64,000 nucleotides of DNA from Aliiroseovarius crassostreae (GTDB lineage Bacteria > Pseudomonadota > Alphaproteobacteria > Rhodobacterales > Rhodobacteraceae). Shown piece by piece: positions 1 through 64,000 of this stretch; position 1 is the stretch's first letter; every line of letters begins with the position of its first letter. The stretch lies in contig NZ_LKBA01000006.1 in NCBI RefSeq assembly GCF_001307765.1, forward strand, positions 524,001-588,000, read 5' to 3'. A program made the position numbers and the translations under genes. A model generated the notes under the pieces. That model ran no database searches, was not told where the DNA came from, and saw nothing but the letters and a program-made list of their open reading frames with translations.

Positions 1-13
1 AAGGCGCCCTTCC

Positions 14-283
14 GTGACCACGCCATGGGGAGAAGATCCCTCCCCATGCCAGGAACCGGGACTTCCGCGCGGATCGGCCAATCAGAAATGGGCCGCCCCC
101 TCTCGGGACATTTTCTTCGACAATACCTTGCCGGGCAATGGACATCAGCTATGCCTGAACGCGGGAGGCTGGCTCTATCTGGCGGTCATTCTTGACCTGC
201 ATTCCAGACGTGTCATCAGCAGGGTCGTCAGCAACAGGCGGGTAGACCCGGGCGAAATACGCCGGGTCGGCCCTGGTGCTTGA
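14..283 (+). pseudogene. Remnant of an IS3-family transposase (integrase core fragment)
   Basis: The reading frame contains the stretch GGWLYLAVILDLHSRRVIS at about residues 51-69, which is the recognisable start of the DDE integrase core of IS3-family OrfB proteins. The flanking residues do not look like transposase, and no catalytic DDE triad can be followed. The piece therefore looks like a decayed fragment at the window edge. No inverted repeats or partner orfA were found. From 284 to 415 there is no supported gene. Confidence 0.55.
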
Positions 284-415
284 TATCGCCATGCTTGATC
301 CCATCTGCTACCAGGCTGTCAAATAGATGAGGCAATACCTATGCCGGGGCGGGCGGGCTATGTAAAAGATGAACAGCTAAATGGACGATGTCAGCACAAT
401 GGCGCATTCACTGGC

Positions 416-823
416 TCAGCGCGGGTCGAAGGACACTTCCAGACGGGTGCCACCTGGTTCGTAAACCATGAAATGTTCCTTAGGCCCCTTGCCAGAAAAT
501 TCCGGAGCAAATTCCACCTCTACACCTGGCCAGTTTTGCACCGCTTCAAACACAGAATATAACTCTTCCGCACTTGTCACTTTCAATGCCAGATGATGTA
601 GTCCGATATTGGCGTGCCGGTCAAACTCGTTGAATGCATCTGTCTTGCATTCCCACAACGTGAGCTTGGCATTGCCATCGGTCATATAGGCACTGGGGTA
701 ATCCGGGTTGCCACCGAATTGTTCCCAGCCAAGGGCACCTACGAAAAAGGCCTTGCTGGCCGCCAGATCCCTGACCGTCAAACCGATGTGATCGATGCCT
801 TTTGTTGCTGGTGATGCCATCAT
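416..823 (-). CDS. VOC-family (glyoxalase/bleomycin-resistance fold) protein
   Basis: A 135-residue protein with one vicinal-oxygen-chelate module. It opens with KGIDHIGLTVRDLAASKAFF, has IGLHHLALKV in the middle and ends GGTRLEVSFDP. The two His and the C-terminal Glu are the usual metal ligands of the family. The frame is open further upstream, but I place the start at 823, where AAGGAG sits six bases before ATG; a second ATG follows at 820. VOC proteins include glyoxalases, dioxygenases and resistance proteins, and the substrate cannot be named here. The gene stands alone between an IS remnant and the LysR gene, and the dyad repeat at 879-925 lies in its upstream region. Confidence 0.8.
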   Translation of the reverse strand: MMASPATKGIDHIGLTVRDLAASKAFFVGALGWEQFGGNPDYPSAYMTDGNAKLTLWECKTDAFNEFDRHANIGLHHLALKVTSAEELYSVFEAVQNWPGVEVEFAPEFSGKGPKEHFMVYEPGGTRLEVSFDPR

Positions 824-878
824 ACCCTGCTCCTTCAATACCCCAATAGGGTGATCCAAATTATCGTCGATAACACCA

Positions 879-925
879 AAGCGTTTCGAGATTAGCTTGA
901 GACACAAGTTGATTTCGAAACGCTT
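879..925. repeat. Nested inverted repeat, CGTTTCG/CGAAACG family, copy 1
   Basis: Perfect 11-base arms AAGCGTTTCGA and TCGAAACGCTT flank a 25-base centre. The centre has its own near-dyad, AGCTTG and CAAGTT. After the right arm comes TAGGATCACG. Almost the same 47 bases recur at 41824-41866, and a relative that shares the CTTTAG.ATCACG tail lies at 24858-24898. Copy 1 is upstream of the VOC gene and could act as a transcribed hairpin or a protein-binding site; the role is unknown. Confidence 0.75.
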
Positions 926-969
926 TAGGATCACGAACTGCCAACCGCATACTCTACATACTCAATACG

Positions 970-1896
970 CTAATTTGAGTGCAAACGCTCAAGTGTTTGC
1001 AAGAAGAGAGATGTGATCCGATTGGGATTTGGCCTGCGCCGCGTGACGGCGCAAAATGTTGTGCGATAGTACAGTTGGTCAGGCAGAACCGCTTTCATTC
1101 GGCCGCGCTGCACGAACTCCTTGGCAAGGTGATCCGGAAGAAAACCGACATAACGCCCCGACAAGATCAGAATGGACAGCGCATGTTCGCTTTGAACTTT
1201 GGCCGAGCGACGCAGCCCAAGCTGCTGTCCCACATGCAGGTTGGGAGAGTTCACGCTGATACCCGCATAGTTGGTCTGGCGCACGTCAGCCAATGAAAGC
1301 TCAGCATCATTACGCTCGAAGAACTCGTGTTCCTGGCCGCAATACACATACATGTTCTCGCCATAGATCGGCACATAGTTCAGGCTGGGCGACGACCTGT
1401 GCTGCGCGATAATGCCGATATCCAGCCCCCCACCAATCACCTTGGTTTCGATGGCGGTCGGCGGCTCGATCGACAGGTCGATTTCCACATTCGGTGCGGC
1501 TTGGTTAAACGCCGCGATTGACTTCGCCAGCTTCACCTCGGGGTTCGAGGCGCATTGGTCAAAAAATGCGATGCGAATGGTGCCAACCAGCCTCTTCTTG
1601 ATCTCATTCACCTCGGCGCGGAAATCCGATACGCTACTTAATAGGCTGCCGGCGGCCTCAAGAACCTTCGCGCCATCTTCGGTCAGCGCGAATCCCGCGG
1701 GTCCCCGGTTGCACAACCGCAGGTCCAAACGGTGCTCAAGGTCTGAAAGATGCTTCGAAATGGTCGATCGGCCGATGTTCAGTTCGGTCTCAGCTGCGGC
1801 CAACCCCCCGCAATCAACCACTGATTTGAAGATCCGCAGCAACCTCAGATCGGCGTCGCCTATATTATTAACAAGTGAATTCAGCGCCATAGTCAT
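970..1896 (-). CDS. LysR-family transcriptional regulator, probably of the taurine operon
   Basis: A 308-residue protein with an N-terminal winged helix-turn-helix (about residues 15-75; ELNIGRSTISKHLSDLEHRL is the recognition region) followed by a periplasmic-binding-like effector domain. Length is normal for LysR proteins. It is divergent from the TRAP and taurine operon with a 163-base gap, the classic layout for a LysR activator and its target. The effector may be taurine or a breakdown product, but that is inference. Known taurine clusters are often controlled by a MocR/GntR-type TauR, and none is seen here. ATG at 1890 is an alternative start two codons in. Confidence 0.85.
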   Translation of the reverse strand: MTMALNSLVNNIGDADLRLLRIFKSVVDCGGLAAAETELNIGRSTISKHLSDLEHRLDLRLCNRGPAGFALTEDGAKVLEAAGSLLSSVSDFRAEVNEIKKRLVGTIRIAFFDQCASNPEVKLAKSIAAFNQAAPNVEIDLSIEPPTAIETKVIGGGLDIGIIAQHRSSPSLNYVPIYGENMYVYCGQEHEFFERNDAELSLADVRQTNYAGISVNSPNLHVGQQLGLRRSAKVQSEHALSILILSGRYVGFLPDHLAKEFVQRGRMKAVLPDQLYYRTTFCAVTRRRPNPNRITSLFLQTLERLHSN

Positions 1897-2059
1897 GTTC
1901 GCAATATGTGAAACTTTGCGCGCACAAGTATATATTTTTGAAACGTTAATGGCAACCTACCCTCTTCGCACCGAGGCGAACGGAGCATTTGTAAAGCGCA
2001 TGAGGAGAGCGCGCTCCGCAACGCCCGATCATCCAAGATGACAAACCGGGAGGACATCC

Positions 2060-3073
2060 ATGTCATTTTTCAAGAAAGTCTGCACCCTGACCGCAGCCGT
2101 ATCTGTCACCGCTCTGCTTGCCACTGGCGCGGCCCAAGCGAAAGACTTCAAGATCGCAGTTGGTGACGGCGCTGGCGGCACTCAAGAAGCGCTGGGCAAG
2201 GCATTTGTTGCGGCTCTGGAAGAAAACACCGGCGGCAAGCACACCGCATCCCTATTCCTGAACGGTCAGCTGGGCTCGGAACAAGACACCGTGAACGAAG
2301 CTGCGATCGGCACGCTGGATTTCTCGATCCTGGCCATCAACAACGTCACCCCGTTCTCGCCAACCGTTGGCACCCTGACGCTGCCCTATATGATCCTGAG
2401 CCTGGAAGACGCTGAAAAGCTGACCCAAGGCCCGGTAGGTCAGGAACTGGTCGAAAACACCATTCGTGACGCCGGCGTTCGCATCATCGGCTGGGCCTAT
2501 TCGGGCTTCCGCGTTCTGACCAACTCGAAGCACCCGGTGACCACCGTGGCCGACCTGTCGGACCTGGTTATCCGGACGCCGAAGAACGAAATCATGATCG
2601 CCACCTACCAGTCCTGGGGCGTGAACCCGACCCCGATGGCGTGGTCGGAAACCTTCGCTGGTCTGCAGACCAAAGTTGTTGACGGTCAGGACAACCCCTA
2701 CATCACCAACTACGCGATGAAGTTTGATGAAGTTCAGAAATACATCACCAACCTTCGTTACCTCTTCTCGATCGAGCCGCTGATCGTATCGGAAGCCGTG
2801 TTCCAGGACATGTCGGCTGAAGATCAGGCTGCCGTTCTGGCCGCTGGCGAAGCCGCGACCGCTTTCTCAGCACAGTACCTGCGCGACGAAGAAGCCAAGA
2901 TCAAAGACGTGCTGCAAGAGCGCGGCATGGAGATCTCGGACCCCGCAGATGGCGAAGCCGAGTTCATCAAGTTGGCGACCGAAGCCGTTTGGCCGAAGTT
3001 CTACGACTCGGTTGGTGGCATCGAAAAGCTGAACGCAGCCCTGGCCGAAATCGGCCGTGACCCGGTCCAGTAA
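2060..3073 (+). CDS. tauK: TRAP transporter substrate-binding protein, DctP family, probably taurine (TauK)
   Basis: A 337-residue periplasmic protein with a signal peptide ending GAAQA-KD near residue 27. The DctP fold is visible, with the ligand-contacting region LVIRTPKNEIM in the middle. It captures substrate in the periplasm and hands it to the small and large membrane subunits encoded just downstream. Taurine is inferred from the adjacent tauXY-xsc-pta genes, an order like that described for Rhodobacter sphaeroides. AGG lies before the ATG. A strong hairpin after the stop codon may favour binding-protein expression over the membrane subunits. Confidence 0.88.
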   Translation: MSFFKKVCTLTAAVSVTALLATGAAQAKDFKIAVGDGAGGTQEALGKAFVAALEENTGGKHTASLFLNGQLGSEQDTVNEAAIGTLDFSILAINNVTPFSPTVGTLTLPYMILSLEDAEKLTQGPVGQELVENTIRDAGVRIIGWAYSGFRVLTNSKHPVTTVADLSDLVIRTPKNEIMIATYQSWGVNPTPMAWSETFAGLQTKVVDGQDNPYITNYAMKFDEVQKYITNLRYLFSIEPLIVSEAVFQDMSAEDQAAVLAAGEAATAFSAQYLRDEEAKIKDVLQERGMEISDPADGEAEFIKLATEAVWPKFYDSVGGIEKLNAALAEIGRDPVQ

Positions 3074-3103
3074 GCACCCCCAGTATCACTAAAAAAAGAT
3101 AAC

Positions 3104-3127
3104 GAGGAAGCGCCACGGCGCTTCTTC
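3104..3127 (+). other. Intercistronic hairpin between tauK and tauL
   Basis: Arms GAGGAAGCGC and GCGCTTCTTC pair over 10 positions with one G-U pair around a CACG loop. No T-run follows, so it is not a standard terminator. In binding-protein transporters such hairpins often protect the upstream mRNA or reduce read-through, giving excess binding protein; that role is inferred from position. Confidence 0.6.
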
Positions 3128-3147
3128 GACCACGGGAGGAGACTGCA

Positions 3148-3696
3148 ATGTTCTGGAAATTTCTAGACAACATCGAAAGCATCATTTGCCGCTTTCTGTT
3201 GTCGGGCTTTGTCTTACTACTGTTCGTGCAGATCGTATCGCGCGAATTCTTTGGATATTCATTCAGCTGGATCGAAGAGCTTTCGGTCTACATGTTTGTC
3301 TGGTTCGTCTTTTTCGGCGCCAGCTATGCCGCCCTCAAAAGCGCGCATAACCGGGTCACGTTCCAGTTTAAATTCCTTCCCGCCCGCTACATCAAGTGGG
3401 TCGAGGCCTTTGCGGACCTTTTCTGGATCTTCTTCAACGTCTACTTCATCTGGCTGGCCTACGACTTCGTCTTCAACCGCATGAACAAGTTCTGGAAATC
3501 CCAGACCTTGGGCGTCGAAATGAAGTATATCTACATGGTTTTGCCGGTCGCCTTCACGCTGATGACGATCCGCATCCTGCAGGTGAATTACAAGAAACTC
3601 GTCCTTGGTGATGACATCGCCGACCCCGACCAGATCGACCTTGATGAAATCAAGTCGGGCGCGGGCGGTGCGACGGACGTGGACGAAAGCCGTTAA
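3148..3696 (+). CDS. tauL: TRAP transporter small permease, DctQ family (TauL)
   Basis: A 182-residue membrane protein with four hydrophobic segments typical of DctQ, including the WIEELSVYMFVWFVFFGASY segment common in this family. It links the binding protein to the DctM subunit in the inner membrane. The C-terminal 35 or so residues are acidic and probably cytoplasmic. GGGAGGAG lies before the ATG. It lies between tauK and tauM in the same direction with short gaps, so co-transcription is likely. Confidence 0.87.
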   Translation: MFWKFLDNIESIICRFLLSGFVLLLFVQIVSREFFGYSFSWIEELSVYMFVWFVFFGASYAALKSAHNRVTFQFKFLPARYIKWVEAFADLFWIFFNVYFIWLAYDFVFNRMNKFWKSQTLGVEMKYIYMVLPVAFTLMTIRILQVNYKKLVLGDDIADPDQIDLDEIKSGAGGATDVDESR

Positions 3697-3719
3697 CGGC
3701 GGCTCGAAGGGGAAATTCA

Positions 3720-5060
3720 ATGGAAACTCAAATCGTTACACTCCTGTTCGGGTCGTTTCTTGGACTGCTTTTACTGGGCGCTCCGATCACCGTGGCGCTG
3801 GGCGTCTCGTCGCTGATCTCGTTCCTGTATCTGGATGAGAACCCGATCAAATTCGTGCAGATCGCGTTCACCTCGGTGGGGTCCTTCCCGCTGATGGCGC
3901 TGCCTGCCTTCATTCTGGCCGGTGCGCTGATGGAAGCGGCTGGCATTTCGAAACGTCTGATCAATGTGGCTGAAAGCCTTGCCGGGCCATTCACCGGCGG
4001 CATCTCGGCCGCCACCGTCATGGCCTGCCTGTTCTTCGGGGCGATCTCGGGCTCGGGTCCGGCCACCACCGCTGCTGTCGGGATGCTGATGATCCCGGCC
4101 ATGATCGAGCGCGGCTATGGACGCGGATACGCATCCGCCATCACCGCATCATCCGGTGGCCTTGGCATCATCATTCCGCCCTCGATCCCAATGGTGATCT
4201 TTGGCATCGCAGCTCTTGGCATGGCGCCCCCGCCGGAAGCGGTCGAGAAATTCGGCACTTTCCAATCGGTCTCGATCTCGAAACTGTTCATCGCCGGGTT
4301 TGTCCCTGCCTTCCTGATCGCCTCAAGCCTTCTGATCATGAACTACATCATGTCGAAGAAGCGCGGTTTCAAAGGCTCAGCCGATGGATGGTCACCGCGC
4401 CTCGTCCTGTGCGAAATGTATCGCGGCTTCTGGTCGCTGATGGCCCCGCTGGTCATCCTTGGCGGCATCTATTCCGGCTTCTTCACCCCGACCGAGGCCG
4501 CAATCGTCGCGATCTTCTATACCCTCGTCGTGGGCGTGTTCATCTATCGAGAGCTGACATGGTCGTCGCTGTTCCAGTCGCTTGAAAGCACCACCTGGCT
4601 GACCGGTCGCGTGCTGCTGATCCTGTTCACCGCAACGGTATTTGGCCGCCTGCTGGTGGAAAACAAGATCCCTGCGATCATCGCGGACAACATGCTTAGC
4701 TTCACCGACAACCTGTATATCATCTGGGCGCTGATCATCTTCTTCCTGCTCTTCGTGGGCATGTTCATGGAGACCCTGGCAACCATCCTGATCCTGGTGC
4801 CGGTGATGCTGCCGGTTGCCTATTCGGTAGGCATCGACCCGATCCACTTTGGTGTGGTGATGGTCTGTACGCTGGGTATCGGCTTCCAGACACCTCCGCT
4901 GGGCGAGAACCTGTTCATCGCATCAGGGATATCCAACATCTCGATCGAAAAGATCTCGATCCGCGCGCTGCCCTTCGCCGCCGTGAACACGATCGCGATC
5001 TTCATCATCGCGTTCTTCCCCGAGCTTTCGCTCTGGCTACCGCGCCTCTTTGGCTACTGA
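3720..5060 (+). CDS. tauM: TRAP transporter large permease, DctM family (TauM)
   Basis: A 446-residue, highly hydrophobic protein of normal DctM length (about 12 membrane segments). Family stretches are clear, for example GAISGSGPATTAAVGMLMIP in the first half and GFQTPPLGENLF near the end. It forms the ion-coupled translocation path for the substrate, here presumed to be taurine. A ribosome site, AAGGGGA, precedes the start. The universal stress gene follows after 15 bases, as in several sulfonate TRAP operons. Confidence 0.9.
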   Translation: METQIVTLLFGSFLGLLLLGAPITVALGVSSLISFLYLDENPIKFVQIAFTSVGSFPLMALPAFILAGALMEAAGISKRLINVAESLAGPFTGGISAATVMACLFFGAISGSGPATTAAVGMLMIPAMIERGYGRGYASAITASSGGLGIIIPPSIPMVIFGIAALGMAPPPEAVEKFGTFQSVSISKLFIAGFVPAFLIASSLLIMNYIMSKKRGFKGSADGWSPRLVLCEMYRGFWSLMAPLVILGGIYSGFFTPTEAAIVAIFYTLVVGVFIYRELTWSSLFQSLESTTWLTGRVLLILFTATVFGRLLVENKIPAIIADNMLSFTDNLYIIWALIIFFLLFVGMFMETLATILILVPVMLPVAYSVGIDPIHFGVVMVCTLGIGFQTPPLGENLFIASGISNISIEKISIRALPFAAVNTIAIFIIAFFPELSLWLPRLFGY

Positions 5061-5075
5061 TGAAAGGATAACATC

Positions 5076-5585
5076 ATGCAACAGCTGATCACCAATATCC
5101 TCTTTGCCACCGACCTGTCGCGCAACTCTCCCTACGCCATGCGCCATGCCGCCAGCATCGCGCAGGCCACCCGGGCGGAAATCCACGTTCTGCACGTGAA
5201 TGAACCGATGTCAGATGACGCACGTATCGCGATGGAAATGTTTGTCCTGAACGAGGAAACCCGCAAAACCGCGCAAAAGCGCCGCCATGACATGATGAAA
5301 AAGGTGCTGGCGGAACGGCAGGCCCGGTTCTGGGCAAGCTTTGAAGGCGAAGATGCAAAGATCCGCGATCTGGTGACATCGGTTGAAGTGACCGATGGGC
5401 ATCCGGCCGAAGTGATCCTGCGGCGCTCCAAGGAAATGAGCTGCGACCTCATTGTCCTTGGTGCCCATGACCACGGGTTCTCGCACACTTTCCTTGGCAC
5501 GGTTGCCAAGCGGGTGCTGCGCCGATCCCAAATTCCAACCCTGATTGTCCCCTATCTGGGCGACCACGATCCTCTCAAAGACTGA
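5076..5585 (+). CDS. Universal stress protein family (UspA-like) linked to the TRAP operon
   Basis: A 169-residue single-domain Usp protein. It has the N-terminal strand ITNILFATDLSRNSPYAMRH and the C-terminal nucleotide-binding loop GAHDHGFSHTFLGTVAKRVL, an imperfect match to the G-x2-G-x9-G(S/T) pattern. Usp proteins sit beside TRAP transporter genes in many proteobacteria and are thought to bind nucleotide and tune transport; the exact role here is not known. The ribosome site AAAGGA lies ahead of ATG, and the gene is closely packed between tauM and tauX. Confidence 0.85.
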   Translation: MQQLITNILFATDLSRNSPYAMRHAASIAQATRAEIHVLHVNEPMSDDARIAMEMFVLNEETRKTAQKRRHDMMKKVLAERQARFWASFEGEDAKIRDLVTSVEVTDGHPAEVILRRSKEMSCDLIVLGAHDHGFSHTFLGTVAKRVLRRSQIPTLIVPYLGDHDPLKD

Positions 5586-5597
5586 AAGACCTCACCA

Positions 5598-5984
5598 ATG
5601 ACCAAGACCCTGACTGCCAAAGATCTGGCGGACACTTTTGACGCGTTCAACCGCCACGATGTGGATGCGGTAATGACCCATTTCGCCGATGACTGCGTGT
5701 TTTACACCGTGGCTGGCGACGAGAAATACGGCAACAAGATCGAAGGGGCCGACGCCATCGCCAACGCCTTCTCCGCCGTCTGGGCGGGCATGAAAGATGC
5801 CCATTGGGATCACCATTCACATTTCGTGCATGGCGACCGCGCCGTCAGTGAATGGACTTTTTCCGGAACAGACGCAAACGGCATGCGGATCGAAGCAGAG
5901 GGGGCGGATCTTTTCACCCTGCGCGATGGGGAGATCATCGTGAAACAGGCGCTCCGCAAGACGCGCCCCATGTTCAAAGCCTAA
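5598..5984 (+). CDS. tauX: Taurine dehydrogenase small subunit (TauX), SnoaL/NTF2-like
   Basis: A 128-residue NTF2-like protein with the family pattern FDAFNRHDVDAVMTHFADDC near the start and SEWTFSGTDANGMRIEAEGAD in the middle. Proteins of this type precede the FAD subunit TauY in taurine-degrading rhodobacteria and are annotated as the small subunit of the cytochrome-coupled taurine dehydrogenase. That naming rests on position and published gene order; the fold itself binds many ligands. A strong intrinsic terminator lies directly after this gene and before tauY, which is unusual for two subunits of one enzyme. Confidence 0.75.
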   Translation: MTKTLTAKDLADTFDAFNRHDVDAVMTHFADDCVFYTVAGDEKYGNKIEGADAIANAFSAVWAGMKDAHWDHHSHFVHGDRAVSEWTFSGTDANGMRIEAEGADLFTLRDGEIIVKQALRKTRPMFKA

Positions 5985-6011
5985 GCCCGGAGCGCGAATA
6001 TCGCCTCTACC

Positions 6012-6046
6012 ATCCGGGCCCTGAAAACGGCCCGGATTTTTCTTTT
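6012..6046 (+). terminator. Intrinsic terminator or attenuator between tauX and tauY
   Basis: A perfect nine-base stem, ATCCGGGCC and GGCCCGGAT, encloses an eight-base loop and runs straight into TTTTTCTTTT. This is a textbook rho-independent terminator. As tauY starts only 25 bases further on, the element should lower or condition tauY transcription relative to tauX. Confidence 0.85.
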
Positions 6047-6070
6047 ACCCCTATTTCGGGAGTGTCCCTC

Positions 6071-7477
6071 ATGGTTGACCATACCCTTCCGCGTCACTGG
6101 CCCAAGTCCAGCTATGACCCGAAATACGACCCGATCATCGACGCGGGTCCCGGCCACAATCGTGACCACGCGCCGACCTATTGGATCGGTACTGCGGGCG
6201 AGCCGCCTGCAGATGACGGGCCTGTCTCGTCGGATATGGATGTGGATGTCGCCGTTGTCGGCTCGGGCTATACTGGCCTGTCCACCGCGATCCATCTGGC
6301 CAAAGAATACGGCATTCAAGCAGTCGTGCTCGAAGCCAACACGGTGTCCTGGGGATGCTCCACCCGCAATGGTGGGCAGGCTCAAATCTCATCCGGTCGC
6401 TTGAAGCGGTCGCAGTGGATCCAGCGTTGGGGCGTGGATGTCGCCAAAGGCATGCACCGCGAAGTGGCCGAGGCATTCGAGCTGTTCGACGACTTGATCG
6501 CACAGGATGACATTGATTGTGATCCGCAGACCGGTGGCCACTATTATATCGCACACCGCGAGAAGGTGTTGCCGAAGCTGGCCAAGGAAGCGGCACTGCT
6601 GAACGAAACCTTCGGCTATGGCGCACGCATGATCAGCCGTGAAGAGCTGCACGAGAAACACGTGAAAGATCAGGAAGCGGCGGGTGCCATGTGGGAACCC
6701 GACGGGACCTGTATTCACGCGGGTAAGCTTGCCTTTGGTTACGCGAAAATGGCCCGTCGTCTGGGCGTGAAGATCCATACTGGTAGCCCGGTCATGGGCT
6801 GGGAAACCAAAGGGAACGTGCATCACCTGCGCACCCCTGGTGGGATCGTGCGCGCCAAGTCGGTTGCGCTGGCTACAGCGGGCTATACGCCCCCCGGCCT
6901 GAACAGGAAAACCAAGCACCGTTTGATGCCGATTCTGTCCAACTCCATGGTGACCCGACCGCTGACTGAAAGCGAGTTGAAAGAGTGTGGAATTCAGACA
7001 AAATCGCCACTGACGGACACCCGCACCTTGCGCCACTATTATCGCCTTCTGCCTGACAACCGGATGCAGATCGGATCGCGCAGTGCTGTGACGGGGCGCG
7101 ACGCCGAGAACGAAAGACACCTTACACTTCTCAAGGCCGGTCTGGCCCGCAAGTTCCCCGCGCTCGAGGACATCAATCTCGATTACTCCTGGTGGGGGTG
7201 GGTCGATGTCAGTCACGACATGATGCCGCGCATCTTCCAGCCGAATCCAGATGAAAAGATTTTCTACGCAATGGGTTATGGCGGAAATGGCGTGATGTAT
7301 TCGGCGCAGGCCGGACGCCGCATGGCACAGCTGGTTGCGGGCGATAAATCGGACAAGGCGTTCGACCTGCCGATCTTTACATCCCCCCTTCCCAGCCACG
7401 GCTTGCTAACCCCGTTCCGCCGTTTGGGGCAGAGATTTGCCTATGTTTGGTACTATCTAAACGACGAGGTTCTGTAA
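6071..7477 (+). CDS. tauY: Taurine dehydrogenase large subunit (TauY), FAD-dependent oxidoreductase
   Basis: A 468-residue DAO-superfamily flavoprotein. The dinucleotide-binding motif VAVVGSGYTGLSTAIHLAKE starts near residue 60, followed by the STRNGGQAQ segment typical of the DadA/PuuB/TauY group. A C-terminal FAD contact region, YAMGYGGNGVMYS, is also present. Expected reaction: oxidative deamination of taurine to sulfoacetaldehyde with electrons passed to the respiratory chain. The open frame extends to 5852, but ATG at 6071 is chosen because the extension overlaps tauX and the mature-like start fits the family length. Related gamma-glutamylputrescine oxidases look similar, so the substrate call rests on xsc downstream. 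Confidence 0.82.
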   Translation: MVDHTLPRHWPKSSYDPKYDPIIDAGPGHNRDHAPTYWIGTAGEPPADDGPVSSDMDVDVAVVGSGYTGLSTAIHLAKEYGIQAVVLEANTVSWGCSTRNGGQAQISSGRLKRSQWIQRWGVDVAKGMHREVAEAFELFDDLIAQDDIDCDPQTGGHYYIAHREKVLPKLAKEAALLNETFGYGARMISREELHEKHVKDQEAAGAMWEPDGTCIHAGKLAFGYAKMARRLGVKIHTGSPVMGWETKGNVHHLRTPGGIVRAKSVALATAGYTPPGLNRKTKHRLMPILSNSMVTRPLTESELKECGIQTKSPLTDTRTLRHYYRLLPDNRMQIGSRSAVTGRDAENERHLTLLKAGLARKFPALEDINLDYSWWGWVDVSHDMMPRIFQPNPDEKIFYAMGYGGNGVMYSAQAGRRMAQLVAGDKSDKAFDLPIFTSPLPSHGLLTPFRRLGQRFAYVWYYLNDEVL

Positions 7478-7657
7478 TTGCATCGCAACAACAGGTGTCG
7501 GCCGCGTCGCGTGGCCTCACCTGCGCATCACTCCAATCTGGATATAAGTTGAAATTCTGTTTGGCCCTACTTTTAGGCGCGAAACTACCCCCTTAACAGA
7601 CACAAGAAACACTCACGCTGTCGCCAGCTGGCAACAACCAACAAAAGGATCAGAACA

Positions 7658-9430
7658 ATGAAAATGACGACGGAAGAAGCTTTTGTAAAAGTTCTGCAGA
7701 TGCATGGGATTGAGCATGCCTTTGGGATTATTGGGTCGGCAATGATGCCGATTTCGGACATTTTTGAAGATGCGGGCATCACGTTCTGGGACTGTGCCCA
7801 TGAAGGATCTGGCGGCTTTATGGCCGATGGTTACACCCGTGCCACAGGCAAGATGTCGATGATGATTGCCCAGAACGGCCCCGGCATCACCAACTTCGTG
7901 ACTGCGGTTAAAACGGCCTATTGGAACCACACCCCGCTGCTTCTGGTGACGCCGCAGGCGGCCAACAAGACCATGGGCCAGGGCGGTTTTCAGGAAATGG
8001 AGCAGATGCGCGCCTTTGCCGATTGCGTCTGCTATCAGGAGGAGGTCCGTGACCCATCGCGTATGGCCGAAGTCCTGAACCGGGTGATCATGCAGGCCAA
8101 GCGCAACTCGGCCCCCGCACAGATCAACGTGCCGCGCGACTATTTCACCCAGGTGATTGATATCGACCTGCCTGCCATTGTGGATTTCGAACTGCCGCAA
8201 GGGGGCGCTGAGGCGCTGGATCAGGCTGCTGCGCTGTTGTCAGAGGCCAAGTTCCCGGTCATTTTGAATGGTGCAGGCGTTGTAATTGGCGGCGCGATCG
8301 AAGCGTCCAAAGCCTTGGCCGAGCGTCTTTCTGCTCCGGTTTGCTGTGGCTATCAGCACAACGACGCTTTCCCGGGTTCACACCCCCTGCATGCTGGCCC
8401 TCTCGGCTACAACGGATCCAAAGCCGCGATGGAGCTGATCTCGAAAGCTGACGTCGTGCTGGCGCTTGGCACCCGGCTGAACCCGTTCTCAACCCTGCCC
8501 GGCTATGGCATTGACTACTGGCCCTCTGCCGCCAAAATCATTCAGATCGACATCAACCCTGACCGGATCGGCCTGACCAAACCGGTAACCGTGGGAATCG
8601 TGGGCGACGCCAAGAAAGTCGCGACGACACTGCTGGAAAAACTGTCAGATACGGCTGGTGATGCTGGCCGCGAAGATCGCCTGAACATGATCGCCACCAC
8701 TAAATCTGCCTGGGCTCAGGAACTGACGTCGATGGATCATGAGCAAGACGATCCGGGCACCACCTGGAATGAACGCGCCCGTGCAGCCAAGCCTGATTGG
8801 CTTTCCCCGCGCAAAGCCTGGCGTGCCATTCAGGCCGCTTTGCCGAAGGAGGCGATCATCTCGTCCGATATCGGTAACAACTGCGCCATCGGCAATGCCT
8901 ATCCGTCCTTCGAAGAAGGGCGCAAATACTTGGCTCCGGGCCTGTTCGGCCCCTGCGGGTATGGCCTGCCTTCAGTTGTGGGCGCCAAGATCGGCCGTCC
9001 GGACGTGCCGGTTGTGGGTTTCTCGGGTGATGGCGCCTTTGGTATCGCGGTGACAGAGCTGACAGCCATCGGTCGCGAGGAATGGCCTGCGGTCACGCAA
9101 ATTGTCTTCCGCAACTATCAATGGGGCGCGGAAAAGCGCAACTCGACCCTGTGGTTTGACGATAATTTCGTCGGCACCGAGCTGGACACCCAAGTCTCAT
9201 ACGCCGGTATAGCCAATGCCTGCGGGCTGAAAGGCGTCGTCGCCCGCACCCAGGACGAGCTGACCGCCGCCCTGAACCAAGCGATTGAAGATCAGAAAAA
9301 CGGTGTAACCACCCTGATCGAGGCCATGATCAACCAGGAACTCGGCGAGCCATTCCGCCGCGACGCAATGAAAAATCCAGTCAAGGTCGCCGGCATCAAC
9401 AAGAATGATATGCGCCCGCAACAGGTTTGA
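7658..9430 (+). CDS. xsc: Sulfoacetaldehyde acetyltransferase (Xsc)
   Basis: A 590-residue thiamine-diphosphate enzyme. The N-terminal domain has the ThDP-activating Glu in CAHEGSGGFMADGYTRATG, and the C-terminal domain has GDGAFGIAVTEL...NYQWG, the diphosphate-binding GDG-N motif. Length and sequence fit Xsc rather than acetolactate synthase. It cleaves sulfoacetaldehyde with phosphate to give acetyl phosphate and sulfite, the key desulfonation step. The 180 bases after tauY contain a GC-rich hairpin (AGGTG to CACCT, 7494-7523) without a T-run, so xsc may have its own promoter. AAAGGATC precedes ATG. Confidence 0.95.
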   Translation: MKMTTEEAFVKVLQMHGIEHAFGIIGSAMMPISDIFEDAGITFWDCAHEGSGGFMADGYTRATGKMSMMIAQNGPGITNFVTAVKTAYWNHTPLLLVTPQAANKTMGQGGFQEMEQMRAFADCVCYQEEVRDPSRMAEVLNRVIMQAKRNSAPAQINVPRDYFTQVIDIDLPAIVDFELPQGGAEALDQAAALLSEAKFPVILNGAGVVIGGAIEASKALAERLSAPVCCGYQHNDAFPGSHPLHAGPLGYNGSKAAMELISKADVVLALGTRLNPFSTLPGYGIDYWPSAAKIIQIDINPDRIGLTKPVTVGIVGDAKKVATTLLEKLSDTAGDAGREDRLNMIATTKSAWAQELTSMDHEQDDPGTTWNERARAAKPDWLSPRKAWRAIQAALPKEAIISSDIGNNCAIGNAYPSFEEGRKYLAPGLFGPCGYGLPSVVGAKIGRPDVPVVGFSGDGAFGIAVTELTAIGREEWPAVTQIVFRNYQWGAEKRNSTLWFDDNFVGTELDTQVSYAGIANACGLKGVVARTQDELTAALNQAIEDQKNGVTTLIEAMINQELGEPFRRDAMKNPVKVAGINKNDMRPQQV

Positions 9431-9442
9431 TGAAAGCTCCCT

Positions 9443-9523
9443 TGCCGGGGCTGGCCTACGCCCCGGCATTCCCTGCGCCCTCTCTTCATCCCCCTTGAAG
9501 AAGAGGGGGCGCGTTTTTCTTTT
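9443..9523 (+). terminator. Two consecutive hairpins ending in a T-run, between xsc and tauZ
   Basis: The first hairpin has perfect arms TGCCGGGGC and GCCCCGGCA (9443-9468). The second has 12-base arms GCGCCCTCTCTT and AAGAGGGGGCGC with one G-U pair (9475-9512), followed by GTTTTTCTTTT. The second is a good intrinsic terminator. The next gene starts 5 bases later in the same direction, so partial read-through or an attenuated operon is implied. Confidence 0.85.
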
Positions 9524-9528
9524 ACAGG

Positions 9529-10578
9529 ATGAAAGTGATGATGCAGGACAGAACAGCCCCCGCATTTGCACCCCGTATAGTGGCGTTTCTGCAGGACAAT
9601 TGGCGCGGATTTCTGGTGTCGGTCGTCGTGGCTGCGGCGGCACAGTTTTTGTCGGAACATTACGGCGCGCCTGCAATGCTGATGGCGCTGCTTCTGGGCA
9701 TTGCTTTTCATTTCCTGGCCGAAGACAGCGGCGGAGCGTGTAAAGCGGGGATTGAGTTCACCGCCCGCACCGTACTGCGCTTTGGTGTAGCGCTTTTAGG
9801 GGCCCGGATCAGCGTTGAGCTGATGGTGGGCCTTGGCCCGAAACTGATCGCGGTTGTTGTTCTCGGCGTGATCCTGACCATCCTGTTTGGCCTTCTGGTG
9901 GCGCGTATCCTTGGACGAGGGTGGCGTTTTGGTCTTTTGACCGGCGGTTCGGTGGCGATCTGTGGTGCATCCGCTGCGATGGCGATTGCCGCAGTCTTGC
10001 CCAAGAACGAACATTCTGAGCGCAACTTGATCTTTACCGTGTTGTCGGTCACGGTGTTGTCAACCATCGCAATGATCGCCTATCCGATCCTGACCGAGGC
10101 GTTTAACTTCAACGACGAAGTATCAGGCGTCTTCCTTGGCGGCACGATCCATGACGTGGCACAAGTTGTCGGCGCGGGTTTCTCGGTGTCGGATCAGGCA
10201 GGCGAAGTGGCCACGATGGTCAAACTGATCCGCGTGGCGATGCTGGCCCCGGTGGTGCTAATCATTTCGGTCTTGGTGCGCCGCTTTGCCGAAGACAATG
10301 CGGCTAAAGGCAAACGTCCGCCAATTCTGCCATCCTTCGTCATCGGCTTCCTCATTTTCGCCACCCTGAACTCGCTTGGCCTGATCCCGGCTGCTTTGGT
10401 CGACGCGATGTCGTCGCTCAGCCGTTGGGCGCTGTTGGTGTCGATTGCCGCTGTAGGCATGAAAACCTCGCTCAAACGCATTCTGGAAGTGGGCGGGCAG
10501 GCGATCGCGATGATCGTGGTCGAGACGATCTTTATCGCACTCTTTGTCCTCGCTGGCGTCCTGATGCTGGGCCACTAA
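9529..10578 (+). CDS. tauZ: YeiH/PSE1-family (UPF0324) putative sulfite or sulfate exporter (TauZ-like)
   Basis: A 349-residue membrane protein with about 10 hydrophobic segments. The family motif TGGSVAICGASAAMAIAAVL (around residue 145) and GGTIHDVAQVVGAGF are typical of the conserved YeiH group. In taurine operons of rhodobacteria a member of this family has been named TauZ and proposed to export the sulfite or sulfate left after Xsc. The export role is by association, not visible in sequence. ATG codons at 9538 and 9541 are possible alternative starts. It lies between xsc and pta. Confidence 0.8.
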   Translation: MKVMMQDRTAPAFAPRIVAFLQDNWRGFLVSVVVAAAAQFLSEHYGAPAMLMALLLGIAFHFLAEDSGGACKAGIEFTARTVLRFGVALLGARISVELMVGLGPKLIAVVVLGVILTILFGLLVARILGRGWRFGLLTGGSVAICGASAAMAIAAVLPKNEHSERNLIFTVLSVTVLSTIAMIAYPILTEAFNFNDEVSGVFLGGTIHDVAQVVGAGFSVSDQAGEVATMVKLIRVAMLAPVVLIISVLVRRFAEDNAAKGKRPPILPSFVIGFLIFATLNSLGLIPAALVDAMSSLSRWALLVSIAAVGMKTSLKRILEVGGQAIAMIVVETIFIALFVLAGVLMLGH

Positions 10579-10604
10579 GCAAATCCGTCGAGAAGGATCA
10601 CACG

Positions 10605-11636
10605 ATGAAACCGCTTGAAATGCTTTTGAAAAATGCAGCGCGCTCGCAAAAGAAGATCGTGCTGAGCGAAGGCGCTGATCCCCGTGCCGTAGCGGCGGCC
10701 ATTGAGGCCCGCGCGCAAGGGATCGCCCGGATTGTGCTGGTGGGGCCAAAGGCCGCCGTGCAGGCGGAACTTGCCCGTGCTGGGGCCACGTCAGGCGACG
10801 GGATCGACATTCAGGATCCAGCGACGTCACCCTTGTTGGATGATCTGGCTGCACTGTATCACAAGCTGCGCCAGCATAAGGGTGTTACCCCGGACATGGC
10901 CCGTGAAGCCGCACAATCACCGTATGTTTTCGCGGCTCTAATGGTCAAGTCAGGCCATGCTGACGGAACCGTCGGCGGTGCCGTTGCCACCACAGCCGAG
11001 ATCGTGCGCACGGCCATTCAGGTGATTGGCCCCAAGCCCGGTTCCAAGCTTATCTCAAGCTTCTTTCTTATGCTGTTCTGCAAAGAGCATCACACGAAGA
11101 AAGGCGCGCATATTTTCACCGACAGCGGACTGATCATAGACCCTTCGGCCGAAGAAATGGCGCAGATTGCACAGGCATCCGCCAAATCCTTCGTGGCCCT
11201 GACCGGCGACACGCCGCGGGTTGCGATGCTGTCGTTCTCGACGCGCGGAAGTGCCTCGCATGACAAAGTGTCGAAAGTGGTTAAGGCCACGGAACTGGCA
11301 CGGGCAGCCAACCCCGATCTGCTGATTGATGGCGAGCTTCAGTTTGACGCGGCATTTGTCCCGGATGTGGCGGCCTCCAAGGCCAGTGGATCGCCATTGG
11401 GGGGCGACGCGAACATCTTTGTCTTCCCCAATCTGGAAGCCGGTAACATCGCCTACAAAATCGCCCAGCGCGTGGGCGGAGCCGCGGCCATCGGCCCGAT
11501 CCTTCAGGGGCTCGCGCGCCCCGCCAACGACCTGTCGCGCGGGTGCTCTGCTGAGGACATCCTGCACATGATCGCCGTCACCGCCGCCCAGGCCGATGCC
11601 GCAGATATCTTGAAAGCTGAAGGAGAAGACGTATGA
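10605..11636 (+). CDS. pta: Phosphate acetyltransferase, short form (Pta)
   Basis: A 343-residue enzyme containing only the catalytic PTA_PTB domain. Family blocks are SEGADPRAVAAAIEARAQG near the start and the C-terminal DGELQFDAAF...SPLGGDANIFVFPNLEAGN region. It converts the acetyl phosphate from Xsc to acetyl-CoA. The start at 10605 follows AGAAGGATC; the longer open frame upstream overlaps tauZ and is not used. The stop codon overlaps the cupin start (ATGA), so the two are translationally coupled. Confidence 0.93.
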   Translation: MKPLEMLLKNAARSQKKIVLSEGADPRAVAAAIEARAQGIARIVLVGPKAAVQAELARAGATSGDGIDIQDPATSPLLDDLAALYHKLRQHKGVTPDMAREAAQSPYVFAALMVKSGHADGTVGGAVATTAEIVRTAIQVIGPKPGSKLISSFFLMLFCKEHHTKKGAHIFTDSGLIIDPSAEEMAQIAQASAKSFVALTGDTPRVAMLSFSTRGSASHDKVSKVVKATELARAANPDLLIDGELQFDAAFVPDVAASKASGSPLGGDANIFVFPNLEAGNIAYKIAQRVGGAAAIGPILQGLARPANDLSRGCSAEDILHMIAVTAAQADAADILKAEGEDV

Positions 11637-11998
11637 TCCCTCACGTTGTCGACCTTAGCAAAACGTCCGACGCCAAAACCTCGCGCCGTCTTGCAGACAT
11701 CCCGAATTGCGTGGTCGAGGGCGACCCCCATCAGGATATCTGGGTTCATTCGACAAGCCCGGATGGGAAGCTGACCGTTGGGGTTTGGACCTCGACCCCC
11801 GGCAAATGGCACGCCTTCGCGGGCAAGGAAGAGTATTGCTATATCGTGTCCGGCCGATGCGCCTTGATCCATGAAGACGGGACCCGGCAGGAATTCACTG
11901 CAGGTGGTTCGTTCTTCATTCCAGACGGCTTCAAAGGCTTCTGGGAAGTTATAGAAACCACCACAAAACATTTTGTCATTCGGGATACGAAGCCCTAA
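11633..11998 (+). CDS. Cupin-domain protein (DUF861/Cupin_3-like), last gene of the taurine operon
   Basis: A 121-residue single cupin. The first cupin motif region is around WHAFAGKEEYCYIVSGRCAL and the second around GGSFFIPDGFKGFWEVIETT. It matches the small Cupin_3 group (EutQ-like, ureidoglycine-hydrolase-like), many of which lack known activity. It overlaps pta by 4 bases, so it is made with it. Co-expression suggests a role in sulfonate or acetyl phosphate metabolism, but no function is established. The region after it has no clear terminator. Confidence 0.8.
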   Translation: MIPHVVDLSKTSDAKTSRRLADIPNCVVEGDPHQDIWVHSTSPDGKLTVGVWTSTPGKWHAFAGKEEYCYIVSGRCALIHEDGTRQEFTAGGSFFIPDGFKGFWEVIETTTKHFVIRDTKP

Positions 11999-13264
11999 AG
12001 CTTTGCTTCCCTCCCCAGCAGCCTCCCAAGTTTCCACTGAGAATTGCCTCATGTGAACACGTTTCCCTGACGGATTCGGGCGGGGATATCCCGAAACGCT
12101 TTAAGAGGCCTGTGCCGAAACTTGCTTCACAATTCGCGCTGACGCAACAGCACAACCGCATAGTAAAAGCGAGTTGGGCCGGACGTTAAATTCTGTAGTC
12201 GGGGCGGACAACATGGCCAAGCGCTTTATCTGGCTTGAGACAGTATCCTAAAATTTTAATGCCACCGCCCGATAGGGCGATGGCAAAATTTTAGTGGTCA
12301 GAGTTGCAATTTAAGCTGGTCAAATTGCAAACTGTTGTGGGCTTTCACAACAAAAACATGTGGCGCTCCATCTGACATTACCTATCCGCACATGAAAAAC
12401 CTTTTTGTATCAACACACTCATATCACATTGGCGCGGTATACTGACCAAAAAATTCAGAATGAATTACCTTCATTTAGTGAAGCGAACGAAGGCCTCGCC
12501 GCCCCTCCTTGAACAGCAAATCGTCACTCGGTTGCTCTAGGTTTTGCTAGAGTCCGAACCAACAATCTGAATAGAAGCGGCGTATCAATGATCCGGCGAG
12601 CCGCCGTTCGCCGCAGCGTTCTTGAAAGTTGGTAGTGCAGGACTTTGCCGCCCATTGCCCTTGCGGGTGCTTGCTGACGCAGCATTTACTCGCATGTGCA
12701 GCGCGCAATTTGCGGCAACACAGCGGATTTCACTAAACCAGACATTCACCCGCGCTGATCCTGTTGGATTTCAAACTGCCCTTTCGCCGCAACTAGGACC
12801 AGCCACCGAAGAGCCAGACATTCCCGCTTTTTGACAAACCGGTTCGGGTGTCCACTACCTGTGAAGATCTGGGGTCGCTTAAGGCTCAGGGCTAGATAGT
12901 ATGCTTAAATTGTTTATCAAGATGCCTTCATTCCGCTGGCGAAAGAGCGGCTACAGGCGCTCAAACCGGGATTTGGCATCAAAGTCTTCACCCAAAATCG
13001 CCTGCACCATTACGCCTTCATGTGCTGTAAATACGAGATCGATACAGGACCACGGTCGCGTACAGATCAAGCCACAGCACCAGCTTTGCTTAAATCGCCA
13101 CCACATAAAAACTGCTTTTTGAGCGGCGTGTCCGATCCGTTTCGAATCAAAAAAGTCAAGAACATTGCGTTGTCAAAAATCACCAAAGACAGGCTCAATT
13201 TAGACCAATATGCCTATCCCAAAAGTAAATATTGATATGTGTTAAACGAACAGCCGAGACCCAC
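11999..13264. other. Gene-free stretch at the left border of the low-GC island
   Basis: About 1.27 kb with no convincing coding region; the short open frames here have no family features. It contains a weaker CGTTTC/GAAACG dyad (12060-12098), the hairpin at 12249-12293, and a degenerate GC-rich block near 12640-12730. That block resembles a sequence at about 55225-55300 (both carry GCTGrCGCAGCATT followed by a GCAGCGC run). It looks like eroded intergenic or mobile DNA. Confidence 0.5.
12249..12293. terminator. AT-flanked hairpin, possible bidirectional terminator
   Basis: A stem of TGCCAcCGCCC with GGGCGaTGGCA (one mismatch) around GATA is flanked on both sides by TAAAATTTT-type runs. A GC stem with A-run before and T-run after in either direction fits a bidirectional rho-independent terminator. 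It stands between the taurine operon and the AlaX gene. Confidence 0.45.
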
Positions 13265-13984
13265 ATGCAAAGAGAATTTTACATCGAGAACCCGGAGACT
13301 TTTGTCATTGAGACAGCCGTCCAGGATGCGCTGCCAGGGCGGGTTTTGCTGGCCAACTCGCCTTTTTATCCAGGTGGCGGCGGACAGCTTCCTGATCAAG
13401 GTTGGCTGGATTTTGGAACAGCCAGAGTGAAAGTTAACGGGTTTTCCAGAGCCGGTGCGGGATGGTGGGTCAATCTGGAAGATGAAAACTATTTGGCCAG
13501 CGGTGATTTGATTGCAGAAGTGGACACTCACTTTCGTGAGAGTATGAGGCAGGTGCACACCGCAACGCATGTATTGAATGCCGTAATCTTCCGTGAATTT
13601 GAAAATGCCTTGGTGACAGGGGTGCAAATGTATGCCGACAAAACCGCAAGAATGGATTTCAACCTTCCAGACGTCGATAATAACAAAATTCGAGCGTTGG
13701 AGCCAACAGTAAACAACATTTTGGCGCAAGATCACAAAATTACCGACGAGTACATCGACTATGACGCGGCAGAACTTGAACCCGGGTTGATCCGCTCACA
13801 ATCGGCGGTACCACCTCGTACGCCAGACAACAAGCTTCGGATTGTCAATATCAATGAGGTTGACCGCCAAGCCTGTGGCGGCACGCATCTTCGAAACACA
13901 AGCGACTGCCCTCCAATTTCAATTGTGAAAATTGAAAATAAGGGTCGTCAAAACCGGCGTGTCAAAATCTCGATCGCTAAATAG
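13265..13984 (+). CDS. AlaX-like stand-alone alanyl-tRNA editing protein
   Basis: A 239-residue protein related to the editing and C-Ala-linked domain of alanyl-tRNA synthetase. It has the N-terminal barrel glycine motif FYPGGGGQLPDQG (about residues 34-46), HTATH at 98-102 and CGGTH at 204-208; the two His, the Cys and the last His are the zinc ligands of this hydrolase. AlaX proteins remove wrongly attached amino acids from tRNA. I start at ATG 13265; upstream in-frame codons lack a family match. It is the first gene of a co-directional set of biosynthesis-like genes, so it may protect the cell from a non-protein amino acid made by the cluster. That is inference. Confidence 0.88.
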   Translation: MQREFYIENPETFVIETAVQDALPGRVLLANSPFYPGGGGQLPDQGWLDFGTARVKVNGFSRAGAGWWVNLEDENYLASGDLIAEVDTHFRESMRQVHTATHVLNAVIFREFENALVTGVQMYADKTARMDFNLPDVDNNKIRALEPTVNNILAQDHKITDEYIDYDAAELEPGLIRSQSAVPPRTPDNKLRIVNINEVDRQACGGTHLRNTSDCPPISIVKIENKGRQNRRVKISIAK

Positions 13985-14030
13985 CGCTTGGCCTTTCTCT
14001 AATCAGAACGACAATTTCCAAGGAGGTGTT

Positions 14031-15176
14031 ATGTTATCCATTCGTGAGAAATATCTGGTCTTTCCGAACTTCACTCAAAATTTCTGGACTTGGCTAACAG
14101 GTAAGGCGTTGCCGAACCAAAAACCAATGTTTGTTTTTTCGCCACTGGCCCATTTCGTGACCGCTACCGCGTTGTGTTTTGGAGGCTTCGGCCTCAGCCT
14201 TGCAGCTTTCTATGGGCAGGTCAACATTCTCTGGTTGTTTGCAGGTTGGGCTATGGTAATTGCAGGCGGTCGCAAACTGGCCGCAGTTATTCTACACCAG
14301 TGTGTGCATCGTATGTTTAGCGGCAACATCAAGCTCGACAATTTCACAGGAGAGCTCGTTACCACGCTTTTGTGTACTCAGGATGCCATGAGCTATCGCA
14401 GCGATCACTTCGGATTGCACCACCGTGCGCTTACATTTGCTACCCAAAATGATCCAATTGTGAAGTTTTTGTCGGGGCACGGCATGACCCATGACATGAC
14501 GAAGAAAGAACTCTATGCGAAGTTCTTCACACGTATCCTTTCGCCAGTCTTTCATGCAAAATTCTTCTATTGCCGGTTAGTTTTCAATTTTGTCACCTGC
14601 GGACCGTGGAGACGCGCAGCATCTGTTGCCTTTTGGACGGCCATGATTTCGGCAGCTGTGCTGGCGCCGAACGGTTTGTTGGCATTCGTGCTGGTTTACG
14701 CAGTACCAGTTACTTTACTGTACCAGATCAGCGCGTTCGTTGAAATCTGTAGCGAACACGCATGGCTGGTGCCCGACGATCCCAACCAGAAAGTCGAAAA
14801 GAAATACTATCACGTCTTCAAATCCTGGGGTCGGTTCTGTGGTTCGGTACCGCCAACCGATATCGAGAAACCATTGTTACGTGCAATTCGTTGGGTTGGG
14901 TTCTGGATAGCAACAGTTTTTTACCATCTACCGGTTCGGCTATTCATTCTGATCGGGGATCTCCCACAACACGACTTTCATCATCGCCATCCATCCGAGA
15001 AAGATTGGGTTATTTCGGCTTACGCCCGTCAGCGTGACATCGACAACGGGCATGAAGGGTGGCCACCTTATCGCGAGTTCTGGGGTCTGCACAATGCCAT
15101 TGAGCATGTGTTTTCGGGCATGACCGATGCCATCCAGAAAAACAAGATTTCTGACGATGAAGGTTTGGCTGCATGA
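14031..15176 (+). CDS. Fatty-acid-desaturase-like di-iron membrane protein
   Basis: A 381-residue membrane protein with the three histidine boxes of the membrane desaturase/hydroxylase superfamily: HQCVH (89-93), HFGLHH (126-131) and HDFHH (314-318), plus hydrophobic segments at about 40-85 and 195-230. These bind two irons and use oxygen to insert a double bond or hydroxyl. A perfect ribosome site, AAGGAGG, precedes ATG 14031. In rhizobitoxine biosynthesis a protein of this superfamily, RtxC, desaturates an amino-acid derivative, and the setting here (amino-acid enzymes, no lipid genes) suggests a similar job. A plain lipid role cannot be excluded. It overlaps the next gene by 4 bases. Confidence 0.82.
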   Translation: MLSIREKYLVFPNFTQNFWTWLTGKALPNQKPMFVFSPLAHFVTATALCFGGFGLSLAAFYGQVNILWLFAGWAMVIAGGRKLAAVILHQCVHRMFSGNIKLDNFTGELVTTLLCTQDAMSYRSDHFGLHHRALTFATQNDPIVKFLSGHGMTHDMTKKELYAKFFTRILSPVFHAKFFYCRLVFNFVTCGPWRRAASVAFWTAMISAAVLAPNGLLAFVLVYAVPVTLLYQISAFVEICSEHAWLVPDDPNQKVEKKYYHVFKSWGRFCGSVPPTDIEKPLLRAIRWVGFWIATVFYHLPVRLFILIGDLPQHDFHHRHPSEKDWVISAYARQRDIDNGHEGWPPYREFWGLHNAIEHVFSGMTDAIQKNKISDDEGLAA

Positions 15177-16909
15177 TACCTCGAATTGAAACCCCAGCAA
15201 TTGAATTCTACGATACAACGCTTCGTGACGGCGCACAGACCGTTGGAGTAAAATACACGGTAGCCGAAAAGAGGTCGATTATAGCGTCTCTGGATCGGCT
15301 TGGTGTGGATTTTATTGAGTGCGGTTGGCCAGGGGCAAATCCTACGGACAATGTGTTGCTTCAAGATCCGCCGATGGTTCACCGCAGCGAGCTTGTTGCA
15401 TTTGGAATGACACGGCGAAAGGGAAACACGGCAGCAAACGATCCCACGATCCGGGCCTTGACCGAAGCAAAAGTCCCGAATGTGTGTTTGGTAGGCAAAT
15501 CTTCGTCGTGCCATGTACAGCATGCCTTGAATGGAACCAGCCGTCAGGACAATTTGGACATGATCGTGGATAGCATTGGTTATCTAAAACAAAGGAAAAA
15601 GAAGGTGTTTCTCGACGCAGAACACTTCTTTGATGGTTACAAACAAGATCGCGATTTTACTTTAAGCTGTGCGCTCAAGGCCTACGAGGCAGGTGCGGAA
15701 AAAGTTGTACTTTGCGACACGAACGGCGGCATTTTGCCCTCGGAAGTGTCCGAGATTCTGGTGGACGTAGCCCGGGTTCTACCGCTGGAAGCGGTCGGGG
15801 TCCATTTCCACAACGATCTTGGTCTTGCCGACGCCGCTAGCCTTCTGGCAGCTCAGGCGGGAGTAGGTCAAATCCAGGGCACGATTGCCGGGCTGGGAGA
15901 GCGATGCGGCAATGCGAATCTGTCTACGTTGCTACCGCTTGTAGCGTTCAAGTCGCGTGTGCCAACAAACGTCAGGAAAGAAATGCTCACTGTGTTGCCC
16001 GAAATCACGAACGATGTCGCCTTGAAAGCAGGCGTCAAGGTCGGCCAAAGCGCCCCATTTGTCGGCGAGAATGCATTCACCCATAAAGCTGGATTGCATG
16101 CATCTGCGGTAGGGAAGGATGGTAGCTTGTACGAGCACATTGATCCAAGGAATGTAGGGCGAAGCTCAAAAACCACACTTTCGTCACAGGCTGGGTTATC
16201 GAATCTGCGCATCTATCTAAAAAGACTGGGGGTTTCAGCATGTCAAAATGACGGGCGCCTGCAGGTCATCCTTGACGAAATCAAACAACGTGAATGTGAT
16301 GGCGAGAATGTCGAGTTGAATACCGGAAGTATTGACTTGTTGATTGCTCAGAATCTGTTCGACGTTGATCTGCCTCTCACACCCAAAGTTTTCGATGTTC
16401 GCGATACCGCTGATGCGTCCGGTCGGGATAGCCGGGCCAACGTTGAATTGTTTGTTGGTAAGTGTCGGAGAACAGTGCGTGCAAGCGCATCAGGTATCGG
16501 ATCTGTTGATGCCTTGAGCAATGCAATGGAATCGGCCTTGGCACAAGAATTTCCGGATATACCAAAGTTTTCACTTTTGGATTACTCGGCGGATATTGGC
16601 GCTGAGGCGATGGGGTCGCGGTCACGGGTGCAGGTTCAACTGAAGGCCTTGAGCACAGGGACAGATACTTGGCAGGTCGTAGCAACATCGAGCGACATTC
16701 TAACCGCCACGTGGGACGCATTTATCATCTGTGCCAATCGCCACCTCGTGTTTCAACAACTCAGGAAGAGTGCTGCGCAAGTTGGAGCACAGAAGGCCGA
16801 AAGTGCCTTTTTGCGGGCACCGTGTTCAGGCGGCTGCAATGAGCTGTTGGCTTCGAAGTTTGAAGACAAGACTAAACGTGCAATGGAGAAGGGAACTGTC
16901 AATGCTTAA
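15173..16909 (+). CDS. Citramalate / 2-isopropylmalate synthase homologue (LeuA/CimA family)
   Basis: A 578-residue DRE-TIM metallolyase. The N-terminal barrel starts EFYDTTLRDGAQTVGVKYT. Metal ligands are in VGVHFHNDLGLADA, and GLGERCGNANL follows. The C-terminal part (about residues 400-540) resembles the LeuA regulatory dimer domain. Overall it looks most like CimA-type citramalate synthases, which join acetyl-CoA to pyruvate; related enzymes extend other 2-oxo acids. No leuB, leuC or leuD partner lies in the window. It is coupled to both neighbours (4 and 8 base overlaps), so it belongs to this pathway and is unlikely to be a housekeeping copy. The true substrate is open. Confidence 0.83.
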   Translation: MIPRIETPAIEFYDTTLRDGAQTVGVKYTVAEKRSIIASLDRLGVDFIECGWPGANPTDNVLLQDPPMVHRSELVAFGMTRRKGNTAANDPTIRALTEAKVPNVCLVGKSSSCHVQHALNGTSRQDNLDMIVDSIGYLKQRKKKVFLDAEHFFDGYKQDRDFTLSCALKAYEAGAEKVVLCDTNGGILPSEVSEILVDVARVLPLEAVGVHFHNDLGLADAASLLAAQAGVGQIQGTIAGLGERCGNANLSTLLPLVAFKSRVPTNVRKEMLTVLPEITNDVALKAGVKVGQSAPFVGENAFTHKAGLHASAVGKDGSLYEHIDPRNVGRSSKTTLSSQAGLSNLRIYLKRLGVSACQNDGRLQVILDEIKQRECDGENVELNTGSIDLLIAQNLFDVDLPLTPKVFDVRDTADASGRDSRANVELFVGKCRRTVRASASGIGSVDALSNAMESALAQEFPDIPKFSLLDYSADIGAEAMGSRSRVQVQLKALSTGTDTWQVVATSSDILTATWDAFIICANRHLVFQQLRKSAAQVGAQKAESAFLRAPCSGGCNELLASKFEDKTKRAMEKGTVNA

Positions 16910-17642
16910 TACTATGGAAAAAGCCCATTCGGCGATGCCGACAAAGGTCAATGACCCTATCAATATGGTTGGTGGCTTTCGACTGGTGCCGGGCCAATAC
17001 TACAATCAGGGGCTGGATGAAACGGTGGTTTCTGATTTCCAGGGCCTGTTCGACGCCTCTATTGAACTGGATCCGTATTCGCCGGTTCGTGTGCGCGGCA
17101 TGTTGAAGATTGCCTACGATGTTGACAGCGATCAAATCACGATTAAGAAGGATCAGTTCTACCTTCAATCTGCCTCTGCCAATTCAACCGATGGGGGAGT
17201 TGTCCGGCGTTTTAAAGTTCTGCCGGAACAAATTCTGGAACACGCCTTCTTTCAGGCGGTTTGGTTCAAGGATAAAGAACTTTTGAAAGACTATGCAGAT
17301 CAAACCGGAATGACCAAGTTGGACCTCAGCATTCATTTCATACGTTATAGGGTGGAACCCGGCGGAGCGTCCTATAGTTCACCGGTCTGGCTGCATCAGG
17401 ACGACGAGCCGCTCGTGTTCATTCATCTTGTCAAGCTCACTGAGAACGCAATTGGTGCCGACAGTGTGGTCTCAGGAATGGACGACATGCCAACTGGTGT
17501 ATATCGTCTGAGCGAACCGTTTGATACGTTGATCGTCGATCCCACAATGAAACATGCTGTTACGCCACTCGGCTCGACGGGCGGCGAAGCCCACCGTGAC
17601 GTCATGCTGGTCAATCTAGAACACAGCATTCAGCAGAACTGA
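16902..17642 (+). CDS. 2-oxoglutarate/Fe(II) dioxygenase, L-isoleucine-dioxygenase (IDO)-like family
   Basis: A 246-residue protein of the 2OG-Fe_Oxy_2 type. Iron ligands are H165-x-D167 in WLHQDDEPLVFIHLVKL and H218 in PTMKHAVTPL, with a likely oxoglutarate-binding Arg 232 in HRDVMLVNL. The best-known member, IDO of Bacillus thuringiensis, hydroxylates free isoleucine at C4. That fits a cluster with a citramalate-synthase homologue (an isoleucine precursor route) and an exporter. ATG 16902 overlaps the previous stop by 8 bases and follows GAGAAGGGA. The exact amino-acid substrate is unknown. Confidence 0.82.
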   Translation: MLNTMEKAHSAMPTKVNDPINMVGGFRLVPGQYYNQGLDETVVSDFQGLFDASIELDPYSPVRVRGMLKIAYDVDSDQITIKKDQFYLQSASANSTDGGVVRRFKVLPEQILEHAFFQAVWFKDKELLKDYADQTGMTKLDLSIHFIRYRVEPGGASYSSPVWLHQDDEPLVFIHLVKLTENAIGADSVVSGMDDMPTGVYRLSEPFDTLIVDPTMKHAVTPLGSTGGEAHRDVMLVNLEHSIQQN

Positions 17643-17674
17643 ACTCAAGCAACATGGCCAGGGGACTTGCAAGC

Positions 17675-18571
17675 ATGTCGGTAATCGCAAAGATAAATGC
17701 ATTTGATGATGAGTACGTTGGCCGAATTGCTATGGTGATAGCGATGGCGTTGTCGGGAACTATCGGGCTTTTTGTGGTCTGGTCTGGTCATCCCGCCTAC
17801 AACGCCATCGCCTATCGATGCACCATTGGCCTGGCAGTCCTGTTCTTGTATTGTCGATTTTTCGGCATCCTCAAATTCAGGAATATCCCCAATAAAGAAA
17901 AAATATACATCATTGCAGGTGGGGTAACATTGGTGCTGAATTGGTTTTTCCTGTTTTCAGCTTTTAACAAATCGACCATCGGGATCACGACAGTAGTATA
18001 CAATATTCAACCGTTTCTCCTTGTCTTATTGGGGTTCCTCATTTTTCGTGAAAAGCTGACTTCGACGGCCGCCATTTGTCTAGGAGTTTCATTCGCAGGC
18101 CTTGTCGTCATTGTTAATCCGGACTTGGAGTTCTCCGGAGAGTCAATCAGCTTCTTAACCGGCCTGTTCTTTGCCTTTGTTGCCGCTGCTCTGTATGCAG
18201 TTTCAACGATTTTTACCAAAATGGTAAAATCAGTTCGGCCTGAGATGGTCGCAGTTTATCACATGATCATTGGATCCGCGTTGTTCTTGCCATTCTATAC
18301 AGCGGATTTTGCAAATGCTGCGAATGCGGAAGCAGTGTATTTGGTGATACTTGGCCTCCTTCATACAGGTGTCATGTATATTTTTCTCTATACTGCCTTT
18401 TCCAAAGCAACGACCGCGAGCATCTCGGTTCTGTCATTTATTTACCCACTAGTTGCGGTCGCGGCGGATTTCATTTTCTTCGGAACACCTTTGACTCTAC
18501 CCCAGCTTGTTGGATCCGCAATGATTATAGGTTCGAGCTATGTGTATAATACGCAGAAAGCAAAATCATAG
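17675..18571 (+). CDS. EamA/DMT-family transporter, probable exporter of the cluster product
   Basis: About 298 residues with ten hydrophobic segments in two EamA repeats; the second half has GLLHTGVMYIFLYTAFSKAT. EamA proteins such as RhtA and YdeD export amino acids and small metabolites. ATG 17675 is preceded by AGGGGA; an upstream ATG at 17654 would add seven residues but has a poor ribosome site. It follows the dioxygenase by about 30 bases. Base composition is strikingly AT-rich (22 G+C in 60 at 17881-17940). From 18572 to 18811 I see no gene. Confidence 0.85.
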   Translation: MSVIAKINAFDDEYVGRIAMVIAMALSGTIGLFVVWSGHPAYNAIAYRCTIGLAVLFLYCRFFGILKFRNIPNKEKIYIIAGGVTLVLNWFFLFSAFNKSTIGITTVVYNIQPFLLVLLGFLIFREKLTSTAAICLGVSFAGLVVIVNPDLEFSGESISFLTGLFFAFVAAALYAVSTIFTKMVKSVRPEMVAVYHMIIGSALFLPFYTADFANAANAEAVYLVILGLLHTGVMYIFLYTAFSKATTASISVLSFIYPLVAVAADFIFFGTPLTLPQLVGSAMIIGSSYVYNTQKAKS

Positions 18572-18811
18572 AATATGGAATGCCGTTACTTGGAGAACCA
18601 TTAACGATTATCATTACAGCGGCGAGGATCTAAACCTTAGGGTGTTTGATACGCCGTTACTTGAATCGTGGCATGTATCAGTAAAGAGCAACAGATGGAA
18701 AAGCGGAATTTACAAGGCAGAAAACCAAATCAAGTCGACAGTACCCTCCAACACACGCTGCGCATTCGTTGTGCGATTTCGCGCAATATCGCAAGATTAG
18801 ATTGAGTTAAT

Positions 18812-19507
18812 ATGCGTCCTTGTAGCAGTTTAGACCCAGATGCCCTCCTCGAAGGCACTAATGTTTCTATGTTCTTTTCGATTTTCTCGAACGCCTTGGT
18901 CGGTGCATCGGTACCCGGCACGTTGACAAAAATACGAAAGAATTCGTCCAAGATTGCCAACAACGCTTCGCCGGATGAGCTTACCGGCTGTCTGCTTGCC
19001 ACGCTAGCCGCAAGCAAGCCTGCCGGCCAGATGCTGGAATTGGGAACTGGCACCGGTGTGTCTGCTTCCTGGCTCTTGTCGGGAATGGATGCACAGTCGA
19101 GTTTGCATTCGGTAGAACTTGATAACGAATTGGCAGAATTTGCCCAGCAGGAACTGGCAAACGACAAGCGTTTCTCGCGTATCGTCAGCGATGCAGCTCA
19201 ATATTTCGAAACTATACCTTCAGGGTATTTTGACTTGATTTTTGCAGCCAATTGTCCCGACAAGCCTATTCATCTTAACCTTGCCGTGCGCGGCTTGAAG
19301 CCCGGCGGGTTTTACATTCTAGACAACTTACTGCCGCAGGCAAACCGACTGGACGCGCACAACGCAAAGCTTCCGGGCTTGTTGACATCATTGATGGGAA
19401 ACCCAGAGTTAATCATATTGCCGTTGGACTGGTCCACAGGCGTCGTAATCGCCGTGAAAATCCCGAGCGTCTGCAATCCGACAGTCAACTTGACGAAGGC
19501 GCAATAA
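18812..19507 (+). CDS. SAM-dependent class I methyltransferase (O-methyltransferase-like)
   Basis: A 231-residue Rossmann methyltransferase. Motif I is MLELGTGTGVSASWLLSGMD (about residues 72-91). The acidic end of strand 2 is in LHSVELDNELAEFAQ, and SGYFDLIFAANCPDKP and LKPGGFYILDNLL follow. The arrangement resembles small-molecule O-methyltransferases. It lies 240 bases after the exporter in the same direction, so it may be co-transcribed or have its own promoter. In the cluster it could methylate a hydroxyl placed by the dioxygenase, giving for example a methoxy amino acid; this is inference. Confidence 0.78.
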   Translation: MRPCSSLDPDALLEGTNVSMFFSIFSNALVGASVPGTLTKIRKNSSKIANNASPDELTGCLLATLAASKPAGQMLELGTGTGVSASWLLSGMDAQSSLHSVELDNELAEFAQQELANDKRFSRIVSDAAQYFETIPSGYFDLIFAANCPDKPIHLNLAVRGLKPGGFYILDNLLPQANRLDAHNAKLPGLLTSLMGNPELIILPLDWSTGVVIAVKIPSVCNPTVNLTKAQ

Positions 19508-19905
19508 TATGCGTTTCAAACCCTTTGTCTAAGTTACCAAGCATCAGGAAACCAGTCATCATCTAGTCTCGAGTTATGCGACGGGCGGCAGACCCCTGAA
19601 TTGGTTTAGTGTCGGAGGTCAAGGTTTGGGCTGTGCAATCCGCCTAGTAGATTATGGAGGCGTCGTAGGAAACAGGCACATTGCAGTCATGCTTCGACTG
19701 CACGTGCGATCAGAATATGAAACACAATTTACACTAACTTTGGGCCTCAAACTAAGCCGCGAACGCTGGATTAGTGACCGAATAGGCAGAAAAACGCTGA
19801 CGGATTCACTGCTGTCTTCTTATGCGCTGTACGCTGCAATCGGTACACGCTAAGAGCGATTTGCATCATCTTAAAAGTGACCACTGCCTGAAACAAATTT
19901 TCAAC
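19508..19905. other. Intergenic region before the AraC gene
   Basis: About 400 bases with no supported gene. The short open frames here show no family features. It probably holds the promoter of the AraC gene and the 3' end of the methyltransferase transcript; no clear terminator was found. Confidence 0.5.
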
Positions 19906-20721
19906 ATGCCTCGCACTGAAGTAAAAGACACGGTCAAATTTTGGCAAGATCCCCAAACTAAGGGGATGGATTTCATGTCTGCGCAATTCACTTCGAAACG
20001 CTTTCCTATGCACGCTCATGACTCTTTTGTGATTGCGTTCACAGATGGCGGTGGATCTTGTTTTCGGAGCAATAGATCGTCAGGCGAGGTAAAAAGAAAG
20101 CAATTTCTAGTATTCAACCCTTGGGAAGCACATGCTGGCTGGTTGGGGCGCAGTAAGGATTGGTCTTATAGAGCAATTTATGTGTACGACGACGCCGTCG
20201 AACAACTCAAGCAGAGATTAAGGATCAACGGTTCGGTGAGTTTTTCGAACAACTTAATCTTAGACGACCAACTGCATGAAGAGTTTTCGCGGCTGCACCA
20301 CTCGTTTGAAATGAATACAGATTTCTTTGCCCAACGAGAAAACCTGTATGCTGCCTTCAACAGTCTATTTTTGCGGTATGGTCACGTCAAAACTAGTGAA
20401 ACAATTGCACAGGCTGATGAATATCGACTTCGTCTCGCTAAGGAATTCATTCACGATCGCTATGCAGAAAAGCTGACCATTGAAGAGGTGGCTGCTGAAA
20501 TTGACCTTTCGTGCTTTCAAATGATCAAACTTTTTCAGAAGAGTATGGGAATCACTCCCTATGCCTATTTAACACAAGTTCGCCTTTGCCGAGCGATTCA
20601 GTTGATCAAACAAGGCGTCTCTCTTTCCAGCGCCGCTCTGGACACTGGGTTTTATGATCAGAGCGCACTGACAAACCATTTAAAGCGCTGCTATGCGATT
20701 ACGCCTTCCCAGTTGAGATAG
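19906..20721 (+). CDS. AraC-family transcriptional regulator
   Basis: A 271-residue protein with an N-terminal cupin-like sensing domain (PMHAHDSFVIAFTDGGGSC near residue 32) and a C-terminal double helix-turn-helix (about 175-271). That domain contains LTIEEVAAEIDLSCFQMIKL and the closing ALDTGFYDQSALTNHLKRCY. ATG 19906 is preferred over an upstream in-frame start at 19822, as the latter adds residues without family match. It is the last co-directional gene of the island cluster and is the natural candidate to control it in response to a small molecule. Confidence 0.85.
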   Translation: MPRTEVKDTVKFWQDPQTKGMDFMSAQFTSKRFPMHAHDSFVIAFTDGGGSCFRSNRSSGEVKRKQFLVFNPWEAHAGWLGRSKDWSYRAIYVYDDAVEQLKQRLRINGSVSFSNNLILDDQLHEEFSRLHHSFEMNTDFFAQRENLYAAFNSLFLRYGHVKTSETIAQADEYRLRLAKEFIHDRYAEKLTIEEVAAEIDLSCFQMIKLFQKSMGITPYAYLTQVRLCRAIQLIKQGVSLSSAALDTGFYDQSALTNHLKRCYAITPSQLR

Positions 20722-20752
20722 ATTTAATCCATTAAGTGAGCCAGTCGGTTGC

Positions 20753-21469
20753 TTAATGAGGTAAATTCGCCTGACCGATCGCCGTGACGCAAGGTGTTTC
20801 GTTGTCAAACTGGCCGCCCGCCATGCCAGTCGAAGAGCGAAGATTGCCCTGACCAGATTGGGCTACGATCTGAGTGTCCAGGTCTCTTAAATTTGAAATG
20901 AACCCATCCGAACTAATCAGATACAGGAGATGAGATTCAAAACTATCGAACTTCTCATAAGACGGTGGACCGAAAGTCTCTTTGACTTGGGCAAACACCG
21001 TTTCTGCTGAGGGGCGATCATTTCCAACTGCAACAATGGTTCTCTGAACACCCAAGACACGCCCTTCGAGAACACCAGTCGCCAGAGACAGGATCACTTC
21101 CTCATATGGTTCCTGGCCCATGCGCATAAACGGCGTTACCCATGGCGATAGCATCCGCTGGGCATACTCGTATCGGAATTCACGCCCTTTCGAACTACGC
21201 ACATTAAGAGTCACCAGTTCGTCGACAAGTTGTTGATCGAAATGTGCCAGAAGCGCTTCAATCGCTTCAAAAGCCATATCACCCGGGCTGACATCCAAGA
21301 CCGAAAATGTGGTCGCCTTACGCTCAGGTTTTGATGTCAGTGGTTGCAGTTTTGTTTCTGCAAATGCCTCGATCGGGCAGAGGCCAAAAACCAGGACCAC
21401 AGAAAAGATTTTGGGCCAAAGACGAGCAGAGCTCATTGCTCCGCAACAAGATTGGATAAGTGTTTTCAC
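20753..21469 (-). CDS. Secreted protein of unknown function
   Basis: About 238 residues with a signal peptide (hydrophobic run IFSVVLVFGLCPIEAFA, cleaved after AFA). I do not recognise the mature domain. The mature part carries two cysteines only at the end of the protein region (one in NETPCV) and is mostly charged and helical-looking. I choose GTG at 21469 because GAGAGGGTG precedes it; ATG 21493 and ATG 21436 are alternatives. It is convergent with the AraC gene and divergent from the small XRE gene. No function is proposed. Confidence 0.6.
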   Translation of the reverse strand: MKTLIQSCCGAMSSARLWPKIFSVVLVFGLCPIEAFAETKLQPLTSKPERKATTFSVLDVSPGDMAFEAIEALLAHFDQQLVDELVTLNVRSSKGREFRYEYAQRMLSPWVTPFMRMGQEPYEEVILSLATGVLEGRVLGVQRTIVAVGNDRPSAETVFAQVKETFGPPSYEKFDSFESHLLYLISSDGFISNLRDLDTQIVAQSGQGNLRSSTGMAGGQFDNETPCVTAIGQANLPH

Positions 21470-21554
21470 AAATGCACCCTCTCGGCGTAACACAACTACG
21501 AATGTATGTTAAAACAGGTAGAGTTAAAACCGGCGTTGCTCAATAGACTTGTGT

Positions 21555-21779
21555 GTGAAAAGAACGCCGAAAAGCCCCCTCAGAGACACTGTCGCCCGGA
21601 ACATGCGCAAGTTTCGGGCTGAGCGCGGTTGGTCTCAGGAGCGTCTCGCGGAAGAGGCTGGTTTGAATAGAACCTACCTTAGCGCAGTCGAGCGTTCTGA
21701 ACAGAATATATCCATTGATAATCTGTACCGGGTTGCGGTTGGATTGGGTGTCGAAAGCTGGGTTCTCTTAAAAGACTGA
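21555..21779 (+). CDS. Small XRE-family helix-turn-helix protein
   Basis: About 74 residues, almost entirely one Cro/C1-type HTH (MRKFRAERGWSQERLAEEAG followed by LNRTYLSAVERSEQNIS). There is no ATG at the N-terminus of the domain, so GTG 21555 or TTG 21549 must be used; no strong ribosome site is visible. Proteins like this act as stand-alone repressors in mobile or accessory DNA. It sits at the right border of the low-GC island, next to core gene nrdJ. A hairpin (GGCCATTTAGT with ACTAAAATGGCC, 21842-21867) lies between the two convergent genes and may end transcription. Confidence 0.75.
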   Translation: MKRTPKSPLRDTVARNMRKFRAERGWSQERLAEEAGLNRTYLSAVERSEQNISIDNLYRVAVGLGVESWVLLKD

Positions 21780-21906
21780 ACATGCCTTGTGCGATTGGGA
21801 ATTCATATCGCCACAGCGCTGATCTTTTAACGACGGGGTATCGGCCATTTAGTGACTAAAATGGCCGTGTCACCTGACGCACCACAACAGCGCCCCACCC
21901 GTCAGG

Positions 21907-24162
21907 TCAGCCGCATTTCGAATGGCCGCAGCTACCGCAGGTCATGCAGCCTTCAACCATGCGCATGTCATATTGGCCACAGCTTGGGCAGGCGGGGCCA
22001 CGCGGGGCTTCGCCGATGGCCATGACCTCGGCCTGCGGATCCGATTTCGGGGCCATGCCTTCCGCTTCGAGGAAGCCGGTATTGACCATGTGGCGTTCGA
22101 TAACGCCGCCGATCGCGGCCAGGATCGACGGGATGTATTTCCCTTCCATCCAGGCACCGCCACGCGGGTCGAACACGGCTTTCAGCTCTTCGACCACAAA
22201 GCTCACCTCACCGCCACGACGGAACACCGCCGAAATCATCCGGGTCAGCGCCACGGTCCAGGCGAAATGTTCCATGTTCTTCGAGTTGATGAACACTTCA
22301 AACGGGCGGCGATGGCCGTTGATCAGAAGGTCATTGATGGTGATGTAAAGCGCGTGTTCGCTGTCGGGCCATTTCACCTTGTAGGTATGCCCTTCGAGCG
22401 ATTGCGGACGGCCCAGCGGCTCGGACAGGTAGACCACATCGGCACCGGTTTCGATCTCGGGCGTCTTTTCGCTTTCCTCGCTCACCGACAGAACCGACCC
22501 GGTCACATCGTTCGGGCGATAGGTGGTGCAGCCTTTGCAACCCAGTTCCCACGCCTGCATGTAAACCGACTGGAACGCGTCAAAGCTGATGTCTTCCGGG
22601 CAGTTGATGGTTTTCGAAATCGAGCTGTCGATCCATTTCTGCGCAGCGGCCTGCATTTTCACGTGATCCGCGGGCGCAAGCGTCTGCGCGTTCACGAAAT
22701 AATCCGGCAGCGGCTTGTCCCCGAATTTGTCACGCCACATCTGCACCGCGTAATCGACCACTTCTTCCTCGGTGCGGGTGCCGTCGGGTTGCAGCACCTT
22801 ACGGGTGTAAGCATAGGCAAAGACCGGCTCGATGCCCGAGCTGACATTGCCGGCGTAAAGCGAAATGGTGCCGGTGGGGGCAATCGAGGTCAGCAGCGCG
22901 TTGCGGATGCCGTGTTCACGGATTGCTTCGCGCACGTCATCATCCATCTGCAGCATATTGCCGGAATTCAGATAGGCCTCGGCGTCGAACAGCGGGAACG
23001 GGCCTTTCTCTTTCGCCAGATCCACGGATGCCAGGTAAGACGCGCGGGCGATGAGTTTCATCCAGGCTTCGGTCTGGGCCGCGGCCTCATCCGAGCCATA
23101 ACGCAGGCCGAGCATCAGCAGCGCATCGGCCAGACCGGTCACACCAAGACCCACACGGCGCTTGGCCTGGGCTTCCTGACGCTGTGCTTCAAGCGGGAAG
23201 CGCGACACATCCACCACATTGTCCATCATGCGGATCGCGGTGCGCACCAGTTTATCGAGCGCCTTCGGATCCAGCTTTGCGTTTTTCTCAAACGGGTTTT
23301 TCACAAGGCGGGCCAGGTTGACCGACCCGAGCAGGCAGGCGCCATAAGGCGGCAGGGGTTGTTCGCCGCACGGGTTGGTCGCGGCAATCTGCTCGCAGTA
23401 ATTCAGGTTGTTCATCTGGTTGATGCGGTCGATGAAAATCACACCCGGTTCGGCGTAATCATAGGTGGCGCGCATGATCTTGTTCCACAGATCGCGGGCC
23501 TCAACCGTGTGATAGATCTTGTCGCCAAACTTCAGATCCCAGCTGCCATCGTCCTTGACCGCTTTCATGAAATCATCGGTCACCAGCACCGACATGTTGA
23601 ACATGCGCAGACGGGCCGCATCCGATTTGGCGGTGATGAAATCTTCGATATCCGGGTGGTCGCAACGCATGGTCGCCATCATCGCCCCCCGGCGCGAGCC
23701 TGCCGACATGATGGTGCGGCACATCGCATCCCACACATCCATGAACGAGAGCGGCCCGGAAGCATCCGCCGCCACGCCTTTCACATCGGCGCCACGCGGA
23801 CGGATGGTCGAGAAATCATAGCCGATCCCCCCACCCTGCTGCATGGTCAGCGCGGCCTCTTTCAACATGTCGAAAATGCCCGACATGCTGTCCGGGATCG
23901 TGCCCATCACAAAGCAGTTGAAAAGCGTCACGGACCGGCCGGTGCCGGCACCCGCGGTGATGCGCCCGGCGGGCAGGTATTTGAAATCTTCCAGAGCTTC
24001 GAAAAACTCACCCTCACGCTCCGGCTCATTTTCCGCAAGCGAACGGGCAATGCGCCGCCAGGTATCTTCGACCGTCTTGTCTTCAGCCTCCCCACCCGAC
24101 TTTTTCAGTCGGTATTTCATGTCCCAGATCTGTTCGGCAATAGGGGCGGCAAAACGAGTCAT
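21907..24162 (-). CDS. nrdJ: Adenosylcobalamin-dependent ribonucleotide reductase (class II, NrdJ)
   Basis: A 751-residue class II reductase that converts ribonucleotides to deoxyribonucleotides with coenzyme B12. Visible family blocks are FNCFVMGTIPDSMSGIFDML, RRGAMMATMRCDHPDIEDFI, the active-site region ATNPCGEQPLPPYGACLLGS, and a cysteine-rich tail (CPSCGQ, CMTCGSCGHSKCG) that takes part in reduction. ATG at 24162 is chosen; the upstream open frame lacks conservation. Two NrdR-like boxes lie 131-178 bases upstream. A 747-codon open frame on the opposite strand is a shadow caused by high GC. Confidence 0.95.
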   Translation of the reverse strand: MTRFAAPIAEQIWDMKYRLKKSGGEAEDKTVEDTWRRIARSLAENEPEREGEFFEALEDFKYLPAGRITAGAGTGRSVTLFNCFVMGTIPDSMSGIFDMLKEAALTMQQGGGIGYDFSTIRPRGADVKGVAADASGPLSFMDVWDAMCRTIMSAGSRRGAMMATMRCDHPDIEDFITAKSDAARLRMFNMSVLVTDDFMKAVKDDGSWDLKFGDKIYHTVEARDLWNKIMRATYDYAEPGVIFIDRINQMNNLNYCEQIAATNPCGEQPLPPYGACLLGSVNLARLVKNPFEKNAKLDPKALDKLVRTAIRMMDNVVDVSRFPLEAQRQEAQAKRRVGLGVTGLADALLMLGLRYGSDEAAAQTEAWMKLIARASYLASVDLAKEKGPFPLFDAEAYLNSGNMLQMDDDVREAIREHGIRNALLTSIAPTGTISLYAGNVSSGIEPVFAYAYTRKVLQPDGTRTEEEVVDYAVQMWRDKFGDKPLPDYFVNAQTLAPADHVKMQAAAQKWIDSSISKTINCPEDISFDAFQSVYMQAWELGCKGCTTYRPNDVTGSVLSVSEESEKTPEIETGADVVYLSEPLGRPQSLEGHTYKVKWPDSEHALYITINDLLINGHRRPFEVFINSKNMEHFAWTVALTRMISAVFRRGGEVSFVVEELKAVFDPRGGAWMEGKYIPSILAAIGGVIERHMVNTGFLEAEGMAPKSDPQAEVMAIGEAPRGPACPSCGQYDMRMVEGCMTCGSCGHSKCG

Positions 24163-24292
24163 TGAAGCTTTCTTTCGGCTATCTTGTTGAAATCTTTCGG
24201 GGCGCACGCACACAGCATCCGCTTGCCCCATCCTGTCAGGGATGACATTTATACCAGAGAGGGGCAGGCTGTCACCAGCTATGTTCAAAAAA

Positions 24293-24340
24293 TATCAACA
24301 TTTAGTGTGGCGCGGCAGAAGGGCCACATAGATATAGTGA
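24293..24340 (-). promoter_or_regulatory. Two NrdR-box-like sites upstream of nrdJ
   Basis: Read on the minus strand, the sites are ACACTAAATGTTGATA (24293-24308) and TCACTATATCTATGTG (24325-24340). Both resemble the 16-base NrdR consensus acaCwAtATaTwGtgt, with strong left halves and weaker right halves. Their centres are 32 bases apart, about three helix turns, which is the normal spacing for tandem NrdR boxes. They would let the NrdR repressor tune nrdJ to the dNTP pool. Confidence 0.6.
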
Positions 24341-24368
24341 TCTATCAGATCTTAGTCCGGTGGAATAA

Positions 24369-24797
24369 ATGGGCCATATAAACCTGCTAAAGCTCTGCGT
24401 CGGCGCAGAAAAAGTCGAAGACCTTGAGGCCTGGCAGGCGATGCGCCGGGGGGAAAGCGGTCGTCCCAATCCGATGCATGTGACCCGGATGTGGCCCAAA
24501 CGCGAATCTGAACTGATCAACGGCGGGTCACTCTACTGGGTCTTTAAGGGGCAGGTGCTGGCCCGGCAAGAGGTGATCCGACTGGAAGAGGTGATCGGAC
24601 AGGATGGGATCCGCCGCTGCGGGATCGTCCTGTCAAACGACGTCATCCGAACCGAAGCCCAGCCACGGCGGGCCTTTCAGGGCTGGCGCTATCTGAAACC
24701 CGAAGACGCCCCACGCGACCTGCCCGAAGCGCGTGCTGGCGATGATGAATTGCCTGCCGAACTTGCATCGGCACTGGCAGATATCGGCATTCGCTGA
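24369..24797 (+). CDS. DUF1489-family protein
   Basis: A 142-residue protein with the DUF1489 pattern: HINLLKLCVGAEKVEDLEAW at the N-terminus, then RMWPKRESELINGGSLYWVF and RAFQGWRYLKPEDAPRDL. The family is common in alphaproteobacteria and has no established function. It is divergent from nrdJ, and its start lies just beyond the NrdR-like boxes, so the two genes may share a regulatory region. Confidence 0.85.
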   Translation: MGHINLLKLCVGAEKVEDLEAWQAMRRGESGRPNPMHVTRMWPKRESELINGGSLYWVFKGQVLARQEVIRLEEVIGQDGIRRCGIVLSNDVIRTEAQPRRAFQGWRYLKPEDAPRDLPEARAGDDELPAELASALADIGIR

Positions 24798-24857
24798 CAG
24801 GTTGCGCGCGCCCTGCGGCAATTTCCGAACTGGACAGCAAACATGTCGCTGCTAGAC

Positions 24858-24898
24858 CGTTTCGGAATAAACATATGTTTCAAGTTTGTCCCGAAACG
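24858..24898. repeat. Inverted repeat, CGTTTCG/CGAAACG family, copy 2
   Basis: Eight-base perfect arms CGTTTCGG and CCGAAACG around a 25-base AT-rich centre, followed by CTTTAGAATCACG. The tail matches that after copy 1 (CTTTAGGATCACG). It lies 40 bases before the aminotransferase start, so it would be in that gene's leader. Confidence 0.7.
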
Positions 24899-24937
24899 CT
24901 TTAGAATCACGCAACCAACAGACTGCTAGGACCTCCC

Positions 24938-25813
24938 ATGACACTCGGCACCCATATCCGCACCTATTTCAACGGAAGCTGGCATGAGGGAGATCTGCCG
25001 GTGATGAAGGCCGCGGACCATGGCAGCTGGCTGGGCAGCACCGTGTTTGACGGCGCCCGGTTTGCCCATGGGCTTGCCCCGGATCTGCGCGCCCATTGCG
25101 ACCGGGTGAACCGCTCGGCCAAGGCCCTGATGATCACCCCAACCGTGCCAACCGATGAGATGGTTGCCATCGTGCGCGACGGCCTGTCCGCCTTCACCCC
25201 GGAACAGGCGGTCTATATCCGTCCGATGTATTGGGGTCTGGATTGCGGACCGCTGGGGATCATGCCGAAAAAGAACTCGACCGGGTTTGCGATCAGCCTC
25301 GAACAGGTGCCGCTGCCCCCCGAGGACGCCACGACCACCCTCACCACCACCCGGTTCCGCCGCCCGGTGCTGGAAAGCGCGGTGGTGAATGCCAAGGCCG
25401 GCTGCCTTTATCCCAATAACGGGCGCATGATTGCCGAAGCACAGGCAAAAGGCTACGGCAATGCGCTTGTGGCCGATGCGCTGGGAAACGTGGCCGAAAC
25501 CGCCTCTTCGAACGTGTTCATGGTGCGCGATGGTGCGGTGTTCACCCCGGTTCCCAATGGCACTTTCCTGGCGGGCATCACCCGCGCCCGACACATCAGA
25601 AACCTGCGCGCCGATGGGGTCACAGTGCATGAATGCACGCTGACCTTCGACGATTTCCGCGCCGCCGATGAGGTGTTTTTGACCGGGAACATGCACAAGA
25701 TCACCCCCGTGACCGAATTCGACGGCACCCATTATCAGCTTGGCCCAATCACCCAACGCGCCCGCAAGCTTTACTGGGACTGGGCACATTCTGAGGATGG
25801 TCGCGCCAGTTAA
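24938..25813 (+). CDS. Branched-chain amino acid aminotransferase-like enzyme (class IV PLP)
   Basis: A 291-residue fold-type IV aminotransferase. The PLP-binding lysine is in SAVVNAKAGCLYPNNGRMIA, and the ALGNVAETASSNVFMVRDGA region and GTFLAGITRARHI are conserved in IlvE-type enzymes. It should transfer amino groups between glutamate and branched 2-oxo acids, although D-amino acid and aminodeoxychorismate relatives share this fold. It is a single gene with a dyad repeat in its leader. It lies 4 kb from the island cluster, and no direct link is visible. Confidence 0.82.
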   Translation: MTLGTHIRTYFNGSWHEGDLPVMKAADHGSWLGSTVFDGARFAHGLAPDLRAHCDRVNRSAKALMITPTVPTDEMVAIVRDGLSAFTPEQAVYIRPMYWGLDCGPLGIMPKKNSTGFAISLEQVPLPPEDATTTLTTTRFRRPVLESAVVNAKAGCLYPNNGRMIAEAQAKGYGNALVADALGNVAETASSNVFMVRDGAVFTPVPNGTFLAGITRARHIRNLRADGVTVHECTLTFDDFRAADEVFLTGNMHKITPVTEFDGTHYQLGPITQRARKLYWDWAHSEDGRAS

Positions 25814-25941
25814 GCGTCAAGGGGGCCGCACCGCTCTCACACCCAAACCCGGCAAAAGCAATGGACAGAGCCGCGCCCCTCGGGCAGACTGGCCCCGGTT
25901 GAAGGCCCGCCCACCGAGGGTGCGCCGCAAAAGGGACAAAA

Positions 25942-26397
25942 ATGCGTAAGTTTCTCGTGATCCTCGACGACAGCCGTGAATGCCTGAACGCCATGCGCTT
26001 TGCCGCCATGCGCGCCGCAAAAACCGGTGGCGGGGTCGAAGTGCTCTCGATCATCCCACCGGATGAATTCAATCATTGGATCGGCGTGGGCAACATCATG
26101 CGCGAGGAAAGCCGCGAACGGATCACCGTGCATTTCGAGGTCTTCGCCAAATGGATGCGCGACCGGCAGGGCGTTGATCCCGAACTGGTGATCCGCGAAG
26201 GCGAAATCGTGCCCGAGATCATGGCGCAGATTCGCGAAGACCCTGAAATCGGCGTCCTTGTGCTGGGCGCCGGGTCGGGCAAATCCGGCCCCGGACCGAT
26301 TATCACCCAGATGATGCGCGCCTCGGCAGAGCTGCCGGTGCCCATGACCATCGTTCCGGGCGAAATGTCCAAAGACCGGTTGGAAGAAATCACCTGA
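25942..26397 (+). CDS. Universal stress protein family
   Basis: A 151-residue Usp-domain protein beginning MRKFLVILDDSRECLNAMRF, with GVLVLGAGSGKSGPGPIITQ near residue 110 as the nucleotide-loop region. This loop does not match the usual G-x2-G-x9-G(S/T) spacing well, so ATP binding is uncertain. AGGGAC precedes ATG. It stands alone after the aminotransferase; rhodobacteria commonly carry this Usp subtype. Confidence 0.82.
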   Translation: MRKFLVILDDSRECLNAMRFAAMRAAKTGGGVEVLSIIPPDEFNHWIGVGNIMREESRERITVHFEVFAKWMRDRQGVDPELVIREGEIVPEIMAQIREDPEIGVLVLGAGSGKSGPGPIITQMMRASAELPVPMTIVPGEMSKDRLEEIT

Positions 26398-26404
26398 TCC
26401 CCCC

Positions 26405-26477
26405 TCCCGCGCCCTTACGCCCTGTCGGGCGACAGGCTTGGGCGTGGCCTCGCTGCGCTCGGTTCATTCCTACCTGC
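26405..26477. repeat. Dispersed ~70-bp intergenic repeat, copy a
   Basis: This block, beginning CCCGCGCCCTTACG, is nearly the exact reverse complement of 37127-37199, including the shared GACAGGCTTGGGCGTGGCC core and the GCTCGGTTCATTCC end. A shorter relative is at 53834-53880. It contains the small stem CCTGTCGGGCGACAGG. It lies directly beside an IS110 fragment. Confidence 0.8.
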
Positions 26478-26502
26478 ACCACCCCGCGCCGCACGGGGGC
26501 TT

Positions 26503-26666
26503 TGCGTCGTCGCCGGGGGGAGCTGGCAAAGATCATACAGGGGGAGCAGAACCGGCTTGAACATGCGGCGGTCAATACAGTGCGCCTGTCGCTGCAACCG
26601 CATGTCCGATCCATGACGCGCGAGATGGCTGGGCTGGACAAACCGGAGCTGGTCACAGCCAGCATA
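26503..26666 (+). pseudogene. Fragment of an IS110-family transposase gene
   Basis: About 160 bases match the full IS110 gene at 54590-54760, for example GAGCAGAACCGGCTTGAACA and the CATGTCCGATCCATGACGCG stretch, with a few substitutions and a short deletion near the end. It covers only a central coiled part of the protein between the DEDD and C-terminal domains, so it cannot be active. Confidence 0.85.
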
Positions 26667-26754
26667 CGGAGTGTTGAGGGGTGATTAAGGCGCTAGTTTT
26701 GGGTCTGTGCTGGCTCTACTACTGTGCAGGAAACTATAGCGAACACAAATTTAC

Positions 26755-27523
26755 TGGACTTGTCCCGGTTTAGTTCCGGACCAGGAGCTCTCATGTTAAG
26801 CGGCTTTCCGTTCGAAAGTCACGGGGCTTTTGTATCCAAGGGCTGAGTGCCGTCGGCGTGGGTTGTAAAAACCGTTGATGTACTGGAACAGCGCCAGTTC
26901 GTATTGCCGGCGAATGTACCAGGGTTGCGGCCAGGCCAGCTCGGCCCTCAGTGTTTTGAAGCAGGTCTCAAGGGCAGCGTTGTCATAGCAATTTCCCTTG
27001 CCGCCCATCGAGACCTTGAAGCCGCGCTGTTTCAGCGGCTTCTGGTCCTCATGCGAACAATATTGGCTGCCGCGGTCGGTGTGATGGATGCAGCCTTTCG
27101 GGGGGGCAGATTGATCGCCGTGAACGGTATACTCCAGGCAGGCCGCAGAGCTGGCGCTGGCTGAGTTTACCGTCGCACTGGTCGATGAATGCGACCCTCA
27201 CGTCTTTTGCCTCGCGAAAAGGCCGTGGCCTTTTTTAGCACGCCCCTCTCCTCCTTCAGGATGCGGTTCTCCCGTCGAAGCCGTTCACTCTCCCGTGCCA
27301 GATCCTGATCGGGCCCGGAAACAACCGCTTCTTCGTCAAAGGATGTGATCCATTTGTTCAGCGTTGAAAGGCCCCCCCAAATCCGCAGAAACCTGTCGCC
27401 GCGTCAGGCCGCGCGTCAGCGCGATACGCACCGCATCCCGCTTGAACTCTTCACTGTGTCCGTTTGCCATAGTTCAAGGCAATATTGCTCTCAAAGGGCC
27501 GGAACTGAACCGCGACAAGTCCA
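26755..27523 (-). mobile_element. Internally deleted IS3-family element with both terminal repeats
   Basis: Ends TGGACTTGTCCCGGTTTAG at 26755 and the matching reverse complement TGGACTTGTCGCGGTTCAG at 27523 define a 769-bp element; intact IS3 elements are about 1.2-1.3 kb. On the minus strand orfA starts at 27470 (MANGHSEEFKRDAVRIAL) and is frameshifted in a G run. The end of orfB survives as IHHTDRGSQYCSHE and GGKGNCYDNAALETCFKTLR (26796 to about 27110). The front of orfB, with the first catalytic Asp, is missing. No matching target duplication was found. From 27524 to 27713 there is no supported gene. Confidence 0.85.
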
Positions 27524-27713
27524 GAAGACTGGACTGAAACGGACGTTGAAGAGGTGCTCAAGGCAAGCCTCGTCATTCGGGAACTGCTGGAAAAACTGGC
27601 GGACGTTTGTCTGTTTCATACATATGATATGGGAAACCGACTACCGTATGCCAGGGGTTAAATCCCAACTAGTTTTCTGGTTTTGATTTCCCCGCAGGCC
27701 CCGTCCCCGGGGG

Positions 27714-28484
27714 TCAGCCGCGTTGAATAAAGCGGAAGATCGACGAGGCACCCCATCCTGCGACAATGGCGATAAACAGCGACAACAGGCCATAGATCAG
27801 GGGCTGGTTGCGGGCAAGGTTGAAGATCCAGCGTTCAAGCCCAACCTTCTGCACATTGATCACGGTCTCATAACTCGCCGCGACATAGCCGCCACGGGTC
27901 AGCAGGATCCGCGTGCGATACTGCCCCTCGGTCAGGTTCGAGGGCAAGGCAATCCGTGTGTCAAACAACGTGTCTTCCCGAACGGTGACATTGTTTTCCA
28001 AAAGCCGGTAGGTGCCCTTGTTTTCACGAATACGGATCAGCGCGCGGGTGAATTCCGTCGGATCCTCGTTGGTGAACGGGCTTTCGCTGATCTGGATCGC
28101 GCGACTGACCGAAACCAGATGGCGCAGGTCATCCAGAACGCTGATGGATCCGTCCAGTGTGGACGAGGTGGACACGGCATAAAAGCTTGGGGCGGATGCG
28201 ATTTCCAGAGCATCGGTATTGACCCAGATCCCAAAGCGCTTGTCCTTCTTGCGCACGGTCACGGGGTGGTTTGGACCTTCGACCACCACCACCACTTCCA
28301 GCGGTTCATCGGTCGGTGCGGGGCTTTCACGTTTAACCGCGCCGAAGATCAGGATTTCGGATCCCACGAAGGTTGCGTTGATCGACACCATATTCTGGCT
28401 CAGGCCAGCGACGATATCCTCTTTTGCCTGCACAGGAAGGGCGGCACATATCAGGGCGAAAAGCGGGGCGAGGAAACGTCTCAA
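27714..28484 (-). CDS. TIGR02186-type (Alph_Pro_TM) predicted membrane-anchored protein
   Basis: A 256-residue protein with a signal peptide (FALICAALPVQA), a periplasmic domain and one C-terminal membrane helix (LIYGLLSLFIAIVAGWGASS). The opening EDIVAGLSQNMVSINATFVG and GSEILIFGAVKRE match the Alph_Pro_TM family of alphaproteobacteria. It overlaps the TauE/SafE gene by 4 bases and is usually found with it, so the two probably work as a unit in the inner membrane. Function is unknown. Confidence 0.85.
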   Translation of the reverse strand: MRRFLAPLFALICAALPVQAKEDIVAGLSQNMVSINATFVGSEILIFGAVKRESPAPTDEPLEVVVVVEGPNHPVTVRKKDKRFGIWVNTDALEIASAPSFYAVSTSSTLDGSISVLDDLRHLVSVSRAIQISESPFTNEDPTEFTRALIRIRENKGTYRLLENNVTVREDTLFDTRIALPSNLTEGQYRTRILLTRGGYVAASYETVINVQKVGLERWIFNLARNQPLIYGLLSLFIAIVAGWGASSIFRFIQRG

Positions 28485-29398
28485 TGGCCCGCCCCCGTGC
28501 CGATCTCGAACAGTTCTTCCGGCTGGATCAACAGATCCAGGGCCAGCTTGCCGCAGACGACCAGCACCATCAGCGCCAGAAGAATACGCAACTGCTCGGC
28601 TTTCAGCTTCACCCCGATCCGCGCCCCGATCTGCGCGCCCACGACCCCGCCGATCAACAGCAATACCGCCAGCGCCATATCCACCGTATAGTTGGTTGTG
28701 GCATGCAAAAGAGTGGTGAAAGCGGTGACAAAAATGATCTGGAACAGGGACGTGCCCACAACCACTTTGGTCGGCATCCCCAACAGGTAAATCATCGCGG
28801 GCACCATGATGAACCCGCCGCCGACCCCCATGATGGCGGCCAGCACACCCACCAGCACGCCCACCAGGATCGGTGGAATGACGGAAATATACAGCCCCGA
28901 CGTGCGGAATTTCATTTTGAAGGGCAGGTTATGCACCCAGTAATGCTTGCGCCGGGTGGACACCACCTTGCCGCCGCGGGTCTTCACAATGGCGCTCAGG
29001 CTTTCCAGAAACATCAGCCCGCCAATGATCCCCAGAAACAGCACGTAGGAGAGCTTGACCAGAAGATCCACCTGTCCAATCGCCTTGAGCGCATTGAAAA
29101 GCTGCACACCAAGGGCTGCGCCGATCAATCCCCCGACCAGCAGCACCAGCCCCATCCTCAGATCCACGGTCTTTCGCTTGAAATGCGCCAGCACCCCGGA
29201 AAAGGAGGAGGCCACGATCTGATTGGCCTCGGTCGCCACCGCCACTGCCGGGGGAATGCCGATAAAGAACAGAAGCGGCGTCATCAGAAACCCCCCTCCG
29301 ACACCAAACATGCCTGACAGGATCCCGACGATCCCGCCAAGCCCAAGGAGCAAAAAGGCATTCACCGAAACTTCGGCGATCGGAAGATAGATTTGCAT
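28481..29398 (-). CDS. TauE/SafE-family sulfite exporter-like permease
   Basis: A 305-residue membrane protein. It begins with the glycine-rich repeat FLLLGLGGIVGILSGMFGVG, and the same pattern recurs in the second half (VLAAIMGVGGGFIMVPAMIY), as expected for the duplicated DUF81/TauE fold. Members export sulfite, sulfoacetate or other organosulfur compounds. The window has a full taurine route that releases sulfite, so this could be a second outlet, but it is 17 kb away and paired with a TIGR02186 protein, which points to a conserved separate role. Confidence 0.83.
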   Translation of the reverse strand: MQIYLPIAEVSVNAFLLLGLGGIVGILSGMFGVGGGFLMTPLLFFIGIPPAVAVATEANQIVASSFSGVLAHFKRKTVDLRMGLVLLVGGLIGAALGVQLFNALKAIGQVDLLVKLSYVLFLGIIGGLMFLESLSAIVKTRGGKVVSTRRKHYWVHNLPFKMKFRTSGLYISVIPPILVGVLVGVLAAIMGVGGGFIMVPAMIYLLGMPTKVVVGTSLFQIIFVTAFTTLLHATTNYTVDMALAVLLLIGGVVGAQIGARIGVKLKAEQLRILLALMVLVVCGKLALDLLIQPEELFEIGTGAGH

Positions 29399-29438
29399 CA
29401 GCAGACCGAGTTGTATCGAATTGGAGCGTTAACCCAAT

Positions 29439-30263
29439 TTATTGCGCAATTTCAGCTCTCTCGTCACGGGCTAAATAGCGGCGAACCAGTTTTTCCAGCT
29501 TTTTTGCTCCGAGTGGCGCCATGGCTTTGGTATGTTCGTGGCTGATCGCTTCGTCCGACAGGCCCTGTGCCATGTTGGTGATGGTTGAAATCCCCATTAC
29601 GCGCAATCCCAGGAACCGGGAAAGAATCACCTCCGGCACCGTGGACATGCCCACCGCATCCGCCCCCAGCGTGCGGATCGCACGGATTTCGGCCGGGGTT
29701 TCAAACGAGGGGCCGGAATACCAGGCATAGATGCCCGGCTTCAGGGCGATGCCCTCATCATGTGCAATGCCCTCAAATGCGCGGCGCATATCCGCGTCAT
29801 AGGCCCCGCCCATCGGCACGAAACGCGCGTCTGTCGGCTCGCCGATCAGCGGGTTGAGGCCTGAGAAGTTGATGTGATCCTCGATCAGCATCAGATCCCC
29901 CGGCGGGATGTCACGGCGCAATGACCCGGCGGCGTTGGTCAGGATCAGCCGGTCAGCACCAAGCGCCTTCAGCACCTCCAGCGGCAGGCGCATCACATCC
30001 GCCCGCCCGCTCTCATAATAATGCGCCCGCCCGCCAAAAACGGCGACGCGGGTGCCTTCGAGCTGGCCGATCACGAGGTGCGGATTGTGGCCGGACACGC
30101 CTGCATGGGGAAAACCGGGAAGCTCACTGTAGGGGATCGCCACCCCCTCAACCGCATCCGCAAGATGCCCTAGGCCGGACCCCAGAACCAGGCCAAGCTC
30201 GACCGGTTCATGGCCCGCCAGATCGCGAATTTTCGCGGCAAGGGTGTCAGCGTTCCTTGACAT
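29439..30263 (-). CDS. punA: Purine-nucleoside phosphorylase, trimeric type (PunA-like)
   Basis: A 274-residue enzyme of the low-mass (trimeric) PNP class. The phosphate loop region is VLGSGLGHLADAVEG, with GRAHYYESG (phosphate-contacting His) and LTNAAGSLRRDIPPGDLM following. Purine-base contacts lie in GPSFETPAEIRAIRTLGADA and the C-terminal STITNMAQG. It splits purine nucleosides into base and ribose-1-phosphate. Its start overlaps the end of the permease gene by 17 bases, so it is part of the nucleoside import operon. Confidence 0.9.
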   Translation of the reverse strand: MSRNADTLAAKIRDLAGHEPVELGLVLGSGLGHLADAVEGVAIPYSELPGFPHAGVSGHNPHLVIGQLEGTRVAVFGGRAHYYESGRADVMRLPLEVLKALGADRLILTNAAGSLRRDIPPGDLMLIEDHINFSGLNPLIGEPTDARFVPMGGAYDADMRRAFEGIAHDEGIALKPGIYAWYSGPSFETPAEIRAIRTLGADAVGMSTVPEVILSRFLGLRVMGISTITNMAQGLSDEAISHEHTKAMAPLGAKKLEKLVRRYLARDERAEIAQ

Positions 30264-31212
30264 AAGGTTCCCCCCCGGCTTTGGGCGGCACCGCCTTGCC
30301 GATAAAGCCTGCCAGAATGATCACGGTCAGGATATAAGGCAGGGCCTCCATGAATTGTGAAGGCAGGGTGATCGGCCCGATTTCCAGTTTCGGATAGCGG
30401 ATCGAGATCGCCTGAAGCAGGCCAAAAAGCAGCGTGGCGCCCAGTGCGGGCACCGGCTTCCACTTGGCAAAGATCAGGGCGGCCAGGGCGATGAACCCGC
30501 GTCCCGCGCTCATTTCCTTGCCAAAGCCCGAGCTGAGACCGGTGGCCAGATAGATCCCGGCCAATCCGCACAGCGCCCCGGCAATCACCATCGCGATATA
30601 GCGCAGGCGGATCACCGAAACACCTGCCGTATCCACGGCCGCCGGGTTCTCGCCCACCGCGCGCAGGCGCAGGCCAAACCGGGTGCGGTAAAGCCCATAC
30701 CAGGTGACCGGCACCAAAAGCAGCGCCACATAGACCAGCAAAGTATGGCCGGACAGAAGATCGGAATAGATCGGCCCGAGGTAAGGCACATCCTTCACCG
30801 CATCTGCAAATGGCAGGGGGATCGGGTCAAACCGCTCTGGCCCTTCAAGCGTGGGCGTACGTCCGCCCAGCCCGAACCAGCCGTTGCCAATCAGCACGGT
30901 CAGGCCTGAGGCGAGGAAGTTCAGCGCGACCCCTGAGATCAGCTGATTGCCGCGGAAGGTGATCGACGCCACGCCATGCACCAGCGAAAACCCGATCGAG
31001 ACCATGATGCCCGCCAGCATCCCCCACCAGACCGAGTCGTAATGGGCCGCCACGGCCGCCGAGAAGAAGGCTGCCACAAGGATCTTGCCCTCAAGCCCGA
31101 TGTCAAACACCCCGGACCGTTCCGAGATCAGCCCCGCGAGGCAGGCCAGCAAAAGCGGGGTTGCCATGCGCAGGGCTGAATCGAGGATTTGAATGATGGT
31201 CAGAAAATCCAT
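30247..31212 (-). CDS. Nucleoside ABC transporter permease (BmpC/NupQ type)
   Basis: A 321-residue inner-membrane permease of the BPD_transp_2 fold, with about ten hydrophobic segments and the block FRGNQLISGVALNFLASGLT. It forms half of the channel of a BMP-type nucleoside importer with the next gene upstream. The gap to the partner permease gene is 3 bases. The substrate is inferred from punA and the BMP-family binding protein in the same operon. Confidence 0.88.
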   Translation of the reverse strand: MDFLTIIQILDSALRMATPLLLACLAGLISERSGVFDIGLEGKILVAAFFSAAVAAHYDSVWWGMLAGIMVSIGFSLVHGVASITFRGNQLISGVALNFLASGLTVLIGNGWFGLGGRTPTLEGPERFDPIPLPFADAVKDVPYLGPIYSDLLSGHTLLVYVALLLVPVTWYGLYRTRFGLRLRAVGENPAAVDTAGVSVIRLRYIAMVIAGALCGLAGIYLATGLSSGFGKEMSAGRGFIALAALIFAKWKPVPALGATLLFGLLQAISIRYPKLEIGPITLPSQFMEALPYILTVIILAGFIGKAVPPKAGGEPYVKER

Positions 31213-31215
31213 GAC

Positions 31216-32313
31216 TTATGCCCCCTTTCGCTTGGCGGCGCGGATGAAGGCGCGCTCTACCGGGATGCGGATCATATTGTCGAGTGCGCCGGTGAACAGG
31301 ATCACCAGACCCTGAATGACCAGAACCAGCTCACGCGGGATCGACATCCACAGGGCAAGCTCGCCGCCACCCTGATACAGGAACCCAAAAAGAAGTGCGG
31401 CCAGCAACACCCCAAACGGGTGGTTGCGCCCCATCAACGCCACGGCGATGCCAATGAAACCTGCCCCTTCGACCGAGTTCAGGATCAGCCGCTCGCTTTC
31501 GCCCATCGTGTTGTTGATCGACATCATGCCCGCCAGTCCACCGGACAAGAGCATCGCGATCATGGTGATCTTGACCGGTGAGATCCCGGCATAGACAGAC
31601 GCGCTCTGGCTTTGGCCAAAGGACCGGATCTCATACCCCAGGCGCGACCTGAACAGCAGCAGATAGACCGCCACGCAGGCGATCAGGGCGATCAGGAAAG
31701 AGACGTTGACCGGGGCGGATTTCGAAAAGGCGATGCCCAAGGGCGACAGAATGTCGTGGAAAGTGGGCAGGTGGGTGGCTTCGGGGAAGCGGGCGGAAGC
31801 CGGATCCATCGCGCCTTTTGGGCGCAGCAGGTTTACCAGCACATAATTCAGAAGTGAGGCGGCGATAAAGTTAAACATGATGGTGGTGATCACCACATGG
31901 CTGCCACGCTTTGCCTGCAGATAGGCCGGGATCACCGCCCAGAGCGCACCGAACAGCGCGCCCCCCAGTATGGCAAACAGGATCGCAATCGACCAATGCG
32001 GGAAGGGGATGTAAAGGCACACCAGCGCCACGCCCAACCCGCCAAGCGCCGCTTGCCCTTCGCCGCCGATGTTGAACAGTGCGGCCTTGAACGCAATCGA
32101 CACCGCAAGCCCGGTGAAGATGAAATTGGTGGCATAGTAAAGCGTATAGCCCCAGCCATAGCTTGACCCCAGCGCCCCGGTGATCATCAGTTTGACCGCC
32201 TCAAACGGATCTTGCCCAATGGTGGCAATCACCGCCATGGACAGGGCAAAGGCCAGGGTCAGGTTCAGGGCGGGGATCAGGGCCACATCTGCCCATTTCG
32301 GCATTTTTTCCAT
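31216..32313 (-). CDS. Nucleoside ABC transporter permease (BmpB/NupP type)
   Basis: A 365-residue permease, second half of the channel, with the family stretch NIGGEGQAALGGLGVALVCL and VVITTIMFNFIAASLLNYVL. The rich hydrophobic content and length agree with the larger permease of BMP systems. It follows the ATPase gene by 3 bases, which indicates a tight operon. Confidence 0.88.
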   Translation of the reverse strand: MEKMPKWADVALIPALNLTLAFALSMAVIATIGQDPFEAVKLMITGALGSSYGWGYTLYYATNFIFTGLAVSIAFKAALFNIGGEGQAALGGLGVALVCLYIPFPHWSIAILFAILGGALFGALWAVIPAYLQAKRGSHVVITTIMFNFIAASLLNYVLVNLLRPKGAMDPASARFPEATHLPTFHDILSPLGIAFSKSAPVNVSFLIALIACVAVYLLLFRSRLGYEIRSFGQSQSASVYAGISPVKITMIAMLLSGGLAGMMSINNTMGESERLILNSVEGAGFIGIAVALMGRNHPFGVLLAALLFGFLYQGGGELALWMSIPRELVLVIQGLVILFTGALDNMIRIPVERAFIRAAKRKGA

Positions 32314-32316
32314 GTC

Positions 32317-33945
32317 CTAGTCCTCAGCCTCAGCGTATTTAGTGATGGTCCAGCCGGTCATTGCACGGGTATCCTTACCACCCAACCCCGCCATTAGACA
32401 TCCAAGACCTGTTTCGGTCGCGGTCTGGGCGGGGCCTTCCCCCATGATATGTCCGTCAAACATCACGGCAATGCGGTCTGAGAGTGACAGGATTTCCTCA
32501 AGCTCCACCGACACCAGCAAGATCGCCTTGCCCTGATCGCGCAGCGCGACGATCTGTTGGTGAATGAACTCGATCGCGCCAATATCCACACCGCGGGTCG
32601 GCTGACCGACCAGAAGCAGGTCCGGGTTGCGCTCGATCTCTCGTGCCACGATGATTTTTTGCTGGTTGCCGCCGGAAAAGCTCTTGGCCGCCAGATTGGA
32701 GTGCAGCGGGCGCACGTCAAACCGGCCCATCTTGTCCCGCGTGACTTCAATCATCTTCGCATTGTCCATCAGGACCGCGTTTTTCTGGTATTCCGGGTCA
32801 TCGTGATAACCGAACACCATGTTCTGCCAGGCCGGAAACTCCATGATCAAACCGCGCGCCTGCCGGTCCTCCGGCACATGGGCAATACCCCGCTGCCTGC
32901 GCGAGCGGGCATCGGATTTCTTGCCGGTCAGGTTCAGTTCCTGCCCGTTGAGGCGCACGGATCCGGTCGCCTGCGCATAGCCACCCAGAACTTCCATCAG
33001 CTCTGATTGGCCATTGCCGGACACACCTGCGATGCCAAGGATTTCGCCCGCGCGGATCGTCAGGTCAATGCCCTTGACGCGTTCGACCCCCTGCTCGTCC
33101 ACCACGCGCAAGTTTTCGATTTCAAGGATCGGTTTACCCGGTTGCGCGGGGGTTTTATCCACTGACAACAGCACCTTGCGGCCGACCATCATCTCGGCCA
33201 GCTTCTCGGGCGTGGTGTCCTTTGTTTTGACCGTATCGGTCATCTGTCCGCGCCGCATCACAGATACGGTGTCGGTATATTCCATGATTTCGCGCAGCTT
33301 GTGGGTGATCAGGATGATCGTCTTGCCCTGCGCACGCAGCCCGTCGAGGATGCGGAACAGGTGGTCCGCCTCGGCGGGGGTCAAAACCCCGGTGGGTTCG
33401 TCCAGAATAAGAATGTCAGCCCGGCGATAAAGCGCCTTGAGGATCTCGACCCGCTGTTGCTTGCCCACGCCCAGATCTTCGATCAACGCATCCGGGTCCA
33501 CCCGCAGTTCATATTCCTCGGCCAGTGCCGTCAACTCGCGGCGGGCCTTGGCCAGTGACGGGCGCAAAAGCGGACCATCCTCGCCCCCAAGGACCACATT
33601 TTCCAGAACCGAGAAGTTTTCGACCAGTTTGAAATGCTGAAACACCATGCCGATGCCAGCGCGAATGGCGGCCTGGCTGTCCGGGATCTGGGTCTCAACC
33701 CCGTTGATGAAGATCTGCCCCTCGTCGGCCTTGTAAAACCCGTAAAGGATGGACATCAGGGTGGATTTGCCCGCGCCGTTTTCGCCGATGATCCCGTGGA
33801 TCGTGCCCGGCTGGACGGAAATCGAGATGTCCTTGTTCGCCTGCACCGGTCCGAACGCCTTGGAAATACCACGGAGTTCAATGGCCGGGGAACCTGAGGG
33901 GGCAGCAGTTGCCTGCTGCCCCGGTTCGTTTCGCTGTTCGCTCAT
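32317..33945 (-). CDS. Nucleoside ABC transporter ATP-binding protein with two ATPase domains
   Basis: A 542-residue tandem ATPase, as in sugar and nucleoside importers. Domain 1 has Walker A GENGAGKST (about residue 55) with LILDEPTGVLTPAEADHLF. Domain 2 has a degenerate Walker A, GVSGNGQSELMEVL, and SGGNQQKIIVAREIERNPDL as signature. One intact and one altered site is normal for this class. It energises purine nucleoside uptake together with the two permeases downstream. Confidence 0.92.
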   Translation of the reverse strand: MSEQRNEPGQQATAAPSGSPAIELRGISKAFGPVQANKDISISVQPGTIHGIIGENGAGKSTLMSILYGFYKADEGQIFINGVETQIPDSQAAIRAGIGMVFQHFKLVENFSVLENVVLGGEDGPLLRPSLAKARRELTALAEEYELRVDPDALIEDLGVGKQQRVEILKALYRRADILILDEPTGVLTPAEADHLFRILDGLRAQGKTIILITHKLREIMEYTDTVSVMRRGQMTDTVKTKDTTPEKLAEMMVGRKVLLSVDKTPAQPGKPILEIENLRVVDEQGVERVKGIDLTIRAGEILGIAGVSGNGQSELMEVLGGYAQATGSVRLNGQELNLTGKKSDARSRRQRGIAHVPEDRQARGLIMEFPAWQNMVFGYHDDPEYQKNAVLMDNAKMIEVTRDKMGRFDVRPLHSNLAAKSFSGGNQQKIIVAREIERNPDLLLVGQPTRGVDIGAIEFIHQQIVALRDQGKAILLVSVELEEILSLSDRIAVMFDGHIMGEGPAQTATETGLGCLMAGLGGKDTRAMTGWTITKYAEAED

Positions 33946-33947
33946 GA

Positions 33948-34961
33948 TCAGAAATCAAGCACCGGGCAGCTGTCATTGGTGTAGTAGCTGACCACGTCGA
34001 TTTCGCCCGAAATGATTTTGGCCTTGGAGTTTTCCACCGCGTTTTTCATTTCAACAGTCACCAGCGACGAGTTATTTTCGTCCACCGAGTAGCCAACGCC
34101 GTCTTCGGCCAGGCCCAGACGAATCTGAGTGCCGGTTTCAAGCTCATCACCTGCTTTCATGGCTTCATAAACAGCCACGTCCACGCGTTTCAGCATCGAG
34201 GTCAGAACCTTGCCCGGATGCAGGTGGTTTTGGTTCGAGTCAACGCCGATCGACAGAACCCCCTCAGCGTCTGCAGCCGCTTGCAGAACACCGATGCCGG
34301 TGCCGCCCGCTGCGGCGTAGATGACGTCAGCGCCCTGGGCAATCTGTGCTTTCGCAAGCTCGCCGCCGCGCACCGGGTCATTCCATGCGGTCGGCGCGTT
34401 GCCGGTCATGTTGGCGACAATCTTGATGTCCGGATTGGTGGCCAGCGCGCCCTGGGCATAGCCACAGGCAAAGTGACGGATCAGCGGAACATCCATCCCA
34501 CCGATAAAGCCGACAGTCCCGGATTTCGATGCCATGGCGGCCAGTTGCCCCACCAGATAGCTGCCCTGATGCTCTTCAAAGGCGATCATCTGAACGTTGG
34601 CCGGAATTTCCGGCATGAACCCGTCGATATTGACGAATTTGGTGTCAGGATAATCGGCCGCCACATTGGCAACCGGATCTGCCATGGCAAAGCCAGTGGT
34701 CACAATCGGGTTGGCACCCGCTTCGGCAAACCGGCGCAGGGCCTGTTCGCGCTGCGCTTCGGACTGCAGTTCGATTTCCAGATACTTGCCGCCGGTTTCA
34801 TTTGCCCAGCGCTTGGCGCCGCGGAACGCCGCTTCGTTGAAGGATTTATCGAATTTACCGCCCAGGTCGAAGATGACGGCCGGATCGGCCAGAGCCGCGC
34901 CAGCGGTCACGGCAACTGCAGCTGCAGCTGCAGCGCCTAGAAGGGTCTTCATCAGGGTCAT
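33948..34961 (-). CDS. BMP-family ABC transporter substrate-binding protein (nucleoside)
   Basis: A 337-residue periplasmic protein with an alanine-rich signal peptide (to about residue 25, GAALA-DP) and the BMP/PnrA-like start DPAVIFDLGGKFDKSFNEAA. The domain continues with FVNIDGFMPEIPANVQMIAF and DVIYAAAGGTGIGVLQAAAD. It is the first gene of the five-gene nucleoside import and cleavage operon. Upstream, 34962-35152 holds the probable promoter; a palindrome, ACCAATTGGT, lies near 35008. Confidence 0.88.
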   Translation of the reverse strand: MTLMKTLLGAAAAAAVAVTAGAALADPAVIFDLGGKFDKSFNEAAFRGAKRWANETGGKYLEIELQSEAQREQALRRFAEAGANPIVTTGFAMADPVANVAADYPDTKFVNIDGFMPEIPANVQMIAFEEHQGSYLVGQLAAMASKSGTVGFIGGMDVPLIRHFACGYAQGALATNPDIKIVANMTGNAPTAWNDPVRGGELAKAQIAQGADVIYAAAGGTGIGVLQAAADAEGVLSIGVDSNQNHLHPGKVLTSMLKRVDVAVYEAMKAGDELETGTQIRLGLAEDGVGYSVDENNSSLVTVEMKNAVENSKAKIISGEIDVVSYYTNDSCPVLDF

Positions 34962-35152
34962 GTGGTTCTCCCGTTATCAGTGTTGGGTCGCCCCCGGTCA
35001 TTTTTTGACCAATTGGTGTGATTCCCATTTTCAGAGCGAGAAAGTCGCTGCGCAAGATCATCCGGTTTTTGGGTCAGAGGGCAAGGGGAAGGCAACGGAA
35101 TGACTGGGGAAAGCCGTGATTTGCGCTGTTTTTCGCGGCGGTTAACGTTGGG

Positions 35153-35587
35153 TCAATCGTTTCGCAATTGTTTCAGCATCCCGATGGCATCCTGTTTTTG
35201 ACCATTTGGTCTGTCGTAATAACCGACCCGGCGACCGGATTCGCGCCACCCCACACCTCGATAGAGTGATAGCGCTGACACGTTATCAGCGGCAACTTCC
35301 AGGAACAGGTCTTGCGCCCCCCGCACCGCACTTGTCGCCTCGAACCGGGCCAAAAGTGCGCGGCCCAGCCCCTGACCACGTGCCTCGGGCAGCACCGCGA
35401 TGGCCAAAAGCTCGCTTTCGCCCGCAATTTCCCGGCCAAGGGCAAACCCCTGCTCGGCCACCTCGGCAAAGACAAAAGGCGAGGCGAGCAGCTCTTCAAA
35501 CTCCTGAGCGGACCAGTGTCGCATGTTGTCAAAACTGGCCGCATGGATCCGGGCAAGTACGGTGGGGTCAGGAACGATGCCGGACAT
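35153..35587 (-). CDS. rimI: GNAT acetyltransferase, RimI-like
   Basis: A 144-residue GNAT fold with the acetyl-CoA loop EARGQGLGRALLARFEATSA and the closing SLYRGVGWRESGRRVGYYDR. Position directly after tsaB (3-base gap), the usual place for ribosomal-protein alanine acetyltransferase RimI in alphaproteobacteria, supports the name. It would acetylate the N-terminus of ribosomal protein S18, though other protein targets are possible. Confidence 0.82.
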   Translation of the reverse strand: MSGIVPDPTVLARIHAASFDNMRHWSAQEFEELLASPFVFAEVAEQGFALGREIAGESELLAIAVLPEARGQGLGRALLARFEATSAVRGAQDLFLEVAADNVSALSLYRGVGWRESGRRVGYYDRPNGQKQDAIGMLKQLRND

Positions 35588-35590
35588 CGC

Positions 35591-36244
35591 TCAGTCCAGA
35601 ACAACCGGGGCCGGATCGCGTGGCGGGGCGGCATCGGCGGGGCGGATATAAAGCGGGGCGGGGCGGGCTTCGGGCATTTGCCAGCGCGTGGCGGCAATCC
35701 GGGCGATGGCCGATGCAGGGGAAAAGGCCGCGGGAGCATGGGGCAGGCCGGTCATTTCGGCGACTTCATCTGCCCGCTGGCCAATGCAGCAAAGGCCGGG
35801 CAGCGCCCAGTCTGATGCGTCCCCAATTGGCACCAGTTCCGGCCCCCGGTTATTGCCCATCGCAAAACGCTGAAGATACAGGTGATCGCGCCGGGCATCG
35901 AGGCAGGCCAGAACCGGCCCCTCCGCCCCGAAGGCCAGACATTCAAGCAAGGAAACCCCGATGGCCGGTTTGCCCAAAGAAAGCGCAAGCCCGCGCGCGG
36001 CAGCCACGGAAATGCGAATGCCGGTGAAATTGCCAGGTCCAATGCCCACCCCAATCGCCTGCAGCTCGCGCCAGCTTACCCCGCCGTCCTGCAGGACCTC
36101 GTCCAGCAGTGGCATCAGCCGTTCTGCCTGGCCCTTGGCCATTTCTTCATGACGGCTGGCAACAACCACGTCCCCGCGCAGCAAAGCGGCCGCGCAATGC
36201 GCGGCCGATGTGTCAAACGCAAGGATCAATGGTTCAGGCGGCAA
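35591..36244 (-). CDS. tsaB: tRNA threonylcarbamoyladenosine biosynthesis protein TsaB
   Basis: A 217-residue ASKHA-fold protein starting PLILAFDTSAAHCAAALLRG with the diagnostic VGIGPGNFTGIRISVAAARG. With TsaC, TsaD and TsaE it makes the t6A modification at position 37 of ANN-decoding tRNAs. It overlaps the Nfu gene by 11 bases and precedes rimI, a conserved order in this group. Confidence 0.92.
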   Translation of the reverse strand: MPPEPLILAFDTSAAHCAAALLRGDVVVASRHEEMAKGQAERLMPLLDEVLQDGGVSWRELQAIGVGIGPGNFTGIRISVAAARGLALSLGKPAIGVSLLECLAFGAEGPVLACLDARRDHLYLQRFAMGNNRGPELVPIGDASDWALPGLCCIGQRADEVAEMTGLPHAPAAFSPASAIARIAATRWQMPEARPAPLYIRPADAAPPRDPAPVVLD

Positions 36245-36797
36245 CAGGGCGTACCTCGACCACTTCCGGGATGTAATGCTTGAGCAGGTTCTCGATGCCC
36301 ATTTTCAGGGTCAGGGTCGAGGAGGGGCAACCCGCACAGGCCCCTTGCATGTGGAGATAAACAATGCCGCGCTCAAAACCGTGGAAGGTGATGTCCCCTC
36401 CATCCTGGGCCACGGCGGGACGAACACGGGTGTCCAGAAGCTCTTTGATCTGCTCCACGATCTCGGCATCCTCACCCGTGTGCTCCGCATGTCCGGACGC
36501 GGCCTGACCATCCGCCTCCATGACGGCAGCACCGGATTGGAAATGCTCCATGATCGCCCCGAGAATGGCGGGCTTCACATGGTCCCAATCGACCGCATCC
36601 GCTTTGGTGACGGTCACGAAATCTGCTCCGAAGAAGACGCCGGTCACCCCGTTCACGGCAAAGATACGGCGCGCAAGCGGCGAGGCTTCGGCCGCGTCTT
36701 TCGAAGGGAAATCAGCCGTGCCCGCACCCAGAACATCCTGTCCGGGAAGGAATTTCAGCGTGGCGGGGTTCGGTGTGGATTCGGTCTGGATAAACAT
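36234..36797 (-). CDS. NifU-like iron-sulfur scaffold protein (Nfu type)
   Basis: A 187-residue protein with an N-terminal Nfu_N domain (MFIQTESTPNPATLKFLPGQ) and a C-terminal NifU-like domain carrying the cluster-binding CxxC in GACAGCPSSTLTLKMGIENL. It receives or delivers Fe-S clusters. ATG 36797 follows AAAGGTG; the longer frame to 36893 has no family match. It is upstream of tsaB and rimI on the same strand. Confidence 0.9.
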   Translation of the reverse strand: MFIQTESTPNPATLKFLPGQDVLGAGTADFPSKDAAEASPLARRIFAVNGVTGVFFGADFVTVTKADAVDWDHVKPAILGAIMEHFQSGAAVMEADGQAASGHAEHTGEDAEIVEQIKELLDTRVRPAVAQDGGDITFHGFERGIVYLHMQGACAGCPSSTLTLKMGIENLLKHYIPEVVEVRPVAA

Positions 36798-36934
36798 GGC
36801 GCACCTTTCGGAAACGTTCCGGGCTGTACAGATCGGACAGAGCCGGAACATAAGAGTTGCAATGGATATGCGCCTGAGGGGCAAAACTGTCAAGGTTTGG
36901 TGCTGCTACGCACTGACACGGCGCACCTGCCGTG

Positions 36935-37078
36935 TCGCTCCGCCGCGCGACCGGTGGCTCACGTTGTGAGCCTGCCAGGGGCGCTGCCCCTCGCGAGGCA
37001 AGCTCGCTCACCCCGGGATATTTTCGGCAAGAGGAAAAGAGCACCTGCCATCTTCCTCTTGCCGAAAATATCCTGGGG
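36935..37078. repeat. Composite intergenic repeat with long hairpin, copy 1
   Basis: The left part (CGCGACCGGTGGCTCACGTT to CTCGCTCA) is shared with 41433-41512. Then comes a hairpin with 26-base arms (37011-37036 and 37053-37078; CCCCGGGATATTTTCGGCAA start) with one mismatch, around a 16-base loop AAGAGCACCTGCCATC. The copy at 41.5 kb has the same arms but the loop reversed. Function is unknown; the stem could act as a bidirectional terminator between NifU and the phosphoesterase gene. Confidence 0.85.
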
Positions 37079-37126
37079 GAGAGCCGCAGGCTCGGGGGCA
37101 AAGCCCCAGCAGGGCGCGCAGCGGCG

Positions 37127-37199
37127 CAGGCAGGAATGAACCGAGCGTAGCGAGGCCACGCCCAAGCCTGTCGCCCGCAAGGGCGTAAGGGCGCGGGAG
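37127..37199. repeat. Dispersed ~70-bp intergenic repeat, copy b
   Basis: Reverse-complement partner of 26405-26477, with more than nine of ten bases the same by eye. It follows directly on the hairpin repeat and ends about 60 bases before the phosphoesterase start. Confidence 0.8.
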
Positions 37200-37258
37200 C
37201 ACCTCACCTGCCTCTTCACCCTTGCCCTTTGCGGCCAACAGGCCTAGGGCTATCCGTC

Positions 37259-38080
37259 ATGAAAATACTCTTTCTTGGCGATATTATGGGCCGTGCGGGA
37301 CGTCGGGCGGTTACGGAGCGATTGGCGAAGCTGCGCGAGGCGTGGAAGCTGGATTTTGTTGTGGTGAATGGCGAAAACGCCACTTCGGGCCACGGGCTGT
37401 CCGGGACGCATGCAAAAGCGATGTTCGAGGCGGGTGTCGACGTGCTCACACTTGGGGACCACGCTTTTGACCAGCGCGACATGCTGACCTTCTGCGAGCA
37501 GGAAAAACGTATCATCCGTCCGCTCAACTTTGCCAAGGGCGCACCGGGTGCGGGCGCACGGGTGTTCAGTGACCGGAGGGGTCGCAAAATTCTCGTGACG
37601 CAGGTTCTGGGGCAGGTGTTCATGAAGCGTGCCTTTGATGATCCCTTTTCGGCCATTGATCAGGTGTTGCGCAAATACCCGTTGGGGGGCGCGGTGCAGG
37701 CCGCGCTGGTGGATATCCATTGCGAGGCAACGTCCGAGAAAATGGGGATGGGGCATTGGTGTGACGGTCGCGCCAGCGTGGTGGTTGGCACCCATACTCA
37801 TGTGCCCACCGGGGACGCGCAGATCCTTCCCAAAGGCACGGCTTTCCAGTCGGACGCGGGCATGTGCGGGGATTACAATTCCGTCATTGGCATGAAGAAA
37901 GACGAGCCGATGAACCGTTTCATCACCGGCATGGTGAAAGGGCGGTTTGAACCTGCGGGCGGCGAGGCGACCCTGTCGGGGCTTTATGTCGAGACGGACG
38001 ACCGCACCGGGCTTGCCGTCAAGGTCAGGATGGTGCGTGAGGGGGGGCGTCTTGCCCAATCCACCCCGCTGGATGAGTGA
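37259..38080 (+). CDS. YmdB-like metallophosphoesterase (TIGR00282 family)
   Basis: A 273-residue metallophosphoesterase. Metal ligands are visible in MKILFLGDIMGRAGRRAVTE, VVVNGENATSGHGLS, LTLGDHAFDQRD and the late VVVGTHTHVPTGDAQI. The YmdB group hydrolyses 2',3'-cyclic nucleotides or related phosphodiesters. ATG 37259 starts the conserved block. It overlaps the EamA gene by 8 bases. Confidence 0.88.
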   Translation: MKILFLGDIMGRAGRRAVTERLAKLREAWKLDFVVVNGENATSGHGLSGTHAKAMFEAGVDVLTLGDHAFDQRDMLTFCEQEKRIIRPLNFAKGAPGAGARVFSDRRGRKILVTQVLGQVFMKRAFDDPFSAIDQVLRKYPLGGAVQAALVDIHCEATSEKMGMGHWCDGRASVVVGTHTHVPTGDAQILPKGTAFQSDAGMCGDYNSVIGMKKDEPMNRFITGMVKGRFEPAGGEATLSGLYVETDDRTGLAVKVRMVREGGRLAQSTPLDE

Positions 38081-39014
38081 GATGCCGTTTCGGCTGATCG
38101 GTGTGCTGGTGCTGCTTGGCGCGGGCTGGGGACTGGTCGGAGTGCTGTCAAAGCCGATTGTTCAGGCGGGTCACGGGATTTATGGCATTATCCTGTGGCA
38201 GATGGTTGTCGGGGCTGTGATCCTCTCCTTGCTGACGGTGCTGCGCGGGCGGCGGGTGCCGATGTTTGATCGGTCGTTTGGCCCGTCCGCGCGCCGCCAC
38301 CTGCCACTTTACGTTTTCGTCGCACTGTGCGGGACGATCCTGCCCAATGCTGCCAGTTACCTTGCGCTGGATCACCTGCCTGCAGGCATTATGGCGATCA
38401 TCATCGCCGCCGTGCCGATGTTCGCCTTTCCGATTGCACTCGCCCTGAAAAGCGAAAGTTTTGATCTGAAGCGGCTGTTTGGCCTGCTGGTCGGGCTGGT
38501 CGGGGTTGCGATCCTGGCCGGGCCTCAGGCCTCCTTGCCCGAAGGGGCGACGTTCTGGATTGCCATCGCCTTGATTGCGCCCGCGCTTTACGGTGTCGAA
38601 GGCAATGTGGTTGCGAAATACGGCACGGATGGGCTTGATCCCGTGCAGGTGCTGGCCGGGGCGTCGATCATCGGCATTCCGTTTGCCGCCGCGATGTGCC
38701 TGGTCACCGGCGGGTGGGTCAGCCCGTTTTCCGGCTGGGATCACACCAAGACCCTGATCGTCACAAACTCGATCATCCACGCCTTTGTCTATTCCGGTTA
38801 TGTCTGGCTGGTGGGGCGTGCCGGGCCATCTTTTGCCGCGCAGGTGAGTTACCTTGTCACCGGATTTGGGGTGCTCTGGGCGATGCTTTTGCTGGATGAG
38901 CGCTATGGTCCCGCAGTCTGGGGGGCGCTGGCGGTGATGTTCCTGGGGCTGTTTCTGGTCCAGCCCCGTGCAGAGCGTCCATCACATAGCGCAGGCGAAA
39001 CGACCGGAATTTGA
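38073..39014 (+). CDS. EamA/DMT-family transporter
   Basis: About 313 residues with ten hydrophobic segments and two EamA repeats (GAGWGLVGVLSKPIVQAG at the start, SYLVTGFGVLWAMLLLDERY near the end). Drug/metabolite transporters of this kind move small metabolites across the inner membrane; the substrate is unknown. ATG 38073 lies inside the end of the phosphoesterase gene, and ATG 38082 is an alternative just beyond it. Its base composition matches the core genome, unlike the EamA gene in the island. Confidence 0.85.
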   Translation: MSEMPFRLIGVLVLLGAGWGLVGVLSKPIVQAGHGIYGIILWQMVVGAVILSLLTVLRGRRVPMFDRSFGPSARRHLPLYVFVALCGTILPNAASYLALDHLPAGIMAIIIAAVPMFAFPIALALKSESFDLKRLFGLLVGLVGVAILAGPQASLPEGATFWIAIALIAPALYGVEGNVVAKYGTDGLDPVQVLAGASIIGIPFAAAMCLVTGGWVSPFSGWDHTKTLIVTNSIIHAFVYSGYVWLVGRAGPSFAAQVSYLVTGFGVLWAMLLLDERYGPAVWGALAVMFLGLFLVQPRAERPSHSAGETTGI

Positions 39015-39094
39015 AAACTGAAGCTTGCCCACAGGGGCGCAATTGGCAAAACTGGTGGGCAGACGCCTGATAAGAACCAAGATAAGGACAGGGT

Positions 39095-40876
39095 ATGGGG
39101 TTTTTCGAGTTGAGCCAGAGCACGCAGGCCGTGATATCTCTCGTTGTGGTGCTGGGCATGTTTGTCTTGTTCGTCCGCGAGACTTTCCCCACCGAAGTGG
39201 TGGCGATTGCCGGGGTGGCGGTGATGCTGATCACCGGGATCCTGCCCTATGAAACTGCGCTGAAAGTCCTGTCCAACCCGGCCCCCTGGACCATTGCGGG
39301 CATGTTCATCGTGATGGGGGCGCTGGTGCGCACCGGTGCGCTGCAATGGTTCACCCATATTGCGGAAAGGCAGGCCGAAGGCAGCCCGATGAAGGCGCTG
39401 GGTGCGCTGATGGCCTTTGTGGTTGTGGCGTCGGCTTTCGTGTCCAACACCCCGGTGGTGGTGGTGATGATCCCGGTCTTTGTGCAATTGTCGAAAAAGA
39501 TCGGTATGTCGGCGTCGAAACTGCTGATCCCACTCAGCTATGGGGCCATCCTGGGCGGCACGCTGACGCTGATTGGCACCTCGACCAACCTGCTGGTGGA
39601 CGGGGTTGCGCGCGCCCATGGGCTTGCACCGTTCTCGATTTTCGAGGTGACCCCGCTGGGGCTGATACTGGTCGTCTGGGGGATGGTGTATCTTTATTTC
39701 GTGGCGCCCAATATCCTGCCGGACCGGACGTCGCTGGCAACCATGCTGGGCGGGGACAAGTCGCGCAAGAAGTTCTTTACCGAAGCGGTGATCCCACCGG
39801 AATCGAACCTGATCGGGCGTGAAGTGACCGGTGTGCAGCTGTTCAAGCGCGAAGGGGTGCGGCTGGTGGACGTGATCCGCGGCGATGCCTCGCTGCGCCG
39901 TGACCTGACCGGTGTTACGTTACAGCTCGGGGATCGGGTGGTGTTGCGCACAGCGATGACGGAACTGCTGAGCCTGCAACGAGATAAGAGCCTGAAACGG
40001 GTGGACCAGGTGTCGGCGGTGGAAACCACCACGGTTGAGGTGCTGATCACGCCGGGCTGCAAGATGGTTGGCAAGATGCTGGGCAAGATGCGCCTGCGCC
40101 GCCGCTACGGGGTCTATCCGCTGGCCGTGCACCGCAAGAACCAGAATATTGGCCGCCAGCTGGACAGTCTGGTGGTGAAAGTGGGGGATACGCTGCTTTT
40201 GGAAGGGGCCCCCGAAGACCTGACGCGTCTGGCACAGGATATGGATCTGGCGGATGTCTCGCACCCGTCCGAACGTGAATACCGGCGCGGCCAGGCGCCA
40301 CTGGCGATTGCAGCCCTGCTGGGGCTTGTGGTGTTGGCAGGGCTTGGCGTGGCGCCGATTTTCCTCTTGGCGGTTCTGGCCGTGGCGCTGGTTCTGGTGA
40401 CACGCTGCATTGATGCGGACGAGGCGTTCGGAGCGGTGGATGGGCGCCTGCTGGTGCTGATCTTTGCAATGCTTGGGATTGGGGCCGCGCTTGAACACTC
40501 CGGCGCGGTGGCCCTGATCGCCAATGCAGTGGCCCCAGCACTGGGCAAGCTGCCGCCTTTCTTGATTGTCTGGGCCATTTATCTTCTGACCTCGGTGCTG
40601 ACCGAACTGGTGTCAAACAATGCGGTGGCCGTGGTGGTGACACCGATTGCGATTGGTCTGGCAGATGCGCTGGGCCTGGATGCGCGCCCGCTTGTGGTGG
40701 CGGTGATGGTTGCGGCCTCGGCCAGCTTTGCCACCCCGATCGGCTACCAGACAAATACGCTGGTTTATGGCCCCGGTGGATATAAGTTTGCCGATTTCCT
40801 CAAGGTTGGCATCCCGCTGAACCTGTCGATTGGGGTGCTGGCCTCGGCCATCATCCCGCTGATCTGGCCGCTGTGA
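39095..40876 (+). CDS. SLC13-family permease with central RCK_C (TrkA-C) domains
   Basis: A 593-residue membrane protein. The N-terminal half has LVLVVLGMFVLFVRET-like segments and the YGAILGGTLTLIGTSTNLLV motif typical of SLC13/DASS carriers. Two soluble TrkA_C-type modules occupy about residues 215-385, and a second membrane half ends ATPIGYQTNTLVYGPGGYKF. Members carry dicarboxylates, sulfate or other anions. AAGGACAGGG precedes ATG. It overlaps the next gene by one base. Confidence 0.87.
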   Translation: MGFFELSQSTQAVISLVVVLGMFVLFVRETFPTEVVAIAGVAVMLITGILPYETALKVLSNPAPWTIAGMFIVMGALVRTGALQWFTHIAERQAEGSPMKALGALMAFVVVASAFVSNTPVVVVMIPVFVQLSKKIGMSASKLLIPLSYGAILGGTLTLIGTSTNLLVDGVARAHGLAPFSIFEVTPLGLILVVWGMVYLYFVAPNILPDRTSLATMLGGDKSRKKFFTEAVIPPESNLIGREVTGVQLFKREGVRLVDVIRGDASLRRDLTGVTLQLGDRVVLRTAMTELLSLQRDKSLKRVDQVSAVETTTVEVLITPGCKMVGKMLGKMRLRRRYGVYPLAVHRKNQNIGRQLDSLVVKVGDTLLLEGAPEDLTRLAQDMDLADVSHPSEREYRRGQAPLAIAALLGLVVLAGLGVAPIFLLAVLAVALVLVTRCIDADEAFGAVDGRLLVLIFAMLGIGAALEHSGAVALIANAVAPALGKLPPFLIVWAIYLLTSVLTELVSNNAVAVVVTPIAIGLADALGLDARPLVVAVMVAASASFATPIGYQTNTLVYGPGGYKFADFLKVGIPLNLSIGVLASAIIPLIWPL

Positions 40877-41412
40877 TGGCAGCAAGCGGGGTCGCATCGT
40901 CCCTTGCCCGCAGGACGGCTGAGGTCCTCGCCAAGCGGCAGCTCAATTTCGAAATGAGCACAGAGGCGCTGGATTGGGGCTGGGCAATGATAGATGCGGG
41001 GGCAGAGAGTGACACCCTTTATGCGCTGACCGCCCTGACCCCACCGCTGCACTGGGGGGAGCTCAACAGGTTGATCGACCAGATCGCGCGGGATCTGGAA
41101 CTCCCACAGCCAGGGAATGATCAGGATGCCACCCGTTGGCTCGCCCACGGGCATCTGAGCGATATCGCACTGGCAAACGGAGATGACTTCGCCGCGCTCA
41201 AGAAAGTGTCACGCCTCTGGTTTGATCATGAGACCCCGGACCTCGCGCCGTTCTATCGGCTGAAACATGCGATCCGGGAGGTGGAAACAACCGGCCAGCA
41301 GGGCCATGTGCCGGGGCTGACCCTGGGCAATTGGAAAGAGCAGCTGGCGGATGCGGCACAGGAGTGGCTGACTCGTCACCCCTTACCTGCGGGGTTCTGC
41401 GGATTGGAGTAG
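40876..41412 (+). CDS. Conserved-looking protein of unknown function
   Basis: A 178-residue soluble, acidic, probably all-helical protein with no motif I recognise. It has aromatic and acidic clusters (TPPLHWGELNRLIDQIARDL; FDHETPDLAPFYRLKHAIRE). Start ATG 40876 overlaps the permease stop (TGATG), and GTG 40873 is possible. Coding reality is supported by operon position, good length and GC-rich third positions. No function is proposed. Confidence 0.7.
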   Translation: MAASGVASSLARRTAEVLAKRQLNFEMSTEALDWGWAMIDAGAESDTLYALTALTPPLHWGELNRLIDQIARDLELPQPGNDQDATRWLAHGHLSDIALANGDDFAALKKVSRLWFDHETPDLAPFYRLKHAIREVETTGQQGHVPGLTLGNWKEQLADAAQEWLTRHPLPAGFCGLE

Positions 41413-41432
41413 ACTTGGGCAGGGGGCGCCGC

Positions 41433-41575
41433 CGCGTCGCTCCGCCGCGCGACCGGTGGCTCACGTTGCGAGCCTGACAGGGGCGCTGCCCCTCGCGAGA
41501 CATGCTCGCTCACCCCGGGATATTTTCGGCAAGAGGAAGATGGCAGGTGCTTTTTTCCTCTTGCCCCAATATCTG
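41433..41575. repeat. Composite intergenic repeat with long hairpin, copy 2 (loop inverted)
   Basis: Same left part and same first arm as 36935-37078. The loop reads GATGGCAGGTGCTTTT, which is the reverse complement of the copy 1 loop apart from one base, while the outer flank keeps its orientation. The right arm decays after TTCCTCTTGCC. This shows the loop segment has flipped relative to the flank. Confidence 0.85.
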
Positions 41576-41758
41576 TCGTGTTGCTTCGGTCAACACTTGG
41601 CACTGCCGAAAGCATAGGCAAGAGCGCATAGGCACCAAATATCGGAACACTATTTGTCCATGCGTTTTTTCAGCAGTGCAGCCGTTTGTCCTTCGCGCGG
41701 CGGCTTCAAAGTCAGAGCCCACACCACTTGATGCTGTGGACTGCACGAACAGCCGTAA

Positions 41759-41866
41759 GCGTTTCGACTTCTTATTGAGACACAATAATGAGGCGAAACA
41801 CTCGAAACCTACTGATGTTGCGGGCGTTTCGAGATTAACTTGAGTCACAAGTTGATTTCGAAACGC
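41759..41866. repeat. Two consecutive CGTTTCG/CGAAACG inverted repeats, copies 3 and 4
   Basis: Copy 3 (41759-41799) has arms GTTTCG and CGAAAC with an inner ATTG...CAAT dyad. Copy 4 (41824-41866) has arms GCGTTTCGA and TCGAAACGC with inner AACTTG...CAAGTT and is almost identical to 879-925. Both share the core TTGAG.CACAA in the centre. They lie next to an IS5 fragment. Confidence 0.75.
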
Positions 41867-41879
41867 TTCAAAACTCGAT

Positions 41880-42175
41880 CTACCGCCGGACGGAAGCCAA
41901 TTTGATCATAGCCATGAAGTTGCGAGAGGTTTTCGCGTAGCGCGTTGCGACACCTCGGAACGACACCTTGAGGCGCCCAAAGAAACGCTCGATTTTGTTG
42001 CGCTCTTTGTAGAGACCGGCGCGAATTCCCTGGGCTGCTTGCGGTTTGATTTGGACGGGATCACGTTGATTGCACCCTGCTCCCAGATCATTTCCCTCAT
42101 CATATGCCTTGTCCGCGAACACATGCAGGCCAGGCTGCAGACCCTACAAAAGATGTTTGCAGGGTGGTGCGTCAT
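41880..42175 (-). pseudogene. IS5-family transposase fragment, frameshifted
   Basis: On the minus strand one frame gives REMIWEQGAINVIPSKSNRK and a second gives YKERNKIERFFGRLKVSFRG followed by VATRYAKTSRNFMAMIKLAS. Together they are the C-terminal catalytic part of an IS5-type DDE transposase (the E of the triad is in NKIERFF). A frameshift separates the two parts, and the N-terminal part is missing. The element has cut into the SDR gene next to it. Confidence 0.85.
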
Positions 42176-42190
42176 GGGCCTGGCCCGGTA

Positions 42191-42534
42191 TCAGCTCAAA
42201 CCGGATCGGCAAACCGTCCTGGTTGCCATCACCGTCATCAACTGGACATCCGCCTCCAGCGACACTTCGTCAATCGGCGCGGCGCGGGTAAACAGACCCG
42301 CATTGTTAAAGAGCACATCCAGCCGCCCCGCCCACGACACAAACTGCTGAAATGCCTCTTCCACCGCATCAGGATCCGAGACATCCGCCGGCAGGACAAT
42401 GACTGTTTCCCTAGCGGCTACCAGCCGCCTCCAGCATTTCGGCCCGCCGTACAAGCAGGCCAACGGGCCAACCTTCCGCCAGAAACCGCCCGGCCAATCC
42501 CGGCGCTGGCCCCAGTGATCAGGATGCTAGACAT
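42191..42534 (-). pseudogene. Truncated short-chain dehydrogenase/reductase (SDR) gene
   Basis: The start at 42534 reads SSILITGASAGIGRAV, the NAD(P)-binding TGxxxGIG motif. The frame then breaks, and a second frame continues with VIVLPADVSDPDAVEEAF and WAGRLDVLFNNAGLFTRAAP (the NNAG motif). The catalytic Ser-Tyr-Lys part is lost where the IS5 fragment begins. It overlaps the helicase gene stop by 8 bases, so it was once the next gene in that operon. Confidence 0.85.
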
Positions 42535-44065
42535 CCTCGCCCCCTTCCCCCTGCAGCTGTAGCGCTACCGCTGGCGCTCTCAAATCATCGGTTCCCAACC
42601 CCTCAAGCGGGCGCGCCATCGCATATCGCGTCACCCAATGCAGCCGATGCTCTGCCCGCGTGATCGCCACATATGCCAGCCGTTTCCACAGTGGAATACC
42701 TGCCTCATTCCGCCCCATCTGGGCCGCCGCATAAATATCCGGAGCAAAGACCTGCACATCGGGCCATTGGCTGCCCTGCGCCTTGTGGATGGTCACCGCG
42801 GCCCCATGCAAAAAAGCCGCCCCCATCCGGGCTGCGAAGGGAATGAACGGCTCTTCCTCGTCCGGAAGCTCAATCTTTACAATTGATGCGGCAGAAACCT
42901 GCGGATCTTCTGCTCCAATCACATGCAGGCGCGAAAATCCCGGCTTTTTCCCCGGCCCAAGATAGACACATTGCGCCCCTTTGATCAGCCCACGCGCCTC
43001 CAGATCAATGCGTTTCTTGCGGTGCTTCAGCGGCAACTCGATCCCATCACAAATCAATGGTTCACCGGGCAAAAGCTCCTCTGCCGGCGCACCAAACGCC
43101 CCGCGAAACGCCGAAATCAGCCGCACCCGCGTCTTGTTGCGCCAGACCAGAACCGGAGAGCGCGCCATCAGGTCCGCATTCACCCGCGGCGCCATCCGCA
43201 CCCGGTCATCGCGCGCAGCTGCCTCTTCAATCATGCGTTCGAAGCTATGAAAACTCAGCCCATCATCCGCCAACGCATGGGCAAGATCCAAAATCGGATT
43301 GTCATCTTTTTGGCGGTGAATGCGGTGCAACTCCATCTTCCGCATCTCACCCAGTTTATCAAACACCATCGTGCCCGATTGCCCAACAGGCGCCAGCTGC
43401 GCCGGATCGCCAAACAGGATCAGCGTCGGGAAAATCTCGCGCAGGTCATCGAACTGCTTGTCATCCAGCATCGAACTTTCATCAATAAACCCGATATCTA
43501 GCGGATCATCACGCCGTTTCCATCCGGTGATAAAGTCCGACCCCCGCAGCCCAGCTGCAGCCAAAGCCCCTGGGATCGACTTGTTGGTCTGAAAAAACGC
43601 GAAAGCGCGGTCCAGCGCCTCTTCTGTCAGCCCCTCAATCTCGGGCCGCTCGCCCTCGCCGTTCAGCCATTCGGCGATTTTCTCATATTCCGGGTCATAA
43701 ACCGGTGTGTATAGAATTCGGTGAATGGTGGTGGCGGGCACACCCCGCATCCGCAAAACGGATGCCGCCTTGTTGGTCGGGGCAAGAATGGCCAATGTGC
43801 GGCGATCCTTCTTTTTCTTGCCCTCATAATCGCCAGAAACAACCTCGACCCCGGCGGCCTCAAGCGCCTTGTAAAGCTCGGCCAACAGCATGGTTTTCCC
43901 CGACCCGGCCTTGCCCATCACCGCAAAGACCTGCGCTTTCCCATCCGCCATCGGTGTCAGCAACGCATCGTCCAGGTTGACCCCTGCCCCCCGCAGAATA
44001 TCTGCCACGCGGTCATGGGCCTCTGCCTGGTCCTCGGAAAACGTGATCGGGGTCTGTTCGCTCAT
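42527..44065 (-). CDS. RecD-like superfamily 1 DNA helicase / AAA ATPase
   Basis: A 512-residue helicase. Walker A is VMGKAGSGKTMLLAELYKAL (about residues 49-68). Walker B and its neighbours lie in DIGFIDESSMLDDKQFDDL and LILFGDPAQLAPVGQSGTMV. A UvrD/RecD-like C-terminal ATPase motif ends with HKAQGSQWPDVQVF and YVAITRAEHRL. It is a stand-alone RecD/ExoV-type protein found in many rhodobacteria, likely involved in recombination or repair. An intergenic element related to the hairpin repeats (AAATATCCTGGGGTGAGCGC) lies upstream at 44132-44160. Confidence 0.87.
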   Translation of the reverse strand: MSEQTPITFSEDQAEAHDRVADILRGAGVNLDDALLTPMADGKAQVFAVMGKAGSGKTMLLAELYKALEAAGVEVVSGDYEGKKKKDRRTLAILAPTNKAASVLRMRGVPATTIHRILYTPVYDPEYEKIAEWLNGEGERPEIEGLTEEALDRAFAFFQTNKSIPGALAAAGLRGSDFITGWKRRDDPLDIGFIDESSMLDDKQFDDLREIFPTLILFGDPAQLAPVGQSGTMVFDKLGEMRKMELHRIHRQKDDNPILDLAHALADDGLSFHSFERMIEEAAARDDRVRMAPRVNADLMARSPVLVWRNKTRVRLISAFRGAFGAPAEELLPGEPLICDGIELPLKHRKKRIDLEARGLIKGAQCVYLGPGKKPGFSRLHVIGAEDPQVSAASIVKIELPDEEEPFIPFAARMGAAFLHGAAVTIHKAQGSQWPDVQVFAPDIYAAAQMGRNEAGIPLWKRLAYVAITRAEHRLHWVTRYAMARPLEGLGTDDLRAPAVALQLQGEGGEDV

Positions 44066-44178
44066 GACGCGACCCTATCCGCTGCATCAATACGCGAAAA
44101 GGCGAAACTCCCACTTCGCCTTTTTTCTTGTCTCAAATATCCTGGGGTGAGCGCACAGCGCGAGGTGCAAAGCCCCTG

Positions 44179-44829
44179 TTACGCAGAATGGGCCACGTGC
44201 TCGGTCAGAGCAGGTCCCGGCTTGCCCGATAGCGAATAGCGCAACCAGCCACGACTCATCTCTCGTGACACACCAACCCGCTTCAGGGTCGGTTCAAAAG
44301 CTGTTTCATCCATCGACCACAGCCCCACACCAATCTCATCACGCCCTTCCCCAGCGGAGCCGATCACCTCAGGCTCCAGTCCCATCAGGCGATAGATACG
44401 CTGCATGCGCGGATCAAAAACGCCAATATAATGCTTCAGCTGAAACGCCGACATCAATTCCCCCGCCCCCAGGGCAAGCGCGGCAGAGGCACGCCGGTCC
44501 GCTTTCGGTGACAGGCAAAACCGCGTACATTCCCAAATCAGAGGGCTTTCAACGGTCACGCCACCCGTCAGATGGCTGAAATGCTCGTTCACCATCGTGC
44601 GGCCCACTGTTGGCATAAAGCGCATTGATCCACCATGCCGCCCATCCGCCATTTCCCAGATCACATAAAGCGGGTTCAACTCGTCATACTGGTCACGTTC
44701 CTCGCCCGATGCGTTCACCGCCACATCCCAGCCGAGACGCTTGGAAAACTGCTCCGCCCGATCGCGGAACATGGTGTCACGCAGCAGCGGAAAACGGGAA
44801 AGGTCGTTGGCGTAGATGTAGCGCAGCAT
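44179..44829 (-). CDS. N-acyl-homoserine-lactone synthase, LuxI family
   Basis: A 216-residue autoinducer synthase. Family-invariant positions are visible: Arg and Phe in LLRDTMFRDRAEQFSKRLGW, the following W, the Asp pair in DQYDELNPLYVIW, the Arg in GGSMRFMPT, and Glu/Arg in IWECTRFCLSP. It makes an acyl-homoserine-lactone signal from SAM and an acyl carrier or CoA. AGGAGA precedes ATG 44829. It lies 88 bases downstream of the luxR-type gene on the same strand, with a 22-base dyad in the gap. The acyl chain cannot be predicted. Confidence 0.93.
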   Translation of the reverse strand: MLRYIYANDLSRFPLLRDTMFRDRAEQFSKRLGWDVAVNASGEERDQYDELNPLYVIWEMADGRHGGSMRFMPTVGRTMVNEHFSHLTGGVTVESPLIWECTRFCLSPKADRRASAALALGAGELMSAFQLKHYIGVFDPRMQRIYRLMGLEPEVIGSAGEGRDEIGVGLWSMDETAFEPTLKRVGVSREMSRGWLRYSLSGKPGPALTEHVAHSA

Positions 44830-44842
44830 GGGCGGGTCTCCT

Positions 44843-44864
44843 GTGTCCGATTGATCGAGGACAC
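44843..44864. promoter_or_regulatory. 22-base dyad upstream of the luxI-type gene
   Basis: GTGTCC and GGACAC are perfect six-base arms separated by ten bases (GATTGATCGA). It sits just upstream of the luxI ribosome site in the luxR-luxI gap. The size fits a LuxR-type operator, but the sequence does not match the classic lux box, and a hairpin in the mRNA leader is equally possible. Confidence 0.45.
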
Positions 44865-44917
44865 ATTGCCGCCACGGATGTTAACAGCGCCCAGCACGTC
44901 GCGCGCGTCATTAACGG

Positions 44918-45631
44918 TCAGACAATAATCACCCCGGTGGACAGCGCTCTGGCAACCGCATGGGTTGTGTTGAGCGCCCCCAATTTGTGGCGTGCACTTT
45001 CAATGTAAACCCGGAGAGTATGTTCCGAAATCTGCATATCTGCCGCCGCCTGTGCCCGGTTCATTCCCTTCGCCAGACAGGTCATTGCCCCCAATTCACG
45101 CGGAGACAGCACGGGTGTTGTGACCGCATCCCCCCATTGCTCGAACTCCAACGCTTTCTTGTTCAGCTCATGAGCCACGATCATCAGGTCACGGGCATTT
45201 CTGTCGATGAATTCTGCCCAACCTTCATCTTCGGCCGAATTGTTCAGCGTAAAAAGCGCGAACTGACCGGAGGGCCCCCGGATCGGAATTGTGTATCCCT
45301 GGTTGCCCAGCCCATAGTCCAGAGCGTCCTGCAACATGGCGCGGGCCGGTTTCGACGACCAATCGAGATCTTTCCAGATCACCGGGGTAAACCTTTGGAA
45401 ACAGCCAAAAATAACCGGGTCCATCCGTAGATAATCTTTTTCCAGATAGCGATCAACCCATTCTGGGCTGTAGGTTCCGGCACCGAACCGTTCACCAACG
45501 GAATTGACCCAGTGATAAACGACATGGGCCACTGCGTAATGATCCCGCAACGCTTCGGTTACGGCTTGCAGGTCTTCAAGCGCGGTCGCGCTCTGAAGAT
45601 TGGTGAGCTGCTGTTCCAGACTGGCTTTCAT
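44918..45631 (-). CDS. LuxR-family quorum-sensing transcriptional regulator
   Basis: A 237-residue protein. The N-terminal autoinducer-binding domain carries the usual aromatic and acidic pocket residues (VVYHWVNSVGERFGAGTYSP; YLEKDYLRMDPVIFGCFQRF). The C-terminal GerE-type helix-turn-helix (about 172-230) reads SPRELGAMTCLAKGMNRAQA then ISEHTLRVYIESARHKLGAL. It should bind the acyl-homoserine lactone made by the next gene and control target promoters, likely including its own. Its first 56 bases overlap the end of a small upstream gene in another frame. Confidence 0.93.
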   Translation of the reverse strand: MKASLEQQLTNLQSATALEDLQAVTEALRDHYAVAHVVYHWVNSVGERFGAGTYSPEWVDRYLEKDYLRMDPVIFGCFQRFTPVIWKDLDWSSKPARAMLQDALDYGLGNQGYTIPIRGPSGQFALFTLNNSAEDEGWAEFIDRNARDLMIVAHELNKKALEFEQWGDAVTTPVLSPRELGAMTCLAKGMNRAQAAADMQISEHTLRVYIESARHKLGALNTTHAVARALSTGVIIV

Positions 45632-45791
45632 ACGCGTGCATCATCTCCGCTTTCCGATCAGCGGCGCTCGCGATTTCGGTCAGGGCAACAAGACGGGCGT
45701 CGTCTAGTGCCTCGGCCGTCACAGAAAGGTCGTTCCTGCGAGCGTAGGCCATCAGGTCGGTAAGAACATCAATGATCCATTCATTCGCCAT
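45576..45791 (-). CDS. Small protein overlapping the start of the luxR-type gene
   Basis: A 71-residue acidic helical protein, MANEWIIDVLTDLMAYARRN onward. It starts at ATG 45791 behind AAAGGGG, a strong ribosome site, and its end overlaps the luxR start by 56 bases in a different frame. The good ribosome site and the overlap suggest it is real and translationally coupled to luxR. I do not recognise its family. The longer frame to 45818 lacks a ribosome site. From 45792 to 46186 there is no gene apart from the terminator and repeat listed. Confidence 0.65.
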   Translation of the reverse strand: MANEWIIDVLTDLMAYARRNDLSVTAEALDDARLVALTEIASAADRKAEMMHAYESQSGTAAHQSSERDRA

Positions 45792-46018
45792 GTAAAGTCC
45801 CCTTTCGAGCTTCATCACAACACAACCATAGCACGTAAAAAAAATTCCCTTAATTCACTGGTTCTTACTCCCCTAAAATAGTGAGGAAAGAATTTCGAAC
45901 TATTTGGTTTTGTTGCGATCAGTTGCACTTATACGTCGGTCTTCCCGAAATATTTGATTCGATTACACCAAAAACCCTAGGTGATTCGGCTTAAGAAAAG
46001 GTAAGAACAAAACAGAAA

Positions 46019-46040
46019 CCCCCACAGCAGGCTGCGGGGG
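46019..46040 (-). terminator. Intrinsic terminator of ccr
   Basis: On the minus strand, CCCCCGCAGcctgCTGtGGGGG is followed by TTTCTGTTTTGTT. It lies about 147 bases beyond the ccr stop codon and fits a rho-independent terminator for that gene. Confidence 0.75.
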
Positions 46041-46051
46041 GGATCTTTAAA

Positions 46052-46094
46052 GCGTTCCGCTAAAAACCTGTATGACTGGTTTGTGGCGGAACGC
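46052..46094. repeat. Nested inverted repeat with GCGTTCCGC arms
   Basis: Nine-base perfect arms GCGTTCCGC and GCGGAACGC enclose an inner dyad AAAACC/GGTTTG. The architecture (outer dyad, inner dyad, about 43 bases) copies that of the CGTTTCG repeats, but the sequence differs, so this may be a second subfamily. It follows directly after the ccr terminator. Confidence 0.7.
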
Positions 46095-46186
46095 GTGAAA
46101 CGCTCGTATGTTGCGCAGCACCCCACCTTATCCCTGCATCTGGTATAAGGCGGGACATTTGAAGGTCCGAATGAGACCAATTCAGG

Positions 46187-47473
46187 TCAGTTGCGGGCCG
46201 CCAGGGCGTCTTCCAGCGTGCGCAGGCCGGTTTTCGGCGATTGCACGAGCACCGACATATTCCCCGGCTTGTGTTCGTTGCGATACATCTTCAGGTGCGC
46301 GGCAGGGATTTCATCCCACGGGAACACTTCCGACATATACGGATCAATCCGACGCTCAATCATCAGCTTGTTGGCTGCAGCCGCCTGTTTCAGGTGGGCA
46401 AAGTGCGAGCCCTGAAGACGTTTCTGGTGCATCCAAGTGTAGCGCACGTCGAAGGTGCAGTTGAAGCCGGTGGTGCCGGCGCAGATCACAACCATACCGC
46501 CTTTTTTGCAGACCAGGTTTGACACCGGGAAGGTTGCGGCCCCCGGGTGTTCAAACACGATGTCCACATTGTTGCCCTTGCCGGTGATGTCCCAGATCGC
46601 CTTACCGAACCGGCGGGCCTCTTTGAACCACGCGTCATATTCCGGCGTATTCACGGTGGGCAATTGCCCCCAGCAGCTGAAGTCCTTGCGGTTGATCACG
46701 CCTTTGGCGCCCAGCCCCATGACAAACTCGCGCTTGTCTTCTTCCGAGATCACCCCGATGGCGTTGCCGCCGGCGGCGTTGATCAGCTGGATTGCATAAG
46801 AGCCCAGACCGCCCGACGCCCCCCAGACCAGCACGTTCTGGCCGGGCTTGAGTTCATGCGGGTGGTGACCGAACAGCATCCGATAGGCAGTCGCCAGCGT
46901 CAGCGTGTAACAGGCGCTTTCTTCCCAGGTCAGGTGCTTGGGGCGACGCAGGAGCTGCTGGGCCTGAACGCGGGTGAACTGGGCAAAGGACCCGTCCGGG
47001 GTTTCATAACCCCAGATCCGCTGGCTGGGCGAAAACATCGGGTCGCCGCCGTTGCATTCCTCATCATCGCCATCGTCCTGGTTACAGTGCACAACAACCT
47101 CGTCACCCACTTTCCAGCTTTTCACCTTGTCGCCCACGGCCCAGACAATGCCCGCAGCATCGGAGCCAGCAATGTGATAATCCTGTTTGTGCACGTCGAA
47201 CATGCTGACCGGCACGCCAAGGCCCGCCCAGATGCCGTTGTAGTTCACACCGGCAGCCATCACCATGACCAGCACTTCGTGGCTGTCCAGCGTGGGGGTA
47301 TCGACCACCTCGACCTGCATCGCCTTGTCCGGTTCGCCCTGACGGTCCCGGCGGATCGCCCAGGCATACATCTGCGCGGGTACGTGGCCCATCGGGGGCA
47401 TTTCACCGATCTCATAGAGATCTTTTTTCGGTGCATCGTATTCCGCGATGCCGGTTTGCGTGTCCAAAGCCAT
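46187..47473 (-). CDS. ccr: Crotonyl-CoA carboxylase/reductase (Ccr)
   Basis: A 428-residue medium-chain reductase-fold enzyme that reductively carboxylates crotonyl-CoA to ethylmalonyl-CoA with NADPH and CO2. Clear family stretches are AGVNYNGIWAGLGVPVSMFD, the acidic insert HCNQDDGDDEECNGGDPMFS, the nucleotide loop VWGASGGLGSYAIQLINAAG, and the C-terminal VRYTWMHQKRLQGSHFAHLK. It is the signature enzyme of the ethylmalonyl-CoA pathway for acetate assimilation, and ecm lies close by. GGAGG precedes the ATG. Confidence 0.96.
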   Translation of the reverse strand: MALDTQTGIAEYDAPKKDLYEIGEMPPMGHVPAQMYAWAIRRDRQGEPDKAMQVEVVDTPTLDSHEVLVMVMAAGVNYNGIWAGLGVPVSMFDVHKQDYHIAGSDAAGIVWAVGDKVKSWKVGDEVVVHCNQDDGDDEECNGGDPMFSPSQRIWGYETPDGSFAQFTRVQAQQLLRRPKHLTWEESACYTLTLATAYRMLFGHHPHELKPGQNVLVWGASGGLGSYAIQLINAAGGNAIGVISEEDKREFVMGLGAKGVINRKDFSCWGQLPTVNTPEYDAWFKEARRFGKAIWDITGKGNNVDIVFEHPGAATFPVSNLVCKKGGMVVICAGTTGFNCTFDVRYTWMHQKRLQGSHFAHLKQAAAANKLMIERRIDPYMSEVFPWDEIPAAHLKMYRNEHKPGNMSVLVQSPKTGLRTLEDALAARN

Positions 47474-47649
47474 GCTGGCCTCCTGTCAGCTAAAAGCAGT
47501 GATTCCATTTTTGCCGCAGTGCAGAAACGCGGCTGCTAATGCAGCATTACGCATCAGCGAGCAATATTGCAACCACATTCCACCGCATTTTGTAATTTTA
47601 TGTCGCATATGACGCGAAGGTCAATTTTGGCAATAAGTTACAGGATCAC

Positions 47650-49077
47650 TTACAGGCGCGACGCGTCCGCCACTTCGGCCGGCGTCAGATCAGAGATATG
47701 CATTGGCGTGATTGCCGCAGACAGATGCGCAATGGAATTCGCATAGAAACCAAGCAACACCCGGTCCGCCGGATTGACGCGAAAACACCCGTTTTCCTCA
47801 ACAATCAGCCCGCGCATCAGCATCAGGCGCAGCCCCACCTCTACCGCGTAATCCAGATCATTGCGCGGCATGTGAATATGGGCGCCGTGGTGCTCCATCT
47901 CGGCCACAAGCGTCTGAAACCGGTCGGTGATCTCGGCGCGGGTGTGCGCCTCTTTCTCCAGCATCACAGCTGACACCACCGGCACCGGCAGGACCGGGAC
48001 AACAGCCCTGATCCGGCCCATCAGCTCTCGGGCCAATTGTTCGGGCATCTTGCGGTGATGCTCACCCGCAAACGCCTTCAGCGACAGCGGGCTGCCAAAA
48101 GACACGCTGGCGTAACCGAAACGATGGAACCGGCGGGTGATCCGTTGCCACATATGTTTGCCCACATGACGCGCCACATATTTGAACCTGAGCCCGAACT
48201 TGCGCGTGCCCTTTACATTTGCGGCCACCAGTACACGGTCCTCAAGCACGCGGTCGTAATTCATGGCAACCGGCAGGAACACCACATCGCGGCTGGTTTC
48301 GGGGTCGAACCCGTCAATGATATAGCTGAGCAGCCCCAGTTTTGGCGCCCCCACTTCACCGGTCAAGCTCAGCCCACCTTCGGGAAACATCGCCTGGGTC
48401 ACGCCCCCGTCAGTGGCCATACGCACATAGCGCGCCAGCACCTTGCGATAGAGCGCATTGCGGCTTTTGCGCCGGATGAAGTAAGCCCCCATCGAGCGGA
48501 TCAGCGTGCGCAGCGGCCAGACCCGCGCCCATTCCCCCACGGCGTAAGACAGGTGCGAATGCTCTGCCGACAGCCATGTGACCAGCACATAATCCATGTT
48601 GGAACGGTGGTTCATGACAAACACGACCGTTGCATCCTTGCTCACATCTTTCAGATGCGCCTCGTCAAAGGCGCCCAGACGCACCCGATAAAAGGCACGG
48701 CTGAGGAGTTTGGCCAGCCGGATACCAAAGCCGAAATAGGCCGTGGCCGAAAACCGCGGGACAATCTCACGCGCATAGCGCTGGGCTTTTTCAAACGCCA
48801 CCTGCTCGGGGATGCCTTCTTCAGCGGCATGTTCCGCAATGGCCCTGGCCACTTCGGGGTCATAGGACAGGCGCTGCACCATATCATAGCGCCGCGCGAG
48901 TTTGAACGGTTCGATCGGACGTTCCAGACGCTCATTCAGCCGCGCCACCGCGCGTTCCAGCCGTTTGCGAAAAAACCAGCGCACAGACGGAAACAGGAAA
49001 TGTGACGCAAAGGTCACCGCGGCGAAGCCGAGGATCAGCACCAGACCCCATAGTGGAAGCTCGATTGTCTGCGTCAT
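47650..49077 (-). CDS. Glycerol-3-phosphate acyltransferase-like protein (PlsB/PlsC fold)
   Basis: A 475-residue protein with an N-terminal membrane helix (LWGLVLILGFAAVTFASHFL) and an acyltransferase domain. That domain holds the H-x4-D motif in VVFVMNHRSNMDYVLVTW and the FPEGGLSLTGEVGAPKLGLL block. It should acylate glycerol-3-phosphate or a similar acceptor in phospholipid synthesis. In rhodobacteria it is often found between ccr and ecm, as here, without a known link to the pathway. It is divergent from ecm. Confidence 0.82.
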   Translation of the reverse strand: MTQTIELPLWGLVLILGFAAVTFASHFLFPSVRWFFRKRLERAVARLNERLERPIEPFKLARRYDMVQRLSYDPEVARAIAEHAAEEGIPEQVAFEKAQRYAREIVPRFSATAYFGFGIRLAKLLSRAFYRVRLGAFDEAHLKDVSKDATVVFVMNHRSNMDYVLVTWLSAEHSHLSYAVGEWARVWPLRTLIRSMGAYFIRRKSRNALYRKVLARYVRMATDGGVTQAMFPEGGLSLTGEVGAPKLGLLSYIIDGFDPETSRDVVFLPVAMNYDRVLEDRVLVAANVKGTRKFGLRFKYVARHVGKHMWQRITRRFHRFGYASVSFGSPLSLKAFAGEHHRKMPEQLARELMGRIRAVVPVLPVPVVSAVMLEKEAHTRAEITDRFQTLVAEMEHHGAHIHMPRNDLDYAVEVGLRLMLMRGLIVEENGCFRVNPADRVLLGFYANSIAHLSAAITPMHISDLTPAEVADASRL

Positions 49078-49287
49078 GGGGAAAATCCTTCACAGGAATT
49101 TGGGCAAAGGTAAAGCCATTGATGAAACCGCCCCTGTCCTGCCACCCATTGCCGCGACGGTTTTGCCCTGCGGTCAGCTTTGCCGCCCCTTTCGGTCGCG
49201 CAACTTTCCTAATCTAAAAATTCCCTCTTGCGTAACATTCTTGCGTCTGCAAGAAATGCTGCACTGCAACATAAAGCGAGTCACACC

Positions 49288-51276
49288 ATGACCACTGAAG
49301 AGCGCACCAAAGATCGTCTCCCCAAAGATCGTCCGTGGCTGTTCCGCACCTATGCCGGCCACTCGACCGCCAAAGCCTCGAACGAGCTTTACCGCACCAA
49401 TCTGGCCAAGGGTCAGACTGGCCTTTCCGTGGCGTTCGACCTGCCCACGCAGACCGGCTATGACAGTGATCACGTGCTCGCCCGTGGCGAAGTGGGCAAA
49501 GTGGGCGTGCCGCTGGCACATCTGGGGGACATGCGGGCGCTGTTTGCCGATATCCCGCTGGAGCAGATGAACACCTCGATGACCATCAACGCCACCGCGC
49601 CGTGGCTGCTCGCCCTTTATATTGCAGCTGCCGAAGAACAGGGCGCGGATGTGTCAAAACTGCAAGGCACCGTGCAAAACGACATTATCAAGGAATACCT
49701 GTCGCGCGGCACCTATGTCTGCCCGCCGAAACCTTCGCTGCGGATGATCACCGATGTGGCCGCTTATACCCGCGAACATCTGCCCAAATGGAACCCGATG
49801 AACGTCTGTTCCTACCATTTGCAAGAGGCCGGTGCGACGCCCGAGGAAGAGCTGGCCTTTGCACTGGCCACCGCCATTGCCGTTCTGGACGACCTCAAGG
49901 GAAAGGTCCCCACAGAAGCGTTTCCCGCCATGGTTGGCCGGATCAGCTTCTTCGTGAACGCGGGCATTCGGTTTGTGACCGAGATGTGCAAGATGCGCGC
50001 CTTCGTGGAGCTGTGGGACGAAATCACCCGTGAACGTTACGGCGTGGAAGACCCGAAATTCCGCCGCTTCCGCTATGGCGTGCAGGTGAACTCGCTGGGT
50101 CTGACCGAGCAGCAGCCGGAAAACAACGTCTACCGCATCCTGATCGAGATGCTTGCGGTGACACTTTCGAAAAATGCCCGTGCGCGCGCGGTGCAGCTGC
50201 CGGCGTGGAACGAAGCCCTTGGCCTGCCGCGCCCGTGGGACCAGCAGTGGTCGCTGCGCATGCAGCAGATCATGGCCTATGAAACCGACCTTCTGGAATA
50301 TGACGACCTGTTTGACAACAACCCCGCCGTGGACCGCAAGGTGACGGCTCTCAAGGAAGGCGCACGGGCCGAGCTGGCACAGATCGACAGCATGGGCGGC
50401 GCGATCTCTGCGATCGAATACATGAAGTCGCGTCTGGTCGAATCAAACGCAGCCCGGATCGGCAAGATCGAGGTGGGCGACACCACCGTGGTGGGTGTGA
50501 ACAAATGGACCGAAGCGGCTGAAAGCCCGCTGACGGCCGGGGACGGCGCGATCATGGTAGCGGATGCCGAAGCGGAAGCTGATCAGATTGCGCGCCTTGA
50601 GGCTTGGCGCACGACCCGCGATGCAGACGCCGTGGAAAAAGCACTGACCGACCTGCGACAGGCTGCCAAGGATGGCACCAATATCATGCCCTCTTCGATT
50701 GCGGCCGCCAAAGCCGGTGTGACCACCGGCGAATGGGGTGAGGTGATGCGTCAGACCTTTGGTCAGTATCGTGCCCCCACCGGGGTGTCAAAGAACCCCT
50801 CGAACCGCACTGAAGGGCTGGAGGAAATCCGCGACCGCGTGGCCGCCGTCTCATCCCAGTTGGGTGAGAAGCTCAAGTTCCTGGTGGGCAAGCCCGGCCT
50901 CGACGGCCACTCGAACGGGGCCGAGCAAATTGCCGCCCGCGCGCGGGACTGCGGTATGGACATCACCTATGAAGGCATCCGCCTGACACCCGAAGAACTG
51001 GTCGCGTCAGCCAAGGAAACCGGCGCGCATGTGGTGGGCCTGTCGATCCTGTCCGGCAGCCATATCCCGCTGCTCGAAGAGCTGATGGAACGGATGAAAG
51101 CCGCAGGTCTGGGGCATATCCCGGTGGTCGCCGGGGGGATCATCCCGGATGAAGACGCGGATCGCCTGCGGGCCATGGGGGTTGCCAAGGTCTATACGCC
51201 CAAGGATTTTGAGCTCAATGTGATCATGGACGACATCGTGACCCTGGTGGCGCCGCAGACCGTGGCGGCAGAGTAA
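49288..51276 (+). CDS. ecm: Ethylmalonyl-CoA mutase (Ecm, MeaA-type)
   Basis: A 662-residue B12-dependent mutase. The large barrel domain has AGHSTAKASNELYRTNLAKG, GLSVAFDLPTQTGYDSDHVL and the MNVCSYHLQEAGAT segment. The C-terminal cobalamin-binding domain has the base-off motif DGHSNGAEQIAA and the GLSILSGSHIPLLEEL segment. It converts (2R)-ethylmalonyl-CoA to methylsuccinyl-CoA. The related MeaA and methylmalonyl-CoA mutases differ in context; ccr nearby supports Ecm. ATG 49288 starts the conserved part, and a good terminator follows. Confidence 0.93.
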   Translation: MTTEERTKDRLPKDRPWLFRTYAGHSTAKASNELYRTNLAKGQTGLSVAFDLPTQTGYDSDHVLARGEVGKVGVPLAHLGDMRALFADIPLEQMNTSMTINATAPWLLALYIAAAEEQGADVSKLQGTVQNDIIKEYLSRGTYVCPPKPSLRMITDVAAYTREHLPKWNPMNVCSYHLQEAGATPEEELAFALATAIAVLDDLKGKVPTEAFPAMVGRISFFVNAGIRFVTEMCKMRAFVELWDEITRERYGVEDPKFRRFRYGVQVNSLGLTEQQPENNVYRILIEMLAVTLSKNARARAVQLPAWNEALGLPRPWDQQWSLRMQQIMAYETDLLEYDDLFDNNPAVDRKVTALKEGARAELAQIDSMGGAISAIEYMKSRLVESNAARIGKIEVGDTTVVGVNKWTEAAESPLTAGDGAIMVADAEAEADQIARLEAWRTTRDADAVEKALTDLRQAAKDGTNIMPSSIAAAKAGVTTGEWGEVMRQTFGQYRAPTGVSKNPSNRTEGLEEIRDRVAAVSSQLGEKLKFLVGKPGLDGHSNGAEQIAARARDCGMDITYEGIRLTPEELVASAKETGAHVVGLSILSGSHIPLLEELMERMKAAGLGHIPVVAGGIIPDEDADRLRAMGVAKVYTPKDFELNVIMDDIVTLVAPQTVAAE

Positions 51277-51326
51277 TCCACACTTTTCCCTCGCCGCTCA
51301 CCTGAGCGGAGCATTGACGACTTTCA

Positions 51327-51359
51327 GCCGCCCGCATCTTTGATGTGGGCGGTTTTCTG
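51327..51359 (+). terminator. Intrinsic terminator after ecm
   Basis: Stem CCGCCCGCATC with GATGTGGGCGG (one G-U pair), a three-base loop, then TTTTCTGTT. It lies 50 bases beyond the ecm stop codon. Confidence 0.85.
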
Positions 51360-51495
51360 TTGCCCGTCTCCGGTGGCGCCCCGGTGACGCCAATGAAAGG
51401 GTTTAGATCAAACTGTATATTTTCCGCACCCGCCGGACAGGCTACCCTGAGGATCTACCACCACGTGACCATATCCCTGTGGGGGAAAAGATCGC

Positions 51496-51807
51496 ATGAA
51501 CAGATTGTTATATCTTCTCCCGCTGCTGGTTCTGCCTCTTCCTACCGGGGCGGAGCCAGCGGTTGGTTTTGGTCTGGCGGTCCTTTACACGGGCAACCGG
51601 ATGGACAGTTCATTTGGCCTGCAATTGAGGCCCCCCAAGCTGGTCCATAGCGGGGCGGGTTCAAACAATCTGGATCCCCGGCGACCAGACCGCCCAGTTC
51701 CCCCCCATCATCATATGATCAACCTGCCGGACAGCGCGGTCTTTTCCGGCGGGGGGCTCTTTTCTTATGTGGACGATTGTCAACTTCGACATCAAGCCCA
51801 CGGTTAG
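51496..51807 (+). CDS. Short secreted protein or gene remnant
   Basis: A 103-residue frame with a convincing signal peptide (LLYLLPLLVLPLPTGA) followed by VGFGLAVLYTGNRMDSSFGL. That stretch resembles the start of an outer-membrane or lipoprotein-like domain, but the rest is proline- and histidine-rich and looks like out-of-frame sequence. A frameshifted remnant is as likely as a real short protein. GGGGGAAAAG precedes ATG. Confidence 0.4.
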   Translation: MNRLLYLLPLLVLPLPTGAEPAVGFGLAVLYTGNRMDSSFGLQLRPPKLVHSGAGSNNLDPRRPDRPVPPHHHMINLPDSAVFSGGGLFSYVDDCQLRHQAHG

Positions 51808-52014
51808 TCAGAGTTTGTTCAGGTCGATGTCAGAAGAGTACTCTGTGTCCACAGCCTCTTTTATTAGTGTTTGCCCGCAAATCACGCGGCCCTGAGTGGA
51901 GTCAAACGTGAGCGTTGCTGGACCGGCCAACTCCCAACCTCGATTGAGTAAATCAGTTATACGGTAGCAGAAGTCCGCATCGTCTGGACCAGTGATGTAT
52001 CTGTAAGCCTTCAA
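51808..52014 (-). CDS. DUF1737-family small protein
   Basis: A 68-residue protein with the DUF1737 pattern YRYITGPDDADFCYRITDLL followed by NRGWELAGPATLTFDSTQGR. The family is small, widespread and of unknown function. It stands alone. From 52015 to 52331 I see no supported gene. Confidence 0.8.
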   Translation of the reverse strand: MKAYRYITGPDDADFCYRITDLLNRGWELAGPATLTFDSTQGRVICGQTLIKEAVDTEYSSDIDLNKL

Positions 52015-52331
52015 CCAAATATTCCTTCCTACACCTCAGCATCTCGACTGTGTTCCAAAATCTGAACGGTAGCAAGCTCTGCTCAGTAGGCATTGAGTTT
52101 CATGCACACATAATCACGTGAACGATTGGGATTCACCACGTTTCTGGCCAAATCGAAACTGTTCACCGGCATCACATCAGGCCCTTTCTATTTTGGGCCG
52201 GACATTGACTGGGGACGTGCTCCTCAGGCCAACGCCCCCGACATCCCGACGCCCGCCCCTGTCAAAGAGTGACACGCCGCAGCCCCCCCCCGGGGCCGCC
52301 GCAGATGACACCGCACGATCAGGCAGGCAGC

Positions 52332-52874
52332 CTATCCCCCCACCTCCTCGATCTTCTGAACCAAAGCCTTGTAGCGATAGCTTGGCAGGATCTCTCCGGT
52401 GTCGCCTTCAACAAAAGCGGGATCGGCTGGCAGACAGCCCAGATCGCAGATCAGGTGGATTGTCATCTCCTGCGTATCCACATACCAAAGGCGCCCACCG
52501 GGCGTGGCCACCCAGCCATCAATCCCCTCGGCCTCATCCCCGTCCATATCCTCAACCGACGGCAGTTCATTCACGTAATTGGGCGAATAGGCCCCATGGG
52601 TGTGGTAAGAGGCCGTGACCACGGCGAGCTCATCCGGGTCACGCGGAACACAGGTTCCCTTGCGTCCACGCCGGGCCTTTGTGAAGGCCACATTGCCCGC
52701 CGCATCCCGCCCGATATAGCCGCAATATTCCCGGTTCTTCGAAATCGAGATCGGCTGTAATTGGTCAAAGACACGCTTGACCAGCTGAAGTTCGCTGGTG
52801 TCTTGCGCCCAGGCAGGATTTCCAGCCCCCAAAGCGGCGGCCAGGATGACCGATACAATCTTCAAACTGCGCAT
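52332..52874 (-). CDS. DUF4329-family secreted protein
   Basis: A 180-residue protein with a signal peptide (VILAAALGAGNPAWA-QD). Its DUF4329 core has REYCGYIGRDAAGNVAFTKA, VVTASYHTHGAYSPNYVNEL with PSVEDMDGDEAEGIDGWVAT, and PGGRLWYVD. The conserved His in YHTHG and the later Asp resemble a JAB-like peptidase pattern, which is sometimes linked to polymorphic toxin tails, but this protein has no other toxin feature. Its function is unknown. Confidence 0.82.
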   Translation of the reverse strand: MRSLKIVSVILAAALGAGNPAWAQDTSELQLVKRVFDQLQPISISKNREYCGYIGRDAAGNVAFTKARRGRKGTCVPRDPDELAVVTASYHTHGAYSPNYVNELPSVEDMDGDEAEGIDGWVATPGGRLWYVDTQEMTIHLICDLGCLPADPAFVEGDTGEILPSYRYKALVQKIEEVGG

Positions 52875-53095
52875 GACCTCGCCTCAACCCGTTGCTTTCC
52901 TGTTTCAAAGAACGGGCAGGGTTGCACAATGTCAAGACGGAGCTCCTGCCCGCCCGCTCAGCTGTCCTTTCACCGGCACAGCCCAGAGGGTTTGACCTTT
53001 TGGACAAGAAAGCGCATGGTGCCGCGCGATGAAGGGCGCTAACAGACCCCGAAACCCCAACCTCCTGTCTGATACTTTCCTGAAACGAGGATCCC

Positions 53096-53800
53096 ATGAC
53101 TGTCCATATCGGCGCCGAAAAAGGCCAGATTGCTGAAACCGTATTGATGCCCGGCGACCCCTATCGCGCCAAATGGGTGGCTGACACCTTTCTGGAAGAT
53201 GCCGAGCTGGTCAATGAGGTGCGTGGCATGCTGGGCTTTACCGGAATGTGGCGCGGCCACCGGGTGAGTGTACAGGGGTCGGGCATGGGCATGCCGTCCA
53301 TGTCGATCTATGCCAATGAGCTTATCCGGGATTATGGTGCCAAGACGTTGATCCGTATCGGGTCCTGCGGCGGAATGCAGGATCACGTCAAGGTGCGCGA
53401 TGTGGTGATTGCGATGACCGCCACCACCATCAGCACGCCCAGCTCCTCCATTTTCCGCGAAATGAATTTCTCGCCCTGCGCGGATTATTCCCTGCTGGCA
53501 GCAGCGGTGGAGGCGGCCAAGTCGGTGGATGTGGGTGTGCATGTGGGCGGGATCTATTCCTCGGACACATTCTATGCCGAGCGCCCGGATCTGGATAAGG
53601 AAATGCGGCGCCACGGCATTCTGGGCGTGGAAATGGAGGCGGCGGAGCTTTACACCCTCGCCAATCGTTATGGCGTGCGCGCCCTTGGGATCATGACCGT
53701 GTCGGATCACCTGCTGACCGGTGAGGCCCTGCCCTCGGACCAGCGCGAAAAGACCTTTGGCGACATGGTCGAGATTGCCCTGAACGCCGCATTCGCCTGA
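53096..53800 (+). CDS. deoD: Purine-nucleoside phosphorylase, hexameric DeoD type
   Basis: A 234-residue high-mass PNP. It opens [20 protein letters not shown] with the phosphate-binding GDPYRAKW, followed by [20 protein letters not shown]. The catalytic end has [20 protein letters not shown] and [20 protein letters not shown]. It cleaves purine (deoxy)nucleosides with phosphate. This is the second PNP in the window and belongs to a different structural class from punA. A ribosome site, GAGGAT, precedes ATG. Confidence 0.93.
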
Positions 53801-53833
53801 GCGTCGAACAGGTATCGGGGCCACGGGGAAGCC

Positions 53834-53880
53834 CTCCCGCGCCTTTACGACCTGAGGGTCGACAGGCTTGGGGGTGGCTC
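53834..53880. repeat. Dispersed ~70-bp intergenic repeat, copy c (partial)
   Basis: It shares CCCGCGCC.TTACG and GACAGGCTTGGG.GTGGC with copies at 26405-26477 and 37127-37199. Then it changes to the CTCACGTTGTGAG block also found at 36957. It lies directly upstream of the IS110 element, as copy a lies beside the IS110 fragment. Confidence 0.7.
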
Positions 53881-53959
53881 ACGTTGTGAGACATATGGGG
53901 TTTGCGCCGCTGCGCGTCGCCAGGTGGGGGCGCTGCCCCCGCCCTTCGGCCCCCCCAGG

Positions 53960-54189
53960 GATTATGTGTTTGTCATTGCCGTTGGCTTACCCTGTGTCAG
54001 ATTGGTGGTGGTCGGTTTTCCGGGTGGCCATCCGGTGAACTGGTGGCGGGCGGGCGACCCCTTGGAAGACCTGAAGCTGGTGGCTTTACGGTCGTAAAAT
54101 ATCTCGCCACCCGCCACGCCATATGTCCGGCCATCCGAACGGTAGAAGGGCCTTCGCAGCCGCACATAATCAAGGATCAGGATACCAAC
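53960..54189 (+). ncRNA. Non-coding left end of IS110, possible bridge RNA region
   Basis: About 230 bases without a convincing gene between the repeat and the transposase start. It contains stem-loops with internal loops, such as GGTGGC...GCCACC enclosing TTTACG/CGTAAA (54079-54110) and CCGGGTGGCCATCCGG (54019-54035). IS110-group elements are known to encode a bridge RNA in this end that pairs with donor and target DNA. No loops were matched to a target here, so this is a tentative call from position and structure. Confidence 0.4.
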
Positions 54190-55155
54190 ATGAGCATTTC
54201 AACTCAATCCGAGCCTGAGCGCATCATTGCATTCGAAGTTTCCAAAGCCAGCCTGACGGTGCATTTGATGCCCGAAGATCAGCAAGTAGTGATCGCCAAC
54301 ACCCCAAAGACGATCAACAAGCTGCTTCGAACATTCGACAATCTGGAAACATCTTTCGCGATTTGCGAAGCCTCGGGTGGTTACGAGCGGAACGTCCTGG
54401 CCTGCTGCGCTGACGCCAGCTTGCCGGTGCATCGCGCACACGGCACCCGCACGCGCAATTTCGCGCGATTTCTGGGCCTGGTATCAAAGACAGATTCCAT
54501 CGACGCGCGGATGCTGGCGCTGTTTGCGCAGAAGTCAGATGGACTACGTCTCTGGCAACCAACCGAACCGGAAGCTGAAGAACTGCGAGCCTTGCGCCGC
54601 CGTCGGGATGATCTGGCAAAGATCCTGCGGGTTGAGCAGAACCGGCTTGAACATGCGTCGGTCAAAACAGTGCGCCTGTCCCTGCAACGGCATGTCCGAT
54701 CCATGACGCGAGAGATGGCAGGGCTGGACAAACAGATCGCGGAGCTGGTTGCAGCGAGGCCTGCATTCAAACGCAAGGCCGAGTTGATGCAATCCATCAA
54801 AGGGATCGGCCCGAAGACAGCTTCCGCCTGTCTGGCATACCTGCCCGAACTGGGTTCGTTAACCAAAGGCGAAGCCGCGGCCATCGTCGGGCTGGCCCCG
54901 TATGCAAAGGATTCCGGCACATATCAGGGCCGTCGCCATGTTGCGGGCGGGCGCAAGGATATGCGGGCCAGTCTATACATGGCCGCGCTTTCGGCCTTGC
55001 GCAGCAACCCGGCAATCCGTGACTTCGCCGCCAAGCTGAAAGCGCGCGGAAAGCCATCGAAAGTCATCCTCACCGCCATCATGCGCAAGCTCATTGTCAT
55101 CATGAACGCAGTCCTCAAGGAAGGGCAGGCGTCAAATCGCTACGGTGCAGCATAA
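54190..55155 (+). CDS. IS110-family transposase (DEDD recombinase)
   Basis: A 321-residue transposase. The N-terminal RuvC-like DEDD domain has AFEVSKASLTVHLM, CEASGGYERNVLACCADASL and SKTDSIDARMLALFAQKSDG. A helical linker precedes the C-terminal Transposase_20 domain (IKGIGPKTASACLAYLPELG), which carries the second nucleophile-type region VGLAPYAKDSGTYQGRRHVA. The first acidic position is Glu in this copy where Asp is usual. The upstream open frame to 53902 is non-coding. From 55156 to 55433 only repeat-like GC-rich DNA is seen. Confidence 0.9.
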   Translation: MSISTQSEPERIIAFEVSKASLTVHLMPEDQQVVIANTPKTINKLLRTFDNLETSFAICEASGGYERNVLACCADASLPVHRAHGTRTRNFARFLGLVSKTDSIDARMLALFAQKSDGLRLWQPTEPEAEELRALRRRRDDLAKILRVEQNRLEHASVKTVRLSLQRHVRSMTREMAGLDKQIAELVAARPAFKRKAELMQSIKGIGPKTASACLAYLPELGSLTKGEAAAIVGLAPYAKDSGTYQGRRHVAGGRKDMRASLYMAALSALRSNPAIRDFAAKLKARGKPSKVILTAIMRKLIVIMNAVLKEGQASNRYGAA

Positions 55156-55433
55156 TCGCGACCGCGGCCGTTCGCTGCGCGGGTCATGAACTCGAAAGAA
55201 GCGGACTTTTCCGACCTTGGATTTTCGAGCTTCGCTGGCGCAGCATTGCTTTGCGCACGCAGCGCAACTCATTCGGCGGCGCGGCGTACTTCCCGCTTGC
55301 GGACATTCAACGACGCCGATTTGCCCGGAATCCAAGCCGCCCGTTCGCTACGCCCGAAATCGACAGACGAGACGCGGGACAAAGTGAGCTTTCGCTGCAC
55401 GCGCTCCAATGGCCGCTTTGCAACAGCTGTTCG

Positions 55434-55772
55434 TCAGGCATTCGCAACTCGGGTAGAGACCTTCAACAGCTTTCGGAAACGGGAACACTCAAAATGGTCT
55501 ACGACGGGACAGTTCGCGACATGACGCAGCATTTTGGCGAGATTGACCAATCGCTCGGCCTGCTCTTCTAGATCGCCTGCTTTGTCGACCAGCGCGTTGC
55601 GCGGAATCACTCGTGTCCCGGGTCGGCCCAATACCGACCCTATCTCGTCAAGTGTGAACCCTGCTGACTTGGCGAGACAGATCAGCGCCAGTTCCTCTAG
55701 GACTGCCGGCTCGTATTGGCGCCGTAGCCCGTTGCGGGCTACAGCCCTGATCAGCTTCTTTTTTTCGTAGTA
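55434..55772 (-). pseudogene. MerR-family regulator, C-terminal part cut off by the Tn3 insertion
   Basis: This minus-strand part reads YEKKKLIRAVARNGLRRQYE and continues with LICLAKSAGFTLDEIGSVLG. It ends at the stop codon at 55434, with the long dimerisation helix in between. Its first 70 coding bases are 4 kb away at 59774-59844. Removing the transposon and one TAGTA copy restores an uninterrupted 134-codon MerR gene, so the break is due only to the insertion. Confidence 0.93.
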
Positions 55773-55819
55773 GGGGTCTGTTCCGGCTGGGGGCAGAATG
55801 ACACCTTAAGACCGCGTGG

Positions 55820-56392
55820 CTAGGGCTGAGCTGTTTCCTTGATCAATCTGTAAGCTGTTGATCTTGCGATGCCGAGCTGTTTGGCGGCTTGTCCGGCGGT
55901 CATTCCCGCTTGAACCAGATTTCGCAGGGCCAGGACGGTTTCTGCTTCGAGGGGTGGTCTTCCGGGTTTTCGCCCCTGTGCTCTGGCGGCTTCGATGCCG
56001 TCTTTTGTACGTTCTGAGATGAGACGTCGCTCAAAGTGGGCGATGGCACCGAAGACATGGAAGATCAACTCACCGGCGGCGGATGTTGTGTCGATCCGCT
56101 CTTCGAGGCTGATCAGCCCGATATCCTTCTTTTTCAGGTTTTCGACGGTTTCTAAAAGCTCTTTGAGTGACCGTCCAAGCCTATCCAGCCGGATGATAGC
56201 CAGGCTGTCACCGGGGCGGGCGTGATCAATCAAGGACGATAAGCCCGGGCGGTCAAACTGTTTGCCCGATACAACATCTTCGAACACGCGAATGGCCCCG
56301 GCTTCTTTAAGGCGTGTAATCTGGCCGGAAAGATCTTGATCGGCTGTCGAAACCCGCGCGTAACCAAGGATGTCGCCGTGGCGCGGCGTCAT
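55820..56392 (-). CDS. tnpR: Serine recombinase / resolvase of the Tn3 element (TnpR)
   Basis: A 190-residue resolvase. The catalytic serine is in GYARVSTADQDLSGQITRLK (about residue 16), with IRLDRLGRSLKELLETVENL and the FHVFGAIAHFERRLISERTK helix. A C-terminal helix-turn-helix reads AGMTAGQAAKQLGIARSTAY. It resolves cointegrates at the res site. It overlaps the start of the NIPSNAP gene's stop by 4 bases, so the two are co-translated. Confidence 0.93.
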   Translation of the reverse strand: MTPRHGDILGYARVSTADQDLSGQITRLKEAGAIRVFEDVVSGKQFDRPGLSSLIDHARPGDSLAIIRLDRLGRSLKELLETVENLKKKDIGLISLEERIDTTSAAGELIFHVFGAIAHFERRLISERTKDGIEAARAQGRKPGRPPLEAETVLALRNLVQAGMTAGQAAKQLGIARSTAYRLIKETAQP

Positions 56393-56694
56393 GTTTCCAG
56401 TGGTCTTAGAAACTGGCGATCATATCGCCTGATACAGTTCATCTTTTCTGCAAACTCAAACGCCTTTTGACATTCAGGGTCGTTTTCGCTGGCAGTGCGA
56501 TACTCTTCATATGCGGCCAGTGAAGGAAATGAGAACAGTGTGACGGCGAGATCGTTGGCGCTTTCATGGGGCAGATAATATCCATGATGCGTGCCGCCAT
56601 GCTTTTCCACGAGAGGAATCCACATGCGGGCATATTCTTCAAACTCGTCAATTCTATCTGGGTTCAGTTCGTATCTGACGTAACAGGTGATCAT
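56389..56694 (-). CDS. NIPSNAP-family protein carried as a Tn3 passenger
   Basis: A 101-residue dimeric alpha-beta barrel protein starting MITCYVRYELNPDRIDEFEE, with HGYYLPHESANDLAVTLFSF. It is clearly related to the NIPSNAP gene at 63219-63542 (both have TC.-RY, FEEY, GYY.PHE and SLA.YE.YR). It lies between res and tnpR and overlaps tnpR by 4 bases, so it is inserted within the transposition module, away from the usual cargo position. Function is unknown; NIPSNAP proteins often sit near oxidoreductases and transporters. Confidence 0.85.
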   Translation of the reverse strand: MITCYVRYELNPDRIDEFEEYARMWIPLVEKHGGTHHGYYLPHESANDLAVTLFSFPSLAAYEEYRTASENDPECQKAFEFAEKMNCIRRYDRQFLRPLET

Positions 56695-56838
56695 AGCGTG
56701 TCTTTTAACCGTTCGTTTTGGAGACAGGTTCCCAGGCAATCCGGACAACCGGTGTTTTGCCAACTAAACCTGTCTCATTATTCGTCTTTATATTATGCGC
56801 TGTCTCAAAATGATCAACACTATTTTGAGGACAATCCC
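56695..56838. other. Probable res site and divergent promoters of the Tn3 element
   Basis: This 144-base gap between the minus-strand tnpR unit and tnpA contains repeated GAGACAGG / CCTGTCTC / GCTGTCTC motifs and an AT-rich centre (TTTATATTATG). That fits resolvase subsites of a Tn3 res region. The subsites were judged by eye only. Confidence 0.55.
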
Positions 56839-59727
56839 ATGCCAAGACGATCCATCCTGACCGAGCGCCAGCGTGCGGCGCTTTTCGATTTCCCCACCGA
56901 CGACGCGTCGATGCTGCACCACTACACCCTCGCCGATGATGACCTTGAGCATATCAACGACCGAAGGCGATCAGAAAATAGGATCGGCTTTGCGTTGCAG
57001 CTTTGTGCTTTGCGATATCCTGGACGGCTATTAACCTCTGACGAAGTTATCCCCGAGAGGGTTTTGCGCTTCATCGCGGCTCAGTTGGGTCTGACTGGTG
57101 ATGATATCTTGCCCTATGCCGCGCGTCGCCAAACCCGCCAGCAGCATTTACACGCCCTTCGCCAGATTTACGGCTTCAAAATGTTCTCCGGCCAAGGCGC
57201 GCGTAGCTTGAAGGCTTGGCTTGAGCGCGAGGCCGAAACAGCCCGCTCCAACGAAGACCTAGCGCGCCGGTTTATCGAAGAATGCCGCCGGACTCAGACG
57301 ATCCTGCCAGGCGTCACGGTCATCGAGCGTTTGTGCGCCGACGCGCTTGTCGCGGCGGAACGCAGAATAGAAACCCGGATTGCTGCCAGGTTGGATGAGC
57401 AAACGAAGGAACGGTTGGATGCCCTTCTGACCGAGATCGTCGATGGTAAGGTCAGCCGGTTCGTCTGGTTGCGACAGTTTGAGGTGGGAGGGAATTCAGC
57501 GGGTGCAGCCCGGCTGTTGGATCGCTTGGAATTCCTGCAGGCATTGGGGCTGTCGCTCAATATTCTGGACGGCATTCCACCCCACAGGGTCACGCGCCTG
57601 CGCCGCCAAGGTGAAAGGTATTTCGCAGATGGCCTGCGCGACATCACCAGTGATCGGCGCATAGCAATCCTAGCCGTCTGCGCCACCGAATGGACCGCAG
57701 CCGTCGCTGATGCTGTGATCGAAACCCATGACCGGATCGTCGGCAAAACCTGGCGGGATGCCAAGAAACTGTGCGATGCGCGGATCGCGGATGCCAGATC
57801 ATCGCTCCAGGAGACATTACGTTCCTTCAAAGACCTTGGAGCTGCCCTGCTGGAAGCCAAAGGGGACGGCGTATCTCTTGATCACGCCACAGAGGTGGCA
57901 TGTGGTTGGACACATCTCGAAAGCATGGTGGCAACCGCTGCCGAACTGACGGACACGATGGCTGCCGATGCTCTGGCGCATGTAATTCATGGGTATCATC
58001 GGTTCCGGCGGTATGCGCCCCGCATGCTGCGTGCGCTAGATATCCAGAATGCCTCCGTGGCCGCACCGTTAATGAAAGCGGTCAAGATCATCACTGAAGA
58101 TCAGGCCGACGCGCCCCGCCAGACTGCTTTCCTGCGTCGAAATTCGAAATGGCATCGCCACCTCAATGCCCAGGAACCCGATGACATCCGGCTTTGGGAG
58201 GTCGCTGTGCTATTCCAAATCCGCGACGCGTTCCGATCTGGTGACATCTGGCTTCCACACTCACGGCGCTATGCCGATCTGAAGCAGGCGCTTGTGCCAA
58301 TGGAGGCTGCCCAAACAACACCTCGCCTGACCATGCCATTCGAGCCGGAAACCTGGCTGGCCGACCGAAAGGCACAGTTGCACGAAGGGCTAGTGAGGTT
58401 GGCTAAAGCCGCGAGGGCAGGCGCTATCCCAGGTGGTTCAATTGAAAATGGCATCCTCAAAATAGACCGGCTGACCGGGGCCGTGCCTGATGAGGCTGAT
58501 GCCATGGTACTCGATCTCTATGACCGCCTGCCTGCAGTTCGGATCACCGATCTGCTGCAGGAGGTGGATGACGATATCGGATTTACCGAAGCCTTCACCC
58601 ACCTGCGCACGGGCGTTCCTTGCAGGGATCGCATCGGATTGCTGAACGTGCTGTTAGCTGAGGGATTGAACCTTGGCCTCAGCAAGATGGCCGAGGCGAC
58701 AAGCTCGCACGACTATTTCCAGCTCTCGCGTCTGTCGCGCTGGCATATCGAAAGCGACGCCATCAACCGCGCTCTCGCCATGGTGATCTCTGCACAGTCG
58801 GAATTGCCGATGGCGCGGTACTGGGGCAGTGGCATCACCGCATCCAGCGACGGGCAATTCTTCCCGACGACACGTCACGGAGAGGCGATGAACCTCATCA
58901 ACGCCAAATATGGTTCCGAGCCAGGGCTGAAAGCCTACACCCATGTCTCCGATCAGTTCGGGCCGTTCGCGACCCAGAACATCCCGGCGACCGTGAACGA
59001 GGCTCCCTATATCTTGGATGGTTTGCTGATGAACGAGGTCGGTCAGAAAATCAAAGAACAGTACGCCGACACTGGTGGCTTTACGGATCACGTCTTCGCC
59101 GTCACCGCGCTGCTGTCATATCGGTTCATTCCCCGTATACGCGATCTGCCCTCGAAACGGCTTTATCTCTTCGATCCAGCCAATGCCCCAAAGGAATTGC
59201 GTGGCCAGGTCGGCAGCAAGGTCAGAGAAAAACTTATCGTCGAGAATTGGCCCGACATCCTCCGTGCCGTCGCCACAATGGCGGCAGGCGTCATGCCGCC
59301 CAGTCAGTTGCTGAAGAAGTTCGCATCATATCCGCGTCAGCATGAGCTCGCCCTGGCGCTGCGGGAAATTGGGCGCGTAGAGCGCACCTTGTTTATCGTA
59401 GAATGGCTGCTCGATGCGGATATGCAGCGCCGCGCCAATGTTGGCTTGAACAAAGGCGAAGCCCATCACGCCCTGAAGAATGCCCTACGCATCGGCCGTC
59501 AGGGCGAAATCCGCGATAGAACCGCCGAGGGCCAACACTACCGCATGGCAGGTCTCAACCTGCTGGCCACGGGCATCATTTATTGGAATACCAAACACCT
59601 CGGCCACGCAGTCTCCGCCCGAAAACGCGCGGGTCTCGACTGTGCGCCCGAGCTTCTTTCGCATATCTCGCCGCTCGGATGGGCACATATCCTGCTCACC
59701 GGCGAATACAGATGGAAAAATCGGTGA
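56839..59727 (+). CDS. tnpA: Tn3-family transposase (TnpA)
   Basis: A 963-residue DDE transposase of normal Tn3 length. It begins MPRRSILTERQRAALFDFPT, and the catalytic third runs from about residue 640, with GSGITASSDGQFFPTTRHGE (first Asp) and MNEVGQKIKEQYADTGGFTD. The last part has NKGEAHHALKNALRIGRQGE with the catalytic Glu near the end. GAGGAC precedes ATG 56839; the longer open frame upstream crosses the res region and is not used. No internal stop was seen, so it should be active. Confidence 0.95.
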   Translation: MPRRSILTERQRAALFDFPTDDASMLHHYTLADDDLEHINDRRRSENRIGFALQLCALRYPGRLLTSDEVIPERVLRFIAAQLGLTGDDILPYAARRQTRQQHLHALRQIYGFKMFSGQGARSLKAWLEREAETARSNEDLARRFIEECRRTQTILPGVTVIERLCADALVAAERRIETRIAARLDEQTKERLDALLTEIVDGKVSRFVWLRQFEVGGNSAGAARLLDRLEFLQALGLSLNILDGIPPHRVTRLRRQGERYFADGLRDITSDRRIAILAVCATEWTAAVADAVIETHDRIVGKTWRDAKKLCDARIADARSSLQETLRSFKDLGAALLEAKGDGVSLDHATEVACGWTHLESMVATAAELTDTMAADALAHVIHGYHRFRRYAPRMLRALDIQNASVAAPLMKAVKIITEDQADAPRQTAFLRRNSKWHRHLNAQEPDDIRLWEVAVLFQIRDAFRSGDIWLPHSRRYADLKQALVPMEAAQTTPRLTMPFEPETWLADRKAQLHEGLVRLAKAARAGAIPGGSIENGILKIDRLTGAVPDEADAMVLDLYDRLPAVRITDLLQEVDDDIGFTEAFTHLRTGVPCRDRIGLLNVLLAEGLNLGLSKMAEATSSHDYFQLSRLSRWHIESDAINRALAMVISAQSELPMARYWGSGITASSDGQFFPTTRHGEAMNLINAKYGSEPGLKAYTHVSDQFGPFATQNIPATVNEAPYILDGLLMNEVGQKIKEQYADTGGFTDHVFAVTALLSYRFIPRIRDLPSKRLYLFDPANAPKELRGQVGSKVREKLIVENWPDILRAVATMAAGVMPPSQLLKKFASYPRQHELALALREIGRVERTLFIVEWLLDADMQRRANVGLNKGEAHHALKNALRIGRQGEIRDRTAEGQHYRMAGLNLLATGIIYWNTKHLGHAVSARKRAGLDCAPELLSHISPLGWAHILLTGEYRWKNR

Positions 59728-59773
59728 CATCCGGCCTTACGGTGTCATTCTGCCCCCAGCCGGAACAGACCCC

Positions 59774-59844
59774 TAGTACCGCAGGCCGGACGCACTGACG
59801 CCGGACCGATCCGACACCTCGGCAATGTCCAGAAGTCTTTCCAT
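59774..59844 (-). pseudogene. MerR-family regulator, N-terminal part
   Basis: The minus strand from ATG 59844 reads MERLLDIAEVSDRSGVSASG then LRY and is cut by the Tn3 right end. This is the start of the MerR winged helix. It is divergent from the MFS gene, with a MerR-type promoter between them. Confidence 0.92.
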
Positions 59845-59855
59845 TCAGACACCTA

Positions 59856-59886
59856 TTGACTTAAACTTGACTTCAAGTTGTAGAGT
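59856..59886 (+). promoter_or_regulatory. MerR-type promoter and operator of the MFS gene
   Basis: A TTGACT -35 element (59856-59861) and TAGAGT -10 element (59881-59886) are separated by 19 bases, the long spacer characteristic of MerR-controlled promoters. The spacer holds a dyad AACTTGA-CT-TCAAGTT (59864-59879). The MFS start codon is 33 bases further on. The cognate regulator is most likely the disrupted MerR gene. Confidence 0.8.
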
Positions 59887-59918
59887 GCCTGCTCCGCTTT
59901 TTCAATGGAGTTGCTCGG

Positions 59919-61346
59919 ATGAATGAAGTTTCCATTTCCGATAATAGAAACAAGCCGTTGGTGGTCCTGTCTGGTCCAGGTCTTTCAATTGTTGTGGCAT
60001 CGCTCGGCACGAGCATGGTTGCCGTGACACTGCCGGAACTGTCGGAATACTTTCAAGGTCAGGACCTTAGCCCGACACTGGTGGTATCGGTCTACATCCT
60101 GGCAACCACCGCGCTCATCATCCCGGTGGGGCGGGCAGGCGATCTCTTCGGCAAGCGCACCGTGCTTTTCTGCAGCCTGTGCCTCTACATCCTAGGCGCA
60201 TTCCTTGCCTTTGAAGCCCCAACATTGCCCATGCTGATAGCCGGCCGCTTCATTCAGGGCACAGGCGCTGCCGGAATGATGGCTATGCCCTTGGCAATGG
60301 TCCGCGATCTTGTGCCATCGGGACAGGTCGGAAGATGGATGGGAGCGATAGGAACGATGTCTGCCATCGGTACCGCCGCAGGCCCCGCAGTCGGTGGGGC
60401 TATCGTAGCCGCATTCGGCTGGCGCGCCGTTTACCTGATGCAGATACCGTTGGCCTTGGCCGCGCTGGCCCTCTGCCTGCTCTTTATTCAGAACCAGAAA
60501 CCTGAGACCCGGCGCCAAGGCATCGACTTTCCCGGTGCAGGCGCCCTTGTCCTTTTCCTTATGGCCGTGACCTTTCTAGTATCTCATATGGCCAATGGCC
60601 TTGATGGCGCCACCGTACTGCTGGCAGCTATTGCATGTGGCGCTATCGTCGCGTTTTTCCTGATCGAGAAGCGGACCACCTCTCCAATCATCCCACTCGA
60701 TCTTCTGCGCTCGGGGCACTTGCAGGTCAGCCTCGCCATGAATGGCATCGTCTCCCTCGTCATGATGGGTATACTGGTGGTGGGACCGTTCTTCCTGACC
60801 GGAGGGCTAGGGCTGACGACGGCCCAGATGGGTCTGACCATGTCAGTGGGCCCGATCTCATCGGCGCTCAGCGGCATTCCGGCCGGGCGACTGACAGAAC
60901 GGATCGGAGCAGGTCGCGCGGTGCTTGTCGGCGCGTTGGCGATGGTCGTAGCAACGGCAATGATGGCTGGCCTCCCCTACGTATTCGGGCTTGGCGGATT
61001 CATCCTCGCCTTCATGCTGCTTGCTCCAGGCTACCAGGTTTTCCTGGCCGCACTGAATACGTCGGTGATGGAACGGGCTTCGGAGCAGAACCGGGGCGTC
61101 ACCTCGGGTGTCCTCAGCCTGAGCCGCAACTTTGGTTTCATCCTGGGCGCGGGTGCTGTCAGTGCCATCTTCTGGTCCTTTGTGCGGGCCGACATCGGTA
61201 CCGTTGAAGGTGGCCAACAGACGGCCCTTGCCATGGCCGGAACATTTGCGTTCTGCTGCGCCCTGACCCTTGGGGTGGCGGTTCTGGCAAGCCGCTTGCA
61301 CCGAGACCGAAACAACATTCCTCAATATGAAAACGGACATTCGTAG
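59919..61346 (+). CDS. MFS multidrug-type transporter, DHA2 (14-TM) family
   Basis: A 475-residue exporter with about 14 hydrophobic segments. It has the DHA2 motifs PVGRAGDLFGKRTVLFCSLC (motif A) and GRFIQGTGAAGMMAMPLAMV (motif B). The MGAIGTMSAIGTAAGPAVGG segment is the antiporter motif C. It probably exports a hydrophobic or cationic toxic compound by proton antiport. It is controlled by a MerR-type promoter whose regulator has been split by a transposon, so its expression may now be fixed high or low. Confidence 0.9.
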   Translation: MNEVSISDNRNKPLVVLSGPGLSIVVASLGTSMVAVTLPELSEYFQGQDLSPTLVVSVYILATTALIIPVGRAGDLFGKRTVLFCSLCLYILGAFLAFEAPTLPMLIAGRFIQGTGAAGMMAMPLAMVRDLVPSGQVGRWMGAIGTMSAIGTAAGPAVGGAIVAAFGWRAVYLMQIPLALAALALCLLFIQNQKPETRRQGIDFPGAGALVLFLMAVTFLVSHMANGLDGATVLLAAIACGAIVAFFLIEKRTTSPIIPLDLLRSGHLQVSLAMNGIVSLVMMGILVVGPFFLTGGLGLTTAQMGLTMSVGPISSALSGIPAGRLTERIGAGRAVLVGALAMVVATAMMAGLPYVFGLGGFILAFMLLAPGYQVFLAALNTSVMERASEQNRGVTSGVLSLSRNFGFILGAGAVSAIFWSFVRADIGTVEGGQQTALAMAGTFAFCCALTLGVAVLASRLHRDRNNIPQYENGHS

Positions 61347-61450
61347 AGGTCACAGCATCGGTCACAACGGGCTCAGCACAGACCAACGCCGCATGGAGCA
61401 CAAACACCTGCTTTTAAATGGCGAACGGCGGGACCGTTCGCCAAGGTGGC

Positions 61451-62083
61451 TCAGATATCGATACGCTCAGCGATGCTCAGCGCATCTTCGAGCTCAACGC
61501 CAAGGTAACGTACTGTACTGTCGACCTTCGTATGACCCAGCAGCAACTGGACCGCACGGAGGTTGCCGGTCTTTCGATAGATCTCCGCTGCCTTTGTCCG
61601 GCGAAGTGAATGGGTGCCGTATCCGCTTGGCTCTAGCCCGATCGCCGTGACCCAATCACGCACCAACCGTCCATACTGGCGAGTTGAAATGTGGGGCCGG
61701 TCATGGAAGCGACTGGGAAACATAAACCGGCAAGCAAACATCTCGGGTGACTTGACCCACGCCAAGACGCTTTCACGTGTGTTTTCCGTCAGTTCAAACT
61801 GCACCGGTCGCTTGGTCTTGCTCTGGATGACTGACACGCGTTCTCGCACACGGTCATCCTTTACCAGGTCAGTCACGGCCAATTTTACGAGATCACAGCC
61901 ACGCAGCTTGCTATCGATGGCGACGTTGAAGAGCGCAAGATCGCGTAGATAACCTGCCAATTCGAGCCGAGCACGGATCGCCCAGACCTGTTTTGGCAGC
62001 AAGGGCCGTTTCTGACCGATGATCCGCCCCTTGTTCCAGGCTCTGCGTTTCGGGGTGGTTGCGGGAAGTTGGACTCTTGGCAT
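61451..62083 (-). CDS. Tyrosine-type site-specific recombinase/integrase
   Basis: A 210-residue short tyrosine recombinase lacking the usual N-terminal SAM-like DNA-binding domain. Catalytic residues are Arg in SKLRGCDLV, Lys around QSKTKRPVQ, HSLRRTK (His-x-x-Arg), LLGHTKVDST (second His) and Tyr in VRYLGVELED. ATG 62083 is chosen as GGAGGGC precedes it. Short enzymes of this type are common on rhodobacterial and rhizobial plasmids and islands. Its target site was not found. Confidence 0.88.
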   Translation of the reverse strand: MPRVQLPATTPKRRAWNKGRIIGQKRPLLPKQVWAIRARLELAGYLRDLALFNVAIDSKLRGCDLVKLAVTDLVKDDRVRERVSVIQSKTKRPVQFELTENTRESVLAWVKSPEMFACRFMFPSRFHDRPHISTRQYGRLVRDWVTAIGLEPSGYGTHSLRRTKAAEIYRKTGNLRAVQLLLGHTKVDSTVRYLGVELEDALSIAERIDI

Positions 62084-62263
62084 GATATGCCCTCCGATCC
62101 TCCCTCCGCACCCAATCATCAGCACCGCGCTGACAGGACGATCCTACCGTCTGATCGAAGGGCCGGTGTTAGAGACGCACGATGGCGATCGTTGCCGCGC
62201 AAGCATTAGGCGGCTCTGAGCCCATCTTACCGAATGCTGCGCCGCGCATGAAGGTCTGGTCTT

Positions 62264-62881
62264 TTATAGCGCTCGGTTCATCATGAATATGCCAAGTCCT
62301 CCAAACAAAGTACCAAAGAGCGCTTCACTGGTCTTTTGAAATTTCCGATAAAGGCCTCGTGCGCGGCCTGTGGAAAACAGCCAGCCATATGTTCCGTAGA
62401 TCGCAAAGATGATGACTGCCGACCCTGTTGTGAACAAAAACAGAAGTGACCAATCGGTGATCGCAGGCCCGACGAACGTAGAAAGCGATGCCCAAAGCAG
62501 AGCAACCTTGGGGTTGGTCGATGTGACCGTCAGGCCATGTAAGAAGTCCTGCCATACCCCGCGCCCCTTGCTAGGCGCGATCTGTCCGCCTTTTCCGGTG
62601 AGCGCGGCTCGCCATCCTTTGACACCAAGCCACAGAAGATATGCTCCACCGAATAGACCCATGACGTGCAGGAGAACCGGGTAAGCCTCAAACAAAGTCC
62701 CAAGTCCTACCGCCGTGAGAAATGACCATAAGAACGCGCCACAGGCCAAGCCTGCCGCGACTATCAATGCGGCGTTCCTACCCGACCCAAGGCCACGGGA
62801 TGCTACGGCAACGAGGTTTGGTCCGGGCGAGATCGCCGCGGTGGCGAGGGCGGCCCAAGCTGTTAAAATAAGTGAAATCAT
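62264..62881 (-). CDS. LysE/RhtB-family exporter
   Basis: A 205-residue membrane protein with six hydrophobic segments and the RhtB pattern AISPGPNLVAVASRGLGSGR near the N-terminus plus GGAYLLWLGVKGWRAA. Family members export amino acids, homoserine lactones or similar small molecules. It overlaps the ABM gene by 4 bases and ends a three-gene minus-strand operon (NIPSNAP, ABM, LysE) divergent from an ArsR gene. Confidence 0.88.
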   Translation of the reverse strand: MISLILTAWAALATAAISPGPNLVAVASRGLGSGRNAALIVAAGLACGAFLWSFLTAVGLGTLFEAYPVLLHVMGLFGGAYLLWLGVKGWRAALTGKGGQIAPSKGRGVWQDFLHGLTVTSTNPKVALLWASLSTFVGPAITDWSLLFLFTTGSAVIIFAIYGTYGWLFSTGRARGLYRKFQKTSEALFGTLFGGLGIFMMNRAL

Positions 62882-63222
62882 GAGTGGACCTTTTTACTGT
62901 CTCTTGGAGCTTGCGCGCGATCAAACATGCCGTAATCACGGATGACGCTAGCGATGCGTAGGCGGTAGCCGTCGAAAACGCCACCTCTCCCTTTCGTCTG
63001 CGCCCCGCGATGCGCGTTCAGATTGCGCCAGCGCGCAATCGCTTCCTCGTCTTCGAAGAACGAAAGGGAGAGTATTTTTCGCGGATCGGCAAGGCTCTGA
63101 AACCGTTCGACCGAGATGAAACCCTCGATATCATCCAGCAGCGGTCTCATCTCAGCGGCGATATCGAGATAATCACCCTTGCGGCCCTCTGCTGGTTCGA
63201 CTTCGAAAATCACTGCGATCAT
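62878..63222 (-). CDS. Antibiotic-biosynthesis-monooxygenase (ABM) domain protein
   Basis: A 114-residue small barrel protein: MIAVIFEVEPAEGRKGDYLD, then IEGFISVERFQSLADPRKIL and LSFFEDEEAIARWRNLNAHR. These match the ABM fold found in quinone-forming monooxygenases and heme-degrading enzymes, but many members have no known activity. ATG 63222 overlaps the upstream NIPSNAP stop by 4 bases, and its own end overlaps lysE, so the three proteins are made together. Confidence 0.85.
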   Translation of the reverse strand: MIAVIFEVEPAEGRKGDYLDIAAEMRPLLDDIEGFISVERFQSLADPRKILSLSFFEDEEAIARWRNLNAHRGAQTKGRGGVFDGYRLRIASVIRDYGMFDRAQAPRDSKKVHS

Positions 63223-63542
63223 GCGCCATCTCCATGCGGAGCCGACGCGAGCTTGAGCCATGTCCGATCCTCACGGAGCAGAAATTTCTCTTTCTGGGCG
63301 AACTCATAGTTCTCACGGCCCAGCGAGTCCGCCGACAATCGCGACCGATAGGCCTCATAATCGGCAAGGCTTTCAACATTATAGATGCCGTAGGCCAGCG
63401 TCGAAGATCCTTCATGGGGGGCGTAATAGCCGATCAGGTCTGCGCCACAGCGCGGGATCGCCTGTCCCCAGTTGCGGGAATATTCTTCAAACTGGGCCTT
63501 CTTGGTTGGGTCGATCTGGTAGCGAATGATACAGGTCAACAT
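63219..63542 (-). CDS. NIPSNAP-family protein
   Basis: A 107-residue NIPSNAP protein: MLTCIIRYQIDPTKKAQFEE, GYYAPHEGSSTLAYGIYNVE and SLADYEAYRS. It is a paralogue of the one inside the Tn3 element. It is the first gene of the operon with ABM and LysE, and faces the ArsR gene across a 74-base gap. A ribosome site, AAAGGA, precedes ATG. No biochemical role is established. Confidence 0.85.
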   Translation of the reverse strand: MLTCIIRYQIDPTKKAQFEEYSRNWGQAIPRCGADLIGYYAPHEGSSTLAYGIYNVESLADYEAYRSRLSADSLGRENYEFAQKEKFLLREDRTWLKLASAPHGDGA

Positions 63543-63616
63543 AGCCGAATCCTTTCAGTGTGTTTTCTATGGTCTACCGGATTGCGACAGCCGAATGCTT
63601 CGATTAAGGTCGAACC

Positions 63617-64000
63617 ATGAAAGAAGGCCCTGATATTGCACATGTAGCCGCGCTTATCGGTGATCCCGCCCGTGCCAACATGCTGACAGCATTAATGAGC
63701 GGGAAAGCCCTGACCGTGAGCGAATTGGCAGAGGAAGCAGGCGTTACCATCCAGACAGCCAGCTCTCACCTGTCCAAGCTTGATGACGGCGGTTTGCTGC
63801 GCCCTCGCAAACAGGGACGACACAAATATTTTTCTCTCGCAAATGAAGACGTTGCGCATGTTCTGGAAGGTTTGATGGGTTTGGCAGCAGGATCAGGCCA
63901 TCTGCGTAAGCGCACCGGGCCAAAAGATGCCGCATTGCGACAGGCACGCGTCTGCTACAATCATCTTGCAGGTGATATGGGCACGCAAATGTTCGACAGC
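63617..64000 (+). CDS. ArsR-family helix-turn-helix regulator (runs off the window)
   Basis: The first 128 residues are present; the 3' end lies beyond the window. The winged helix is clear: HVAALIGDPARANMLTALMS, LTVSELAEEAGVTIQTASSH and LSKLDDGGLLRPRKQGRHKY. It lacks an obvious metal-binding ELCVCDL-type motif in helix 3, so it probably senses an organic ligand or redox signal. AAGGT precedes ATG. It is divergent from the NIPSNAP-ABM-LysE operon and is its likely repressor. Confidence 0.9.
   Translation, partial: MKEGPDIAHVAALIGDPARANMLTALMSGKALTVSELAEEAGVTIQTASSHLSKLDDGGLLRPRKQGRHKYFSLANEDVAHVLEGLMGLAAGSGHLRKRTGPKDAALRQARVCYNHLAGDMGTQMFDS

What the first reader, a model, noticed from the sequence alone, without database searches (positions are those of the whole stretch)
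13265..19507. Unrecognised amino-acid-type biosynthesis cluster: AlaX, desaturase, CimA-like, IDO-like dioxygenase, EamA exporter, methyltransferase
Six co-directional genes (with overlaps of 4 and 8 bases between the desaturase, synthase and dioxygenase) combine chain building (CimA/LeuA family), oxidation by a di-iron desaturase-like and a 2OG-Fe enzyme, methylation, export and a tRNA-editing protein. An AraC regulator follows. I know no described pathway with exactly this set. The best reading is synthesis and export of a modified free amino acid, perhaps unsaturated, hydroxylated or methoxylated, with AlaX as protection.
Basis: partly seen in the sequence, partly recalled or inferred. Interest (0 to 1): 0.92.

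Follow-up and report, generated by a model that had tools for sequence, protein, structure and literature searches.

The report
Isoleucine-type amino acid modification cluster
A foreign block of genes in an alphaproteobacterium probably makes, oxidises and exports an unusual isoleucine-like amino acid, and a second, unrelated bacterium carries a parallel version built partly from different enzymes, which makes the pathway testable.

Summary
The six genes, their direction and the 4- and 8-base overlaps are real. They lie in a low-GC block, apparently an insertion of about 9.55 kb beside nrdJ. The dioxygenase is HilB-like (33% identical to HilB, second enzyme of the Pantoea isoleucine dihydroxylation operon). 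One unrelated genome (G450) repeats di-iron enzyme, dioxygenase (53%) and EamA, but with threonine deaminase IlvA where the window has CimA; both lead to 2-ketobutyrate, the entry to isoleucine. The two di-iron enzymes fall in different clades, so the pairing arose twice or one partner was replaced, and close relatives of each lie by AzlCD branched-chain amino-acid exporters. The window CimA has a decayed regulatory domain; the G450 IlvA has Phe where 31 of 31 references have Leu. Both fit escape from isoleucine feedback, though G450 showed no second full-length IlvA. Best reading: a variant of the Hil/IDO theme in which a membrane di-iron enzyme replaces HilA, fed by its own 2-ketobutyrate enzyme and exported by EamA; AlaX is possible self-protection; the methyltransferase link is weak. 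No product or activity is shown, and the core set was found in only two genomes.

The parts
12354..21906 (.). Low-GC block, apparently inserted (genomic island)
   Evidence: GC 0.47-0.50 vs about 0.59; G014 joins the nrdJ end to a homologue of 12260-12353
13265..13984 (+). AlaX-type trans-editing protein (GGGGQ at residue 37, HTATH at 98, CGGTH at 204)
   Evidence: best plasmid relative 47.5% in A. tumefaciens pAt beside a DMT transporter
14031..15176 (+). Membrane di-iron oxygenase of the FA_desaturase family; proposed first oxidation of the amino acid
   Evidence: PF00487, weak GntB match; invariant His H89/H93, H126/H130/H131, H243, H314/H317/H318 in 12 aligned rows; clade apart from RtxC and the sampled FA desaturases
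15173..16909 (+). Citramalate-synthase-family enzyme with a decayed regulatory domain; proposed 2-ketobutyrate supply
   Evidence: TIGR00977 420 bits; second copy at G000:C20, 40% identical; regulatory decay with controls
16902..17642 (+). HilB-like PF10014 Fe(II)/2-oxoglutarate dioxygenase; proposed second oxidation (starts 16902 or 16914)
17654..18571 (+). EamA/DMT exporter
   Evidence: PF00892; 43% identical to the G450 partner
18812..19507 (+). Class I SAM methyltransferase; membership in the pathway uncertain
19822..20721 (+). AraC-family regulator; relatives stand at loci L140, L015 and L030
   Evidence: phmmer E 1.8e-53, 4e-32, 1.6e-30; a large family, so weak evidence

Best explanation
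The block makes and exports an oxidised isoleucine-type amino acid. (1) A second CimA makes citramalate from pyruvate and acetyl-CoA, giving extra 2-ketobutyrate that escapes isoleucine feedback; housekeeping enzymes carry it on to L-isoleucine (inferred from family, from the IlvA replacement and from regulatory-domain decay). (2) The membrane di-iron enzyme oxidises the free amino acid at a side-chain carbon, most likely by hydroxylation, doing the job that HilA does in Pantoea (inferred). (3) The HilB-like 2-oxoglutarate dioxygenase oxidises the product again, probably at C4 (inferred from family). (4) EamA exports the product (inferred). (5) AlaX may clear tRNA mischarged with a product or intermediate, and AraC may control the set (both inferred). 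The methyltransferase may tailor the product but is not part of the recurring core. Shown here: gene content, low-GC block, recurrence in a second genome with IlvA for CimA, separate clades of the two di-iron enzymes, the AzlCD context of their relatives, and the altered regulatory domains.
For: Recurrence: G450 (L031) has di-iron enzyme 9954-11102, dioxygenase 11112-11843, EamA to 12756 and IlvA 12753-14345, same strand, where GC is 0.50-0.57 against 0.63-0.71 on both sides, beside an integrase. Dioxygenase 53% identical, EamA 43%. IlvA identity: TIGR01124 618.7 bits against 411.3. A looser third case: an Agrobacterium vitis plasmid (L013) has a di-iron enzyme of the clade, a haem-oxygenase-like enzyme and a distant PF10014 dioxygenase (22% to the window's) in a row. 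Dioxygenase: 33% to HilB of G273, which scores 457.3 against 350 as HilB; best solved relatives 8w8h and IDO 6lnh; HxD and distal His kept. HilA/HilB chemistry and RhtA-type exporter or PALP genes in some Hil operons: PMC3684760, parts 1-4 of 5 read. Exporter context: AzlC+AzlD beside or within two genes of the di-iron gene in L010, L014, L030 and as annotated in L015; an EamA or LysE gene within 6 kb in the window, L031, L032, L013: together 8 of 12 distinct loci. AzlC is otherwise rare: 5 in 7 whole genomes, one of them at L030. L010 also has a 2Fe-2S ferredoxin next to the di-iron gene. Two di-iron clades: 0% of 200 bootstrap trees unite window and G450. CimA: regulatory identity to 20 alphaproteobacterial references 0.24 with 24/44 conserved positions changed, while four CimAs taken as housekeeping (Nonomuraea, Monoglobus, Sinorhizobium, Azospirillum) have 0.39-0.59 and 2-10/44; S. 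cadmiisoli (0.24, 24/44) and S. albidoflavus beside a PKS gene (0.31, 20/44) resemble the window. G450 IlvA: Phe at E. coli position 447, Leu in 31 of 31 references.
Against: No activity or metabolite is known. The core set was found in only two genomes; further searches with the dioxygenase found no third (1 of 298; 1 of 258; in each the one is G450). Of 59 PF10014 places in 398 genomes, 2 stand beside a di-iron gene. Both dioxygenases score far below the HilB equivalog cut-off (124.9 and 137.7 against 350). In G450 no second full-length IlvA was found, only weak or short matches, so its IlvA may serve primary metabolism rather than be a dedicated copy. The catalytic part of the window CimA also differs at 32 of 137 conserved positions, among them D112S, so its 2-oxo acid may not be pyruvate. 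Azospirillum CimA shows a higher ratio of regulatory to catalytic change (10/44 vs 4/137), and S. lunaelactis CimA, beside a condensation-domain gene, shows little decay (11/44), so decay is not a clean marker; 15 of the 20 references are from the window's genus, and the p-values treat positions as independent. The tree carries a long-branch warning. AlaX and the methyltransferase were not found at the G450 locus. That L447F frees IlvA from isoleucine is recalled, not found in the held papers.
Confidence: 0.55

Rival explanations
1. The product comes from 2-ketobutyrate without passing through isoleucine: transamination gives L-2-aminobutyrate, which the di-iron enzyme and dioxygenase turn into a small unsaturated or hydroxylated C4 amino acid. 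AlaX fits better, because small amino acids are the ones AlaRS mischarges (recalled).
For: AlaX in the block; CimA/IlvA interchange fits any 2-ketobutyrate product; the Hil paper reports that PF10014 enzymes also act on leucine and threonine.
Against: The dioxygenase is nearest to HilB/IDO among those compared; relatives of the di-iron enzymes lie with AzlCD, named for branched-chain amino acids; AlaX was not found at the G450 locus.
Confidence: 0.2
2. The synthase has a new specificity and extends a different 2-oxo acid, building a carbon skeleton that primary metabolism does not make; the oxygenases then work on the resulting homologated amino acid.
For: 32 of 137 conserved catalytic-domain positions are changed, among them D112S, and HNDL where the alphaproteobacterial references have mostly Thr in place of that Leu.
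Against: Best family is still citramalate synthase (420 bits against 231 for the next, 2-isopropylmalate synthase); G450 has IlvA in its place, which yields 2-ketobutyrate from threonine.
Confidence: 0.13
3. Ordinary juxtaposition: a lipid desaturase, a spare leucine/isoleucine-pathway enzyme, an unrelated dioxygenase and a generic exporter carried in by chance on one island.
For: Rarity (2 genomes found); families individually common; no second full-length IlvA seen in G450.
Against: Overlaps of 4 and 8 bases; three of the gene families recur adjacent in an unrelated genome; the di-iron enzyme falls in a clade apart from the sampled FA desaturases (97/97).
Confidence: 0.06

Closest known systems
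Hil operon of Pantoea ananatis (HilA/HilB L-isoleucine dihydroxylation; PMC3684760, parts 1-4 of 5 read)
   Same: HilB-family dioxygenase after a first amino-acid oxygenase; RhtA/EamA-type exporter and a PALP enzyme occur in some Hil operons
   Different: HilA is replaced by a membrane di-iron enzyme; no HilR, HilP or HilC; a CimA (or IlvA) and AlaX are added; AraC instead of LysR
IDO operon of Bacillus thuringiensis (isoleucine 4-dioxygenase + reductase + RhtA exporter)
   Same: PF10014 enzyme on a free amino acid plus exporter
   Different: One oxygenase only, with a reductase; no precursor enzyme or tRNA editing gene is mentioned (as described in PMC3684760)
GntB, guanitoxin L-arginine gamma-hydroxylase (NCBIfam model; PMC10367076 seen in passages)
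   Same: Transmembrane enzyme acting on a free amino acid; the only NCBIfam model that the window enzyme matched at E <= 0.001
   Different: 44.9 bits against a cut-off of 380; no arginine pathway genes in the block
RtxC, dihydrorhizobitoxine desaturase (PMC6304460, PMC5789663 seen in passages)
   Same: FA_desaturase-family enzyme on an amino acid, with a LysE exporter nearby in Paraburkholderia phymatum
   Different: Different clade (97/97); 26% over 122 residues; no RtxA-type genes in the block
FthB/FthC of Streptomyces (4-fluorothreonine; PMC7408626 seen in passages)
   Same: aminoacyl-tRNA deacylase plus exporter as self-protection for a non-protein amino acid
   Different: FthB is ProXp-ST1-related, not AlaX (PMC11295145, passages)

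Membership tests
Hil operon | HilB equivalog (NF042428 cut-off 350 bits) | tested here: not met
   124.9 bits; 33% identity to a HilB that passes the model
Hil operon | HilA dioxygenase beside HilB | tested here: not met
   No such ORF among those listed and scanned in the block; a di-iron enzyme and CimA stand there instead
Hil operon | HilR, HilP, HilC core genes | tested here: not met
   AraC instead of LysR; no solute-binding or SDR gene among the ORFs scanned
Hil operon | Conversion of L-isoleucine to 4,4'-dihydroxyisoleucine | not testable with these tools
   needs enzyme assay
PF10014 dioxygenases | Pfam gathering score, HxD...H iron site | tested here: met
   115.4 bits against 23.1; HQD and distal His
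Citramalate synthase (TIGR00977) | Equivalog cut-off 450 bits | tested here: not met
   420.1 bits; next best family 231: best read as a diverged CimA
Citramalate synthase (TIGR00977) | Condenses pyruvate with acetyl-CoA | not testable with these tools
   needs assay
GntB | Equivalog cut-off 380 bits | tested here: not met
   44.9 bits
RtxC (rhizobitoxine) | Clusters with RtxC in a tree | tested here: not met
   Separate clades, 97/97; RtxC row taken from the P. phymatum operon
AlaX-M editing proteins | HxxxH and CxxxH zinc motifs of the editing domain (motifs recalled) | tested here: met
   HTATH at 98, CGGTH at 204; PDB AlaRS/AlaX relatives
AlaX-M editing proteins | NF040865 equivalog cut-off 300 | tested here: not met
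   174.5 bits

The most novel reading that the evidence does not exclude
A clade of membrane di-iron enzymes (window, Pseudoalteromonas, Klebsiella plasmid, Paraburkholderia and others, many near AzlCD, EamA or LysE exporters) is a family of oxygenases for free, mainly branched-chain amino acids. Twice it was paired with the same HilB-like dioxygenase, each time with its own 2-ketobutyrate enzyme altered in its isoleucine-sensing domain, to make an exported isoleucine-derived compound not yet described, with AlaX as tRNA-level self-protection in the window.
Probability: 0.4. Interest if true: 0.78.

Novelty: new variant of a known kind. Interest (0 to 1): 0.62.

Why it matters
It would add a new enzyme class to free-amino-acid C-H oxidation. 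It offers a natural example of two non-homologous entry enzymes (CimA, IlvA), each changed in its feedback domain, recruited to the same pathway; that is useful for isoleucine and hydroxy-amino-acid engineering. It also gives a short gene set that can be expressed to find a new metabolite, and a test of whether a cluster-borne AlaX protects a producer.

Tried and rejected
Rhizobitoxine/RtxC kinship: rejected, separate clade. Lipid desaturase: not favoured, clade apart from the sampled FA desaturases. FthB as an AlaX relative: my recollection was wrong; PMC11295145 (passages) calls FthB ProXp-ST1-related. Repeats bounding the block: none convincing in 11900-22000. tRNA genes: none in the window or L031. 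Rfam on 11900-22000: nothing at gathering score. Promoter and terminator scans: no more than shuffles. Viral contigs: no relatives of dioxygenase or di-iron enzyme confirmed. Di-iron profile against PDB sequences: no credible match. Papers: (six terms, three required) found none; one search found 604 papers holding three of five terms, of which I saw only the listing of 12; one search listed 4. No paper describing this gene set was seen; the library lacks most subscription papers.
Full report
What is there. The finding's six genes, direction and overlaps are real. They sit in a block with GC 0.47-0.50 in a region of about 0.59, GC3 0.475-0.584 against 0.653-0.732 in pta, cupin and nrdJ. In congener G014 the end of nrdJ is followed within about 20 bp by sequence 88% identical to window 12260-12353, so a block of about 9.55 kb (12354-21906) looks inserted. 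This rests on one of five congeners fetched; the other four did not show that piece. The block also holds an AraC gene, a hypothetical gene on the minus strand and a short ORF near 21600 that reads like a helix-turn-helix regulator (by eye).

Families. AlaX, an FA_desaturase-family enzyme, a citramalate-synthase-family enzyme, a PF10014 dioxygenase, EamA, a class I methyltransferase, AraC. Four of them stay below the NCBIfam cut-off of their best named model: AlaXM 174.5/300, GntB 44.9/380, citramalate synthase 420.1/450, HilB 124.9/350. The genome has a second CimA at G000:C20, 40% identical.

Recurrence. With the di-iron enzymes as a profile, 11 of 398 genomes of the phylum matched at 1e-10, six of them at 1e-60 or better, the window's own included. 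One of these, G450, carries di-iron enzyme, dioxygenase and EamA in a row, followed by IlvA. The dioxygenases are 53% identical and the EamA proteins 43%. The G450 set lies where GC is 0.50-0.57 against 0.63-0.71 on both sides, beside an integrase. CimA and IlvA are unrelated enzymes that both lead to 2-ketobutyrate, the entry to isoleucine. This replacement is the strongest pointer to an isoleucine-type product. Against a dedicated role: in G450 the search with this IlvA gave no second full-length copy, only weak or short matches, so it may be that genome's main IlvA. More searches with the dioxygenase found no third case: order of the window 1 of 292, family of G450 1 of 298, class of G450 1 of 258, each the known one. 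Of 59 PF10014 places in 398 genomes, 2 are beside a di-iron gene. A looser case outside that sample is the Agrobacterium vitis plasmid L013, with a di-iron enzyme of the clade, a haem-oxygenase-like enzyme and a distant PF10014 protein (22% to the window's) in a row.

The Hil theme. Genome G273 carries a locus (L099) in which HilB passes the model (457.3/350) and the gene before it begins with the residues encoded by the HilA cloning primer in the paper. Its other genes (LysR, solute-binding, SDR, ligase, MFS) I named by eye from their first residues, in the published order. The window dioxygenase is 33% identical to this HilB, and its best solved relatives are 8w8h and the isoleucine hydroxylase 6lnh. 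PMC3684760 (parts 1-4 of 5 read) shows that HilA hydroxylates isoleucine at C4' and HilB then at C4, and that RhtA-type exporters and a PALP enzyme occur in some Hil operons. The window lacks HilA, HilR, HilP and HilC, so it is not a Hil operon; it may work like one, with the di-iron enzyme as the proposed first oxygenase.

The di-iron enzymes. Eleven rows form a clade apart from RtxC and the sampled FA desaturases (97/97, in 94% of 200 bootstrap trees). Window and G450 enzymes lie in different parts of it; no bootstrap tree of 200 unites them, though that tree carries a long-branch warning. So the pairing with the dioxygenase arose twice, or one partner was replaced. Left out of the trees: G250 (L033), a strong match whose frame start was unclear; L011, a second strain of the L010 species; and outgroup loci L025 (both trees) and L026, in which the script found no matching ORF. 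Neighbours in 12 distinct loci: AzlC with AzlD beside or within two genes in L010, L014, L030 and L015; EamA or LysE within 6 kb in the window, L031, L032, L013; none recognised in L012 (5 kb contig), L016 (an NRPS locus), L033 and L034, whose neighbours were only partly scanned. AzlC is otherwise rare, 5 in 7 genomes, one of them at L030. L010 has a 2Fe-2S ferredoxin between AzlD and the di-iron gene, as a di-iron oxygenase would need.

Feedback. Against 20 alphaproteobacterial CimAs (20 of the 25 other places; 15 from the window's own genus) the window enzyme keeps 48% identity in the catalytic part but 24% in the regulatory part, with 24 of 44 conserved regulatory positions changed against 32 of 137 catalytic ones (25 of 44 in the first alignment). 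Controls, eight fetched of 243 plasmid records matched: Nonomuraea and Monoglobus, with catalytic identity 0.49 and 0.46, keep 0.46 and 0.39 in the regulatory part (5 and 10 of 44 changed); Sinorhizobium 2 of 44; Azospirillum 10 of 44, a high ratio because only 4 of 137 catalytic positions changed; Streptomyces NBC_01718 9 of 44. Three turned out to have neighbours of a biosynthetic type: S. cadmiisoli (24/44) and S. albidoflavus (20/44) are decayed, S. lunaelactis (11/44) is not. In the G450 IlvA, position 447 (E. coli numbering) is Phe where 31 of 31 references have Leu (E. coli plus the 30 best-scoring of 78 matches, 60 of them over the family's cut-off); 9 of 42 conserved regulatory positions are changed against 6 of 91 catalytic ones. 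I recall that L447F frees E. coli IlvA from isoleucine (Chinchilla 1998; only its title was seen, in a reference list). No held paper seen confirmed the residue.

AlaX, AraC and the methyltransferase. AlaX has its zinc motifs. Its best plasmid relative (47.5%, A. tumefaciens pAt) stands next to a DMT transporter and an amino-acid dehydrogenase, with an AraC related to the window's (E 1.8e-53) on the other side, one TetR gene between. Within the genus 19 of 20 other genomes carry an AlaX that is 34-37% identical; at 1e-10 the window's genome shows only the block's copy. So AlaX and AraC may be a transferable protection-and-control unit, but which tRNA this AlaX edits is unknown. The methyltransferase has a 240-bp gap before it, no counterpart found at G450, and the three relatives fetched, of 37 records matched, stand in unrelated settings.

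Verdict. A new variant of the Hil/IDO kind, well supported as an amino-acid modification and export block, moderately supported as isoleucine-derived, with no direct evidence of product. The small number of core loci (two) is the main weakness.

Noticed in passing
window 7658-11998: Left of the block: sulfoacetaldehyde acetyltransferase (xsc, 1026.9 bits), a PF03601 membrane protein and phosphate acetyltransferase, which looks like a taurine/sulfonate degradation set.
   Followed up: no
G000:C9:80464-82434 and window 21907-24288: The window's genome has two nrdJ matches (the second 79% identical to the first); the other 19 genus members with a match at 1e-100 show one each.
   Followed up: no
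window 12261-12284: Near-perfect hairpin GCCACCGCCCGATAGGGCGATGGC, unique in the window; its homologue follows nrdJ in G014 and may be the nrdJ terminator, now separated by the insertion.
   Followed up: partly
L014:11200-11640 and L034:8330-8824: A DUF2000 protein stands next to the di-iron enzyme in both loci, so DUF2000 may serve the same chemistry.
   Followed up: partly
L010:9645-9905: A 2Fe-2S ferredoxin gene lies between azlD and the di-iron gene in Pseudoalteromonas rubra.
   Followed up: yes
L012:478-4858: Algicola contig with what looks by eye like a cobalamin-mutase small subunit, an FAD monooxygenase and a class III aminotransferase, then the di-iron enzyme: possibly another amino-acid pathway.
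   Followed up: no
L013:9908-13839: Agrobacterium vitis plasmid: di-iron enzyme, haem-oxygenase-like iron enzyme, PF10014 dioxygenase and dapF in a row, another amino-acid oxidation set.
   Followed up: partly
L142:6147-15426: Streptomyces plasmid with annotated methylaspartate mutase parts, an EamA relative of the window's, aspartate kinase, semialdehyde dehydrogenase, TauD and LeuCD: looks like a non-protein amino-acid cluster.
   Followed up: no
L099:7508-8392: The HilA of the canonical Hil locus matches the Pfam model of the halogenase WelO5 (42.6 bits).
   Followed up: no
G000 (whole genome): 19 of 20 other genomes of the genus carry a 34-37% identical AlaX elsewhere; at 1e-10 the window's genome shows only the block's AlaX.
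   Followed up: no
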